64,000 bases of DNA, from assembly GCF_026914265.1 (NCBI RefSeq), contig NC_069133.1:7943937-8007936 (forward strand). The letters are read 5' to 3'. Source of the DNA: Mya arenaria (lineage: Eukaryota; Mollusca; Bivalvia; Myida; Myidae). The position numbers and the translations under genes are program-made. How positions within the stretch are numbered: the stretch's first letter is position 1; each line of letters starts with the position of its first letter. Positions 1 through 64,000 of this stretch are shown in pieces. The notes under the pieces were generated by a model, which was given only the letters and a program-made list of their open reading frames with translations, was not told where the DNA came from and made no database searches.

Positions 1-1729
1 TACACTGTAGTAAAATTAACCATATGAGTGGCTTAAACCTATTGTATAAACCAAGCCATAGTTTATCAGGATTTGTTTTATTATTTATATCAAAGATGAT
101 TTCCTTTAAAAGTCTCCGAAACTCGTTATAAGGATAAAATTGCAAACTTATTAAAAAAGAACAAAACAGATATAATGAGCTTTTTAATAGTTTAGCTTGA
201 TTCTGTTATAAAGGACTTCAGGTTGTTCGAGAAATTTGGGCTTGCCAGATCATAAAACGAAGCGCGTGGAGTCTGAACTCATATCATGTTAATCATGGGC
301 TTGAAACAAAATAACGATATCATACAACATAAGGGAACACTCCCTCGACTACTAGTTCGCTTACGTTTTGTCCGATTGTCAGATGACTTGCGAGGTTGTG
401 TGTACCATATCATCAGAATTATCAAACGTATGTTTCACCAATTGTTCATGATTGTTTTACTGAAAGCACGGAAATGAATGTAACGTTTTCAAGACGGCAA
501 AAAAAATCTAAATGTAGAGGCAAACCTACGACTGTCTTATAACGTATTACTACAACCACCACCACCACCAACACCACCACCGGAAACAACAACAACAACA
601 CCAGCATCAGCAAGAACAACAACAACATTTATTGCAAACACAATTATTAATCGCAACATCAAACATGGACTTCAATCAATAATAACCGCATGAGTGTGTT
701 CGTTTACAATCAGGTAACATAGACAGTCACTTTAACGTAACAGTAACCAGCTGTATACAAGCATTTTATTATGTAGCTAGCAATATGGGCGCTGTTTGTC
801 ATTCTGACCATTTGCATAGGTCAGTGAGCATGTTAACATATATCAGGGAAAGTTAGATCAATGACAAAAATGCAACAAAGAATTACAATTGGTTTGAAAC
901 AAAAGCCAAGGTTAAGACCATTAAAGCTGTTCTATCTGTACGGTATGGTAAATACTATAGACAAATACATTTTCCAAACAATCCGATTGAATTAAACGGA
1001 CAGTATTGTGTCTGATGACAAAATGCTCGAAGAGGCGGGGCGAACATGCGCTGCATCATTAATTGACATTTTTTGCCCGCCACTTTGCGCATTTTCGCTG
1101 CGAAAATACGAAATGGCAGAAGTCAGCCACTATAGGAGACCACGAATATAATAAACATTTTGACTGCACTACTCTTTTTAATGAAATAGCACAATTGTAT
1201 CGAAAACTCGTAAATACTTGACTATACGATATAAACTTCGATAAAAAATATTATTTTAAAAAGCCTAAAAAATATCGCTATTATTTTTTTCAAATTGTCC
1301 GTAAAATCATGTTTTTTTTAATTTTAAATTTTTTAAAGTCAGATCAGTTAAACATTCTAATGCACTAAAAACAACAGTGTATGCATCAATCTGTTTTTGC
1401 CCCGTTAAGACAAAATATAACAAAACAACGAAACACGACCCGTGTCAACTGAAGGAAAGTCCAAAGTAAACTCTTATAAAGCCGAAATTGGTTTCCAATG
1501 ACTAAAGAAAATTTAATAATGGCCATGCCTCCTGATACAAAGAAGCATCCGTCAAAAAATCTCAATCACAACCAATTCGAAAGACACGGCTGAAATAGTC
1601 TATTCAATTTTAACAGACATAAACAATAAAATCATACTTTTTTAGCTTAAACAAGTTGCTTTAAAGCCCGCCGGACCTTGAAGCACCTATCGGTATGGGG
1701 TCACACTTGTTCCTGCATGTCGGAACACA
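1..1729. other. Intergenic sequence with no recognised gene
   Basis: AT-rich sequence with no exon-like open frame or conserved motif that I can support. The only structured part is a CAA/ACC-type microsatellite near 545-630. Confidence 0.6.
545..630. repeat. ACC/AAC trinucleotide microsatellite
   Basis: Imperfect runs of ACC followed by AAC triplets. Both strands are open here only because of the triplet composition, so it is not treated as coding. Confidence 0.8.
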
Positions 1730-1759
1730 TGTTTACACGACGTACACACGGTGTCACGG

Positions 1760-1842
1760 CTAGGGAGGGGCGGTGTACATGTCGGCACGTCGCCACTGAC
1801 CGCTTCCGCTCCCCGCTCGCCACCAACCGCCTCCTATATAAG
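1760..1842 (+). promoter_or_regulatory. TATA promoter of the glycine-rich protein gene
   Basis: A TATATAAG box lies at 1835-1842, after a locally GC-rich stretch that includes a GGGGCGG GC-box-like motif near 1767. A start about 25-30 bases downstream would give a short leader ending at the splice donor at 1892. A strong TATA box suits a highly expressed, tissue-specific secreted product. The TATA box is seen; the start point is inferred. Confidence 0.7.
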
Positions 1843-1864
1843 GAACATCACCACCAGGGACCTG

Positions 1865-1891
1865 CAGATACATTCTCACTCCTCATTCAAG
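1865..1891 (+). other. Non-coding exon 1 of the glycine-rich protein gene
   Basis: A short 5' untranslated exon is inferred between the TATA box and a strong donor (CAAG|GTAAGC, GT at 1892). The next exon opens directly with ATG, so this exon holds only leader. The 5' end is a guess from TATA spacing; the 3' end is well supported. Confidence 0.6.
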
Positions 1892-2897
1892 GTAAGCGAC
1901 TTTGTTCATGAAAATAGTTTTTTTATTCAGATATTATCTATTTGTTTTGAACAAGATGTTTGTAAAATAAGTTTAATCATATTTCATTATATATTCACAA
2001 GGTTATAATTGCAAAATATAATGATTTATTGATATACACTTAGGTTGGGCCACATTAACACATCTAATGACATTAGAACTCGGCTCTTTCCGCAATTAGT
2101 CAATATAGTGTCTGGAATTAAATGTTCATAAAATGAAATGCTTACAATAGACCACTTTAATGTTCATGAGTGAAGCACGATAATGTAGTATAGAGAATGC
2201 ACATTTACTGTATATGGAAATGGAACAATACATAATTAATTATAATAAATAATACAGGGAAAAGTTACGCATGATATTAATAATAATTTGTTAATCAACG
2301 AATTATGGTAGTTTGCCTTGTTGAAATAATGCACTGTATAGGAACGTCTTATTACATTTTAAGAAATATGGCAGAAATATGACTTTCTGATCTCGCAAAT
2401 GGCAATTTGAAATTCGTATTTTAAGAAAAATTGTTCAAGCAAAATCAGGTGTTATAATTTTCTATATTAAATCGACATGATTTGCTTGACTTGAACGTTC
2501 ATTGTGAAATCAAATTAAAAGCGACTCCGAGGCTGATCATTTACAACATAATTACAACAATAAAAAAGAAAGAATACATCAATGACCACTCATGCCTAGA
2601 ATATCAGAATTTAGCAAGGCTTCCTAAGTCCATTAAATTATACCAGGATTAAGCTAAGCTCACTTTTCACGGTTTTTCAGTAATATGCGTAATATTTACT
2701 TCTCCAAGAGTTTTTATACTTTAGATAGGAATTATCTTTATGATAATCACAATAAATCATGTTTCATTTATCAAAAATCAATTTAAGTATTTCTGACAAT
2801 TGTAATAAGCTACTTAAACCTGAGTGTTAAGCTTAAGGAGTTTCGAGAAATTGGGGCCAGGACAATTGGGCTTACCTTAACCGCCTGTATGTTCTAG

Positions 2898-2997
2898 ATG
2901 CATCAGACGCTCGCTGTTCTCCTGATCGTGTGCCTGGCGGTCGCATCCGCGGCCAACTGGAAACGAGGCTGGGGCGGCGGTGGCGGTGGAATAGGAG
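2898..2997 (+). CDS. Glycine-rich protein, coding exon 1 (signal peptide)
   Basis: The acceptor TTCTAG is followed at once by ATG. The exon encodes 33 residues plus one base: the signal peptide, Asn-Trp-Lys-Arg-Gly-Trp and the first glycine run. The donor is G|GTAACC at 2998 (phase 1). Confidence 0.85.
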
Positions 2998-4490
2998 GTA
3001 ACCATTTCAGCTTATCCACAATATAGATTCTTTGTTATGGCATTTATCTTTAACATGGGCTATATACTAGTATGGGATTTTTTCTATGGCGTTATCATGG
3101 ACTATTTCACACTAAACTTAAGCCTATTAAAACTCGAGTTACCAACTAGTTTCTAAGTTCTTAGCCCAAAAAGCCATTGAATATTTTGTAGCATTAAATT
3201 TTCTGCATGTAATTCAGATTCAGAATTGTGTGTTTCTGTGATGTATGTTCAAGGACTGATCTGCTGTATTCAGTATTACAAAAGTGTATATTGAGTGTGT
3301 ATTAAAGCTGCGCTCTCACAGATTCACCGTTTTATTTTTGTCTTGGAATGGGCCCATTTTGCGTAAATATCTTGAAACCAGTGATATAAGACAGCTGACA
3401 AATATCAAATCGCATTTTTTCATTTTTACTTCAGAAAATTAATGTTTTATGGCCAAAAAGCGTTACAAACGCTTCAAGAAAATTGCATAAACATCAACTT
3501 TTGAAGATAAATATAAAAACCTGCGATCTAATTTTGTCAGCGGTCTTATATTACTGGTGTCCATGCATTTTTGCAAAATTGGCTCGTTCTTAGACAAAAA
3601 AGTTGTCTAAACGTTCAATCTGTTAGAGTGCAGCTTCATCAATTGGGCCCATCAATTGACAGAGCTACGTACTGAAGTTTTTTTATCATAGCGTTGCATT
3701 GAAATCGCATATTTGACGAACAATATCATATTAAACAAACCAACACTTTTGCTTCGAATTCTACCCTTAGTCTTATGACACATGTAATTGATCATATCCG
3801 TGTGCATTATTGTTTTTTGAAATATAAACGCAATGCTGCCGAATAAGGTATTATTCTTACTTCCATTCATTGTAAATACTTAACTGACTTTCTCAAAGCC
3901 CTACACGCTTGTCCACAAATTATGCAGGTTACAACGGCGGCGGATATAATGGAGGCGGCGGATATAACGGAGGCGGCGGATATATCGGAGGCGGCGGATA
4001 CAACGGAGGCGGTGGATATAACGGAGGCGGCGGATACAACGGAGGCGGCGGTTACAACGGTGGCGGATACAACGGTGGCGGATACAACGGTGGATTCAAC
4101 GGAGGGTTTAATGGTGGTTACCGTCGAGGTGGCGGTGGCATCGGTGGTTACCCAGGTGTAGGCGGCGGCATCGGTGGCTACCCAGGTGTAGGCGGCGGCA
4201 TCGGTGGCTACCCAGGTGGCGGCGGCATCGGCCGTCCATACCCAAGCAAGGTAAGTGCATTTTTCTCCTGTTGTTATATTTTTGAGCTGTTATTGCTGAC
4301 CTGATGCATGCAGGACGATTTTTTGCAATAAATATATCTTTGATAAATTAGTATTATTATTTAAAGCTTTATTTTTATGAACATCATAACAGAAAATTAA
4401 TTAATCGGCAAATTGTTTTGGTTAAATTCTACTTTATCAAGATATCAACCTGCATTGATCTGAATCTTATTTCAGAAATACGGTCGCTAG
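2898..4490 (+). CDS. Secreted glycine-rich repeat protein (shematrin-like), gene span with introns
   Basis: Three coding exons (2898-2997, 3928-4250, 4476-4490) give a 145-residue protein. It starts with a clear signal peptide: a hydrophobic stretch at residues 5-18 (LAVLLIVCLAVASA), with likely cleavage before or after Ala19. A basic Asn-Trp-Lys-Arg segment follows, then about 50 residues of Gly-Tyr-Asn-Gly-type repeats, then three Gly-Gly-Tyr-Pro-Gly modules, and a basic tail ending Lys-Lys-Tyr-Gly-Arg. All introns are GT-AG and the phases fit (1, then 0). Such proteins act outside the cell; the composition recalls bivalve shematrins and other glycine-rich shell or byssus matrix proteins, but glycine-rich antimicrobial peptides look alike. 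The repeats make homology weak evidence, so the exact role is open. It has its own TATA box and polyadenylation signal. Confidence 0.8.
3304..3636. mobile_element. Long-palindrome MITE in intron 2 of the glycine-rich gene
   Basis: It begins AAAGCTGCGCTCTCACAGAT and ends ATCTGTTAGAGTGCAGCTT, with the arms continuing as an imperfect inverted repeat for most of its length (GATATAAGACAGCTGAC on the left, GTCAGCGGTCTTATAT on the right). It is non-coding. It matches the copies at 42803-43164 and 19463-19666. Confidence 0.8.
3928..4250 (+). CDS. Glycine-rich protein, coding exon 2 (repeat domain)
   Basis: The acceptor is TTATGCAG and the donor AGCAAG|GTAAGT. The 323-bp exon completes the split Gly codon and encodes 107 residues. 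Its first part is an 18-bp tandem unit encoding Gly-Tyr-Asn-Gly-Gly-Gly with changes to Ile or Phe; its second part is a roughly 36-bp unit encoding Gly-Gly-Tyr-Pro-Gly-Val. Repeat number may well vary between individuals. Confidence 0.85.
4476..4490 (+). CDS. Glycine-rich protein, terminal coding exon
   Basis: A tiny terminal coding segment (Lys-Tyr-Gly-Arg-stop) follows a TTATTTCAG acceptor. The reading phase matches the preceding exon. Confidence 0.75.
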   Translation, partial: KYGR

Positions 4491-4605
4491 ACTATTCCCC
4501 CATCAACACCCCATCCTGGTTCAACCCTACACACACCATCTTTGTACATAGACGCTCGCACTGATTGTAACACGATTGCAATAGTTTTCTTTATAATTGG
4601 CCAAC

Positions 4606-4611
4606 AATAAA
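4606..4611 (+). terminator. Polyadenylation signal of the glycine-rich protein gene
   Basis: AATAAA lies about 115 bases after the stop codon, which gives a short 3' untranslated region. A second AATAAA-like stretch follows within 15 bases. Confidence 0.75.
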
Positions 4612-4864
4612 GACAAAAAATAAATTTGTATCATGTTGTTTCTCAGACGTATCAGTGATTCGTTTAAACCCCCGATTACTACCTTCATTGTTGAACACTT
4701 GTTTGTTTATTTGAGTTTATTAAGGTCTGCATTGGCTTGACCCGGCCGTGACGCCATCACAACTTCAATTGTTTTAAATGCCATAAGTGACGTGAGATAG
4801 AAGTGACAGCAATTCGCAGTCAAATCCAGACATTGGAAGACTTGAAGAAACAAAGTTAGATACA

Positions 4865-5142
4865 AGAGGTCCGGGTGCGATACCCTAGCTCTTTGCGAAG
4901 AGACCTCGTGGGTTTTTTAACGTGCTCGGTATAAAGCACCGATACACGGGATACAACTTTCCCGGGTTGAACCAGTACTGTGTACACAACTTGTCCAAGC
5001 ACTGCCCTTTTAATACCGAGCGCCAGGCAAGGGAGCTACTTGTTCTAACTTTTAACGTATTTCGGTATGACGCGGCCTGGGATCAAACTTACGACCCGCC
5101 GCTCCGTAGGCGGACGCCTTAACCACTAGGCCACGGAGACGG
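4865..5142 (-). mobile_element. tRNA-derived SINE
   Basis: Read on the minus strand, the element begins with a tRNA-like head: an A-box-like TGGCCTAGTGGTTAAG, then a B-box-like GTTTGATCCCA. An unrelated body of about 190 bases follows. The tRNA part does not fold into an intact tRNA, so it is a SINE and not a tRNA gene. The tail end is approximate. Confidence 0.75.
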
Positions 5143-5476
5143 AACAAAATAACTTACAAGTATCTTAAGTTCGCGTACTTCGATTGGCCAGGACTATCAC
5201 GTGTCTGACTAGTAATCATCCAATTGGTTTAACAGTATAAGAATGGTTTGGCAGCAGGTCGATTACAATCGTATACGTTGCCATGGTGTTAATATGCTAG
5301 CACTAGATACCACATTGGTCTCTATAGACCTCATGATGAATACCATGCCCAAGCATCACAAGAAAATACGAGTCCATTCTCAATCTCAACTGCGACTCAT
5401 TTTACCACATTACGGTGACATAAGATCAGACTTACATGATTTCCTTTTTCTAAAAGAGCATTCAGTATCCCATAGA

Positions 5477-5632
5477 TTATTCAAAATCAAAACATACACA
5501 TGTATAACACACATAAATTTTGAGTGATAACCTTTTAACTACTTACTAAATAATGCATTTATGGGAAAAATTGATAACTGATAAGATTGTGTACATAACC
5601 ATGTTTTTACAGCTTAAAACGCACACATATCA
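5477..5632 (+). repeat. Left part of a dispersed repeat split by a later insertion
   Basis: This segment and 7354-7520 together match an uninterrupted copy at 50589-50945 (shared ACTTACTAAATAATGCA, and later TACCGTGTTTYCTGCA). The split marks where the tandem-repeat element at 5633-7353 landed. Confidence 0.7.
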
Positions 5633-7353
5633 AACAAGAAACGCCGCAATGTGACGAAACCAGGTTTTTAATGATTGACAGAAGAACTTCAGCCTGTGTC
5701 TGTTTTTCTATTTTTAGTAACAGTCACCTTCACCTTGAACTTAGGGACCCCAAATGCAATCCGTTGAAAGGTATCCATAAACTCTTCATTTATACCAAGT
5801 TGTGTCAGAATATGCCAACCCTAAGTTAAGTTATTCAGTTTCAAACATTTATTTTTATTTTTAGTAGCAGTGACCTTGACCTTGAACCTAGGGACCCTAA
5901 ACGCAATCCCATGAAAGGTATCCATAAACTCTTCCTTTATACCTGGTTTGGTCAAGATATGTAGATCCTGTCTAAAATTATTCAGTTTCAACTGTTTTTT
6001 CTATTTTAAGTGACCTTGACCTTGCATCTAGGGACCCCAAAACGCAATCCCATGAAAGGTCATCATAAACTCTTCCTATAGACCAAGTTTGGTCAAGATA
6101 TGTCAACCCTAACTAAAGATATTCAGTTTGAACCATTTCTCTATTTTTAGTAACAGTGACCTTGACCCTAGGGACCCCAAATGCAATCCCATGAAAGGTA
6201 TCCATAAACTCTTCCTATAGACCAAGTTTGGTCAAGATATGTCAACCCTAACTAAAGTTATTCAGTTTCAACTGTTTTTCTATTTTTTGTAACAGTGACC
6301 TTGACCCCAAACGCAATTCCATAAAAGGTATCTATAAACTCTTCCTGTACACCAAGTTTAGTCAAGATATGTCATCCCTAACTAAAGTTATTTAGTTTCA
6401 ACCCTTTTTCTATTTTTACTAACAGTGACCTTGACCTTGAACCTAGGGACCCCAATCGCAATCCCATGAAAGGTACCCATAAACTCTTTCTATAGATCAA
6501 GTTTGGTCAAGATATGTCATCCCTAACTAAAGTTATTTAGTTTCAACCCTTTTTCTATTTTTATTAACAGTGACCTTGAACCTAGGGACCCCAATCGCAA
6601 TCCCATGAAAGGTACCCATAAACTCTGTCTATAGACCAAGTTTGGTCAAGATATGTCAACCCTTACTAAAGTTATTCAGTTTCAACTGTTTTTCTATTTT
6701 AGTAACAGTCACCTTCACTTTGAACCTAGGGACCCCAAATGCTATCCCATGAAAGGTCATCATAAACTCTTCCTATAGACCAAGTTTGGTCAAGATATGT
6801 CATCCCTAACTAAAGTTATTCAGTTTCAACCATTTTTCTATTTTTAGAAACAGTGACCTTGACCTTGACCCTAGGGACCCCAAATGCAATCCCATGAAAG
6901 GTATCCATAAACTCTTCCAATTGACCAAGTTTGGTCAAGATATGTCAACCCTAACTAAAGTTATTCAGTCTCAACTGTTTTTCTATTTTTAGTAACAGTT
7001 ACCTTGACCTTGACCCTAGGGACCCCAAACACAATCCCACGAAAGGTCTCCACAAACTCTTCCTATTGACCAAGTTTAGTCAAGATATGTCATCCCTAAC
7101 TAAAGTTATTCAGTTTCAACTGTTTTTCTATTTTTAGTAACAGTGACCTTGACCCTACGGACCCCAAACGCAATCCCATGAAAGGTCTCCATAAACTCTT
7201 TCTATAGAGCACGTTTGGTCAAGATATGTCAACCCTTACTAAAGTTATTCAGTTTCATAGGTGAGTTTGATGCAGCCCGGCCGCCAGCCCGCCCCACCGA
7301 ACGACGACTCTGGCCATTCTAATAACCAGGTTTCACTATGTGAAAACCTGGTT
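5633..7353 (+). mobile_element. Tandem-repeat-cored non-autonomous element, 140-bp family (HINE/pearl-like)
   Basis: The element starts AACAAGA, has an AACCAGGTTTT inverted motif near its left end (5658-5668), about 11 diverged copies of a ~140-bp unit, and a 3' hairpin whose arms are AACCAGGTTT and AAAACCTGGTT (7324-7353). The hairpin arm repeats the left motif in inverted form. This matches the layout of Helentron-associated elements and bivalve pearl elements: a conserved head, subterminal inverted repeats, a minisatellite core and a terminal hairpin. It has no protein-coding part. Class assignment is inferred from structure only. Confidence 0.65.
5700..7256 (+). repeat. ~140-bp tandem repeat array
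   Basis: About 11 copies of a unit containing GTGACCTTGACC, TAGGGACCCCAAA, CCAAGTTTGGTCAAGATATG and TAAAGTTATTCAGTTTCAAC. Copies differ by single bases and small gaps, so the array is not freshly homogenised. A lone related unit sits at 12690-12860. Confidence 0.85.
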
Positions 7354-7520
7354 AATGACTGGGGAGTGCTAAAAGATTTACAGTGATCAATAATCGTCTC
7401 ATACATAGAAATACCGTGTTTTCTGCACATTTATTTCAAATTAAACATGGCATCCTTCATTAGAACCATTGCTTTAGATATTTATTCATCCTTTTCGGTA
7501 AATTCAAACAAGTGTATCAA
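7354..7520 (+). repeat. Right part of the split dispersed repeat
   Basis: It continues the repeat at 5477-5632 after the insertion and matches 50766-50940 closely (GAGTGCTAAAA, then ACCGTGTTT, then TATTCATYCYTTTCGGTA). Confidence 0.7.
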
Positions 7521-8045
7521 CTGTGGTACTATTCTGGAATAAGAGTGCATTTTTGAGAATATTGACGAAATGTTGATATAGACATATTCTATGAGAATAT
7601 ACATGAAAACATATATATTCAGTTTTTAAAAGAATAAAATGCAGTAATCTTTGAATTATGCTATGCCATGTGGTAAAATGAGTTAAGATTGAGAATTGAC
7701 TTAAGTGTTTTGGGGGGTTTGGGGATGTGTCATTCCCGACTCAAAATAAAGCCTGATGAATTATCCTTTATATGGTACCTGTCAGGAACAGGAGTCAGGA
7801 TCCTCTGGATCAAGGACAATATTGCAGTTTAATTATACCATATGTTTTAATTTCTTTCAATCTTTCACATATTTGTTGTAAAGGATGAAAGCAGGTCACA
7901 TTTCAATGTACTATTAACATTAATTATAAAACACATACTATTTTTTTTAATATTTAATCACAGAAGCTAACATTACAAAGATACAAAAAAGTGTATGAAA
8001 TGGGACAAAATAAATATATGACTTGCTGGTGCACTAAGTACAATT
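7521..8045. other. Intergenic sequence, nothing recognised
   Basis: AT-rich, with only chance-length open frames and no recognisable motif. Confidence 0.5.
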
Positions 8046-9491
8046 AACAAGAGCTGTCACAGAGACAGCGCGCTCGACTATTCCGCCGCTTTTCAATGGA
8101 TTGAAACGTTTTGGCGAAACATGCATGGATCACTGTTAGATCAGATTTCAATGCAATACATGGTTTGCTGAGATATTAACATAAATGTGGTTCCATGCAA
8201 AATTTTAACGAGAATTTCTAAGTCTAATAATAAAGGGCCATTATTTGCAAAATACAGTTATCTAACTTTAAGTTGGGTGGTTGAATACCATTGTATACAG
8301 TCTCAATGCAATACATCAAATAGTTGCTGAGATATTATCCTATGTGTGCTATCATGCAAGACCTTAACCTGAATTTCTAAGTCGCATAATAAAGGGGAAA
8401 TTTTATAGAGTTACCTTACTTGATTAAATAAGGTTAAATAGATGGCAGCCTGTGTGTAAAGTTTCAATGCAATACATGATGTATTCGCTGAGGTATTGAC
8501 TTAAAAGTGGTTACATGCAAAACCGTAACCAGAATTTCTATAACCGTAACCAGAATTTCTATGTCGAATAAAAAAGGGGCCATTTTTTTAATTTAATGCA
8601 AACTGGAATTATGTTACTTGGATATTTAAGTAGATTTGATGGTTGAGTACCATTGTATTAAGTCTTAATGCAATCCATCAAGTAATTGCTGAGATATTAA
8701 CCTATGTGTGCTTACATGCAAAACCTTAACCAGAATGTCTAAGTCAAATAATAAAGGCCCATAATTTGCATTATATTCAAAAAAGTGTTATCTGAGAATA
8801 CATATCTAATGTTTCAATGCAATACATGATATATTTGCTGAGATATTGACTTAAATGTGGTTACATGCAAAATCTTAACCAGAATTTCTAAGTCGATAAT
8901 AAAGGGCAATTATTTTGCATTAAATGCAAACTAGAGTTATCTAACTTGGTTAATTAAGTAGGTTGGATGGTTTACTACCATTGTATAAAGTCTCAATGCA
9001 ATACCTCAAGTAGTTGCTGAGATATTAACCTATGTGTGCTTACACGCAAAACCTTAACCAGAATTTCTAAGTCAAATAATAAAGGGCAATTATTTGCATC
9101 AAATGCAAACTAGAGTTATCTAACTTGGTTAATTTATTAAGTTGGATGGTTGAGTACCATTGTATCAAGTATCAATGCAATACCTCAAGTAGTTGCTGAG
9201 ATATTAACCTATGTGTGCTTACACGCAAAACCTTAACCAGAATTTCTAAGTCGAATAATAAAGGCCTATTATTTGCATTATATTCAAATAATTGTTATCT
9301 AACTTCATTAATTTAGTATCTTAGATAGTTGGGAATACATACCCAAAGTTTCAATGCAATAACTGATGTATTTACTGAGATAATGACTTAAAGGTGCTTA
9401 CATGCAAAACCTTAACCAAGGTGTGACGCCAACGCCGACGCCAGGGTGAGTAGTATAGCTCTCCTTATTCTTCGAATAGTCGAGCTAAAAA
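8046..9491 (+). mobile_element. Tandem-repeat-cored non-autonomous element, 179-bp family
   Basis: The head AACAAGAGCTGTCACAG contains a perfect hairpin (GCTGTC-ACAGA-GACAGC). GCTCGACTATTC follows and is repeated inverted at the 3' end (GAATAGTCGAGC), where it forms part of a terminal hairpin before TAAAAA. The core holds about seven ~179-bp units (TTAACCAGAATTTCTAAGTC, TTGCTGAGATATTAACCTAT). A ~20-bp slip duplication sits near 8520-8560. There is no coding part. A reverse copy of the same family is at 21222-24111. Confidence 0.75.
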
Positions 9492-11055
9492 TGAAATATT
9501 GCAGCTAAACTTCAAGTGTGAATATGTTTTGTTTCTGAGCACTGAAATTATGCAATAAATCGAAGCTGTTTTTACTTATTTCATTTCAGATTTTTTTGAA
9601 TATTTTATTAGTAAGGAGTAAATAAATAACATTTTTCCGGGTTCATGCCCCCCTCAAAATAGGGAAAGAAGGTCGGAAAATCTTCTCTTTTTAAGCAAAT
9701 TGTTCCTTAAATATTTTGTTACAAATTTTTTTTAGTAACATCTACACAATCAATATCAACATCACTGGTATTGTTAAAGACAAAAAACACTTCATTTTCA
9801 ACTTTAAAAGAAAAAAAAAAGATTACCAAAAAGAACACAATTATTTCTTAAGGCAATAAAAAGGTTAAGGGTTTGGGAAAAAATGAGGGAAAGTCTTGAA
9901 ACCTGAAACAAACATTTTGTTTTACCTAAGAAAAACTTTTTGCCTGGTTACACAAACAGGTCCTCAAAAAAAATTAAAAAATATATAGATACATTTTCTT
10001 GCTTTATTTTGCTGTCATCTTTATACAATATGATTGAGAACAAAAATAACATCACAGTTTGAAAACTAACATTTTACAATTGTGATAACTTATCTAAATT
10101 ATAAATGAGTCTCAACATGTTTTAGCGAAAAAAGTGCATTAAACACAGTGGTCTCAATAATATCGAGCCCTATTTGGGTAGAATGTTTGCAGGGCATTCT
10201 CAAAATAAAAAAGCAGGTTTTTTACAATTTTTTGAAGCCCGTAGTGATGTTAGAATTCAGGCTTGTTAATACCGAAGTCTTACTTAAATTGTATGGACAG
10301 AAGGAATGAATTTACAATAACTTTCAAACATGTACTACCATACTGAAACATAAAATTTACATATAATACAATAGTTTGATACAAAGTATTGAAATTTGGT
10401 GACGTTCTGTGCACACAAAGACATGTTTATAGTATTTATTTTTAAAAAGAAGTCCAACAGAACAGCAGGGATTTTGTACAATACAATTATGATATAGTTA
10501 CGGCACTCATAACCCCAGTTATTGAAATTATACACCAGTGCCTCAGCATTAATGTAAATACCTTCAATCACGTGGGTTGAGAGTGGAGTAAATATTTTGT
10601 ACCATGTTGTCAAGGGAAATGTTCTATACCCGGCATATTAGTGAATTGTGTTGTTATTTATCCACACGCTACTTATGGCATTGTGAAGCTCCGCCTTCTA
10701 GTTTAACATTCAGATATTTGGGGTTAATGTGTTGACGAAAAACAAAGAGAACACTCAAACATCGTACAAGAAGACATCAACACAGAATGATCATATCAGC
10801 TGTGCATGGTTCAAACAATACCAACCTTTATACTTTAATATACAACAGTTTTAAACTGATAATAGTTTCTTATTCTTATTTAAGTTTTGAGTTCATTCAC
10901 AAAGTTTTTCATAATGTAGCTTATTATTTTCAATTTATTATTTATATATTAAATGAATTTAAATCACATGATTAAAACAATTAACTTCAATGTGTGTGCC
11001 AGTTTAATCACCAGGATATTTTTTCTAAATGAAATTGTTAACAAATAAATTCCAT
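9492..11055. other. Intergenic AT-rich sequence
   Basis: No gene or repeat can be supported. The GOLGA7-like gene's 3' untranslated region may extend into the right part, because TTTATT (a minus-strand AATAAA) occurs near 10934, but this is unproven. Confidence 0.45.
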
Positions 11056-11565
11056 TTAGAGATCATATGTATACAATATTCCATTAAGAGATGTATACAA
11101 TATTCCATTAAGAGATGTATACAATATTCCACTTACAGATGTATACAATATTCCATTAAGAGATGTATACAATATTCCACTTACAGATGTATACAATATT
11201 CCATTAAGAGATGTATACAATATTCCATTAAGAGATGTATACCATATTCCATTAAGAGATGTATACCATATTCCACTTACAGATGTATACAATATTCCAT
11301 TAAGAGATGTATACAATATTCCACTTACAGATGTATACAATATTCCATTAAGAGATGTATACAATATTCCATTAAGAGATGTATACAATATTCCACTTAC
11401 AGATGTATACAATATTCCATTAAGAGATGTATACAATATTCCACTTACAGATGTATACAATATTCCATTAAGAGATGTATACAATATTCCACTTACATAT
11501 GTATACAAAATTCCATTTAGAGATGTATACAATATTTCACTCTGAGATGTATACAATAGTATTAG
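11056..11565. repeat. 24-bp minisatellite with two alternating unit types
   Basis: About 20 copies of a 24-bp unit built around GATGTATACAATATTCCA. Units end either TTAAGA (type A) or CTTACA (type B), in the order AABAB-AAAB-AB-AABAB-AB. Because 24 is a multiple of three and no unit has a stop in the relevant frames, long open frames with an 8-residue repeat appear on both strands; I do not treat these as genes. The right flank (TTTCACTC.GAGATGTATACAATAGTATT) recurs at a second locus near 13235. Confidence 0.9.
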
Positions 11566-11957
11566 ACTTTGTTAACATACATTGTATATTTTCTGGTTTT
11601 CATAAACTCTAGTTTTGTAGGCATCATCACATAGCATAAATATTTAGTTGATTGAAACTTTTTTTATCCAATATCCAAATACATTGATTTTTTCAATAAA
11701 ACTGTATCTAAAAAAGAATTGTGTGTTATAACTTAAAGAAATTGTTCATTCTTCTCAATGAACCACAGAATGCCCACTGTCTTGTGTAACACAGTCTGTA
11801 GAGTTGATGTATGATAAATGTGTACGTAAACATGATTTACTGACATTATTGATGAGACCAGCTACATAAAGGAGGTTGTTATGATAGTGAAATGATCATG
11901 ATGCCAAAGAGAAGTGAAATAAAAACTGTGGATTGTGGCAGCGTCCTCTTGGAGTGT

Positions 11958-11999
11958 TCACCTGCCTCCAGCCTGCTCCGTGAGGATACAAATCTCCAG
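11958..11999 (-). CDS. GOLGA7: GOLGA7-like, terminal coding exon
   Basis: A short last coding exon (13 residues plus TGA) follows a TGGTAATCAG acceptor. LEICILTEQ aligns with human IEITIYEDR. It is called mainly on phase and position, so it is less certain than the other exons. Confidence 0.7.
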   Translation of the reverse strand: MEICILTEQAGGR

Positions 12000-14900
12000 C
12001 TGATTACCAAGTCAAGGAAACAGTTATAACACAGGACAGGTATTATACTGTAGATATCATATGACTAGATTTACTTCTCAATTGTTCCAAAATATTGCTT
12101 AAGATAAATAACAAAACGGACACATCTCTCAGTATCTGGCAAATGTGAACTATTATTCAAATGAAATATCGAGCAAGATTCAAACTGTAAAGGCAGCAAA
12201 TAGAGTTTTCACTGTCTATGAAAACAGTCTCTATAATTTATGAAAAGCCAAAAACCATTTATGAGCACTGTTATACAATACAAGGATACCACTCTGAGGC
12301 CTCTCTCAACGGGGTCAATCAGCAAGAGCCCCCGTGGCTGATAAACATTCTGGTTCTGCTCATTAACGTATGCACGAATCTTCTTCAACATCTGTAATAG
12401 AATATATATCATGCATGCTGTTAAAGTCCTCCCCTGTCATTCAGAAAAAGCAGTTGTTAGTGCACTAGCTTTTCATCAAGGCGACCTGGTTTCGATTCCA
12501 AGACTGGGCGTATGTCAGTTTGGTTAGTGGTCACCAAGCCGAAGAAGTGGGTTTCCTCCGGGTACCATGGTTTCCCCCACAAAACAAAACCTGACTCTCG
12601 CACAACATCATGCCAACACGAGTCACTTAGTATAAATTATCTTTTTTTCTTCACAATTGATGTTAAATATATTATGTTTAAACTAAACTTCTCATATATA
12701 CCAAGTTTGGTCACAATATGTGACCTCAACTAAAGTTATTCAGTACTAACCATTTTTCTACTAAAAATGTAACCTTGACCTTGACCATCACTCCCTGAGC
12801 CCCTAACAAAATCCCATAAAAAGGTCTCAATAAACAATTCCCATTATATATTAACCAAGTGTGGTCACCATATGTCAAACCTAACTACGACGTATGTCAT
12901 TCTAAAAACCGTGCCCGTCAAAAGAAATAAAAAAGGAATTTAAAAAAATCAGGGGCCATTATTTGTATTTAAAGTTGGTATGTAACATTATTGAGTGATT
13001 GCTGTAACCAACTGTGTGATTAGAGTATTAGGTAAGTTGATTGAATAAATGTTAAAGAAGTATTTAGTGACCATCCCAATTTGCCTTTAAACTTTAGCAG
13101 GACACAATGTTCCACTTACAGATGTATACAATATTCCATTTAGAGATGTGTACAATATTCCACTTACAGATGTATACAATATTCCACTTACAGATGTATA
13201 CAATATTCCATTTAGAGATGTGTACAATATTTCACTCAGAGATGTATACAATAGTATTGGACTTTGTTAACAATGTGCCCTAAAAATTTAACTTAAGTCC
13301 CTTAGTCAATCAGGGGCCAGAATTTGTATTGAGGATGAAATGGTGTCATGTAACCTAATTGTAAGATAGTTCTCATTAATTGTCCAAAGTATTAAGTCAA
13401 TTATATGAAGGGTAAAGATCTTATTAGCAAATATTAAAAGTTGCCCTAAAACACAATGAGCCCTAACACTTTAACCTCAGTTTCTAAGTCATTCAGGGGC
13501 CATAATTTGCATTAAGGATAATATGAAATTATGTAACCTCATAACAACTGTGAAGTATGAAGTGAATCAAATGAAGGGTATTGGAGGGTATAGGTGAAAA
13601 TGCCAACTTGTCATAAAACTTGAACCAAACGACGATGCCGGGGCACTTGTAAAGCCTTCTTATTCTTCGAATGGTAAAGCTAAAAATTGGTGCTTTGAAT
13701 GTACAAAAATTCATCTTTTAAATTTATTCTTCTGTCATTTGTTGGGGCAATTTTTAAATACATGTATATTAAAGAAAGTCCTGATATCTATGTTGAAGTC
13801 CCATAACAATAACTGTTCTGTGCCGTGTACAGTATGTGTTTTTATTATGGTTAACTGGTCAAACTGTCATGCCTAATATGCCACAACTGTTACTGCATGG
13901 CAAAACACTGCCAAACACACCTGGACACAGATCATTGTTACTATGTTATATGATATAGTTCTTTTATCACTGCTTTATATTATATGTATCTCTGTGTACA
14001 TTCATTATTTCATATCAAACTTTGATAGTCGATATGAAGTTGTCCCAAGCTATCCATCAGCTAATAGATTTAAACAAGAGCTGTCACAGTATGTGACGAA
14101 TGCCCCCAAGGTGACATTGACCTACGAACAAGGTCAGTACATGAAAAGTTGATCCTGCCTTTACCTGTCAAATACATATGGCAAGTTATTTTAAATTGCC
14201 TCTGTGAACATAAAAATATACCACCCATACTTGACAACCTACACTGTTATGTCCTTATATTCAGAATTCCCTTGTGAATAAACACTTAGTGTATCTTTCA
14301 CCTTAGAGGTAGGGACATGGGTCTTGCACACGACACTTCGTCTTCGTATGTGGAACACATGTAGCAAGTTATTTTAAAATCTGTCCATACAAGAGAAAGT
14401 TACAGCCCGGACACGACAACCTATACTCTATGTCCTTGTATGCAGCACTCCATTGTGAATAAACACTAAGTGTGACCTTGACCTTTGAGGTAGGTACACG
14501 GGTCTTGCAGGCGACACGTCGTCTTGGTATGTGGAACACATGTGGCAAGTTATTTTAAAATCTGTCCATACAAGGGAAAGTTACAGCCCGGACACGACAA
14601 CCTATACTCTATGTCCTTATATGCAGCACTCCATTGTGAATAAACACTATGTGTGACCTTGACCTTTGAGGCAGGGACACGGGTCTTGCACGCGACACGT
14701 CGTCTTGGTATGTGGAACACATGTGGCAAGTTATTTTAAAATCTGTCCATACAAGAGAAAGTTACAGCCCGGACACGACAACCTATACTCTATGTCCTAA
14801 TATGCAGCACTCCATTGTGAATAAACACTAAGTGTGACCTTGACCTTTGAGGTAGGGACACGGGTCTTGCACGCGACACGTCGTCTTCGTATGTGGAACA

Positions 14901-17473
14901 CATGTGGCAAGTTATTTTAAAATCTGTCAATACAAGAGAAAGTTACAGCCCGGACACGACAACCTATACTCTATGTCCTTATATGCAGCACTCCATTGTA
15001 AATAAACACTAAGTGTGACCTTGACCTTTGAGGTAGGGACACGGGTCTTGCACGCGACACGTCGTCTTGGTATGTGGAACACATGTGGCAAGTTATTTTA
15101 AAATTTGTCAATACAAGGGGAAGTTACAGCCCGGACATGACAACCTATACTCTATGTCCTTATATGCAGCACTCCATTGTGAATAAACACTAAGTGTGAC
15201 CTTGACCTTTGAGGTAGGGACACGGGTTTTGCACGCGACACATCGTCTTGGTATGTGGAACACATTTGGCAAGTTATTTTAAAATCTGTCCATACAAGGG
15301 AAAGTTACAGCCCGGACACGACAACCTAAACTCTATGTCCTTATATGCAGCACTCCATTGTGAATAACACTAAGTGTGACCTTGACCTTTGAGGTAGGGA
15401 CACGGGTCTTGCACCCGACACGTTGTCTTGGTATGTGGAACACATGTAGCAAGTTATTTTAAAATCTGTCCATACAAGGGAAAGTTACAGCCCGGACACG
15501 ACAACCTATACTCTATGTCCTTATATGCAGCACTCCATTGTGAATAAACACTAAGTGTGACCTTGACCTTTGAAGTAGGGACACGGGTCTTGCACACGAC
15601 ACGTCGTCTTGGTATGTGGTACACATGTGGCAAGTTATTTTAAAATCTGTCCATACAAGAGAAAGTTACAGCCCGGACACGACAACCTATACTCTATATC
15701 CTTATATGCAGCACTCCATTGTGAATAAACACTAAGTTTGACCTTGACCTTTGAGGTAGGGACACAAGTCTTGCACGCCACACGTCGTCTTGGTATGTGG
15801 AATACATGTGGCAAGTTATTTTAAAATCTGTCCATACAAGGGAAAGTTACAGAGCCGGACGGACGGTGCGATTTTAATATGCCCACCTTCGGGGGCATAA
15901 AAAGCTTAAATCAGTAATTATACCTGCTCGTAATGTGTGGAAATACAGATGTAGGAGAGGTAGGCGGTAAGACAAGCCAGGCAGCTCTCACAGTACGTCT
16001 TTCCACTCAACGTCTCAGCCTCCTCGTACATGGCGTTCAGCTTTGTTACCGTCTTCTGGAATGTCTGCACATCAATCTGCAACAGGTGAATACAGTTTAC
16101 TTAACTTGGTGTTTTGAAGATGTTTTGAAATATAGGTATGATAGGATAAGCATTAACAGTCCCCCCCACCACATACACACACATCTGCCTAAAAATCAAA
16201 CCTCAACTTAAAGAGTACAACTTAAATAATTGATTGTCAAGACTATTAAAAACTCCTTACATATCTGAACAGACTTTAACATATAAGAAACAACAGTAAA
16301 TTGGTATTATTCATTTCTAAAATAATCCAAATTGTTTTATATAGCCTGGCTTATGCGGAGTAGTAAAGGTTAGAATTTAAGCTAGTTAATTCAATAGCCT
16401 CACTTCAATGACTGTGACTATAACTGTTAAACATCTGCGAAAGTACAATATTCTGGTATGTTCTGTTCTAAATATATGGGTTAGGCACTATGGTAAAGCT
16501 TTATTATAGTTAATCAAGGTAATGTTAGTTTAGCCAATTACTGAATTAGGCTCCAACCATAACAATTTGAAAACGTGTATACGGGACATAAAAATGAAAG
16601 GATGCAGATAGCGGATTCATATGCCTCAGGACTCACTGTCTTTGAATTTACTAAATGGAAACATAATTTGCATGCAGTTCTAGATGTTTATTGATAGTTG
16701 TACAACTTGTAAGGATGAATGAACATCCGCTTGCATCACATTCTGTAAGTATCTAGTCAGTACTCAAATTGAATGTTCTGTTGACCCGTACATGTATATC
16801 ATATATTTGCCTGAGCAAACTGTTCAAAGAAAAACTTTCAATTATTCCCTATGGTCATTTATATCTAACTCATGTACACATAAGGTTGTGATGTCAGGAT
16901 TTTCTATTTTCAGTACAAATATTTATTAAGAATGATTTTTCACCATGTAACTTCAGAAACGATACAAATTTTCGTAAATCACCTTATTGAATACAAAATC
17001 ATAAGACAAGTTTAAATTACCCAATAGTAGATCCGTCAGAACAGCTTCTCTAAGTTTGAGAGAAAATGTTATTAAGCATGAGGAATGTTTGTGCACTTTT
17101 CGATCTCTTGACTATTTTGGTTAGACAGTCCACTATTTGTAAAGTGTTGAAAAACGACACAAACATGATTACAACTTTATATCGTTAGGGTCTTAATAGC
17201 CAATCAAATTATTTCCCTTTTCTTGCTAGGATAGACGCATCTTTATCAGTGGTGGTTACATTTTGACAACATCTTTATACTTTTCAGTGGTAAAAAATTG
17301 ACAAATAAAATAATTTTTTTATTTCTGTCTATTTATCTGTCCGATGTACAAACCTTTCCCTCTAACTCCTGTGGAAACTTAGTCGTAAATGCCAGCTGTG
17401 TCCCATTAGTGTAGTCTCTTTGCACAAACACTTTCGGACATTGGTTCACGGGAATCCGTGACAGGTCATCCAT
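11958..17473 (-). CDS. GOLGA7: Golgin A7 / ERF4-family protein (GOLGA7-like), gene span with introns
   Basis: Four minus-strand coding exons (17354-17473, 15924-16076, 12290-12391, 11958-11999) join in phase 0 to a 138-residue protein; human GOLGA7 has 137. Recognisable segments are KVFVQRDYTNGT near residues 14-25 (human KVFIQRDYSSGT), the core ESCLACLTAY with Cys72 and Cys75 matching the palmitoylated CLAC motif, THYEQ-MLKKIRAYVNEQN, and GLLLIDPVERGLRV. The family (Erf4 domain) is an accessory subunit that stabilises a DHHC palmitoyltransferase (ZDHHC9 in mammals, Erf2 in yeast) acting on Ras at Golgi membranes. All introns are GT-AG. The last exon (LEICILTEQAGGR) is the most diverged part. 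The gene lies head to head with UNG, whose coding start is 2.7 kb away. The assignment is by remembered family sequence and is strong. Confidence 0.9.
12290..12391 (-). CDS. GOLGA7: GOLGA7-like, coding exon 3
   Basis: 34 codons in phase 0 after CTATTACAG, ending GTG|GTATCC. The product reads MLKKIRAYVNEQN, then QPRGLLLIDPVERGLRV, which closely matches the human C-terminal half. Confidence 0.92.
12430..12625 (+). mobile_element. tRNA-derived SINE
   Basis: A degenerate tRNA-like head (GTTAGTGCACTAGC, then GGTTTCGATTCCA) is followed by a characteristic body, GTGGGTTTCCTCCGGGTACC with TTTCCCCCAC. A sister copy in the opposite direction is at 62100-62275. Confidence 0.75.
12650..13688 (+). mobile_element. 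Diverged tandem-repeat element with the 179-family 3' end
   Basis: The right end (TTATTCTTCGAATGGTAAAGCTAAAAA) matches the terminal hairpin of the element at 8046-9491. The body has scattered related units (CAGGGGCCATAATTTGCATT) and one 140-family-like unit at 12690-12860. The left end is eroded and uncertain. It lies inside intron 2 of the minus-strand GOLGA7-like gene and encloses the 24-bp minisatellite fragment at 13105-13270. Confidence 0.5.
13105..13270. repeat. Second locus of the 24-bp minisatellite
   Basis: About six units alternating the CTTACAGATGTATACAATATTCCA and TTTAGAGATGTGTACAATATTCCA types. They share with 11500-11575 not only the unit but also the right flank down to TATTRGACTTTGTTAACA, so the two loci share an origin as a moved or duplicated segment. 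Confidence 0.85.
14072..15903 (+). mobile_element. Tandem-repeat-cored non-autonomous element, 181-bp family
   Basis: It has the same 17-base head as the 179-bp family (AACAAGAGCTGTCACAG), here with a different perfect hairpin (GTCACA-GTA-TGTGAC). ATGCCCCCAAGGTG follows and is repeated inverted at the 3' end (CACCTTCGGGGGCAT), where TATGCCC/GGGCATA forms a hairpin before AAAAA. The core has nine ~181-bp units with GTGACCTTGACCTTTGAGG and GACACGTCGTCTTGGTATGT. It is non-coding and lies in the intron between GOLGA7 coding exons 2 and 3. Confidence 0.75.
14285..15850 (+). repeat. ~181-bp tandem repeat array
   Basis: Nine units measured at a 181-base period (for example TGTGACC at 14471, 14652 and 14833). 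The units are very similar to each other, which suggests recent homogenisation compared with the 140-bp array. Confidence 0.88.
15924..16076 (-). CDS. GOLGA7: GOLGA7-like, coding exon 2
   Basis: 51 codons in phase 0 after a CCTGTTGCAG acceptor, ending CAG|GTATAA. It carries the helical core with CLACLTAY and ends THYEQ, and is the best-conserved exon. Confidence 0.92.
16077..17353 (-). other. Intron between GOLGA7 coding exons 1 and 2
   Basis: AT-rich intron with no recognised element. Confidence 0.7.
17354..17473 (-). CDS. GOLGA7: GOLGA7-like, coding exon 1
   Basis: The exon opens with ATG 8 bases after a TTATTACAG acceptor, which implies an upstream non-coding exon, and ends at a GTTTGT donor. 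It encodes 40 residues (MDDLSRIPVNQCPKVF, then VQRDY), the conserved N-terminal strand region of the Erf4 domain. Confidence 0.88.
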
Positions 17474-17481
17474 TTTTTGAC

Positions 17482-19462
17482 CTGTAATAAAAGAACATAA
17501 ATATTTGGACAAATCTTCCTCAGGTCATGATTACAAAGTTGATGGAATGCTGTAATTTTAATTGATTGTAGAATATATAAGTTGGTTGAGGACTCTTATC
17601 TGAACAGGTTATTTATCTTTTGACCCAAAATTAAAGTACATAAATATTAGGGCAAATCTTCCCTAGGTCAAATGACAATGTTGCCAAAATTTTAACTGAT
17701 TGTTGGACCAATATGCTTTCATTCTATATTTTACAAACCACCAGGATCCACAACAGTTATTGTTGTAGGAGAAAGGGAAAAAACAAAATTAAAATTTGAA
17801 AACAGCTTTTCATTTTTTTGTCCGAGCAGGTGTCACCTTCATATTGCACTTCACTTTTGCTGTGGTACTGCAGCATTTATGCTAGAATATTTTAGAATAA
17901 ACAGGTTAAATCAGAGAAAAAAGTGACATTATGATTTGATTCACATTTGTTGTTTATTTAACATGAGGTTAGTAGATTATCACCTAAAGTCTCACATAAT
18001 GTCATCTCAGGGTCTATTTAAATGTTTTGGATCTTTTTTTAATACCTTGAATAATATTGAAAAATTTGCTGGGGATAAAGCTTTCATCACACATTTCAAA
18101 ACCTATCTTGACATTTGTTTTAACAATTTCCTGGATATCCACCAAACATATCAGCAAATACTATAATAAAGAATCAGAGGACACATGAATTAGAGAGTTT
18201 GCTCACATTTCTGTCAAGAAATTATAAAAATTATGTTCAATGTATGTTACATCAACATAATGGAATACTAATCTTTTTGATTTTAGCAGGCTGTTCATGC
18301 TCTTTACCTATGGGTGGGAAACTTTATTGAATAACTATCTAAGTTTCAAATCTCAAGACATTTTTGACAGTTTTCAACAATTTGCAATATGTCGTAAAAT
18401 GCTGACGAATATATTCGCAAATGAGCACCCAGTTCACGTGATCTTTCCAGACATTGAATAGTTCTGACTATGTTTGACTTAAATATATGTAGGTGATATT
18501 ATGACATAAATTGATGATTTCCTGACAATTTAAATAGCGGGATGAAACCAAATTACAGAGGAGAAAATAAAAAATGTAACATTTTCAATTTTTTTTTTTT
18601 TCCGAACAGCAATTTTTGAAGCAGCAGGTTGCAAACCGTAAAATAAAAAAAGGTGAGTGGCCTTGAATAGATAAGTTGGTTGAGGGCTCAAATCTGAAAA
18701 GTACACAAATCCTGATCACCAGTTAAAACATGCTTTTTTATGCTATAGATCAATACAGATGCCTTAGCAACACCGGCAAAGTTTTGTCTTGTTTGTTGGT
18801 TTATGTAGTTTCCTAAATATCCCATTTATTGTTTTAACCTTAAACAGTCAAAATGTAGCATGCTGGAGATTGAAGTTAAAAGGTGTGTGAGCATCTTTGA
18901 GAAACTAAGAATATAACTTGGCAGCTTAGTGGTAATGTACATGTCAGTTTTTTTTCGGCCACATTTCCCTCCTGAAGGACATTGAGCAATTGAAGTAATA
19001 TAGTGTCATTCATAAATATTACGATAGGATTGTTGAATAAAAGGTTTATAAACAAGTTTAACATTAAATGTATCATTTTAGTAGTATTCCCCTTTATCCC
19101 AAAATGAGGCTATTTTTCTCCTATCAAAGGGCCCTGCCACCTTAAAAGTGGGAAAAATGCTGCGTGTTCATGTAATTGCGAATGTGGCATTTGGCAGGTG
19201 AATTTTATATAGCAGGGCTTGTTCAAAAATATGATTCCATGCAATAGTATAAGAATTCGGGCTTGTTCATCCGAAAGTCTAATTTCGATGACTGTATATC
19301 AATAGCCACATCAGTCTTAGAAGATTTTAATATATGTGATCATGTGCAAATGTTAAAAAAGTTCCCTTAACACACATTATTGTGACTAGTCATAACCATT
19401 GAAGTTTTCAAAATTCAGCAAAACATTTTTCGAATGATGTATTATTTAGGAAAAAAACACAA
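17482..19462. other. Upstream non-coding region of the GOLGA7-like gene
   Basis: It must hold the remaining 5' intron and leader exon of the minus-strand gene, because coding exon 1 has its own acceptor at 17482-17483. I could not place that exon. Only chance-length open frames occur. Confidence 0.5.
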
Positions 19463-19666
19463 TTTTTATGGCTTAAACCGTTACCAAAGGTTTAAGAAAA
19501 ATGCATAAGACATCAATTTTTGAACTGATATTTTAAAATCTGCGATATAATTTTTTGTCAGCAGTCTTATATCTCTGGTCTCCATGAATTTTCGCCAAAT
19601 TTTACTCGTTCAGACAAAAAATAAAAATGTTGTCGAAATGTTCAAACTGTGAGAGTGCAGCTTTAA
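19463..19666. mobile_element. Right half of a long-palindrome MITE
   Basis: Only the centre and right arm are kept (GGCTTAAACCGTTACC to GTGAGAGTGCAGCTTTAA). The left arm is lost or too diverged to recognise. Confidence 0.7.
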
Positions 19667-19937
19667 TAAGTTGATAGAATGGTGATTTAATGTCCATTAA
19701 ATCAACGATTTTCAACATAAATTTGAAATGTATGTCAAATGATAATTAACCATAATTTTATCAGATGTTGACATATTTACCTAAGTATGTTTAATAAAAC
19801 GAAATTTAATCAACAACGTCAATAACTGAAAAAAACTCTCATAAAGACTTGCAAATAATAACTTCAATTATGTTCGGATTTGGGCACTCAACCAGTAGAC
19901 AGAGAAATGATATATGATATTTATTTTACCCATTTGT

Positions 19938-20052
19938 TGACGTCGGGTTTTTCACAACGAAACCATTTCTCAATATACGGGCACTTTATTATGATAATAT
20001 TTTCTAAACACAGTTTTCATTGGTTGAAGAATGAGACAAATGTTTTGATTGG
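19938..20052 (+). promoter_or_regulatory. Candidate UNG promoter: CRE and two inverted CCAAT boxes
   Basis: TGACGTCG (CRE-like) lies at 19938-19945, and ATTGG (inverted CCAAT) at 20019-20023 and 20048-20052, 29 bases apart. No TATA box precedes the coding exon. Paired inverted CCAAT boxes without TATA are typical of growth-linked housekeeping promoters bound by NF-Y. The motifs are seen; promoter activity is inferred. Confidence 0.5.
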
Positions 20053-20165
20053 CATATTAACATAAACTAAGCTCAGAGTAGTATGTAACCCTAACACCCG
20101 CGTTTTTCATCGGCTCATTCAGGCGCTCATTGTCGTTATTGTTTACAAACAAGCGTCTCTTATTC

Positions 20166-20270
20166 ATGCTGACTGCAAGAAGTACATTTGCAAAACTCGG
20201 CAATATAATGAGTGGACAAGCAAAGATTTCTACATTTTTTACGTCGAAAGGAAAAAATAATCTCGAAAAG
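20166..20270 (+). CDS. UNG: UNG exon 1: PCNA-binding box, two possible starts
   Basis: The frame is open from a TAG at 20079. The first ATG is at 20166 and the second at 20208, directly before [10 protein letters not shown], which fits the human UNG2 start (Met-Ile-Gly-Gln) and its QxxIxxFF box. The exon ends GAAAAG|GTTTGT in phase 0, matching exon 2. The 14-residue extension ([14 protein letters not shown]) has Arg and Lys but no acid, a pattern seen in mitochondrial leaders. Confidence 0.85.
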
Positions 20271-23200
20271 GTTTGTTCATTTCAATATTCTACTATGATT
20301 TATATACGCAATGTTTGTAGGCTCTCTACACATAAGCGATTCGTAGCCAGTTCGTTCGTACCAGCAATCCATTTAATGAATAACTAAGGAAGTTCAGCTT
20401 CGTATTATTAAATCTGACCAACCTACTGGATGATAGTAAACTTATAACGAAAGTCTTCCCAAGCTAGTTGTAGACTGCAAGGCCTGCAGACTTTTATAAC
20501 TATATCCCAGAACATTTTTCACTTTTGATGAATTTAATTTTTAAACAGGCATAAAAACTCTAGCGCTGTAAGAACTGTGGTGGTCAACGACCTAATTTAT
20601 TAGTACTTTTATTTCATTTACCTATTCTCAAATCTGCTACAATAGCTACATACTGCTTTCTGCGTATCCAGGGTTAAACACTAACATTTTTTACAAGGTA
20701 GTCCCTCGGACTACTGGATCTGAAATCTGGGTAGTCCAGCAAAAATTCTGGTAGTCCAAAAAAATGCATGCCTGCAATGGATTCCTTCAGTGTTTTGTGA
20801 GACTTAGCCTTCTCCTTAGAACACTGTCAGTATAACACTTTGATTGGTCATGTTTTTAATCTACAGGTCTCAATCTTAAATTTTTCACATTCTTTAAATC
20901 AATTTTTTTTTGCCTTTAAATTTAATTTTAAAACCTAAAAAATGCTAAAAACCATGCTAAAATACCTCAGATTAAAACTCTAAAAACCATGCTAAAATAC
21001 CCCATAATCTGTCAATTTCAGGAAAATATTGCAATTAATCACACTAAAACACCTTGACCAAGATTGTTGCTAAGTTATGGCACAAATGACAGACATCCTA
21101 CTGATAAGCAATATTTGATTATTGGCATCCTACTATTCAGTATTTTTTGTTTATCTAAACGACTTATCATATAATGCTTAAAAAAACATGATAAAATAAA
21201 TTCCGAAAGTATCATTAATTATTTTTAGCTCGACTATTCGAAGAATATGGAGAGCTATACTACTCACCCAAGCGTCGGCGTCGGCCTCACCCCTTGATTA
21301 AGGTTTTGCGTGCAAGCACACATAAGATAATATCTCAGCAACTACTTGAGGTATTGCATTGAGACTTTATACAATGGTACTCAACCATCCAACCTACTTA
21401 ATTAACCCTTTAGCGCATGTATACGAGATAGGCCGACATAGCTCATTAGCAGATGTATACGCATTTGGCCGACCGTATCCATTACTGGATGTAAACGCAT
21501 GGCCCGCATATTTCAATAGGGTCATTTCAATATTTCAATTTTGCATCTTTCTTTTTGTAAACAATATCCCGAATGTTTATAAAATTAAAGTTTAACCTTT
21601 TGAGTATTGATTTTCCCTTGAAAATATCGTCTGCTAAATTGAGAAGGTGTTTATACTCCCAATCGCAGGTGTGATATCCCATTGTGACGTAATAAGACCA
21701 CGAGCTAAGTACTGTATGGAATTTCCCCCAAATTCATTGATGCGTAAATCATTAAATATATTACGTCAGTTCATTTTACCATTAAAATCAATTGAGATTA
21801 TATTTACTTAAAGGTAATATTTTGTTTACAAACAAAAGAAACAATTAGTAAATGAGAAAATGATGGGTAAATTTTCTGTGAAGCTTATATAATGTCCATC
21901 ATAGTTTTGGCTGTAAAATAGGTCATGTGCAAGCGTTTTGTTTGATCTAGATCTTTTTATTCATACCGGAAAATCATTTATCGGCTTTCTTTTTTGTAAA
22001 CAATTTTATGAGGGGGTAATAAAGTTAAACAGACACCTTGGACTGGATCTCTCAGCTGGATGACACCGGATATTCCTGACATATTTCTGTGTATTAATAC
22101 ACAAGAACATAAATTGTCGGCTTTTTAATCCAGATGGGTCTTTTTTATGATGGGGGTAATAAAAATTGATCGATCCCAGCATTTTATTACCCTTTGATTT
22201 AATGCAATTATGACATTTCAAAGAAATGTTACAATTCCATCTTGAAAATACATTCACTGCTGAAATAAAATAATTTAATATTTCATTGTTGACACCATTT
22301 ATTAGATAATTTAATTATCTATAAAAAATGTATTCACATAAAAAAGATTTGGACACAATTATTTGGAGTAACATTGATTTTAAGGTCATACTGCTGTATT
22401 CATTTTTCAAGATTATTAAAGTTATCGCATTATCGAGTAGTCTCCCTTCTCTTATGTCGTGGCTTTTATTTGATTGAAGACATGCAAAATGCACAAATTG
22501 GAGTTATGTTGGTTAATAAGCAATTTTGGTATAGGTTTGTCTAGAATATTACTTATATAACCGGGAGGGCAAATGTCCGCCCCATCGAAAATGGAGGGGG
22601 GGCAAATGTCCGCCCCCTCGAACATTGAGGGGGGGCAAATGTCCGCCATGGTCCAAAAGGGGGGCAAATGTCCGGGGGGGCAAATGTCCGTATACCTTTT
22701 CAAATATCCAGAAAAGTACCTATACAGATAAGGACTGCTTATCAGTAAGATGGCTATTGACTGGGAGGTGTTATCTGGCCACTTGTCTATGTGCTAAAGG
22801 GTTAACCAAGTTTGATAACTCTCCTTTGCATTTAATGCCAATAATAGGCCTTTATTATTTGACTTAGAAATTCTGGTTCTGGTTTTGCGTGCAAGCACAC
22901 ATAGGTTAATATCTCAGCAACTACTTGAGGAATTGCATTGAGACTTGATACAATGGTACTTGACCATCCAACCTACTCAATTAACCAAGTTAGATAACTC
23001 TAGTTTGCATTTAATGCAAATAATAGGCCTTTATTATTTGACTTAGAAATTCTGGTTAAGGTTTTGCGTGCAAGCACACATAGGTTAATATCTCAGCAAT
23101 GAGTTGAGGTATTGCATTGAGACTTGATACAATGGTACCAAACATCCAACCTACTTAATTATCCAAGTTAGATAACTCTACTTTGCATTTAATGCAAATA

Positions 23201-26200
23201 ACAGGCCTTTATTATTCGACTTAGAAATTCTGGTTAAGGTTTTGCGTGCAAGCACACATAGGCTAATATCTCAGCAACTACTTGATGTATTGCATTGAGA
23301 CTTGATACATTGGTACTCAACCATCCAACCTACTTAATTAACCAAGTTAGATAACTCTAGTTTGCATTTAATTCAAATTGTAGGCCTTTATTATTCGACT
23401 TAGAAATTCTGGTTAAGGTTTTGCGTGCAAGCACACATAGGTTAATATCTCAGCAACTACTTGTGGTATTGCATTGAGACTTGATACAATGGTACTCAAC
23501 CATCCAACCTAATTAATTAACCAAGTTAGATAATATACTGTGCATTTAATGCAAATAATTGCCCTTCATTATTCGACTTAGAAATTCTGGTTAAGGTTTT
23601 GTGTGCAAGCACACATTATTTTAATATCAAAGCAACTACTTGATGTATTGCATTGAGACTCGATACAATGGTACTCAACCATCCAACCTACTTAATTAAC
23701 CATGTAAGGTAACTCTAGTTTCATTTAATGCAAATAATTGCCCTTTATTATTTGACATAGAAATTCTGGTTAAGGTTTTGCGTGTAAGCACACAATAGGT
23801 TAATTTCTAAGAAACTACTCGGATGTATTGAATTGAGACTTTATAGAATGGTATTCAACCACTCAACGTAATTGAATAACCAAGATATATATAACTGTAT
23901 TTTGCAAATAATTGCCCTTTATTATTAGACTTAAAAAATCTGGTTGAAATTTTCCATGTAACCACATTTATGTTACTATCTCAGCACATCATGAATTGCA
24001 TTGAAATCTAATCTAACAGTGATCCATGCATGTTTGGCCAAAACTTTTCAATCCTTACACTGAAAAGCGGCGGAATAGTCGAGCGCGCTGTCTCTGTGAC
24101 AGCTCTTGTTTATATGGGAGTAAGATTACAATTAACATGACGCTGCCTGTCAGTCAAACTAGCTGATCAATACCCGACTGACCAATCAGCGTCCAGATAA
24201 GGCAGGGCTTATCAGTTGCCGTTGCTATCTGCCATGACCTCCGACAATCCTCACATATCAACAGTAGTGTAATTACGCTGTTATATATATTTAACACAAA
24301 TTATGTCTCATAATTGAGAGATAGTAAAGACAGTTAAAGAAATCAGAAATACTGACATTTTCCCTTAATGCTGCTAAAATTATAATTGATAACAAGGGAC
24401 TGTTTAGTAGACTAATTCAATTCTCAAAATGTCTTAATGTAACCGTACATAATATACATATATTTCCATTTTAATTGCCTTAAAATAAGAAATATCATGA
24501 TGTGAACTAGTGTACAATATTGATGATATCTTGCGATTTATTTTGAAATTTGTCTCATTATTGTGCAAAAAGTTTTAAATCCGAAGCATATATACATTTG
24601 CTTTTAAGTTTGTTTGACATATTAGTGAAAAAGACACCTCAGTTTATGTGAGTTACATTTTTTATTAAATTTAATTAAATATCTGATTTATAACTTAAGG
24701 TCACAAAAAGTATATACATATAGATAAAACAAAATCATTGTTTTTAAATGACGCAAATCAAAGTAAAGACCTTTGCATTTATAATGACTATGGTCGTTTC
24801 AAAATTTCTATGCTGATTGTTAGAACAGTTTTGCATTTCATTTAATACGGAAATTAGTTCATTGAGAGAAACAATAAGGTAGTTATATCAATAATGATAA
24901 TAATGCATTACACTTGTATAAAACAGGTGATACTGAATCGAAAAAGGAAGAAAAACAGATAAATCCATTGAGTATTGACAATGGATCTATACAAACATCT
25001 TTTTTGTTGATTTTCATGTTTTGTTTCCCTTTATTTGAGTTTTAAAATAGAGACTGTTATTGTACTGTAACAAAATTCTGATGTTATTTAGAAATATATT
25101 AGTCTAGACATTTTTCTACCTGAATTATACATTGCATACAATTAATAATGATGAACTTATTTAATGTTATACTTGCTTTAAATGCTATGTTTTACTATGT
25201 TCCATGCATTTTTATGCCCCCGAAGGTGGGCATATTAAAATCGCACCGTCCGTCCGCCTTTGTGTCCGGCTCAGTAACTGGTGTCCGGGCTGTAACTTTC
25301 CCTTGTATGGACAGATTTTAAAACAAGACCCGTGTCCCTACCTCTTAGGTCAAGGTCACACTTAGTGTTTATTCACAATGGAATGCTGCATAAAAGGACA
25401 TACAGTATAGGTTGTCGTGTCCGGGCTGTAACTTTCCCTTGTATGGACAGAATTTAGAATAACTTGCCACATGTGTTCGACATACCAAGACGACGTGTCG
25501 CGTGCAAGAACCGTGTCCCTACCTCTAAGGTCAAGGTCACACTTAGGTGTTTATTCACAATGGAGTGCTGCATATAAGGACATAGAGTATAGGTTGTCGT
25601 GTCCGGGCTGTAACTTTCCCTTGTATTGACAGATTTTAAAATAACTTGCCACATGTGTTTGACATACCAAGACGATGTGTCGCGTGCAAGGCCCATGTCC
25701 CTTCCTCTAAGGTGAAAGATACACTAAGTGTTTATTCACAATGGAATGCTGAATATAAGGACATAAGAATGTAGGTTGTCAAGAATGGGTGGTATTTTTT
25801 ATGTTCAGAAGCAATTTAAAATAACTTGCCATATGTATTTGTTTGATCTTTAACTTTTCATGTACTGACCTTGTTCATAGGTCAATGTCACATTCGGGGG
25901 CATTCGTCACATACTGTGACAGCTCTTGTTTATCTGATTGTCATTGATAACTTTTGTATTATTATCGTCTGCTTCTAGGTATTTATCGGAGGTCCCTAAT
26001 TAAGAGATCATGTGACACTGTAGGTGTAGCCTTATCGCTATCAGCATGGTGTCAATTGTTATTGGCCCTAGCTTCAATGTATAAAACGACATTTTGGCGC
26101 GAAAATTAACGCACACAATTCTGTCGTCGTCTGCACTTACACTGCATTATACCTGTTTTGGCAGTATGATCAATTTATCCGCTGCTGTTCTAAAATCCAG

Positions 26201-29200
26201 TTTAAAAGATTTCATATGCCAGACATAATGTTCCTTTGTTTGCTTTATATAAACACCGATATTTGGCAATACCCTAAACCATAATAACCAAGACGTTTTT
26301 TCAGAAAATCTAAAAATAGTAACAACCATCACTGAAAATGCAAGGAATTTAGAAATTCTGCCACTTGGACTCTCAAAGCTACCTCGCTGACATTGGCAGA
26401 GGTGCACATGTATGACGATTAAAACACACCATAGAGTGTGAAAATGGTTTTTCCCTTTCTAAATAAAGACATTCTACTGACTGGTTTAAACATTGATCGA
26501 AAGGCTACACAAAATGCGCGCGAAATTAACAGTCCACGTCCGGAACTGCTCGACCATCTTCGGCAAGCTTTACAATGAGTGTTTACCGGTGAAAATCGGC
26601 TTCTTGACATCACGTTTTACGCAAGTTTAAGTGTAATAAAGATTTTATGCTCAATAAACTGATGTGATATTTACTTTTTCTAGTAGTCCAAAGGACTATT
26701 GACTTAAAATGTCTTGTAGTCCGACCAAAAATCTGGTAGATATCAACCAAAATATTTTAAGTGAAATTATATTATTTAATTTTATCCTATAATCCGTTGG
26801 ATTTATACAATTAAAAATCAAAGTGCGTAACCAAAGCATTGAGTATAGTCAAGTGTGCGGAGATTTCTTAGTCTGTCTTAGTAATTTCAGCAAGGAGGAT
26901 TGAGCATGTTGCATATGCATTTTTAATTATTTATACACCACTAACATAAATATGTTGATTTTTTATCCACAAGTGACAGGTTGAGGGTAATAAGTAGATA
27001 AAATAGTATGTGGTTGATTCGAGCCAGAAGAATTTAGAGCTAGGATCCTGGTATTTTAAAGAAAGAACAGAAAGAAACATAAACTCAATTAACATGTCCT
27101 ATGCATTTTGTTAGATGCATACCCTGGTAATAAATTAAATACTACTCATTTTGTTGGATGCATTTAGTAAAGCAGTCATACCCTGGTAGTATATTGAATA
27201 AGCCTCAGTCATGTTTTAAGTGATACATGTGTAGATTTTACATCAAAATGCCTGAATGGTTTATCCCTTGAAGTGCATTGTTTATGAAACCAAAGTTCCA
27301 AATAAGGTTTCATATGCATCTGAGTATTACTCCATACGGTATGATACCTTAGTAATACTTTAAACGTTAAACGTTAAACATGTTTATTTGATTAAACGCC
27401 TATTTTTATACATAATATTCAATGGCGTTGTACAATACATGCATACTCTATATATCCAACATAATATTTGAACATATTTTGATATAAGACAATATAAAGC
27501 AGTTAAACAATAATATATTAAAACTTGCAACATTCATTAGATTGTAATTGACTAAAGTAGTAATATATGTACATGAATTAAAAACATAATTGGTCAAAGT
27601 AACCGATAAAAAATGAAAAATAAACAAACTCTAACACTCTAAACAATCAAATATAATATCAGACATTTCTTATCGGAGTCGGTTTTAAAACAAGTCATAA
27701 AACTGTGTGAAATAGTGAGTTTTGAGGTTTTTCTTGAACACATCTATAGACACTGACTGCTTAATATACAATGGCAGACTATTCCATAGAGTGGTCCGAT
27801 TGTGCAAAAACTTCTATCGTTAAACCTTGTTCTCTTGTTAAATGGTACATCATACTTGATACCAGGGTCACTAGCTGATCTTAATCCTTGTCTACGACTT
27901 ACACTCTCAGACAATAACTCAGTCAAATAAGCAGGAGCCCTACCAGTGCCACAGTTGAACATAACTGTCAATATCTTGAAGTTGATTCTAGCCTTTATTG
28001 GCAGCCAGTGCAGATCAAAGAGAGCTTGCTTGGCCCCGTCATAATTGCCTCGGTTAAGAACTAATTTTGCGCACATATTTTGGATGCGCTGCATTTTGGT
28101 TAACTCTATCTCAGAAATACCATACAATATAAGGTTACAGTAGTCCAAATGAGAGATAACAAGTGAAAGTAAAAGGATTTCGGTTGCATATGGTTAAATA
28201 TTTTCGTATACACTTCACCCTGAAAAAGTTCAACATTGCAGTGCGGCATTTACGCTTCACGTGTTCCTTAAAGGATAAGGTTTCGTCAAGAAAGGCACCT
28301 AAGTATCTAATGCAGCTTTCTCGGTGTACAGCATCACCAGCAATATCTATATTTGTAGTGACACATTTATTTAGTTGAGCCTTACTGCCAAACATAATGA
28401 ATTCTGTTTTGGAAGTGTTCATTTTTAGTTTGTTTGCGTTCATCCACTTGTTGATCGTAACTGCACATGTTTCTAGTTTGTGAATATTTTGCTGTTCATG
28501 TATTGGAGACGCCGGACTAAAGCATTTGTGGGCGATATGATTATCAGCGAACCCGTACACCGAAATCGACGGAGGAATGACATCAAACAGAGTACCGGCA
28601 TAGGTGAGATATAGCCAGGGACCCAAACAGCTTCCTTGGGGAATGCTACATTCTAATGGACGGGGTGATGATAGAGACGTATTAACACTAACTCTACAAT
28701 GCCGTGGTCTTAGATACGACTCTAGCCAATTTAATGCAGTACCACACATTCCATACTGATTATGAAGTACGTCTATCAAAATGGTGTGATCAACAGTATC
28801 AAAGGCAGCACTAAGATCAATAGCAATCAAGGCGGTGACTTCTTGTCTTTCCATTCCACCAAGAATATCATTAACAAGTCGCAGAAGTGCCGATTCACAA
28901 GAATGATGTCGCCTGTATGCTGACTGATGTTTTGGTAAAAGGTTTTTTGATTACATAGTTTTGATTTAATTTCATTAATTTAATTTTTGAGTATCAGCAT
29001 AAAAATTTAAAAGTATTTGTGAAGGAATTCATGAGCAAGCATACAGTGTTCTCAATAAGAACCGGCTGCCTGCCAATAGGGCCGGTTCAAATATGGAAAA
29101 CTAAATGAATTTTCAGTAGAATAAGTAGAAGCTGGTCATTTACTTCACCATTTGAGACGGTTTAACCGAAACTTATTGAGAACCCTGAGCATATACTATC

Positions 29201-32200
29201 TACAGATGTTTATGCTATTTTGTTTTAAAATAACTTCAGAAAAAAAAACCAGGCCGAAAATCCTTCAATGCTTTAAGCGCTTTGCTTATGTCATGCTGTA
29301 CTGGTATGTGGGTCTTAAGGTGAGGGTTTATGACAATGTACATACTACATTGTGCAATAGGATTAGAATTTAGAAAGTCCTCATGTATAAACAAACTATG
29401 GTAGCCTAAAGTAGAGTGTCAATAAAATGTTAAAAAAATTGTGTTGCTTTACAAAACATGTCGGTAGATTATTAAATTATGACAGAAGGTTATTGGAGCA
29501 TTATACAATGTAATTAAAAGACCACAATAATCAATATCACAGGCAGCAGTTACATTATGGTTAAGGACCTCTTACGGACGAGTGTTTTGTTAAACTCGCA
29601 ACTAACTTATTTTTCAACCAATTGTATCCAGATAACTTGCATTCATCTCAGATGATAGTGAAGTTTCAGCAAATGTACAACTTCAATACAATTTGTTAAA
29701 CAAAATGTATATTTTAAGCCCAAACTCCAACAAACTATGAAAAGGATTTGGTAGGCAATTCATATTTACCATCAGAATCTTTGTTTTCAACAAAATTTTG
29801 CTTGTTTCGTCAAATAAAACAAATGAAAGAGCATTCAAACTGAGATAGAAGAGAAGAAAAAAGATAGAAAAAAATCATAATTGCTTAAACACGGGACTGC
29901 TTGTCACCCAGATTGCGCTTTTCAGACGAAAGATGAAAACACACCTCCAAAAAAGATGCGACTTGATGCTGACTCCAGTCCTGGGAAGTTGACACCGCCT
30001 GGGGATGATAAAAAAAGTTCACCCCTAAGCCCGGAGCAAAAACAGAGGATGGCTGAGAATCGTGAGAAAGCTCTGGCCAAACTACATGCCAAGCAGCCAG
30101 CCAAGCAGCCAGCCAATCAGACGGCTCCATCTCAGACAGACACACTGCTGGTCAACGTTGGGGAATCCTGGAGAACTGCCCTGGAGGCTGAGTTCAGTAA
30201 AACTTATTTTGCAGAGGTACAACCTTACCAACTAGCTGAATCTAAGTTTAAAGAAACACACTTAATGATTTATCCTATTCAATTTAATTACTAAAATTTG
30301 CAAAAATGTTCATATTTAATGATTGATCACATTTTTTCGTGTGTTCATACTGTATAAATGCAGAAGGGCATGTGAGCAAAATCCATGAAGCGCACAATTT
30401 TGAAATAAACAATGACATCATAACCTCTTTGATGATGTGCAATATGAGTTTTCTCTATGATATAAAATTAATGACAAGGCACATGTTAATATAACGATAT
30501 ATAATTAATTAATCATACACCATGTAATATAATTATTCTTTGTTTAGTGAGCACATACATGAAGGGTCTTTTACATGTTTTCAATGTCTCAGATATCAAG
30601 AAAATGTATATCATTTCCTCATTGTAGCTCACCCGGTTTGTGTGTGCAGAGAGAAGGAAGGGCACAGTTTACCCATCTCCGGAGAATGTGTTTTCCTGGA
30701 CACGGGCCTGCCCTCTTGATCAGGTCAGAATGTCCTAGTGTTGAATAAAAAAAATTGAAATGGACAACCATAATTGATTATCAAATATGAAATAATCAAA
30801 AGTGTATATCAATTTTCAATATTGGTATCAAACTAGCATTTATGCTTATTCCAGTAACTTACATGGCTTTGTACAGAAATGATGTAACGACTTAAAAAAG
30901 GGCCGTCCACACGTCTATCTATTCGTCCGTCTGTGTGTCTGGCACAACTTCTCGTGTCCTGACTGTAACTTTCTCTTGTATGGACAGATTTTAAAATGTG
31001 TTTGGCATATAAAGACGACGTGTCACGTGCAAGATCCGTGTCCCTACCTCTAAGGTCAAGGTCACACTAAGTGTTTGTTTACTATAGAATGCTGTATAGA
31101 AGGACATAATAGTGTAGGTTGTCAAGTATGGGTGGTATTTTTTTATGGTCAGAGGCAATTTAAAATAACTTGCCGTATGTTTTAAACACAAAAACGCAAT
31201 GTCGCATTTGCAAAACCAACACTGTATTGTTGTCAAGCATAGAGGAGTTTCAATCCTATGGGACAGTTGTTTGGCACATTTAAGGCGACATGTGGTGCAT
31301 TAAGAACCCAATCTATGGTTTTACTTAGTTTCATGTTGTGACATTCTGATTCAGATGAACATTTTTGATAATGATACACTGTTAGTAAGTCATTTCAGTA
31401 TGGTTGAACTCTCTTGGTTCATTTATGATCCGATATGTACTGACATGGTTCAAAGGTCAAGAGTAATAGTTTGTTTCAGAGTAAGATCTTAATTTATTTC
31501 ATCGAGTGAGCACCAAAAGCTGTATTTCATGAGTGCCATAGAGCCCTGTCCGCCCTGTTAGCTCAGTCGGAAGAGCGTTGGACTGTGAATCGAACAACCC
31601 GGGTTCGATTACGGGGCGGACCAGGTCACTTCTGTTGTGATTGGTTATGAAATCCTTTCTACGACCATTCGCACTGTACCACTACCCCTGGCATGTACAG
31701 AAGTTGTCAGTTCCTTGCAGAGAGGAAGGCACATAGTACTGGTTAACCGCCCAGGATAGGTGTGCGGTGGTTGAACTGTCACTCTGGGACAATGTGCTCA
31801 CGCTGGGACCCCGAGTATAAACTACTAACACCACCACCTGTCCCAGCCCTGTCGGCGGTGATGTTTGATATGGAAGTGAGAGAAGACTTTTATTCCTAAA
31901 CAGTGAGAAATATGAAATTGATATTTTCACTGTTTGAAACATTAAAATTACAATTCTTTTTCACTAATTCCAGGTAGATCTATATCAACCACCAAAAGCA
32001 TGATATAAACTCAAATACTTATTTTATATTAATTTGCTGGTACTTTCAAACCATAACAGATATCAGCCATAAAATTGTTGAAAGATACCCACTTGTGTAC
32101 TAATGTCTCTTGTGTTATATTTCAGGTAAAAGTGGTTATTTTGGGACAGGATCCCTACCATGGACCAAACCAGGCACATGGTAAGATAGTTACGAAGCTT

Positions 32201-35200
32201 ACAGTATTCCTATATAAGCTTGTACAATTTCTAACTGAATTCTAGTGATGTTCCAATGAGCATTTGTAATCTAAAATTGATTGGTTGGGCCTAAAATTGG
32301 CGACAATCGATCATAATCGATCATCGATTCAACTGGCGAATTGTTTTTCTTTTTTCTTTGTTTGGTTAATTACCGCCAATTTTCTCTTTTGAGCTTGTTT
32401 ATGCATTAAGAAGTTTTAAGTTGTTATCATGAATGTAATAGCCAAAAGCAACAACAAGACTAAATATCTTCAAACATACACATAAGGTAATCATAGTAAA
32501 GGATTACAAGTCATTGTACAAGAATAAAACTACAGTTAAGGTATTGTCAAAAAACGATTGTACCAGTGATAATTGGTTACTTGAGTGTAACCGATTATCA
32601 ATAGTTAAACTGGAACCGATTCCCAACACTTCTGAATTCAATTGTGAAGATTTTATGAGCTGAGATTTATCATGCTGCAGTCTGTATCCAATTTAAGAGA
32701 CAACACTAAGTGCCCCAAATTTTGGTTTATTCATGACCTTTTGGGCAAAGGTTGGACTTCTCAACAACCTTGTATGTAAATGTGTAAGCATAGATCATGT
32801 TTATGGTAGATAAAATTGGACATAATTGCACAATAAGTCAAAGCATTTAAATGAAAATATGGCAAATACTAAGCACATAATTGCACAATAAGTCAAACCA
32901 TTCAAATGAAAATATGGCAAATAGCTGCTTAGTATTATATTAATAGTATAGTTTAACTGCACATGTTCAGTAAGTGAAAATAGTCATGAAGATACATTAT
33001 TAGGTATGTTTATTTTTTTTACCAAAATATCATCAACCATTCTGTTATGTTACATGGGAACAGATTACAAAATATACATACATTTCAGGCCTGTCATTCA
33101 GTGTACTGCCGGGTGTTCCCGCTCCGCCAAGGTATGTTGAGAATAAGTGTGAATAAGACCATTTTTTTAAATAAATATTATTTGCAATTTGGCCTTTTGA
33201 CACTGCCATAACACTCTCTCCAAAAAAAAACTTATACACACCATGTAGGACCCTGCTTTGCAACTATGCTGTGTCCTGCTATGCCACTTTCTGCCCTGCC
33301 CTGCCTAGTTTCTTTTAACCCTTCCCTGCCATACCATACCGGGTCCAACACCATTCTGTATCATTTCCTACCCAGCTGAGACTCATTACAACACCAATCT
33401 GTATCATGTCCTATCCTGCTGTGACTCATTACAAGACCAATCTGTATCATGTTATATCCTGCTGTTACTCATTACAACACCATTCTGTATCAAGTCCTAC
33501 CCTGCTGTACCTCATTACAAGACCATTCTGTATCATGTCATATCCTGCTGAGACTCATAACCCCACCATTCTGTATCATGTCCTACCCTGCTGTACCTCA
33601 TTACAAGACCATTCTGTATCATGTTATATCCTGCTGTGCCACATTATAACAACATTCTGTATCATGTCCTTTCCTGCTGTAACGCATTACAAGACCATTC
33701 TGTATCATGTCATATCCTGCTGTGACTCATTACAAGACCATTCTGTATCATGTCCTACCCTCCTGTGCCTCATTACAACATCATTCTGTATCATGTCCTA
33801 CCCTGCTGTACCTCATTACAACACCATTCTGTATCATGTCATGTCCTGCTGTACCTCATTACAACACCAATCTGTATCATTTCCTACCCTGCTGTGACTC
33901 ATTACAACACCAATCTGTATCATTTCCTACCCTGCTGTACCTCATTACAACACCAATCTGTATCATGTCATATCCTGCTGTAACTCATTACAACACCAAT
34001 CTGTATCATTTCCTACCCTACTGTACCTCATTATAACACCATTCTGTATCATTTCCTACCCTGATGTAACTCATTACAACACCATTCTGTATCATTTCCT
34101 ACCCTAATGTACCTCATTACAACACCATTCTGTATCATTTCCTACCCTGATGTAACTCATTACAACACCATTCTGTATCATGTCATATCCTGCTGTACCT
34201 CATTACAACACCATTCTGTATCATTTCCTACCCTGATATAACTCATTAAAACACCATTCTGTATCATTTCCTACCCTAATGTACCTCATTACAACACCAA
34301 TCTGTATCATTTCCTACCCTAATGTACCTCATTACAACACCATTCTGTATCATTTCCTACCCTAATGTACCTCATTACAACACCATTCTGTATCATTTCC
34401 TACCCTGATGTAACTCATTACAACACCATTCTGTATCATGGCCTACCCTGCTGTACCTCATTACAACACCAATCTGTATCATGTCATATCCTGCTGTAAC
34501 TCATTACAACACCAATCTGTATCATTTCCTACCCTGCTGTACCTCATTACAACACCAATCTGTATCATTTCCTACCCTAATGTACCTCATTACAACACCA
34601 TTCTGTATCATTTCCTACACTGATGTAACTCATTTCAACACCATTCTGTATCATGTCCTACCCTGCTGTGACTTATTACAAGACCAATCTGTATCATGGC
34701 CTACCCTGCAGTAACGCATTACAAGACCATTCTGTATCATGTCATATCCTGCTGTGACTCATTACAAGACCATTCTGTATCATGTCCTACCCTCCTGTGC
34801 CTCATTACAACATCATTCTGTATCATGTCCTACCCTGCTGTACCTCATTACAACACCATTCTGTATCATGTCATGTCCTGCTGTACCTCATTACAACACC
34901 ATTCTGTATCATTTCCTACCCTGCTGTGACTCATTACAACACCAATCTGTATCATTTCCTACCCTGCTGTACCTCATTACAACACCAATCTGTATCATGT
35001 CATATCCTGCTGTAACTCATTACAACACCATTCTGTATCATTTTCTACCCTGCTGTACCTCATTACAACACCATTCTGTATCATTTCCTACCCTGATGTA
35101 ACTCATTACAACACCATTCTGTATCATGTCATATCCTGCTGTACCTCATTACAACACCATTCTGTATCATTTCCTACCCTGATGTAACTCATTAAAACAC

Positions 35201-38200
35201 CATTCTGTATCATTTCCTACCCTAATGTACCTCATTACAACACCAATCTGTATCATTTCCTACCCTAATGTACCTCATTACAACACCATTCTGTATCATT
35301 TCCTACCCTAATGTAACTCATTACAACACCATTCTGTACCATTTCCTACCCTGATGTAACTCATTACAACACCATTCTGTATCATGTCCTATCCTGCTGT
35401 GACTCATTACAACACCATTCTGTATCATTTCCTACCCTAATGTAACTCATTACAACACCATTCTGTATCATGGCCTACCCTGCTGTACCTCATTACAACA
35501 CCAATCTGTATCATGTCATATCCTGCTGTAACTCATTACAACACCAATCTGTATCGTTTCCTACCCTGCTGTACCTCATTACAACACCAATCTGTATCGT
35601 TTCCTACCCTAATGTACCTCATTACAACACCATTCTGTATCATTTCCTACACTGATGTAACTCATTACAACACCATTCTGTATCATGTCCTATCCTGCTG
35701 TGACTTATTACAAGACCAATCTGTATCATGGCCTACCCTGCAGTAACGCATTACAAGACCATTCTGTATCATGTCATATCCTGCTGTGACTCATAACAAG
35801 ACCATTCTGTATCATGTCCTACCCTCCTGTGCCTCATTACAACATCATTCTGTATCGTGTCCTACCCTCCTGTGCCTCATTACAACATCATTCTGTATCG
35901 TGTCCTACCCTCCTGTGCCTCATTACAACATCATTCTGTATCGTGTTCTACCCTCCTGTACCTTATTACAACACCATTCTGTATCATGTGCCACATTTCA
36001 ACACCATTCTGTATCATGTCTTTCCCTGCTGTGACTCATTACAATACCATTCTATATCATGTCATATCCTGCTGTGACTCATTACAACACTATTCTGTAT
36101 CATGTCCTATCCTGCTGTGACTCATTACAACACCATTCTGTATCATGTCATATCCTGCTGTGACTCAATACAACACCATTCTGTATCATGTCCTATCCTG
36201 CTGTGACTCATTACAACACCATTCTGTAGCATGTCCTATCCTGCTGTGACTCATAACAACACCATTCTGTATCATGTCATATCCTACTGTGACTCATTAC
36301 AACACCATTCTGTATCATGTCATATCCTGCTGTGACTCATAACAACACCATTCTGTATCATGTCATATCCTGCTGTGACTCATTACAACACCATTCTGTA
36401 TCATGTCCTATCCTGCTGTGACTCATTACAACACCATTCTGTATCATGTCCTATCCTGCTGTGACTCATAACAACACCATTCTGTATCATGTCCTATCCT
36501 GCTGTGACTCATTACAACACCATTCTGTATCATGTCCTATCCTGCTGTGACTCATTACAACGTCATTCTGTATCATGTCCTATCCTGCTGTGACTCATTA
36601 CAACGCCATTCTGTATCATGTCCTATCCTGCTGTGACTCATTACAACGCCATTCTGTATCATGTCCTATCCTGCTGTGACTCATTACAACGCCATTCTGT
36701 ATCATGTCCTATCCTGCTGTGACTCATTACAACGCCATTCTGTATCATGTCCTATCCTGCTGTGACTCAATACAACACCATTCTGTATCATGTCCTATCC
36801 TGCTGTGACTCATAACAACACCATTCTGTATCATGTCCTATCCTGCTGTGACTCATAACAACACCATTCTGTATCATGTCCTATCCTGCTGTGACTCATA
36901 ACAACACCATTCTGTATCATGTCCTATCCTGCTGTGACTCATTACAACACCATTCTGTATCATGTCCTATCCTGCTGTGACTCATAACAACACCATTCTG
37001 TATCATGTCCTATCCTGCTGTGACTCATTACAACACCATTCTGTATCATGTCCTATCCTGCTGTGACTCATTACAACACCATTCTGTATCATGTCCTATC
37101 CTGCTGTGACTCATAACAACACCATTCTGTATCATGTCCTATCCTGCTGTGACTCATTACAACGCCATTCTGTATCATGTCCTATCCTGCTGTGACTCAT
37201 TACAACGTCATTCTGTATCATGTCCTATCCTGCTGTGACTCATTACAACACCATTCTGTATCATGTCCTATCCTGCTGTGCCACATTACAACACCATTCT
37301 GTATCATGTCCTATCCTGCTGTGACTCATTACAACACCATTCTGTATCATTTCTTTCCCTGCTGTGACTCATTACAATACCATTCTATATCATGTCATAT
37401 CCTGCTGTGACTCATTACAAAGTTATTCTGTATCATGTCCTATCCTGCTGTGACTCATTACAACGTCATTCTGTATCATGTCCTATCCTGCTGTGACTCA
37501 TTACAACACCATTCTGTATCATGTCCTATCCTGCTGTGACTCATTACAACGTCATTCTGTATCATGTCCTATCCTGCTGTGACTCATTACAACACAATTC
37601 TGTATCATGTCCTATCCTGCTGTGACTCATTACAACACCATTCTGTATCATGTCATATCCTGCTGTGACTCATAACAAGACCATTCTGCATCATGTCATA
37701 TCCTGCTGTGACTCATAACAAGACCATTCTGTATCATGTCCTATCCTGCTGTGACTCATTACAACACCATTCTGTATCATGTCATGTCCTGCTGTGACTC
37801 ATTACAACACCATTCTGTATCATGTCATGTCCTGCTGTGACTCAATACAACACCATTCTGTATTTTGTCATATCCTGCTGTACCTCATTACAACACCATT
37901 CTGTATCATGTCCTACCCTGCTGTACCTCATTTCAACACCATTCTCTATCATGTCATATCCTGCTGTAGCTCATTACAACACCATTCTGTATCATGTCAT
38001 ATCCTGCTGTACCTCATTACAACAACATTCTGTATCATGTCCTAACCTGCTGTTACTCATTACAACACCATTCTGTATCATGTCATATCCTGCTGTAGCT
38101 CGTTACAACACCATTCTGTGGCATGTCCTACCCTGCTATAAATAATTACAATACCATTCTGTATCATGGCCTACCCTGATGTACCTCATTTCAACACCAT

Positions 38201-40610
38201 TCTGTATCATGTTATATCCTGCTGTAACTCATTACAACGCCATTTTGTGTCATGTCATATCCTGCTGTAACTCTTTACAACACCATTCTGCGGCATGTCC
38301 TACCCTGCTATGAACAATTGCAACACCATTTTGTATCATGTCCTACCCTGATGTGAGTCAATACAACACTATTCTGTACCCTGCTGTACCTCATTATAAC
38401 ACCATTCTGCATCATAGCCTACCCTGATGTACCTCATTATAACACCATTCTGCATCATAGCCTACCCTGATGTACCTCATTATAACACCATTCTGCACAT
38501 AGCCTACCCTGATGTACCTCATTATAACACCATTCTGCATCATGGCCTTCCCTGAAGTACCTCATAACACCATTCTGCACATGGCCTTTCCTGATGTACC
38601 TCATTATAACACCATTCTGCATCATGGCCTACCTTGATGTACCTTATTATAACACCATTCTGCGTCATGGCCTACCCTGAAGTACCTCATTATAACACCA
38701 TTCTGCACATGGCCTACCCTGATGTACCTCGTTATAACACCATTCTGCACATGGCCTACCCTGATGTACCTCATTATAACACCATTCTGCATCATGGCCT
38801 ACCCTGATGTACCTCATTATAACACCATTCTGCATCATGGCCTACCCTGATGTACCTCATTATAACACCATTCTGCATCATGGCCTTCCCTGATGTACCT
38901 CATTATAACACCATTCTGCGTCATGGCCTACCCTGATGTACCTCATTATAACACCATTCTGCACATGGCCTTCCCTGATGTACCTCATTATAACACCATT
39001 CTGCATCATGGCCTTCCCTGAAGTACCTCATTATAACACCATTCTGCACATGGCCTTTCCTGATGTACCTCATTATAACACCATTATGTATCAACACCGT
39101 TCTGTTTGGTATCATTTCCTGCCAGTAACCCTGCTGTGAACCATTAATATTGTTTGGTATCATGTCCTACCCTGCAGTCTGGTGAACATGTACAAGGAGT
39201 TGGGGAAAGATATTGAGGGATTTAAGCGACCCGACCACGGCTACCTCCAGGGTTGGGCAAAACAAGGTAGGTTTATTGCTTAACATATTTACCCAACATT
39301 GATACCACATCAAATGCCTTTCCATTATTATGTGACCTCCGTTGCATAGAAGCCAAATACAGATCATTTTGTTCTGCATTACCTGTGTCTCTGTCGTCAT
39401 CAATTGTCAATCTTAACTAAACTTGATCGCAATGTTAAAATGCATCATATTGTACTCAATTTTGATAGCCCCAATGGATTGCAATATTTAATTACTTATG
39501 AATTATTGGCCTTGAATTAAACCTTTGCAAGAAGTAAAATTCAGCATGAAAATCACAGACAAGATGAGATCATTGAGATGTGTACATGTTTTTGGAAAGA
39601 GCTATAACAGTTGTTTTTTAATAAAACGATGCCGCGATTGCCAACTGTCAGGTGAATTCTATTTGTCTTCAGCTATTTAAAATTATGAATGATTTGTTAC
39701 TTGTCCAGGAGTGTTGATGCTAAATGCAGTGTTGACAGTGCGAGCCCGGGATGCAAACTCTCACAAAGACAGAGGCTGGGAGAAGTTGACAGACGCTGTA
39801 ATCGCGTACCTTAACAAAAACAAGGATGGGCTTGTCTTTGTTCTTTGGGGGTCGTATGCTCAGAAGAAGGGGGCGCACATTGATAAGGTAGGAAGAAATG
39901 GAATTAAAAAAATCTACATAGCTCTGGTTCATCAACAAGTGACTTTGAAATTGTATTTAGAAGGGTGCGATAACCAACAATCATCTTATATAAGAAAAAT
40001 ATAATTAACTGTTTTATGCGGATACAGTTAAGGTGTATTATGTGCTTTAAGTTGTGCACATTTACTTCATACTGTCTTTTGAATGTAATTGCCTGCATTT
40101 CAGTAGATTCAGAAATAAAAAGAGCAGAAGTTATTCAGATTGGCCATTGTGTAAAAACTAGAGTGCAGACATTTTTAGCTCATCCACTTCCTGCGAAAAA
40201 ATGTTGAGAAATTGTGATAATGGTGGCGTTGTTGTTGTTGTAGAGAAAAAGCATTCACCTTAGCCATAACTCAAAACCATTCATAACATTTAAATGCAAC
40301 TTGGTACACATGTTGCCACAGTCAATAATTATGCACTTGTACAGCAAGGCCCATAACTCTTGTTTAAAAATGTGTTCAAGTTATGCCCTTGTTTGACGCC
40401 CTTGCTGGAAATGCTTGTTTGCTTTTATTTAAACTTATGTACTGTTTATTCTAGAAAAGACACCATATCCTGAAGGGCGTGCACCCCTCCCCACTCTCTG
40501 CCCATCGGGGATTCTTCGGATGTCAACATTTTTCCAAGACTAATGAGTTTCTACAGGAAACTGGGAAACCCCCAATAGACTGGTCACACCTGCCCCGTGA
40601 TATCGAGTGA
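20166..40610 (+). CDS. UNG: Uracil-DNA glycosylase (UNG), complete eight-exon gene span
   Basis: Eight exons with matching phases give 337 residues from the first ATG, or 323 from an in-frame ATG at 20208 (human UNG2 has 313). The N-terminus carries a PCNA-binding box (QAKISTFF, residues 18-25), and residues 66-91 ([20 protein letters not shown]) match the UNG2 RPA-binding helix. The catalytic domain has the water-activating motif [13 protein letters not shown] with Asp173, the proline loop APPS (194-197), uracil-binding Asn232 in [20 protein letters not shown], and the His296 loop HPSPLS followed by [15 protein letters not shown]. The enzyme excises uracil from DNA to start base-excision repair, in nucleus and mitochondria. 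The residues before Met15 are basic and lack acids, so two starts may give two forms. Introns 1 and 5 are swollen by mobile elements and a minisatellite. A diverged partial copy lies 21 kb downstream. Confidence 0.95.
20690..20765. repeat. GTAGTCC hairpin repeat fragment
   Basis: GTAGTCC-CTC-GGACTAC is a perfect 7-bp hairpin, followed by further GTAGTCCA copies. A related fragment (TAGTCC-AAA-GGACTA) is at 26680-26740. The repeat family is not recognised. Confidence 0.5.
21406..22801. mobile_element. piggyBac-like non-autonomous element (1,396 bp)
   Basis: Its ends are CCCTTTAGCGCAT and ATGTGCTAAAGGG, a 13-bp terminal inverted repeat with one mismatch. TTAA flanks both sides (21402-21405 and 22802-22805), the target duplication of piggyBac transposases. 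Removing the element restores a continuous 179-bp unit of the host repeat. I see no transposase frame, so it depends on a partner elsewhere. It carries the G-rich repeats at 22558-22690. Confidence 0.8.
22558..22690. repeat. G-run tandem repeat (GGGGGGCAAATGTCCGCC units)
   Basis: Five copies of GGGCAAATGTCCG with runs of up to seven G between them. Several G-runs lie within 130 bases, so the plus strand could form a G-quadruplex. It sits inside the piggyBac-like element. Confidence 0.75.
24112..25207 (+). other. UNG: UNG intron 1 sequence between mobile elements
   Basis: AT-rich, with no recognised gene or repeat. Confidence 0.55.
25208..25931 (-). mobile_element. 181-bp-family tandem-repeat element, short reverse copy
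   Basis: The terminal hairpin end is at 25208-25230 (TATGCCCCCGAAGGTGGGCATA) and the head at 25900-25931 (CTGTGACAGCTCTTGTT). It has only about three ~181-bp units, against nine in the copy at 14072-15903, so core copy number varies while the ends stay fixed. Confidence 0.78.
26061..26105 (+). promoter_or_regulatory. Candidate internal promoter in UNG intron 1 (CCAAT, TATA, E2F-like)
   Basis: ATTGG lies at 26061-26065, TATAAAAC at 26080-26087, and a near-perfect E2F palindrome TTTTGGCGCGAAAA at 26092-26105. A second E2F-like site (TGCGCGCGAAATT) follows at 26515-26527. Vertebrate UNG uses two promoters for its nuclear and mitochondrial forms and responds to E2F, so an alternative UNG start is a reasonable guess. 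I could not find an exon here with a convincing in-phase donor. Confidence 0.35.
26680..26740. repeat. GTAGTCC hairpin repeat fragment, second copy
   Basis: TAGTCC-AAA-GGACTA hairpin with a further TAGTCCGACCAAAAATCTGG, which resembles 20697-20760. Confidence 0.45.
26741..27361 (+). other. UNG intron 1 sequence, nothing recognised
   Basis: AT-rich, with a short internal near-repeat (CATACCCTGGTARTAWATT near 27117 and 27177) and no gene. Confidence 0.5.
27362..28945 (-). mobile_element. 5'-truncated CR1/L2-like LINE with broken reverse transcriptase
   Basis: On the minus strand the frame reads [20 protein letters not shown], then [27 protein letters not shown] and GFADNH, followed in another frame by [19 protein letters not shown] and [10 protein letters not shown]. 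These are the fingers, palm and thumb of a non-LTR reverse transcriptase of the CR1/L2/Rex group. The palm motif reads FADN where active enzymes have Y/FADD, a frameshift near 28190 separates palm from thumb, and the endonuclease and N-terminal part are missing. The 3' end has the usual hairpin-type sequence (GCCATTGAATATT, then AATAGGCG) and a short tandem tail (ACGTTTA repeats at 27361-27378). It is dead, and lies in UNG intron 1 in opposite orientation. Confidence 0.9.
28946..29925 (+). other. UNG: End of UNG intron 1
   Basis: No recognisable element. The intron ends in the acceptor GCTTTTCAG at 29917-29925. Confidence 0.6.
29926..30216 (+). CDS. UNG: UNG exon 2: linker and RPA-binding-like helix
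   Basis: 97 codons in phase 0, ending GCAGAG|GTACAA. It holds a charged linker, [20 protein letters not shown], a Lys-Gln-Pro-Ala-type repeat (CCAAGCAGCCAG copies, likely slippage) and the start of the catalytic domain ([20 protein letters not shown]). The acceptor is set by exon 1 phase; a second AG at 29911 would break the frame. Confidence 0.9.
30628..30723 (+). CDS. UNG: UNG exon 3
   Basis: 32 codons in phase 0 ([20 protein letters not shown], then [12 protein letters not shown]), matching human FVAEERKHYTVYPPPHQVFTWTQ. Acceptor ATTGTAG, donor CAG|GTCAGA. Confidence 0.93.
30898..31460 (-). mobile_element. 181-bp-family element remnant in UNG intron 3
   Basis: It contains one clear and one decayed unit of the 181-bp family in reverse (GTCCGTCTGTGTGTCTGG, CGACGTGTCACGTGCAAGA, TAAGGTCAAGGTCACACT). 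Both ends are eroded. The matching intron of the second UNG copy lacks it, so it arrived after the duplication or was lost there. Confidence 0.6.
31552..31836 (+). mobile_element. tRNA-derived SINE in UNG intron 3, with target-site duplication
   Basis: The tRNA-like head has an A box (TTAGCTCAGTCGGAAGAGC), an anticodon-like CTGTGAA loop and a B box (GGTTCGATTAC). Stem mismatches in the anticodon and T arms rule out a working tRNA. A body of about 200 bases follows. The element is flanked by CCTGTCC at 31545-31551 and 31837-31843. The second UNG gene has an unoccupied site, CCCTGTCCCA, near 63025-63034. Confidence 0.88.
32126..32180 (+). CDS. UNG: UNG exon 4: catalytic GQDPYHG motif
   Basis: 55 bp, phase 0 in and 1 out (CACATG|GTAAGA). 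It encodes [18 protein letters not shown], with the catalytic Asp and the thymine-excluding Tyr. Confidence 0.96.
32243..32631. mobile_element. hAT-like MITE in UNG intron 4
   Basis: 389 bp starting TAGTGATGTTCC and ending CCCAACACTT, a short imperfect inverted repeat of hAT type (AGTGTTGGGAATCGG in reverse). An exact 8-bp target duplication CTGAATTC lies at 32235-32242 and 32632-32639, the length hAT transposases make. The matching intron of the second UNG copy lacks it. It is non-coding. Confidence 0.82.
33089..33131 (+). CDS. UNG: UNG exon 5: proline loop
   Basis: 43 bp, phase 1 in and 2 out (GCCAAG|GTATGT). It encodes [15 protein letters not shown], with the last codon completed by exon 6. 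The proline-serine loop compresses the DNA backbone in known UNG structures. Confidence 0.93.
33340..39177 (+). repeat. 43-bp minisatellite (about 136 units) filling UNG intron 5
   Basis: The unit is CTCATTACAACACCATTCTG followed by TATCATGTCCTATCCTGCTGTGA. Three zones differ: 33.4-35.9 kb has mixed unit types in a 1,032-bp higher-order period; 36.0-37.8 kb is nearly uniform; 38.4-39.1 kb has a subtype with TATAACACCATTCTGCATC and occasional 1-2 base losses. The last two units (39090-39177) are diverged, and the final one ends TATCATGTCCTACCCTGCAG, which is the splice acceptor of exon 6. All three frames are open over many units because 43 is not a multiple of three and the unit lacks stops in most phases; none of this is coding. 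Confidence 0.95.
33664..35830 (+). repeat. 1,032-bp higher-order repeat (24 x 43 bp)
   Basis: The variant order at 33664-34695 recurs at 34696-35727 and begins again at 35728. Marker units (TAACGCATTACAAG, CCTCCTGTGCCTCATTACAA) recur at exactly 1,032-base spacing, which is 24 units. This shows a recent block duplication inside the array. Confidence 0.88.
39178..39266 (+). CDS. UNG: UNG exon 6
   Basis: 89 bp, phase 2 in and 1 out (AAACAAG|GTAGGT). It encodes [20 protein letters not shown] and GYLQGWAKQ, which aligns with human LENIYKELSTDIEDF and LSGWAKQ. Its acceptor is the end of the minisatellite. Confidence 0.94.
39709..39887 (+). CDS. UNG: UNG exon 7: uracil-binding core
   Basis: 179 bp, phase 1 in and 0 out (GATAAG|GTAGGA). 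It encodes [20 protein letters not shown] and [19 protein letters not shown]. The Asn in MLNAVLT is the uracil-recognition residue. Confidence 0.96.
40455..40610 (+). CDS. UNG: UNG exon 8: catalytic HPSPLS loop and C-terminus
   Basis: 51 codons plus TGA after a TTTATTCTAG acceptor. It encodes [20 protein letters not shown], then [20 protein letters not shown] and a terminal [10 protein letters not shown]. The intercalation loop and catalytic His are both present. Confidence 0.96.
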
Positions 40611-41054
40611 ACCAGTCAGTTGTGCATAGACTGGGCCTATACAGACTAGGACTTGAAAATTGACATAAACCAGTCGACTCCATGTTCGCTTAGCCTATCA
40701 GCTTTGTTGCACTTTGAACTGAATAGTCAACATTATGTTGTGGCTGACAGATTATAAAAGCTGCCATGTACATTGTAGACTGTTTGTTCTCAGACAGGTC
40801 ATATGTTAAAAACGTTTCAGATGCATACAATTTATCTTATGCTGTAAACTGTAAACATGACCTTATAACTGACTTCTACAATAATTTGGCTTTGGCAAAA
40901 AAGGAATTTAAATTTGTCAGTTTTGCCTGTTTTTCAAAGAAAAATAGGGGTGAAAAACAGTGCAGTAATGTCACAGCCTTTGCATCAGGGGTAGCCTGCA
41001 TTTCATGCATTTGCAATACTCTTGATTTTGATTGGATCACACATTATAACAGAT

Positions 41055-41060
41055 AATAAA
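41055..41060 (+). terminator. UNG: Possible UNG polyadenylation signal
   Basis: The first AATAAA after the stop codon, 445 bases downstream. Others follow (for example near 41579), so the true end is unknown. Confidence 0.4.
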
Positions 41061-42802
41061 AAAAATGCTGTAGTCTTAGCAAAATGACTGTTAAATGCTT
41101 CCAGTAGGCGTGCTTGTTGTAAAGCTACATGTATACACATTGGAATATGTGCGTATTACCACACCATTGTTTTATGATCCAAAACGTTATAGTTATTAGG
41201 TTTTTGTTTGTTAAAGAAAGGTAAATTTACACCTGGCTTCTTAAAACCGACAATTTGCCGGTCTGGCCAGTTTTTGACAAACTTGACCAATTTCAGTAAC
41301 AGAAAATGGTTAAAAAATTAGACTGATATATATATGTTCTTCTGTATATACTTCTGTATATAATAAATATTCAGTCGAGCCATTTCAATTAATTTAAGAT
41401 TATGTAATCAAATTGAAAGTTCATGAAAATGTTTAAAATTAGTGTACTAAACAATGACTGTACAGTAAAGCTAATTATAATGTTAAATTTTCTGATATAT
41501 TGGTGTACTTTAATGATCTGATTTAGTTATTTAGCTGAAATGAAAATGATTTATACTATTGACCAAAACTGTTTATAGAGAATAAAGCCACATACATAAA
41601 GTGACGAACATTACCGAGATTATGCAATCAGTTATCGACAACCTGGATTGTAACGTACAGTCGATTTTCAACAATTCTCAATTATCAGTTTTTCCTTAAT
41701 GCATATTTATGTTCATAACACACTTTAATTCCATGAAGATGTTTTTTGTAAATGATATTGACATAGTTGAACATTTTAGGTTTATGATTTTGTCTATAAT
41801 ATTTTTTTATCTTTTTATCGCCCCTAACACATACATTGTACAAAGACTCATACTGTATAGAAATATATTTTGTTTTAATTTTTAAGTTTCTTCTTTTCTT
41901 GTCAATTTAAAACCAATGATTTTTCTTGCAAACATATTGAACTGGACCCTTTTGAATGGTAAAATAAGCAGTTTCAAATATGGGGAAATTGAGATTATGC
42001 AAAAAATAATATAACAGATTAAATGACAAAACATCAGGCCATCTAATCAATAAATTTGTGTACAATAAAATATCAAGATCATGAAATTCAGTTGAATACT
42101 TAGCTAGTGTCAGAAATTGAAATAAGATATGAAAGTAAACTAAAACAATAAATCAGTCATAACATTTTCAGTCTATCTTTTCTTTAAAAATTATCTCATT
42201 ATGACCAGGTTTAAACAATTTAATTTTTCGACAGTAGATGGCACCTTTATCCTTGACTTCGTTAATTGACATTTTTTATACAATTTAAAGTATATAATAA
42301 ACTATTACAATAGAAAATCAAGCAGCTACATGTACATTGAGCATATGTACTGTTTATCTTTCGTTTTGCAGAGGGAAATAACATGATATTATTTTGGCGA
42401 GGGGGGAAAATGAAGGTTTTTATTCTTCTATGTATTTAAGCCTGAACTCGACAGCAATTTGCAGGAAACAAATTACTGTAAAACAGTATTGTATGAATGT
42501 TGAAGATAAATAGTTGTTATAATTGTTTGTATTGAATAAACGAAGACATTGGTTGTTGCATGATTTTTAAATGCACATTTATGTTAAATTGAATTTATTT
42601 TGAATAAACAGATTATACTGTTAAGCCTTTTCAGTTAATGTAATAAAGGTGATATTCCGTTATGATCCATGTCTTGTCAATAGTAGATCACATGGCCAAA
42701 TGTTGACTAAAACTCTTGTTAGCACTCTTGAGGCCACATGTTCCACACAATGTATATTATTGGTCACTGAGAATCTATATAAAATCTACATTTAAGTCAA
42801 GT
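41061..42802. other. Intergenic AT-rich sequence
   Basis: No gene or clear repeat recognised. Part may belong to a longer UNG 3' untranslated region. Confidence 0.5.
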
Positions 42803-43164
42803 TTAAAGCTGCACTCTCACAGATTTACCGTTTTTACAACTTTTTTATTTTTTGTCTTCGAAAGAGCAAATTTTTGCGTAGATATCTGCAAACCAATGAT
42901 ATAAGATTGCTGACAAAAAATCAGATCGTAGATATTCATATTTCCGTTCGAAAATTAATGTTTTATGGCTTAAGCCGTTACTAACGGTTTAAGAAAAATG
43001 CATAAAACATCAATTTTTGAACTTAAATAGAAAAATCTACGATCTAACCTTTTGTCAGCAGTCTTATATAACTGATTTCCATGGATTTTCGCAAAAATTA
43101 GCTCGTTCCAAGACAAAATATAAAAAAGTTGTCGAAACGTTCAATCTGTGAGAGTGTAGCTTAA
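42803..43164. mobile_element. Complete long-palindrome MITE with TTAA ends
   Basis: The arms start AAGCTGCACTCTCACAGAT and end ATCTGTGAGAGTGTAGCTT, and pair along most of the ~360 bp around a centre with CGTTACTAACGG. TTAA flanks both sides (42803-42806 and 43161-43164), suggesting TTAA-specific insertion. It is the best-kept of the copies in this window. Confidence 0.82.
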
Positions 43165-43169
43165 ACTAC

Positions 43170-43860
43170 ATGTCTTTCCCTGTCAAAATCTGGGTCTCTA
43201 GGCCCAAACTAGTATAAATGACGAACCAAGTCGTCAAGGTCAAGGTCCGTTTTGGCTCAAGTCTAATGGATGTAGGTGACGAAGTCAAATGTTCGGCTGG
43301 CCTTGAGATACTTAAGACCACATTTTCAATCCAATCTTTATGAAACTTGTTGCTATAAAATTTAGATGTTTGATTTTATGTCGTGTTCGGTTAGAAAAAT
43401 CCTACTCCCAGCACGAGGTCAATCATTTGCAAAAAAATATAAAGTATGTTTTGTTACTCTAATAAAACCAGCTTTTCACCCAATCTCCGAAACTTTGTCA
43501 AAATGTTTGTCACCATGAACTATAGTTTGCGCCAAAAAGTAGGTCAATAGGTAAAATGTTAAAATACCTGGAGACCACATTGTTTACCCAAACATTATTA
43601 AACTTGAAAAGAATGTTTGTCTGTATATGTACGTTAAACTATGGTAACTGTTTGGTCAAACAAAGGTCACGAGGTCAACATTTGGAGAGAAAGACTTGTC
43701 AACCCTTTAGAGGCCATATTTTTAGCTTAATTTTGATGAAACTCGGTTGAAATGCTTGTCTTTTTTCAAAACTATGCCAAGTTCGAGTATGGGTCACGAA
43801 TGATCAAAACGTAGGCTAGTATAGGTTGATATCACGGCAGTGCATCAAATTCGTCAAGAA
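43170..43860. repeat. Degenerate tandem repeats (about 120-130 bp)
   Basis: Three or four weakly similar units, each with a GGTCAA/GTCACGAGGTCAA motif followed by a CACATTTTCAATCCAATCTTTATGAAACTTG-type segment. The boundaries are vague. Confidence 0.5.
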
Positions 43861-44000
43861 ATGGTCAGAAGATAAAATATATTTAGTTTTTATCTCTTAT
43901 TTTGGACACTTAAATATGGCTCTTCAGTCCTTTGATATTGTTTAAAAAGTAATATTACATTTAAATAAAATTCTAAGAGTTTTACTTGAAAAAAAATCCT

Positions 44001-44026
44001 TATATATATATATATATATATATATA
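44001..44026. repeat. (TA)n microsatellite, left of a MITE
   Basis: A pure TA run. With 44657-44731 it forms one microsatellite split by the MITE between them. Confidence 0.9.
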
Positions 44027-44655
44027 CTGGGCGAGTACCTAAATCGGAACAGTACCTAAATATGGAACACCCATTATAAAAGTGTTTTTCCGATCGAGAT
44101 CAGTTTATTTACGATTTTAATCAATAAAGACGCTTGCTTCAGATACAAGTTCCAAAGAACACAATTGTCCGGTAAGAATTTCAAATAATGCAATCATTTA
44201 AAGTTTTTCATGTTCAAATGTCAATACATGGCACTCGGGGAAAAGACTATATGCTTGCCACAATCACAGCATACTGGTACAGTCTATATTTTACTGAAAT
44301 CATCAACTTTTACTGACAAAAATGACAAAAAAAGACAAGCTGGAAATAACATAAATTATTAATTTACTTAAACAAAACATGGAGCAATAATTTTAAAAGA
44401 ATACATAAAAATAAATAACAGATTAATACTGTTCCATATTTAGGTACTCCGAGGACGAAAATGGCAGTCCTTGATTGTGCGGCTAATAGAGTACTTTTCA
44501 TGCAGATTGGTAGTATCTTGAAAAATGCAATTTATATCAACCAATTGGTCTTGAATCCTAGTATGCTGATGGAAAGTTTTGTAGTTGTGGTGCAAGTCCA
44601 ACTAAATATATTTCACAAATAGTGTCGAAAGTGTTCCGATTTAGGTACTCACCCA

Positions 44656-44656
<1 letters not shown>
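44027..44656. mobile_element. 630-bp MITE with CTGGGYGAGTACC ends, inserted in a TA microsatellite
   Basis: The left end starts CTGGGCGAGTACCTAAATC and the right end, read in reverse, starts CTGGGTGAGTACCTAAATC, continuing CGGAACA (about 26 bp, one mismatch). A second copy of the motif follows on the left (AGTACCTAAATATGGAAC near 44051) and has an inverted partner inside (GTTCCATATTTAGGTAC near 44432). TA at both edges is consistent with a Tc1/mariner-type TA target, though within a TA run the duplication cannot be proven. It is non-coding. Confidence 0.78.

Positions 44657-44731
<75 letters not shown>
44657..44731. repeat. (TA)n microsatellite, right of a MITE
   Basis: A TA run of about 75 bases with one TTT interruption. 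Confidence 0.9.
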
Positions 44732-44733
<2 letters not shown>

Positions 44734-45177
44734 TCAGGTAACCATATTACAGAGTCAAGGTAGTAGCCTCTGCGTATCTGAAACAACAACTTAGTTTGAC
44801 GTTGGACATTTTGTTTACATGAGATGCATTGAATTTGACGACAATAACAACCTGGCAAAAACACGCTGTTGCTTACAATGTTGTTAATGCTTGATAATGA
44901 AGTGTAAGGCTCGGATATCGACGTTTTCAAGTTTCCTACCTTGATTAAGTAATATCTGTATTATTCTTCAATCGATTGAAAACATCAGGCACTCTCTGTT
45001 AACAAGTAAATGTTTGCTGCTCGAAAGCAGGTTGTAACGAGGAAATAAAATATATTAGCTGGAATTAACCGCCTTCTAGAACGGGATTTTAATAGTGGAA
45101 ATTGAAATAGTAAAGTATTGTTCCTGGGTTATTTGAAGGTTGTTGACGTGTTTTAAAGGTATGTGAATATACCAAGC

Positions 45178-45567
45178 ATGGTGGCTTGGTCGTCTGTGTT
45201 TATACCTGACGGGACCAGTCTGTCGTCTGACGGTTCGGACAAGCAGACGACAAAAGGCGCTGTCACGCTTGAGGAGACGCTCCGTTGTTACGTCTGTGAG
45301 GAATACTTCACCAAGCCGCGCGTGCTGCCGTGCGGCCACAGCTACTGCTCCTCGTGCATCCTGCAGCTTCGCGAGAACGCGCTTGCGGAGTTCAACAAAT
45401 CACGTGATCGGAACGCGCACCGGCGCGGGGAGTGTGGGTTCTTCACGTGTCCTTGGCCCAACTGCCACTACTCGATGCGTATCATGAACGTCTACCGTTG
45501 GACGCTCCGAAACAAAGCGCTCGCCACTGCCGTCGCCGCCGCTAAGAAACGGGAAAGTGAAAGAGAG
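45178..45567 (+). CDS. RING-finger protein, exon 1
   Basis: 130 codons holding the whole RING domain and a following basic helix (LRNKALATAVAAAKKRESER). It ends GAGAGAG|GTACCT in phase 0. Upstream exons may exist, since AAAG|GTATGT near 45156 resembles a donor. Confidence 0.82.
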
Positions 45568-46161
45568 GTACCTAGTATCAGTAGTGTTCATTATTAAATG
45601 GAAACTTATTGACAGCATTACTATTTCATTTCGTTGATCAGCTGCTTCTCTTAAGAACCATTGTTATACAGGGAAAGCGGTAAAACTGCGGAATGACTAC
45701 CATCCAAGCATGGTCATCAATAATACATAAATCACCATTCAAACAAATAGGATATGATACTTAGATAGTCTCTTTCAAGTTTACGGTCCTAATATGTCCA
45801 TCCTTATCAAATTGCATTCACTGATTCACTTTGAAGCCGTTTTGATCGTATTAGCTTTAATAACCAGCTTCATTTCCAGTCGGTCTCAGTGCAGACGGAT
45901 GTGGACTGGTCGCAGACGATCGTCTCAATCTCATCTGCTGTGATGAATCCCCTGGGCAAACGTCACAGGCGCCACGTGCCCACCAAGACGACACCGGAAG
46001 TGCTCTACCAGCAAATGATCCAAAACACTGTGTTAGTGGACAGTATCTCGGACAGCAAACACTGTCGTCTGCCATGGAATAAAAATGGCGGGAAAACGTC
46101 CTGGGCGTCATATGTGTTTTTGTTCGGTATGACGATCGTAGACCAAGCCTTAAAACCCTAG
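45178..46161 (+). CDS. RING-finger protein (C3HC4-type), two-exon gene span
   Basis: Exons 45178-45567 and 45880-46161 join in phase 0 to 223 residues. A RING domain at residues 37-96 has Cys37, Cys40, Cys52, His54, Cys57, Cys60, Cys91 and Cys96 (RCYVCEEYFTKPRVLPCGHS, YCSSC, then CPWPNC). The last cysteine pair is spaced by four residues instead of the usual two, and a 30-residue insert before it is basic. RING domains of this type act as E3 ubiquitin ligases; the N-terminal position and LPCGHSYC resemble TRIM proteins, but no B-box or coiled coil is seen. The first in-frame ATG is at 45178. Exons are GC-rich against an AT-rich surround, as expected of real coding sequence. The C-terminus (ASYVFLFGMTIVDQALKP) is mildly hydrophobic. 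I cannot name an ortholog. Confidence 0.82.
45880..46161 (+). CDS. RING-finger protein, exon 2
   Basis: 93 codons plus TAG after a TTTCCAG acceptor, in phase with exon 1. It contains VDWSQTIVSISSAVMNPLGK and a basic RHRRHVP segment. No domain recognised. The stop follows ALKP. Confidence 0.72.
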   Translation, partial: SVSVQTDVDWSQTIVSISSAVMNPLGKRHRRHVPTKTTPEVLYQQMIQNTVLVDSISDSKHCRLPWNKNGGKTSWASYVFLFGMTIVDQALKP

Positions 46162-46329
46162 TAGGGTTAATTATATTTACTTTATATATGTGATTCATGC
46201 TTAATTGATGAGGGTAAATTCACAAAACCGTTCAAGGAATCTTCACACCTCACAACCATTCTTTGCACGTTTCAATCATACAACTTATACGTTGCATCAA
46301 ACTACTACCTACAAAATGTGATTATTATA

Positions 46330-46545
46330 GTGTACCCCTCTCAATTAAGGATCAGCTTACTGGGCTTTTTGGAGTCATTTATGCACATCCTGAGTCCTAT
46401 CTTATATACCAGGCGCCTGGCAGGAAGGCAATCGGTACACATTCATTTAACTAGCTGTTAGGACAGCAACCTGCCATATCAGAACACGCCCGTCCTTCGA
46501 CCTCCCTTACCGTAGGCGGATGCTCTTACCACTAGGCCACGGTCC
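46330..46545 (-). mobile_element. tRNA-derived SINE
   Basis: On the minus strand a tRNA-like head (CCGTGGCCTAGTGGTAAGAG, then CATCCGCCTACGG) is followed by about 150 bases of body. The head resembles that of the SINE at 4865-5142. Confidence 0.65.
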
Positions 46546-46784
46546 ACGTAGCAGAACATCTGCCGATGCTTCATAAATCTATGTAAAACTTCATTCGATC
46601 AAAGCCTTAACAAATAAGCAGTTTCGCCTGGCACAATAACCTATTTCTTGATTACTGAGAACAATTTCGAAACTACAGTAATTAAGAAAATATGGGTGTT
46701 TGTGTCAAGACCATGTTTCAATGTATAGTTTCTTAGGCTTACTATTTATAGAAAACCAATTTAATTGTCAGAGTTGTCAGCGCT

Positions 46785-47056
46785 CCTTTCATTCGCTTAT
46801 TTCGAGTGTACCTCCGTTAATTTCGCTTGTTCCTCCGTTTAATTCGTTTAATTCGCGTTCACCTCCGTTTATTTCGCTTGCGCTTTCGTCAATTTCGAGT
46901 GCATCTCCGCTATTTTCGACTGCAACTCCGCTAATTTCGCGTGCACCTCCGTCAATTTCGAGTGCATCTCTGCTAATTTCGAGTGCATCTCCGCTAATTT
47001 CGAGTGCACCTCCGTTAATAACGAGTGCACATCCGTTAATTTCGGTTGCACCATTT
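46785..47056. repeat. 21-bp minisatellite encoding a heptad pattern
   Basis: Roughly a dozen copies of a 21-bp unit (TTTCGAGTGCATCTCCGCTAA type). On the minus strand the longest frame (47165-46869) reads as heptads such as Lys-Leu-Ala-Glu-Met-His-Ser repeated about seven times, a coiled-coil-like pattern; on the plus strand it reads Ser-Ala-Pro-Pro-Leu-Ile-Ser. I see no gene structure around it, so it is called a repeat. Confidence 0.75.
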
Positions 47057-49324
47057 GTGCAAATGGCATCAAATGAGCATCTAAAACATTGGTTCTATCG
47101 ATTATTAAATAGATAATGCAATATTTAGTGATCATATCGTCTCGAAGGTGAAATGAAACCACCATCTATGTGAAAAAGAAGCCAAAGCGCCGCGGAGCGA
47201 ATGCTAATCTGTTCTTTACTTCCGCCGAACAACTGGAATAACTCAATAATTCTTCATGCCAGAATTATAATCATTGCAATATATGTTCATTTGTCTCTGA
47301 CAACATGCGTGTAAGTTTTATTTAAAGATCTCGGACGTTTTTTTCTTCAAAAAATGATGAGCTAGAAACGTTAGAAGCTTTCTTCTCCGTTTAATTAAAT
47401 TCAAATTTTGAAGAATACAAATGTCAATGTTCATTGAATCTGTTAGAAAGGACACTGGAACTATGAAATACATGTAACGTGTTATGCCGATGTGTAGTTT
47501 TGTTTCACGCTCTATACTTTCCGATATACGAATCACAACTTCATACCAAACCCATTTTAAACAGTGTACACATATCACTTCAGACATTTTGTCATCCACT
47601 CAGTGTTTGTGAATCAGTCATTGCTGTGATATAGTTTATTTCCCCTGTTAAGGAAACATTTCCCATCGTTTATTGTACAGTAGATGAGATTCAATTGCAT
47701 TTTTGTCAGACTTCATGTTACTCTCTTCTTTGTAGCTAAATTCACAATACATGTGGTAAAATGATATGTAATTGATATCTTCAGCTGTTTACCAGCTATG
47801 CCAACATTTACATTTGATGTGTTCGAATCAATAGCATGAATCATCGCTGACATCTTTAAAGGGACACACTCGCGACCATTTTGTTTAAAGTGTATTGCAA
47901 TTGAGATATTTTACTTACTTTTATGAACAAACACAACTCAATAAATGGCCGATCATAACTAGTTTGGACAAAATTTTGTAAATCCAAGCCTAAAATATTT
48001 CTATTTTCAATAAAGTTACTACTTATTTTGGCCAAATAGAGCATTTTCTGTGACATTTTTTGAGTAATCACTATAAAAACAGCTTTAATTTGAAATTTTG
48101 CTTTATTTTTTTAACCATTTATACATTCATATATAATATTATACTGATGGAATATAAAACTGTGCATGCAAATCTAAATTGTTCAAACTTTCAGAATTAG
48201 CAGATTTAAAAATAAATGTATTCTTGAAGTGCCCTAGGTGCTCCTTTGAACAGTGACGGTTCTACTGTTGGAAACCTGTCCATCGCTCCTACGATTATTG
48301 ATGAAACAGCCGCAAAATTGCAGAAATAAGTTTAATATCTTAGGTGAATAGCCTGTAATCACCGACTGCATACTGGCCCAGTATAGATCATATTTAGACA
48401 AATTTCGTTTCGATCATAGATACTTTATTCCGTTACTACACTACAAGAGTACATGATATATAAAAAGTGGAACTGCATCAATAAATCACAACCAGCGGGG
48501 TTTGGGTTTTTTTATCATTATAATATGCAATACTTGTATTTCCTTAAATGTACATGCATGAAATCTTAATGCCAAACAAAGATAGGTCATAAGAGTATCC
48601 ATTTTAACATTCCTTTTCAGAATCAAATGGGTAGCGTACGCATTGATCCAGTTAACACAGAACAGAAGAGAATATTTATTTTACTTAAGCATAAACAACT
48701 CATCGTTATAAACACAGAATGAAAAAATGTAGAAATGTTTTATCATAAACATCAATTAGCGAAATATTCTTAACATGTTCATAAAATAGCCAATACAAAA
48801 GGCATTTACATGAGACAAATGTTTGATACATTAACGACTAAAACCTAGTGAAACATGTACATGTCATGAATGTGATAATGTTGATGGTTGGTTAACTGAC
48901 AAAACAATCATTAAACAAATATATTAACAGAATAAAGCAACAGATATTCTGTATGAACAACTATACATAAACACACCATTTTTTCCTAGTTTTAATGAGA
49001 TATGTTGTTGCAAGCATCACAAGAAGTTATAGTTATCTCAAACAAAGTCACAAACCATTTCATTTAGTTGAAACCAGGTCAAGCACTGATCACATGGTTT
49101 TACTAGAGTTTGTCTGGGAGTATCCACTTAATTAACTATAACATTATATATCTGTGTAAACATTGGAGATTATCCTTAAAGCCACTGATTGTCCAGTATT
49201 TTGTGACGATATTGTCTCTATGGCTGATAAGCCATCAGGAGGAAGAGATCATGTGTATAAACTCTACTATCGTTCTGGTGGGTCTCCCTGTGAATATACT
49301 CTCTTAACATCCTAGTCATACCAA
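47057..49324. other. Intergenic sequence with a possible MITE half
   Basis: No gene recognised. Near 47856 the sequence TTAAAGGGACACACTCGCGACC resembles the end of a TTAA-flanked MITE, but its partner end is not seen. Confidence 0.45.
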
Positions 49325-49965
49325 GAGTATGGTTAGTTGGCACAAGGCATATCTGTTTTCATTAATCAAGGTTCAGAACTCATCATAAATGTTTGCCATT
49401 GGTAACATATAACTTTAGTGTGCTTTCCTTGAATGCTTTTTTATGTGTTCACCCAAGGTTTGCATCTAGTCAAAAGCCACATCTGATGAAGACAATAATT
49501 CCAAGGCTATAAACGTATCCCATCATTTAAGTACCAGAGGCGCAGGGCATTATGAAATAAGTACAAGTATCTCACCAGCTCAATTCCTTCATTTTTCATC
49601 AAATTTATTCACTTGCATTTATTATATGCAAATCTTATTGCTAATTTTCATTTTTAGGGGGTAAAAACATTGTACCAAGTGTATGGTTAGTGGGAACCAA
49701 GGCTATTCTGTTTTTCATTAATCAAGGGACAAAACGTTCTTATCAAGAATGTTAGCCAAGGTGATGTTTACTTGCTACTACGCAATTGTCTTATTACCGG
49801 CAACACACGTACAAACTTTCGTATGACTTCCTTGAATGCTTTTTAATGTGATACAGAGTAGCAGATCCTAATGATGATTACAATTTCAAAGCTTTAAAAG
49901 TATCGCATCATTTTATCACCAGAGGCACAGGGCCTTATGAAATAAGTACAAGTATCTCACCAGCC
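49325..49965. repeat. Tandem duplication of a ~350-bp segment
   Basis: 49327-49592 and 49681-49958 share TATGGTTAGTKGG, TTTTCATTAATCAAGG, CTTCCTTGAATGCTTTTT and CTTATGAAATAAGTACAAG in the same order. The two copies are well diverged. No coding sense is evident. Confidence 0.7.
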
Positions 49966-50588
49966 ATGCCCTTGCCGAGGTATGGGACCTCGACCCTTTT
50001 TATCCATGTGGGCAAAATCAATCCAGGTGAAAAAATGTGCATACGAACGCAAATACCCACAGTGGTAAATGACAAATGGGTACAAACTTGCCCCCAGTCT
50101 GGAGGTGGGATAAATTTTACCGGTGGTTTTTTATATCAGATAAGCACAACAACTTATTTATAATTATAAGTTATTAATACACTTTTGTTTACTCTGTAAA
50201 ACTATTTTCAATTTCTCAGATGACTGTTTCTACAAAGAACTGCAATATCATGTCATTTATTTTAATATTTTGTTTACAAGTTAAGCTATTTGGACTTTCT
50301 TTCTTGGAGACTCATATGCTATCAAAATGGAATGCTAAACTTTCAAATAATTTATCTATAATAAACGCTATCAAACTCCTTTTTCAGTTGATACTTTTAA
50401 AGTTACCCACTTATACATTCTTGATTTAAAGTCTGGCATTTCTATTTTTAAACGACATGTATCTTTCTTATTTTATTTAAATTACTGCAACATTTTATCG
50501 CTCAGTGAATAAGAGTTTTATTTATTACAGAAACTGATATCTTACGTAAGTAATGTAAGCTTCATCATTGTCAAATGTTCTTTTCAAC

Positions 50589-50945
50589 TCAGACTATTTG
50601 CATTTTATTAAAGTGACACTGTTATTCAAAATCAATACATACACCTGTATTACAAAAAATAAGTTTTGAGTATTAAACAACTTACTAAATAATGCATAAA
50701 TGTAAATTATTAATAACTGGTAACAAGATTGTAATCGTGTATTTAATTACTGAAAACGCACAATATTAAATGATTGGTGAGTGCTAAAACATAGACTGTG
50801 ATCTACTGTCCTCTCTTAAGGTAGGAATACCGTGTTTCCTGCAACTTTCTTTCAAATTAATCTCGGTACTCTTCATAAGAACCACTGTTTTTGACATTTA
50901 TTCATTCCTTTCGGTATATTAAAACAGTTGTAAAAAATTTGGTAA
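50589..50945 (+). repeat. Uninterrupted copy of the dispersed repeat seen split at 5.5/7.4 kb
   Basis: It starts near TTAAAGTGACACTGTTATTC and matches 5477-5632 and 7354-7520 across the junction, so it is the empty-site reference for the element at 5633-7353. Confidence 0.7.
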
Positions 50946-51395
50946 ATCTCATGTGGAAATAAGAGTCAATCTGCCCAAACTTGCCCACGTCGCAATGAAA
51001 CATTTATCTTTATGGATATATGGTATAACTTTTTTATTATTCACTTTCAAAATCCAGTTCAACATCATTTGAGTGTCAAAATGCAAATATGAACAATATC
51101 GACAGCGTTATTACTTATATCTTCATTTTATATGATAAAGTCATAATGTTATCATTTTTTATTATATTTCTTTATTTAGAATTTTATCATATTTTCTTTT
51201 TCCAAACATTAAAAGTCATACCCCTACTTAAACGCATCCAGTTCTTAACAAGCTTCATATAAAATATGTGTGAGTTTCCTATTGTCCTATCTAGCCGGAA
51301 GTATTACTTCTAAAACTTATGCTGCTATAGTTAAGTCCATCATGTGTCAAGCAAACACCAAAGCAGCATTAAAATCGGCATTCCTAACCACAGAA

Positions 51396-51470
51396 GCCAA
51401 TTTTTTCGAAACTCCATGGAAACCAGTTATAAAAGGCTGCTGACAAAAACTCGCAGATTTTTTAATTTAA
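51396..51470. mobile_element. Fragment of the long-palindrome MITE
   Basis: CCATGGAAACCAGTTATAAAAGGCTGCTGACAAAAA with a following CGCAGATTTT matches the left-arm centre of the MITE at 42803-43164. Confidence 0.5.
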
Positions 51471-51769
51471 GTGCAGCTTTAAGACACCGTAAATTAAAGC
51501 GCAGCGCATATGCACTGATGTTTGAAACATATCTCAATCGGACGCCATTGCTGCATGTTGTACTTTCGATTTCTACGAGAAATTAACATATATCAAAGCT
51601 ACCAACTCACTGTAAGTATCTTTTTGCCATATTATTTGATTGCTAACAGGTTTATTTGAGGCTATCATATGTTATTTTCATTCGATGTGTGTGTTGATAT
51701 GTGAAGTTGTGCAGTTTTCATGTGTTGATTTGTGTTGGGAATATCACAGGGGTATTTTGATTTTGCGTT

Positions 51770-52110
51770 GTTATATCACACCTCTATGACCAAGCCCCCC
51801 ACTCCCCCCCCCCAAAAAAAAAAAAAAATAAATAAATAAATAAATAAATAAAAAATAAAAAATGGATAAAATAAAATATTTCCAGTCTTATTAGCAATGA
51901 TTGTGAAACTGTTACTAGTAATTACTTACTTTTTAACTATTATTCTATAATTGTTGTAATAGGTGACGACTTGCCCTTGTATTTCCCCATATTTGTCCAG
52001 ATGATCATGTTCAAGAGGCCCTAACTTTGTCAAATCTCAACACAAGAATTTGGGACTTTCCTTGTTGATTTACTACCAGTCTTGTTTGGGTAATTATCCT
52101 GTCTTAAACC
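51770..52110 (+). repeat. Left member of an inverted repeat pair
   Basis: It contains a C/A-rich microsatellite (51795-51860), then GACGACTTGCCCTTGTATTTCC, AAGAGGCCCTAACTTTGTCA and GGGACTTTCCTTG. The reverse complement of this order recurs at 57870-58200. Confidence 0.75.
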
Positions 52111-53874
52111 ACCACAAAAATGTAATACTATGAAGATTAAAACGACCTTCAAGTATTTTTGTTTTACTTGAACAGCCAACTTTGGCTGCGTTTTACTGTA
52201 TAAGCCCTAAACCTAACCCTGGATCATCAAACATTTTTATATTTAAATCATCTGACACACTTCAAATCGATATATATATATATATATATATTTAAGACTG
52301 TTACTTATTATCAAAACATTGATATGAGTATATCGCACTTAAATGTCACGGCTGTGTAAATGTTACATCTTTATAATAAAAAAAAATGATGTAATAAAAG
52401 ACTTATGTTTTGAATCTCGATGTTTATTCATTCTTCATTTCCAGGAACTCTTATTCTGGTCAGTTTCGTGATATTTAGCTAAATTGAAATGAACACTGAT
52501 AGCTTCTAGAATAACTCTCGAGTCACCTGGGTATAACTTGTACTGGTATCTGTGTTGAGATGCCATGAGAAAGTACCAGAGAGCATTTAGCAAAAGGGGT
52601 ATGCAAAACATTTAACATTATAAGCGTTTCAAAATATTTAACTGAAACATAGAGGTTACACATGCTGCCGGACAAAATACATTCATGAATGTCAAGTCTG
52701 ATAAGTTGGGCATTAAAGGAACTTGTACACGTTGCCTGTGGTCAGACAATAATGTGTGAAAGATTATCAAAATGTTTCTTTAAGAAAATTAAACATCAAC
52801 AAAATTTCAAATAAGAGCTTAAATTAGTTTTCATTTCAAAATGGGACAGAAAATGCAAAACTATATTAAAAAGGTTTAGTAATAAATGAAATTTGAATTA
52901 TTTGATTAACAGAATTCTGTTTAAATCACCAATCATTAAATCTGGTGGTCGCTTTAATAACTCAAATCTCAAATGCAACAATATGGTATATATTTGTAAA
53001 ATAAATAAGTTCATGAAACTCCGGTAAATCGTACTTTTGGTAACAGGCTACGCAATAAAAACTCGATAAATCAAAGGGACTTAACTGTAGCTTAAATGCA
53101 TTTGCTAATTTAACGAACGGTAAGTAATACCATCACAGTGCATCAAAACTATAAATGTATTTCCAAGCGCGGATGACGGAACTTCTTTTGTTTATTGGAA
53201 ATAAATTTAAATATCTCGGATTAGGCAAGGTATAAACATATATGCTGTGTTGAATTTAATGCGTTAGACATGTAGGTGCTATTGTTAAATCTTCTTATAC
53301 AGTAGATCACATTTTTGTTATCATAAATTTGGGGAGAATGGCGGAGGTTTGGGTGGCGTGTGCGGGTAGGTGGGGTAGTGTGGGAAGAAACAGATTATTC
53401 AGATTTTTGAAACACAATGAATTATAATCCTTATTTAACTGCAATTTGTTTATATATCAAGCGGATAATTTACCAAGCGATCACTTTATCATTTTTTTCC
53501 AAGGCGGGGTGATGAGGGATGGAGTTTGTCCAAAATAAAATGTGATATAAATATAACAAAATTAAGTATCATCCAAGTATATTATTCGTTTAAACTTGTT
53601 TAAATTACAAGCAAAACATATCAACTTTGACCGCAAAGAATGAGCCTTTAAAATTCAGAACGTTGAATTTAATTTTGTTGTATGTAAACACATAGGTTTC
53701 GTTTGGCAAAAGGTATTTTCTTATTATTACATAAACTGTTTCAGAAACTTCATTGTTTGTTAAACATACATATCAAATAACAATTGTCATAGTGTTCACG
53801 AAGGAAAGACTTGTTTATTTTTTCTGGTAATAATACAAATTAAGCACTATGCATAAACATTGTTAACCGAATGG
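52111..53874. other. Intergenic AT-rich sequence
   Basis: No gene recognised. A (TA)n run sits at 52270-52292, and a possible MITE fragment starts TTAAAGGAACTTGTACACG near 52713. Confidence 0.45.
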
Positions 53875-54191
53875 TTACCAATGTGCATTCCACTCGTCGA
53901 TAAAAGCTGGGTACCACTCGTGCATGTGCCGTGATTTTTTTCCGGTTGAAAACAATCGCGCAATGTTCATGTGGGCATATGTGTTAAGAAAAAAACATAG
54001 TGAAGAAAATATCAGCGGTAATTTTAAATCTTGTGCACGGCTCTGTAGGACGACATTTGACTTCCATTTTGCACGTATCTTTATAGATCTATGGTGTCTG
54101 TTCGGCACACGTTTTAAATTGATGATGTAATAGCGGAATAATGCATTTTTAGTCCGGAAAACTTTGGTGAAATTAGCGGGTATAAAGTGTT

Positions 54192-57100
54192 CTTACCATA
54201 AGAATAGCTGTGGATGCAGCAGTTGTTGGTTAAATTCAGTATTCAATCGGTTTCTTAAAAACACGTCTGTTCGGTCACAAGAGTACCCCAGTTCCGTTTT
54301 CCGCAAGGTGGCCTGCATACTACAATGTACCTAAACAACTGCGTTTGGTGAAACCACTAGCCTCACAGTTACACGAGCAATTACAGGATGCTCATTTCTA
54401 TTTGCACAGCCCCTAATGATCTCATGACCTCATACACAAGAGTTCCCTTGCCCATGTCCATTATGGCATTGTCATGAAAGAATAAATCAGCTCCAAAGAG
54501 CATATCTTGTTCAATAGTGCTGATTAGATTGGCCTTACATAAAAACTATCACCTATTTTCAGCTTTACCTATTAACCCACTCATGGACATCTGTCTACCT
54601 GCAGTATCCAGCCTGGCATCACACAATTTACCAGGAGGGTTCTTCAGTTGAGCAAAAATCTCGTACGAGATCATTGTTACCTCAGCAGCAGAATCCACCA
54701 CAGCTTATAAATGTAGGTCACCTACCCTCACCGGAATTGTACGAGAAGACAGAAATATCAACAGACAAACGCGTGCGTTAACATCTGTTGCAGTATCTGT
54801 ATTATTTCTGTTTTTAACATTGGCATGAAGTGCATAATTATTTTTTATTAAAAACTACATTCACCTCTGGCCCCAGCTTAGCAGAAGCAGGTACGAATAG
54901 TGGAGCAATCACGGAGAGCTTGAATCTTAACTCAGGCTTACCTGTTCCCGAGCCCCCCATTGAATTGAATGCATTATGACCGACCTCAACATATTAAATA
55001 GGTCAATCGTTTGCCGAATTGCATAATTTTCATCAGTTGGCAATACCTGAATCCTGTCCGACCAATCTTCCAATCGTTTTATCCTTTTACCTGTTACGCT
55101 TGAATATATTTGGCTTGCTCGGAAGCTGGAGGTTCTGCGCCAATCCTGCCCACCATGTTATGGAGAACTTCTGGATGCGTGATGCTGGAGTTTGATTTAA
55201 TCAATCTTGCACAAAAATCTAATCTTTTAAGCATTGGAGAAGACAGATTCGACACTCCTCCGCTGTCCATTGGGACGATTAATCATACTGGGTAAATTGC
55301 ATTTCAAAAGACTGCCAGCTTCATTAAACGTAATTGTTTTGGTATGTCTTTTAATTCATTTTTGCCCCTACCTACTTTATTGGCTGGGACTTGTTCCAAC
55401 ACAGGGTATGCAAAGTTGTTCACCTCATTCTCATTGATTGTTGAGGATCATATTTGTATTGACCGGGCCCATTTAAACGCCACTCATCATGTAATAACTG
55501 CATTCTAGTTACGCATTTGGCTGGCGTGCTTAACAAGGTTATACTTACATCTGGATCCTGACTTCATTAATGTGTCAACTTCCCAAACGCAACTTTGGGA
55601 TCCCCCTGTTGCTTCATCCGTATAATTTTGAAGGCCTGTTTACATTACCTTTAAACGGGATATTTCCCCTTCAAGCCATTGATATGACATGGAGAGCCGA
55701 TCAACAGCATCAATTGGGCTAATCCCAGGTGGAAGCTCGGAAAGAACACCTAACACAGAATGTTTGTCCCTGGCCATTTTAAGAAAAGTCCGTATTGGGT
55801 GTGAGCTCAGACTGTAACAGAGAATCCTCCGGTATCTTAGACCGAAGAAGCATCTGCAATTATTCAGCAGTAAGATTCCCAAAATCATTGGACACAATTG
55901 TACTGCCAAGTTTTTCACCAATTCCAGACACAATCTTCAGTTCATTATCATTCGTAAAATATATGGGACTTTTTGAACAGGCCATTATGATAAAATGCAA
56001 TTGGATGGATGAAATTAATTAAGTAAAAAGAAAATTGAGAAAAAAGACATGATTTACATATTGGTGAATGATAACTGGCTCGAGTGAAAGGATAACATTT
56101 GATCATTTCACTCTGAAAAGACAACTCGGGACTATTTTTCCCCATCTTTTATAAGATTTGCTGCTCTTGACTTGAAAAAGTACATGTACATAATAAGTGT
56201 TTATTATCGTCTGTAGTGCAGCTATAGACACATTGGCCGAATCGTATAGAATTGTCAAAATCAAATTATGCAAGAGTTTTAATAAAACAAAAAAACATGC
56301 GATTGATTATAACTTTTAAAAAATTAAAAAAAACTTACCAATTTATGTAAAAACTATTTTATGGAACATACTGTTATAATTAACCCGCTGGGTAGGTGTC
56401 GGTTGAATGTTTACTTGGCCACATATGCTAGTAATATAGTTGAAAGATCATTTCTACCAACAAACTCCAACCGCGTACATGTATGCACAAGCATTTTGAA
56501 TTTGACCAATTTCCTTCAATTGTTTATCTTCATCAGTTCAGCAATTCATTTTTCTTTTTAAAAATAATGCACAGAAAAGGTTTGTCCAATAGCTGAACAA
56601 TAAAGGAGTCACTCCTTATCAAATAGGTCAGATCATCGGCCATAAGAACCTGAACAATTAAAGCAGATTGAAAACGAGCTAGCCTTACTAGGCCATGGTG
56701 TTTTCCGACATCTTGTCGAGAAAACTTTCAAAGTCTGCGCTCCATCCCTCTCAAAAGCATCTTCGGGCACATCCTCGACATTTCCTCTGGGGTTTTCGTA
56801 AACCAAAAACTAAACGGAAACGTGACATTCAACTTTAATTGATATGAAACAAATTTGCTGTCTCAACAACAAAACATCCTTCGGCTGCACTGAGCATTAA
56901 ATCACCCCGAACAAATAACCTAAGATCCAGAGTCTGAGAGCGACAGTGAATAGATAGATATACACTACGAAAAACACTAAACAAAGACTTCCGTTGCCTT
57001 TACGCATACACACTGTTATCTGTCCATCTTTGTTAAATGTGTTGAAATTGTTCTTTAATGTACAAAATATGCCACATGCTCAATTTTCATTTAATTGTAT

Positions 57101-57723
57101 TTCTACGCGATATATTTATTGTTTTTATTTCCGAAATGCTTCTGATTAAAAACTTGTTTTGTGCCTAAACAAATGTTAAAAATGGTTTCATTGATGGTAG
57201 TAGGGTTCTATCTAGAAATTATTTCAATTCCAACAACCATTTCCATAAAGTGTGGAACTTTTTTAGTGGACGGACTGCTAGCGCGAAAAGGAGGTAACCT
57301 TGACACAGAGGTTAGGTCTCAGTTACTTTCCTTCACATAGAGGCCAAAGAAAAGGACTGTCGTCAAACAAAAGATTCTCCAGCGGGGAAAGATATTGAAA
57401 CAAAACACGATAAATGCATGAAATAAAAAGAAAAAACGTTCTTACACTAACTTCAACAAATATCCTTTATATATAAAGAATATATCAATACAATTTTCCA
57501 AAACACCACAAGGTAATATTTCAAAAGATTATTTTCCGTTAGAATGGGTAGGTAGCGACCAATAACCAACTTACTATAGCACCGCTACCACCATTAAATT
57601 GTTCTTACCATTAGAATAGCTGTGGATTCAGTAGTGGTTTGTCAAATTCAGTATTCAATCAGTTTCTTAAAAAACACGACTGGTTGGTCCCGAGTTTCGT
57701 CACAAGAGAAACCCACTTTCGTT
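54192..57723 (-). mobile_element. Fossil LTR-retroelement remnant (gag and protease parts)
   Basis: Similar ~115-bp repeats lie at 54192-54303 and 57604-57723 in the same direction (TGTTCTTACCAT.AGAATAGCTGTGGAT, then AAATTCAGTATTCAATC). Between them the minus strand has gag-like stretches around 55.0-55.9 kb and a retropepsin-like stretch around 54.4-54.7 kb (recognisable as a protease region by GADLFFHD and the following GKGTLVYE). Reverse transcriptase and integrase are not seen. The element is broken and heavily decayed, with many breaks, so it is old. The family is uncertain, Ty3/gypsy-like at best. The end repeats may be partial LTRs. Confidence 0.55.
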
Positions 57724-57869
57724 TTGGTGTGCTTGGTAATCCTCGCCCCACAGAACACTCAACAGTCTGTTTTCACGACAGATAGCTGGTAAGTCGAGTA
57801 GCATGCTTTTTGTATATTGGGGTTTGATATGGTTCTCGGTAAAGTGTATATTTTCTTAAATACCGTAAG

Positions 57870-58200
57870 TAACTCTTCAAGGAAAGCCCAAAATTGATGA
57901 GTTTGGTTGAGATTTAACAAAGTTATGGCCTCTTGAACCGGTTCATCTCTGCAAATATTAGGAAATACAAGAGAGAGTCGTCACCCTTTATAAACACTAT
58001 AGAATAACAGTATTTTTTTTAGTTATTACTAGTTACAGTTCCCCAATCATAAGTAATAAGCTAGCCTCGGAATATTTATTTATGTTTTATTAATTACATT
58101 TGTTTTATTTATTTATTTAATTTCTTTCTTCTTTTTTTTTTGGGGGGGGGGGCGTTGCCATAGGGGTGTGTCACACCCTGTCCTGTGGTTTTGATGTTTG
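57870..58200 (-). repeat. Right member of an inverted repeat pair
   Basis: Reverse-complement match to 51770-52110: CAAGGAAAGCCCAAAATT, TTTAACAAAGTTATGGCCTC, GGAAATACAAGAGAGAGTCG, then a T/G homopolymer tract and GGTGTGTCACACC. The two arms are diverged and lie about 5.8 kb apart, enclosing the LTR fossil. Confidence 0.75.
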
Positions 58201-60310
58201 ATCTACGTAGCTTGTGCCTTCTTTACGGATTTCATTACCTACATAATGCTAGTATTGTAAACGAAAGGATATGTTTGAATTAATTGCAGTCAAGAAAACG
58301 TCGTAGTTGTTAAATTTCTTCAATTATGAATTAGTATATCTTAATGTACAACACCAGAAAATCGCACAAGCACACCATCATTATCCGACATACATTATAT
58401 TTGTTAAAAACATTTTCGGTAAACAATATGACATCGAATTCGTTAACAAATAGATAACCAAGCCACATCAATGCCCCTTCTTTGTAGGAGAGTTTTGGTT
58501 ATTATTGGAAAATTGACCCTCATGCATTGTAAAAATATTTTCCTAATAGTTCTTTTCGTTTAATCAATAAGTGATCAATGAAAAGTTTGTATAGAATTAA
58601 ATATTCAATCCAGTGAAATAAATTTAATTATGTGGTAAAAATAAATGACCCTACATTACGAGTGTTTAAATGTCCGTATTTATGAAGCTCGATGGATCGA
58701 GGTGTAAAAATGCGTAACCTTGAAGTAAAGGATTAAAGTATTAAAGAAATGACGTTTGCATTTACATATTACATTCACTATCAATTTTTGCAAAGAAGAA
58801 AATGGAAACATATTGTGTCAATGTTAACTTGAATTAAATGAAGAGCATTTTTGTTATAATTTAAAAAAAAAATATATACTTCAATTATAACTATTAATCT
58901 TACCCCCTCTAAGAATGGCCAAGATAAAGCCATCTTCATTAACCAATTGCACAATATTCTATCCTGGTAGTTCGTGGCTTAAAATACCCACCATTCTCAA
59001 CAAAAACAAAACGAATTTCATATTTTTGTACAGGACACTGCAGGTCTTCTTTCAAACGTTTTTTGTGCACACCATTAACTTTAAAATAAAAAAGGCATAG
59101 TTAAATTAAATACAAAACTGTGATCACACATGGTCAATTTATGGTTTATGCTTTGATTTGTGTCAGTCACAGTGATCAACAAATCTTATATTTTACCTAT
59201 ATGTATAATACTGGCATCTTCAAAGATCAGACTCCATATACATTTAAATTTCTTGACCAAATTTCGTATCACATAAGTTTTGATATCACAGTAAATGCAA
59301 TGGCATGTGTTCATCGAAATTATAAGCACAAGGGTTAGTTCAGAGTACTTTTATGGTCAGTTAGATGTTTATCATACTTTTTGTGACCTTATATGATGCA
59401 AGATTTTTAGTCTAAATTTCTATATTTGTAATAAAGTTATAAAACTGAGTTTTTCCCCTAAAAATAAGTCTAAGCAAACATAAAAGCAAATGTTCATGCT
59501 TCAGATTTAACATTTAATGCACAAGAAAAAGACATGCCCCTGAATTCAATTCTAAAAAATGCCAGCGTCCATTTCTGGCCGAGTTTCCTCTTATATAGAA
59601 ATAAATAGAAGAAAAGGCCTTTAGTTACTTAAAACCTCAAAGTGACGTAACTCACATTGATTGTTGGATGCAGTTATTTTTTATATCGGCACTGGAAAAT
59701 CGGGTACTGAGTAAACATTTGTAATACTTGTTGAAGGTGTTGCCAATATTTAAGCACAATTTATATGGCTGTTGCTTTTCTTATAACTTCGAGATTGTTA
59801 TTACTAGTGCACTTTATTTTGAGCTTTTACGAAGTTTATTATTAACTGCGGAAAATTTAATACCTTTACTTTATTATTTGTGCTGCATGAGGATGGGTTA
59901 AGAATAACCAAAGTGCATGTGTTTAACAGAGCCTTTCGAATGGCATTTAAGCATAGGTTGTTAAAAACCGCATATAAATATTACAATTAATTGAATCACT
60001 TTTAAAGTACCATTCTACAATATCAAATACAACGTATTTTGTAAATACTGTACATTAAAACCCATGTGCGACATATAATTAATTGGATAAAAGGCAATAG
60101 CATACAATCCATCCAACAAGCTATGAGGTACTGGTAAAACCATAGGTTGCTATAGGCTATAGGTTCTAATAGCTGAAAGTTGCTGATTCTGAAATATAAC
60201 ATTTGGTCTGTTTGAGGCCTCATATCCAAAGCGGGCAAACGTGTTTTCCCCCAAAGTCATTTATATTTATTTCACTGTTTTTGATGCCATTGCCAGAGCA
60301 ATAAAAGTGG

Positions 60311-60314
<4 letters not shown>
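58201..60314. other. Intergenic AT-rich sequence
   Basis: Nothing recognised beyond chance open frames. Confidence 0.5.

Positions 60315-60343
<29 letters not shown>
60315..60343. repeat. (TA)n microsatellite
   Basis: Pure TA run, directly followed by a degenerate minisatellite. Confidence 0.9.
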
Positions 60344-60345
<2 letters not shown>

Positions 60346-60606
60346 AGCCTATTGCCCTATGGGTACCAGCACGAGCACCCCTTTATCCTATTGAAACCCT
60401 CATGGGCAGCCTTTTTACCCAATTCACACAAGCATGGACACCTTCCTTTCCTATGGGGACCAGCACGGACATACCTCTTCCCTATGGGGACCAGCTTTGG
60501 CCTTCTACCCAATGGAGACAAGCATGGGCTCTCTTCTACCATATGGGGACCAGCATGGACACCCCTCTACCCAATTTGGACCAACATGGGCTCCCTTCTA
60601 CCCTAC
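60344..60606. repeat. Degenerate ~31-bp minisatellite
   Basis: About eight units around CTATGGGGACCAGCATGGAC with CACCCCTCTACC. Frames are open for 60-120 residues on both strands because the unit lacks stops. It replaces the core expected of the mobile-element remnant that follows. Confidence 0.75.
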
Positions 60607-60618
60607 ATGTAACCATAT

Positions 60619-60850
60619 ATTTTAAGTCAATAACTCAGGAACTATTTGATGTATTGCATTGAACCATTTTACAACCAAGTATGATAACTATCTTGCATAT
60701 GATAAAACAAAATGCCCCTTCGTCATAATAACTTCTGGTTAATGTTTGCATGTAATCTAATTTACAGTGATCCATGCCTGTTTCACCAAACTTTGCAATG
60801 CTTAATCTTAAAAGCAGCGTACTAGTTGAGCGCGCTGACAGCTCTTTTTT
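60619..60850 (-). mobile_element. 179-bp-family element remnant (head end)
   Basis: On the minus strand the decayed head (AAGAGCTGTCAGCGCGCTCAAC) is followed by the first unit (GTGATTGGT-type text replaced by CATGGATCACTGTAAATTAG, GCAATACATCAAATAGTT). The 3' end is missing or replaced by the minisatellite. Confidence 0.6.
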
Positions 60851-61382
60851 ATGAAAAAGTTGGGGTTTTCTTTAAAATTGCCCCATTCCCAAAGAGGTGA
60901 AAAATCAATTGGTATCGTAAAACTCAGAACCATCAGTGGCGTTTAGAATTGCTGTGCTGCATTTACATCACTGAATAAATGACAGGGGGTATGGATGCCA
61001 CGAGTCAAACAATATAAAAACAATGCAAAAAGACTCTGCGTTATTCATTTATATTGACTATATGCGGGTCCAGCCACAACGATGCGATAGAATAAGGAAA
61101 ATCAATAGCGAAACTTAAAAAAGCCAGGGGCCATATCTAATAACCATCTTAGAGTTAACTTTATAGTAAAATCTGAGTGTTATGATTGGACTGTAAAGTT
61201 AATTGGTCAATAATCTGAATGATATCACAGAGGCACTTTAAGGAAAGAGATAAAATAAACTATATTGAATAGTAGAACTACACTGTCCTTGATTATGGTT
61301 TCATTTTTATCCTGTTCACAAGTTTCAACCAGTCAAAATGCACTTGAAAACTAATGACTTTTGTTACCTTTTGTCTATGTAA

Positions 61383-63894
61383 ATGGCCGACAAACGTGTA
61401 TACTTGATGTTGTTAATTTTAACTGCAAACTTTTGGCACAACAAATGTCAAAATGATACACTAATAATACCTTTTCAGGGGATGGCTTTCATAATACCAG
61501 CGTATCCGACGCCTCCATATCAGCCAGGCACACTGCTGTACAACGTTGAGGAATCCTGGAGACCAGTCCTGGAGCCGGAGTTTAATAAACCTTATTTTGC
61601 CCAGGTATAACCAACTTACTGATTGACCTTATTTTGAAACTAAAACCTCACTTAATGATTGGTCATATTCAATCTTATCACTAAAACTTGCAAAAATGTT
61701 CATATTCTTTGATTGCTCACATTTTTTTCGTGTGTTCATACTGAATGATTGCAGAAGGGCATGCGGACAAATTCCATGAACTGGGCAATATTGATATAGA
61801 CAATGACATCATTACCCCTTGGATGATATAGAATATGAAAGTCAAGTTTTCTCGGTACACATGACTAGGCAAATCTAAATATAACATTATTTATCCTGTC
61901 ACCTGCATACAAACTGGTCCAATGACAAGATGCCTTGCAAATTTTAGTTTATTAGGATAAATGACCATATTATATTTATATACAGTCAGTTGGCCATGTG
62001 ACCGCGAAAACGGACCTCTTTTCTATTAGTTTAAACTTATATATTTTACAACGATTGTGAAATAAGTAACAACATTATAATAATCACTCTCGTTGGCACG
62101 ATTTTACGTGAGAGTGTGGTCTTGTGATGTGGGGGAAACCAGAGTATCAGGAGGAAACCCACTTGTCCGACTTTGTGACCAGAAACAAAACTCACATGCA
62201 CCAGGGCAAGGAATCAAACCCAGGTCGCCTAGGTGAGAATTGAGTGCAATCACCACGGCGCGCAAACCGGACAACCAAATGTTTATATTGTTTGATTGAT
62301 CAGTTTTTGTGTGTTCATACTGAATGATTGCAGAAGGGCATGCGAGCAAGTCCCATGAACTGGGCAATATTGAAATAAACAAGGCAATTTTAACCCCGTG
62401 GATGTTGTACAATATGAAAGTTTTCTCTATAATATAAATGACTAGGCGAATGTAAATATTTCAATATATGTATTCACCATGTAATATAATTATTCTTCGT
62501 GTAGTGAATTCATGGAGGGTCTACATGTAAATACCATTTCACATGTTTTGAATGTCTCAGTACTCATGAAAATGTATATCGTTTCCTCGTTGTAGCTCAC
62601 CCGGTTTGTGTGTGATGAGAGAAAGATGTTCACAGTTTACCCATCTGCGGAGAATGTGTTTTCCTGGACACAGTACTGCACTGTTGATCAGGTGGGAATT
62701 TCCTGGTGTTGGATAATAAACACTCTCATATTTCAAATGAAATTAACCATAATTGAGAGTGTAATTCCGTACTCAATATTTGTATCAACCTAACATTTAT
62801 TTTAACTCCAATAACTTTTATGGCTTTATATTGTAACATATTTAATGACAGAAAAATGAGAAATTGCCAAAAACAATGGAATTAGGTATATTCACATAAT
62901 TTTCATAAAAATTGTGTTATTTATGTGTAATTATGTAGCTTTAATATATATAAAGGGTAATAATTTATTTCAGTGTAAGAATTTAATATATTTCGCTGAA
63001 TGAGTTTCATGAGTGCAGTAGAACCCTGTCCCAACTCTGTGGGCGGTGATGTTTTATATAAAAAATTGATATTTTCACTGTTTCACTGAAACATTGTAAT
63101 TTTAATTGTATTTCACTAATGGATCTATATAAATCACTGGAAACATTAAATAAACTAAAAAACTCTTTTTTGACCATTTTTTGTGGGCATTTATTACTTC
63201 AACAGCGATAAAAAATAGTTTGTAAAACAGAACTTTTTTATATTTATTTTGAATTTCTGACTGGGAATATTAATTCAACATTTTGGAAAAAAAACAGACT
63301 TTTAAGATTGGGAACATAACCGAATAAAGACCATAAAAACACATTGTCATATTTTAGACGAAGGTGGTTATACTGGGACAGGATCCCTACCCTGAACCAA
63401 AGGCACACGGTAAGATAGTTACGAAACTTACAGTACTCATATGTAATGTACCTTCACACGTTTCCTACGAAATTCAATTAATAAGATAATTATGAGCTGA
63501 GATTTATCACGCTTGAGTTTGTATCCTTGGTTAAAACCAATACCTTTGTCTATTTTGAGTAAGGGTTGGACACCTCAACCACCTTGTATGTAATTGTGTA
63601 GGTGTAGATCTCATTTCTGGTAGATAAAATTGAACTAACTGCACAATAAGTCAAAGCATTTAAATGAAAATATGGCAAATGTCGGCTAAGTATTGTAAGA
63701 GTAGTATAGTTAAACTGCACATTTTCAGTAAGTGAATGAAGTCTTGTTTGTGCATTAATTAGGTACGTTGAATCTCTTACCAAAATATCCTCAACCATCT
63801 TGTTATGTTATGTTGGAACAGTTAACAAAATATCTTTAAAATTTCTTTCAGGCCTGTCATTCAGTGTACTGCATAATGAGTTAATTCCGGATAG
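61383..63894 (+). CDS. Second, diverged uracil-DNA glycosylase gene, partial at window end
   Basis: Four exons align with UNG exons 2-5 and keep the phases 0, 0, 1 and 2 with GT-AG borders: 61479-61604, 62596-62691, 63358-63409 and 63852-63894. The frame is open throughout. The nuclear N-terminus is missing: homology starts at GTLLYNVEESWRPVLEPEF. Either an unseen upstream exon splices to 61479, or translation starts at ATG 61383 (preceded by an in-frame TAA) and adds a 32-residue leader with a hydrophobic VYLMLLILTANFW stretch. The water-activating motif reads GQDPYPEPK-AHG, where UNG has [13 protein letters not shown]: Asp and Tyr stay, His and Gly are changed and one residue is lost. The proline loop is replaced by LHNELIPD. 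It may be a specialised paralog or a gene drifting towards loss; the rest lies beyond 64 kb. Confidence 0.82.
61479..61604 (+). CDS. UNG-like copy 2, exon matching UNG exon 2
   Basis: 42 codons after CCTTTTCAG, ending GCCCAG|GTATAA. Residues 17-42 match the end of UNG exon 2; the first 16 (GMAFIIPAYPTPPYQP) do not. The frame also runs upstream to ATG 61383. Confidence 0.8.
61690..62470 (+). repeat. Duplicated ~190-bp block within intron 2 of UNG-like copy 2
   Basis: The block at 61690-61890 (GTGTGTTCATACTGAATGATTG, CAGAAGGGCATGCG, CATGAACTGGGCAATATTGA) recurs at 62280-62470. UNG copy 1 has it once (30300-30480). A SINE lies between the two copies. Confidence 0.82.
62100..62275 (-). mobile_element. 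tRNA-derived SINE in intron 2 of UNG-like copy 2
   Basis: On the minus strand: GCGCCGTGGTGATTGCACTC, CTAGGCGACCTGGGTTTGATTCC, then GTGGGTTTCCTCCTGATACTC and TTTCCCCCAC. Same family as 12430-12625. Confidence 0.78.
62596..62691 (+). CDS. UNG-like copy 2, exon matching UNG exon 3
   Basis: Exactly 96 bp, as in UNG, encoding LTRFVCDERKMFTVYPSAEN and VFSWTQYCTVDQ. Roughly 80-85% of bases match copy 1. Acceptor GTTGTAG, donor CAG|GTGGGA. Confidence 0.88.
63358..63409 (+). CDS. UNG-like copy 2, exon matching UNG exon 4 (altered active-site loop)
   Basis: 52 bp against 55 in UNG: an in-frame 3-bp loss. It encodes [17 protein letters not shown] and ends CACG|GTAAGA, phase 1 as in UNG. Confidence 0.88.
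63852..63894 (+). CDS. UNG-like copy 2, exon matching UNG exon 5 (proline loop replaced)
   Basis: 43 bp as in UNG, encoding GLSFSVLHNELIPD plus a split codon, ending GATAG|GTATGT. The first seven residues match UNG; the rest of the loop is unlike it. Confidence 0.85.
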
Positions 63895-64000
63895 GTATGT
63901 TCATGTTAAGAATCAGAACAATTTCTTGTTATAGTTTGAAAATATATAAGATTAAAAACCAATGTGTCAATGCATGTACATACATTGTACACTTCCGATT

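What the first reader, a model, noticed from the sequence alone, without database searches (positions are those of the whole stretch)
33340..39177. 43-bp minisatellite grown out of, and carrying, a 3' splice site
The real acceptor of UNG exon 6 (TATCATGTCCTACCCTGCAG) is the end of the last repeat unit. Each upstream unit carries nearly the same text, TATCATGTCCTATCCTGCTG, and a branch-point-like TGTGACTCAT. So over 130 near-acceptors, most one base from AG, precede the true one. Units at 34710-34711 and 35742-35743 do read CCCTGCAG and are complete decoys. The array likely began by duplication of the intron's own 3' end.
Basis: seen in the sequence. Interest (0 to 1): 0.75.

Follow-up and report, generated by a model that had tools for sequence, protein, structure and literature searches.

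The report
Repeat array ending at splice site
In an animal's DNA-repair gene UNG, nearly a whole intron is made of about 135 copies of a 43-base repeat, and the last, altered copy is itself the splice site needed to read the next exon.

Summary
Intron 5 of an intact animal UNG gene (33132-39177, phase 2) is filled by a 43-bp minisatellite: 135 pieces at 33346-39093, then two diverged units that end at the acceptor AG (39176-39177). The acceptor 18-mer TATCATGTCCTACCCTGC is repeat text, exact in five units and the consensus of array domain A. Homology is not detected past the AG into exon 6.

Corrections: the quoted 20-mer and TGTGACTCAT are exact in only 33 and 46 places. The two "complete decoys" (34711, 35743) are one unit copied by a 1032-bp duplication. 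Decoys at 33375 and 39125 were missed. The array's lack of AG needs no selection, because the consensus unit has none.

Most likely the last ~43 nt of the intron were duplicated and amplified as an AG-less unit, so the spliceosome uses the last, AG-bearing copy. The polarity (acceptor to array, not array to acceptor) is inferred; no relative, RNA or whole genome was available. The closest known kind is the amphioxus "mirages", tandem repeats of intron-exon boundaries. This array differs in having no recognisable exon sequence, few AGs and far more copies.

The parts
33089..33131 (+). UNG exon 5 (43 nt; donor GTATGT at 33132)
33132..39177 (+). UNG intron 5, phase 2, 6046 bp
   Evidence: junction residues colinear with known UNG
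33346..39093 (+). 43-bp minisatellite, 135 pieces including a partial first and last
33346..35990 (+). array domain A (consensus TGTACCTCATTACAACACCATTCTGTATCATGTCCTACCCTGC, mixed unit types; holds the 1032-bp block repeats)
35991..37878 (+). array domain B, most homogeneous in its middle (TGTGACTCATTACAACACCATTCTGTATCATGTCCTATCCTGC)
37879..38351 (+). array domain C (11 units counted)
38352..39093 (+). array domain D, most diverged from B (TGTACCTCATTATAACACCATTCTGCATCATGGCCTACCCTGA)
39094..39134 (+). terminal unit T2: diverged, shares TTTGG before TATCAT with T1, carries a 7-bp insertion that makes CCAG
39135..39177 (+). terminal unit T1: branch-point-like TTAAT, pyrimidine tract TATCATGTCCTACCC and acceptor TGCAG
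39178..39266 (+). UNG exon 6 (no repeat homology detected in it)
   Evidence: matrix score 4.22
34710..34711 (+). decoy acceptor AG (GGCCTACCCTGCAG)
   Evidence: score 4.23 against 5.11 for the true site
35742..35743 (+). decoy acceptor AG, copy of the one at 34710 by a 1032-bp block duplication
39124..39125 (+). decoy acceptor AG (TTTCCTGCCAG), 52 nt upstream of the true one
   Evidence: score 3.19

Best explanation
Shown: intron 5 of an intact UNG gene is about 96% minisatellite, and the final, diverged unit supplies the pyrimidine tract and AG of exon 6. Inferred: the array began as a tandem duplication of the last ~43 nt of the intron (branch-point region, pyrimidine tract, up to TGC or TGCAG), with its 3' breakpoint within about 2 nt of the intron end. 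The amplified unit carries TG in place of AG (CTGCTG), so internal copies have a branch-point-like site and pyrimidine tract but no AG. Unequal exchange or slippage then grew about 135 copies and homogenised the middle. Splicing stays accurate because AG recognition by U2AF35 and step two (established knowledge) can be met at the last unit and at only a few decoys. The terminal acceptor segment is kept identical to the repeat by purifying selection, by conversion from the array, or by both.
For: The acceptor 18-mer has 116 other matches of at least 15/18 in the window; the other six UNG acceptors have 0, 1, 0, 2, 0 and 1. Its last 19 nt before AG are identical to five of 127 units (33549, 33764, 34624, 34796, 37879) and one base off in 48 more. 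The consensus of domain A (61 units) is exactly the acceptor's 18-mer. Local alignment carries both terminal units against the unit with gaps, and profiles find them. Rightward homology is not detected past the junction: extension into exon 6 gives p 0.34-0.78 against random window 24-mers and 0.19-0.69 against shuffled exon over nine tests. The true site outscores the 36 other AGs of the intron on a recalled acceptor matrix. Each of five decoys tried gives a stop within 15 codons of the junction.
Against: No ancestral intron was seen, so polarity rests on parsimony. T1 is not clearly basal: its TTTGG insertion is shared only with T2 and could be derived. The array consensus has CTGCTG, so an early A-to-T change must be assumed; the reverse, an acceptor made from a unit by T to A, costs the same. 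The positive control of the extension test, T2 into T1, reaches only p 0.046, so decayed exon text could be missed. No RNA evidence exists for any step.
Confidence: 0.52

Rival explanations
1. The minisatellite arose elsewhere in the intron (or came in with a mobile element), grew until it reached the 3' end, and its sequence replaced the old pyrimidine tract by conversion or deletion while selection kept the AG in place. The acceptor was overwritten by the array.
For: The acceptor 19-mer is identical to units 1-6 kb away although the rest of T1 and the adjoining domain D are diverged from it, as conversion would give. The array fills nearly the whole intron. Selection alone would explain why repeat text stops at the exon.
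Against: No copy of the repeat was found elsewhere in the window (best E 0.39), and an exact 25-mer of it was not found in viral contigs or prokaryote genomes. These are weak tests, since the rest of this genome was not available. Conversion reaching exactly to the AG without touching exon 6 needs selection to trim it.
Confidence: 0.32
2. A true mirage: the founding duplication spanned the intron-exon junction, and the exon-derived half of each unit has since decayed beyond recognition.
For: By eye the unit text TGTGACTCATTACAA can be gapped against exon 6 TGGTGAACATGTACAA. Of eight local-alignment tests against shuffled exon, the lowest p were 0.004 (consensus unit, loose scoring) and 0.049 (last unit, loose). 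The known amphioxus cases span the junction. The extension test has little power for decayed text (positive control p 0.046).
Against: The same eight alignments are not unusual against random window sequence (p 0.16-0.95). Alignment anchored at the junction gives no signal in nine tests.
Confidence: 0.08
3. The array is kept because it works: ~135 pyrimidine tracts with branch-point-like sites but no AG bind U2AF/SF1 and slow or tune removal of intron 5, so that array length sets UNG level.
For: A strict yUnAy motif lies 15-50 nt upstream of the would-be AG in 115 of 126 units. Units are near-acceptors. Only 23 of 490 variant occurrences in the units create AG, though AG-creating types are 15 of 129 possible; these occurrences are not independent.
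Against: The motif test is passed by 64% of random window positions. By variant type there is no significant AG avoidance: 6 of 15 AG-creating types seen against 66 of 114 others, Fisher p 0.27. The AG deficit (30 against 155 by composition) follows from one AG-free founder unit, chance 0.24-0.31. Diverged edges and a homogeneous middle are ordinary minisatellite turnover.
Confidence: 0.07

Closest known systems
[quoted passage not shown]
   Same: Tandem repeat anchored at a splice boundary of a working gene. Units carry acceptor-like text. In BflGb6, boundary units escape the homogenisation of inner ones. Splicing is reported as not disturbed.
   Different: The amphioxus units include the intron-exon boundary and in BflGb6 number 6 and 3 in two haplotypes. 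Here no exon text is recognisable, about 135 pieces fill the intron, and nearly all lack the AG.
[quoted passage not shown]
   Same: Short repeats or duplications that copy a splice boundary; with ins68 the more distal copy of the splice site is strongly favoured.
   Different: By its coordinates the VNTR covers the donor side and exon coding sequence. ins68 is one duplication, not an array.
Potato RdRp: tandem duplication crossing an intron-exon boundary that made a new intron (PMC4974935, passages read)
   Same: Tandem duplication carrying a putative branch site, pyrimidine tract and 3' splice site.
   Different: A single duplication that includes exon sequence and created an intron. Here an existing intron was lengthened.
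Ordinary intronic minisatellites (recalled, no call)
   Same: Homogenised core, block duplications, diverged edges.
   Different: They do not usually supply the functional acceptor.

Membership tests
Minisatellite | Tandem units of roughly 10-100 bp, many copies | tested here: met
   43 bp, 135 pieces; the size range is recalled
Minisatellite | Length polymorphism between individuals | not testable with these tools
   one assembled sequence only
Mirage (tandem duplication of an intron-exon boundary) | Repeat reaches the splice boundary of the host gene | tested here: met
   T1 ends at AG 39176-39177
Mirage (tandem duplication of an intron-exon boundary) | Unit includes recognisable exon sequence next to the boundary | tested here: not met
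   anchored extension into exon 6 p 0.34-0.78 against window 24-mers and 0.19-0.69 against shuffles; positive controls p 0.046 and 0 of 1500. Decayed exon text is not excluded
Mirage (tandem duplication of an intron-exon boundary) | Many units carry duplicated AG/GT splice signals | tested here: not met
   AG at the acceptor register in 5 of 126 units (2 CAG, 3 AAG); the amphioxus paper says 'many, but not all' repeats carry AG/GT signals
Functional 3' splice site of UNG exon 6 | Reading frame and homology preserved across 33131/39178 | tested here: met
   323-aa ORF, colinear with known UNG
Functional 3' splice site of UNG exon 6 | Use in mRNA | not testable with these tools
   no RNA data
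Dispersed satellite or mobile-element repeat | Copies at other loci | tested here: inconclusive
   none in 64 kb; no genome held

The most novel reading that the evidence does not exclude
The acceptor and its own minisatellite evolve in concert: the splice site is repeatedly rewritten by conversion from the array beside it while selection keeps only the AG, and array length, with ~135 mostly AG-less branch-point/pyrimidine units competing for U2AF, tunes UNG splicing between individuals.
Probability: 0.08. Interest if true: 0.65.

Novelty: new variant of a known kind. Interest (0 to 1): 0.38.

Why it matters
It is a natural large-scale trial of 3' splice-site choice: about 135 similar branch-point and pyrimidine-tract units ahead of one true AG, with four good decoys, in a DNA-repair gene that must be spliced correctly. 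It would also extend boundary-anchored minisatellites beyond amphioxus and show how an intron can lengthen from its own 3' end.

Tried and rejected
Whole-genome search for the repeat: no genome is held. UNG copy 2 as a comparison: its exon-2, exon-4 and exon-5-like pieces lie between 61497 and 63895, but the window ends about 106 bp into its intron 5, so the acceptor side is absent. An exact 25-mer of the repeat in viral contigs and prokaryote genomes: 0 matches each, expected for an animal repeat and little evidence.

Exon text inside the unit: attractive by eye, not supported, though the test has limited power. Selection against AG: not supported by variant types; by occurrences AG variants are fewer (23 of 490 against 15 of 129 types), which copying alone could give. 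Branch-point enrichment: the strict motif test is passed by 115 of 126 units, but also by 64% of random positions, and by only 3 of the 7 real UNG acceptors. An exact branch point for T1 (TTAAT, A 30 nt upstream) is a candidate only. The best match of an 18-mer elsewhere in this repeat-rich window is itself no evidence (random 18-mers: median 14, 90th percentile 17); the number of matches is. The acceptor matrix is recalled from Shapiro and Senapathy type tables and came from no call. With it two of the seven real UNG acceptors score below 0, so its ranking is rough.

Literature: the listings of ten searches showed no paper on this array; they cover only the held open-licence library. The DOI I recalled for the original Adh3 mirage paper is not held.

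Full report
What is there. Tandem Repeats Finder and a wrap-around alignment show a 43-bp tandem array from 33346 to 39093, split into 135 pieces of which the first and last are partial. Joining eight exons (20208-20270, 29926-30216, 30628-30723, 32126-32180, 33089-33131, 39178-39266, 39709-39887, 40455 to the stop) gives an open 323-aa protein. It matches uracil-DNA glycosylase structures at E 1.8e-104 at best and Pfam UDG at E 1.4e-19. Residues across the exon 5/6 junction are colinear with the known protein, so the acceptor at 39176-39177 is right as a gene model. Intron 5 is 33132-39177, 6046 bp, and the array plus its two terminal units (33346-39177, 5832 bp) make up about 96% of it.

The acceptor is repeat text. 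Two profiles built from the units both find the acceptor unit (E 0.0007 and 2.2e-5). One of them also finds a diverged unit just before it (39109-39146, E 0.0027). The best match outside intron 5 has E 0.39. The acceptor 18-mer before AG has 116 other matches of at least 15/18 in the window; the same segments of the other six UNG acceptors have 0, 1, 0, 2, 0 and 1. Random 18-mers of this repeat-rich window have a best match elsewhere of 14 (median) to 17 (90th percentile), so the evidence is the number of matches, not the best one.

The consensus of domain A (61 units counted) is exactly this 18-mer. Domain C (11) is tied at position 38 (5 C, 5 T, 1 A), domain B (43) has T there in 42, and domain D (11) differs at three positions. 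Five of 127 units are identical to the acceptor over 19 nt and 48 more differ by one base. TGTGACTCAT (46 exact) and the quoted 20-mer (33 exact) are not in every unit.

Where homology ends. T2 and T1 align with the unit with gaps and share TTTGG before TATCAT. Past the AG, extension into exon 6 is no better than random window sequence (p 0.34-0.78) or shuffled exon (p 0.19-0.69) over nine tests with three unit forms and three scorings. With the first of these scorings the same test from T2 into T1 gives p 0.046, and from a D unit 0 of 1500. The test therefore sees a fresh copy easily and a decayed one only just. Of eight local alignments one had suggested exon text in the unit (p 0.004 against shuffles), but against real window sequence the eight give p 0.16-0.95. 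The recognisable repeat thus ends at the intron end, within the 2 nt of AG/TG.

Decoys. On a recalled acceptor matrix the true site scores 5.11, the best of 37 AGs in the intron. Next come 35743 and 34711 (4.23), 33375 (4.22), 39125 (3.19) and 33308 (3.00, upstream of the array); the other six UNG acceptors range from -0.31 to 4.70. The units at 34710 and 35742 lie in block copies 1032 bp apart: 3.7% difference over 1032 bp, against 8.9-12% at the other multiples of 43 up to 1290, and identity over 94 bp around the decoy. A third copy of the same text at 33680 is preceded by CTGCTG. They are best read as one event. Joining exon 5 to any of the five decoys brings a stop within 15 codons of the junction, so wrong choices would probably be removed by nonsense-mediated decay (inference).

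Is AG avoided? The array has 30 AG against 155 expected from base composition. Since the units are copies this is not 135 observations: the consensus unit has no AG, which 24-31% of such units would show by chance. Among single-base variant types seen in 126 units, AG-creating ones are not significantly rarer (6 of 15 against 66 of 114, Fisher p 0.27). By occurrence they are fewer (23 of 490), but copies are not independent. There is no firm evidence of selection against AG inside the array.

How it most likely works and arose. Shown: an intact gene, an array to the AG, and units mostly without AG. Established knowledge: 3' splice-site choice needs branch point, pyrimidine tract and AG, the last read by U2AF35. 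Inferred: the AG-less units are not used because they lack the AG, and the last unit is used because it has one. The founding event was most simply a tandem duplication of the intron's last ~43 nt, followed by loss of AG in the amplified copy and ordinary minisatellite growth. Turnover looks ordinary: mean mismatches to the nearest other unit are 1.8 in the first ten units, 0.3-0.4 across most of domain A, 0.0 in the middle of B (36417-37234) and 3.4 at the 3' side, where one-base deletions inflate the ungapped count. The main rival, an array that grew in the intron and overwrote the tract by conversion, cannot be excluded without relatives.

Compared with the known. Amphioxus mirages are minisatellite-like duplications of intron-exon boundaries in Adh3, globin, troponin C and PGBD5 genes, reported not to disturb splicing (PMC3087553 and PMC3902484, passages read). 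Human CBS has a 31-bp VNTR spanning an exon-intron junction and a 68-bp duplication of a junction whose distal copy is favoured (PMC2630376, passages read). Potato RdRp gained an intron by a boundary-crossing duplication (PMC4974935, passages read). The present case works like a mirage but fails two of its features: recognisable exon sequence in the unit, and AG/GT signals in many units. It is a new variant of a known kind.

Limits. One assembly, no RNA, no relatives and no rest of the genome. That this is a mollusc is my impression from repeat types and comes from no call.

Noticed in passing
61497-64000: A second, diverged UNG-like copy: exon-2-like text at 61497-61613, exon-4-like GQDPYPEPKAHG around 63379 (the first copy reads [13 protein letters not shown]), and a 43-nt exon-5-like piece at 63852-63894; it runs off the window.
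   Followed up: partly
31552-31623: A tRNA-His gene (anticodon GTG) predicted inside UNG intron 3, sense strand.
   Followed up: no
33678-35741: Block repeat of 1032 bp (24 units) inside array domain A, 3.7% different between 33678-34709 and 34710-35741.
   Followed up: yes
5702-7257, 14233-15860, 22802-23986: Other long tandem arrays with units of 145, 181 and 179 bp. By eye, the 179-bp type at 8807-9418 and 22802-23986 is in opposite orientation, and the 181-bp type recurs reversed at 25324-25780.
   Followed up: no
27744-28950: Reverse-transcriptase-like open frames on the minus strand (non-LTR element remnant by eye, from the list).
   Followed up: no
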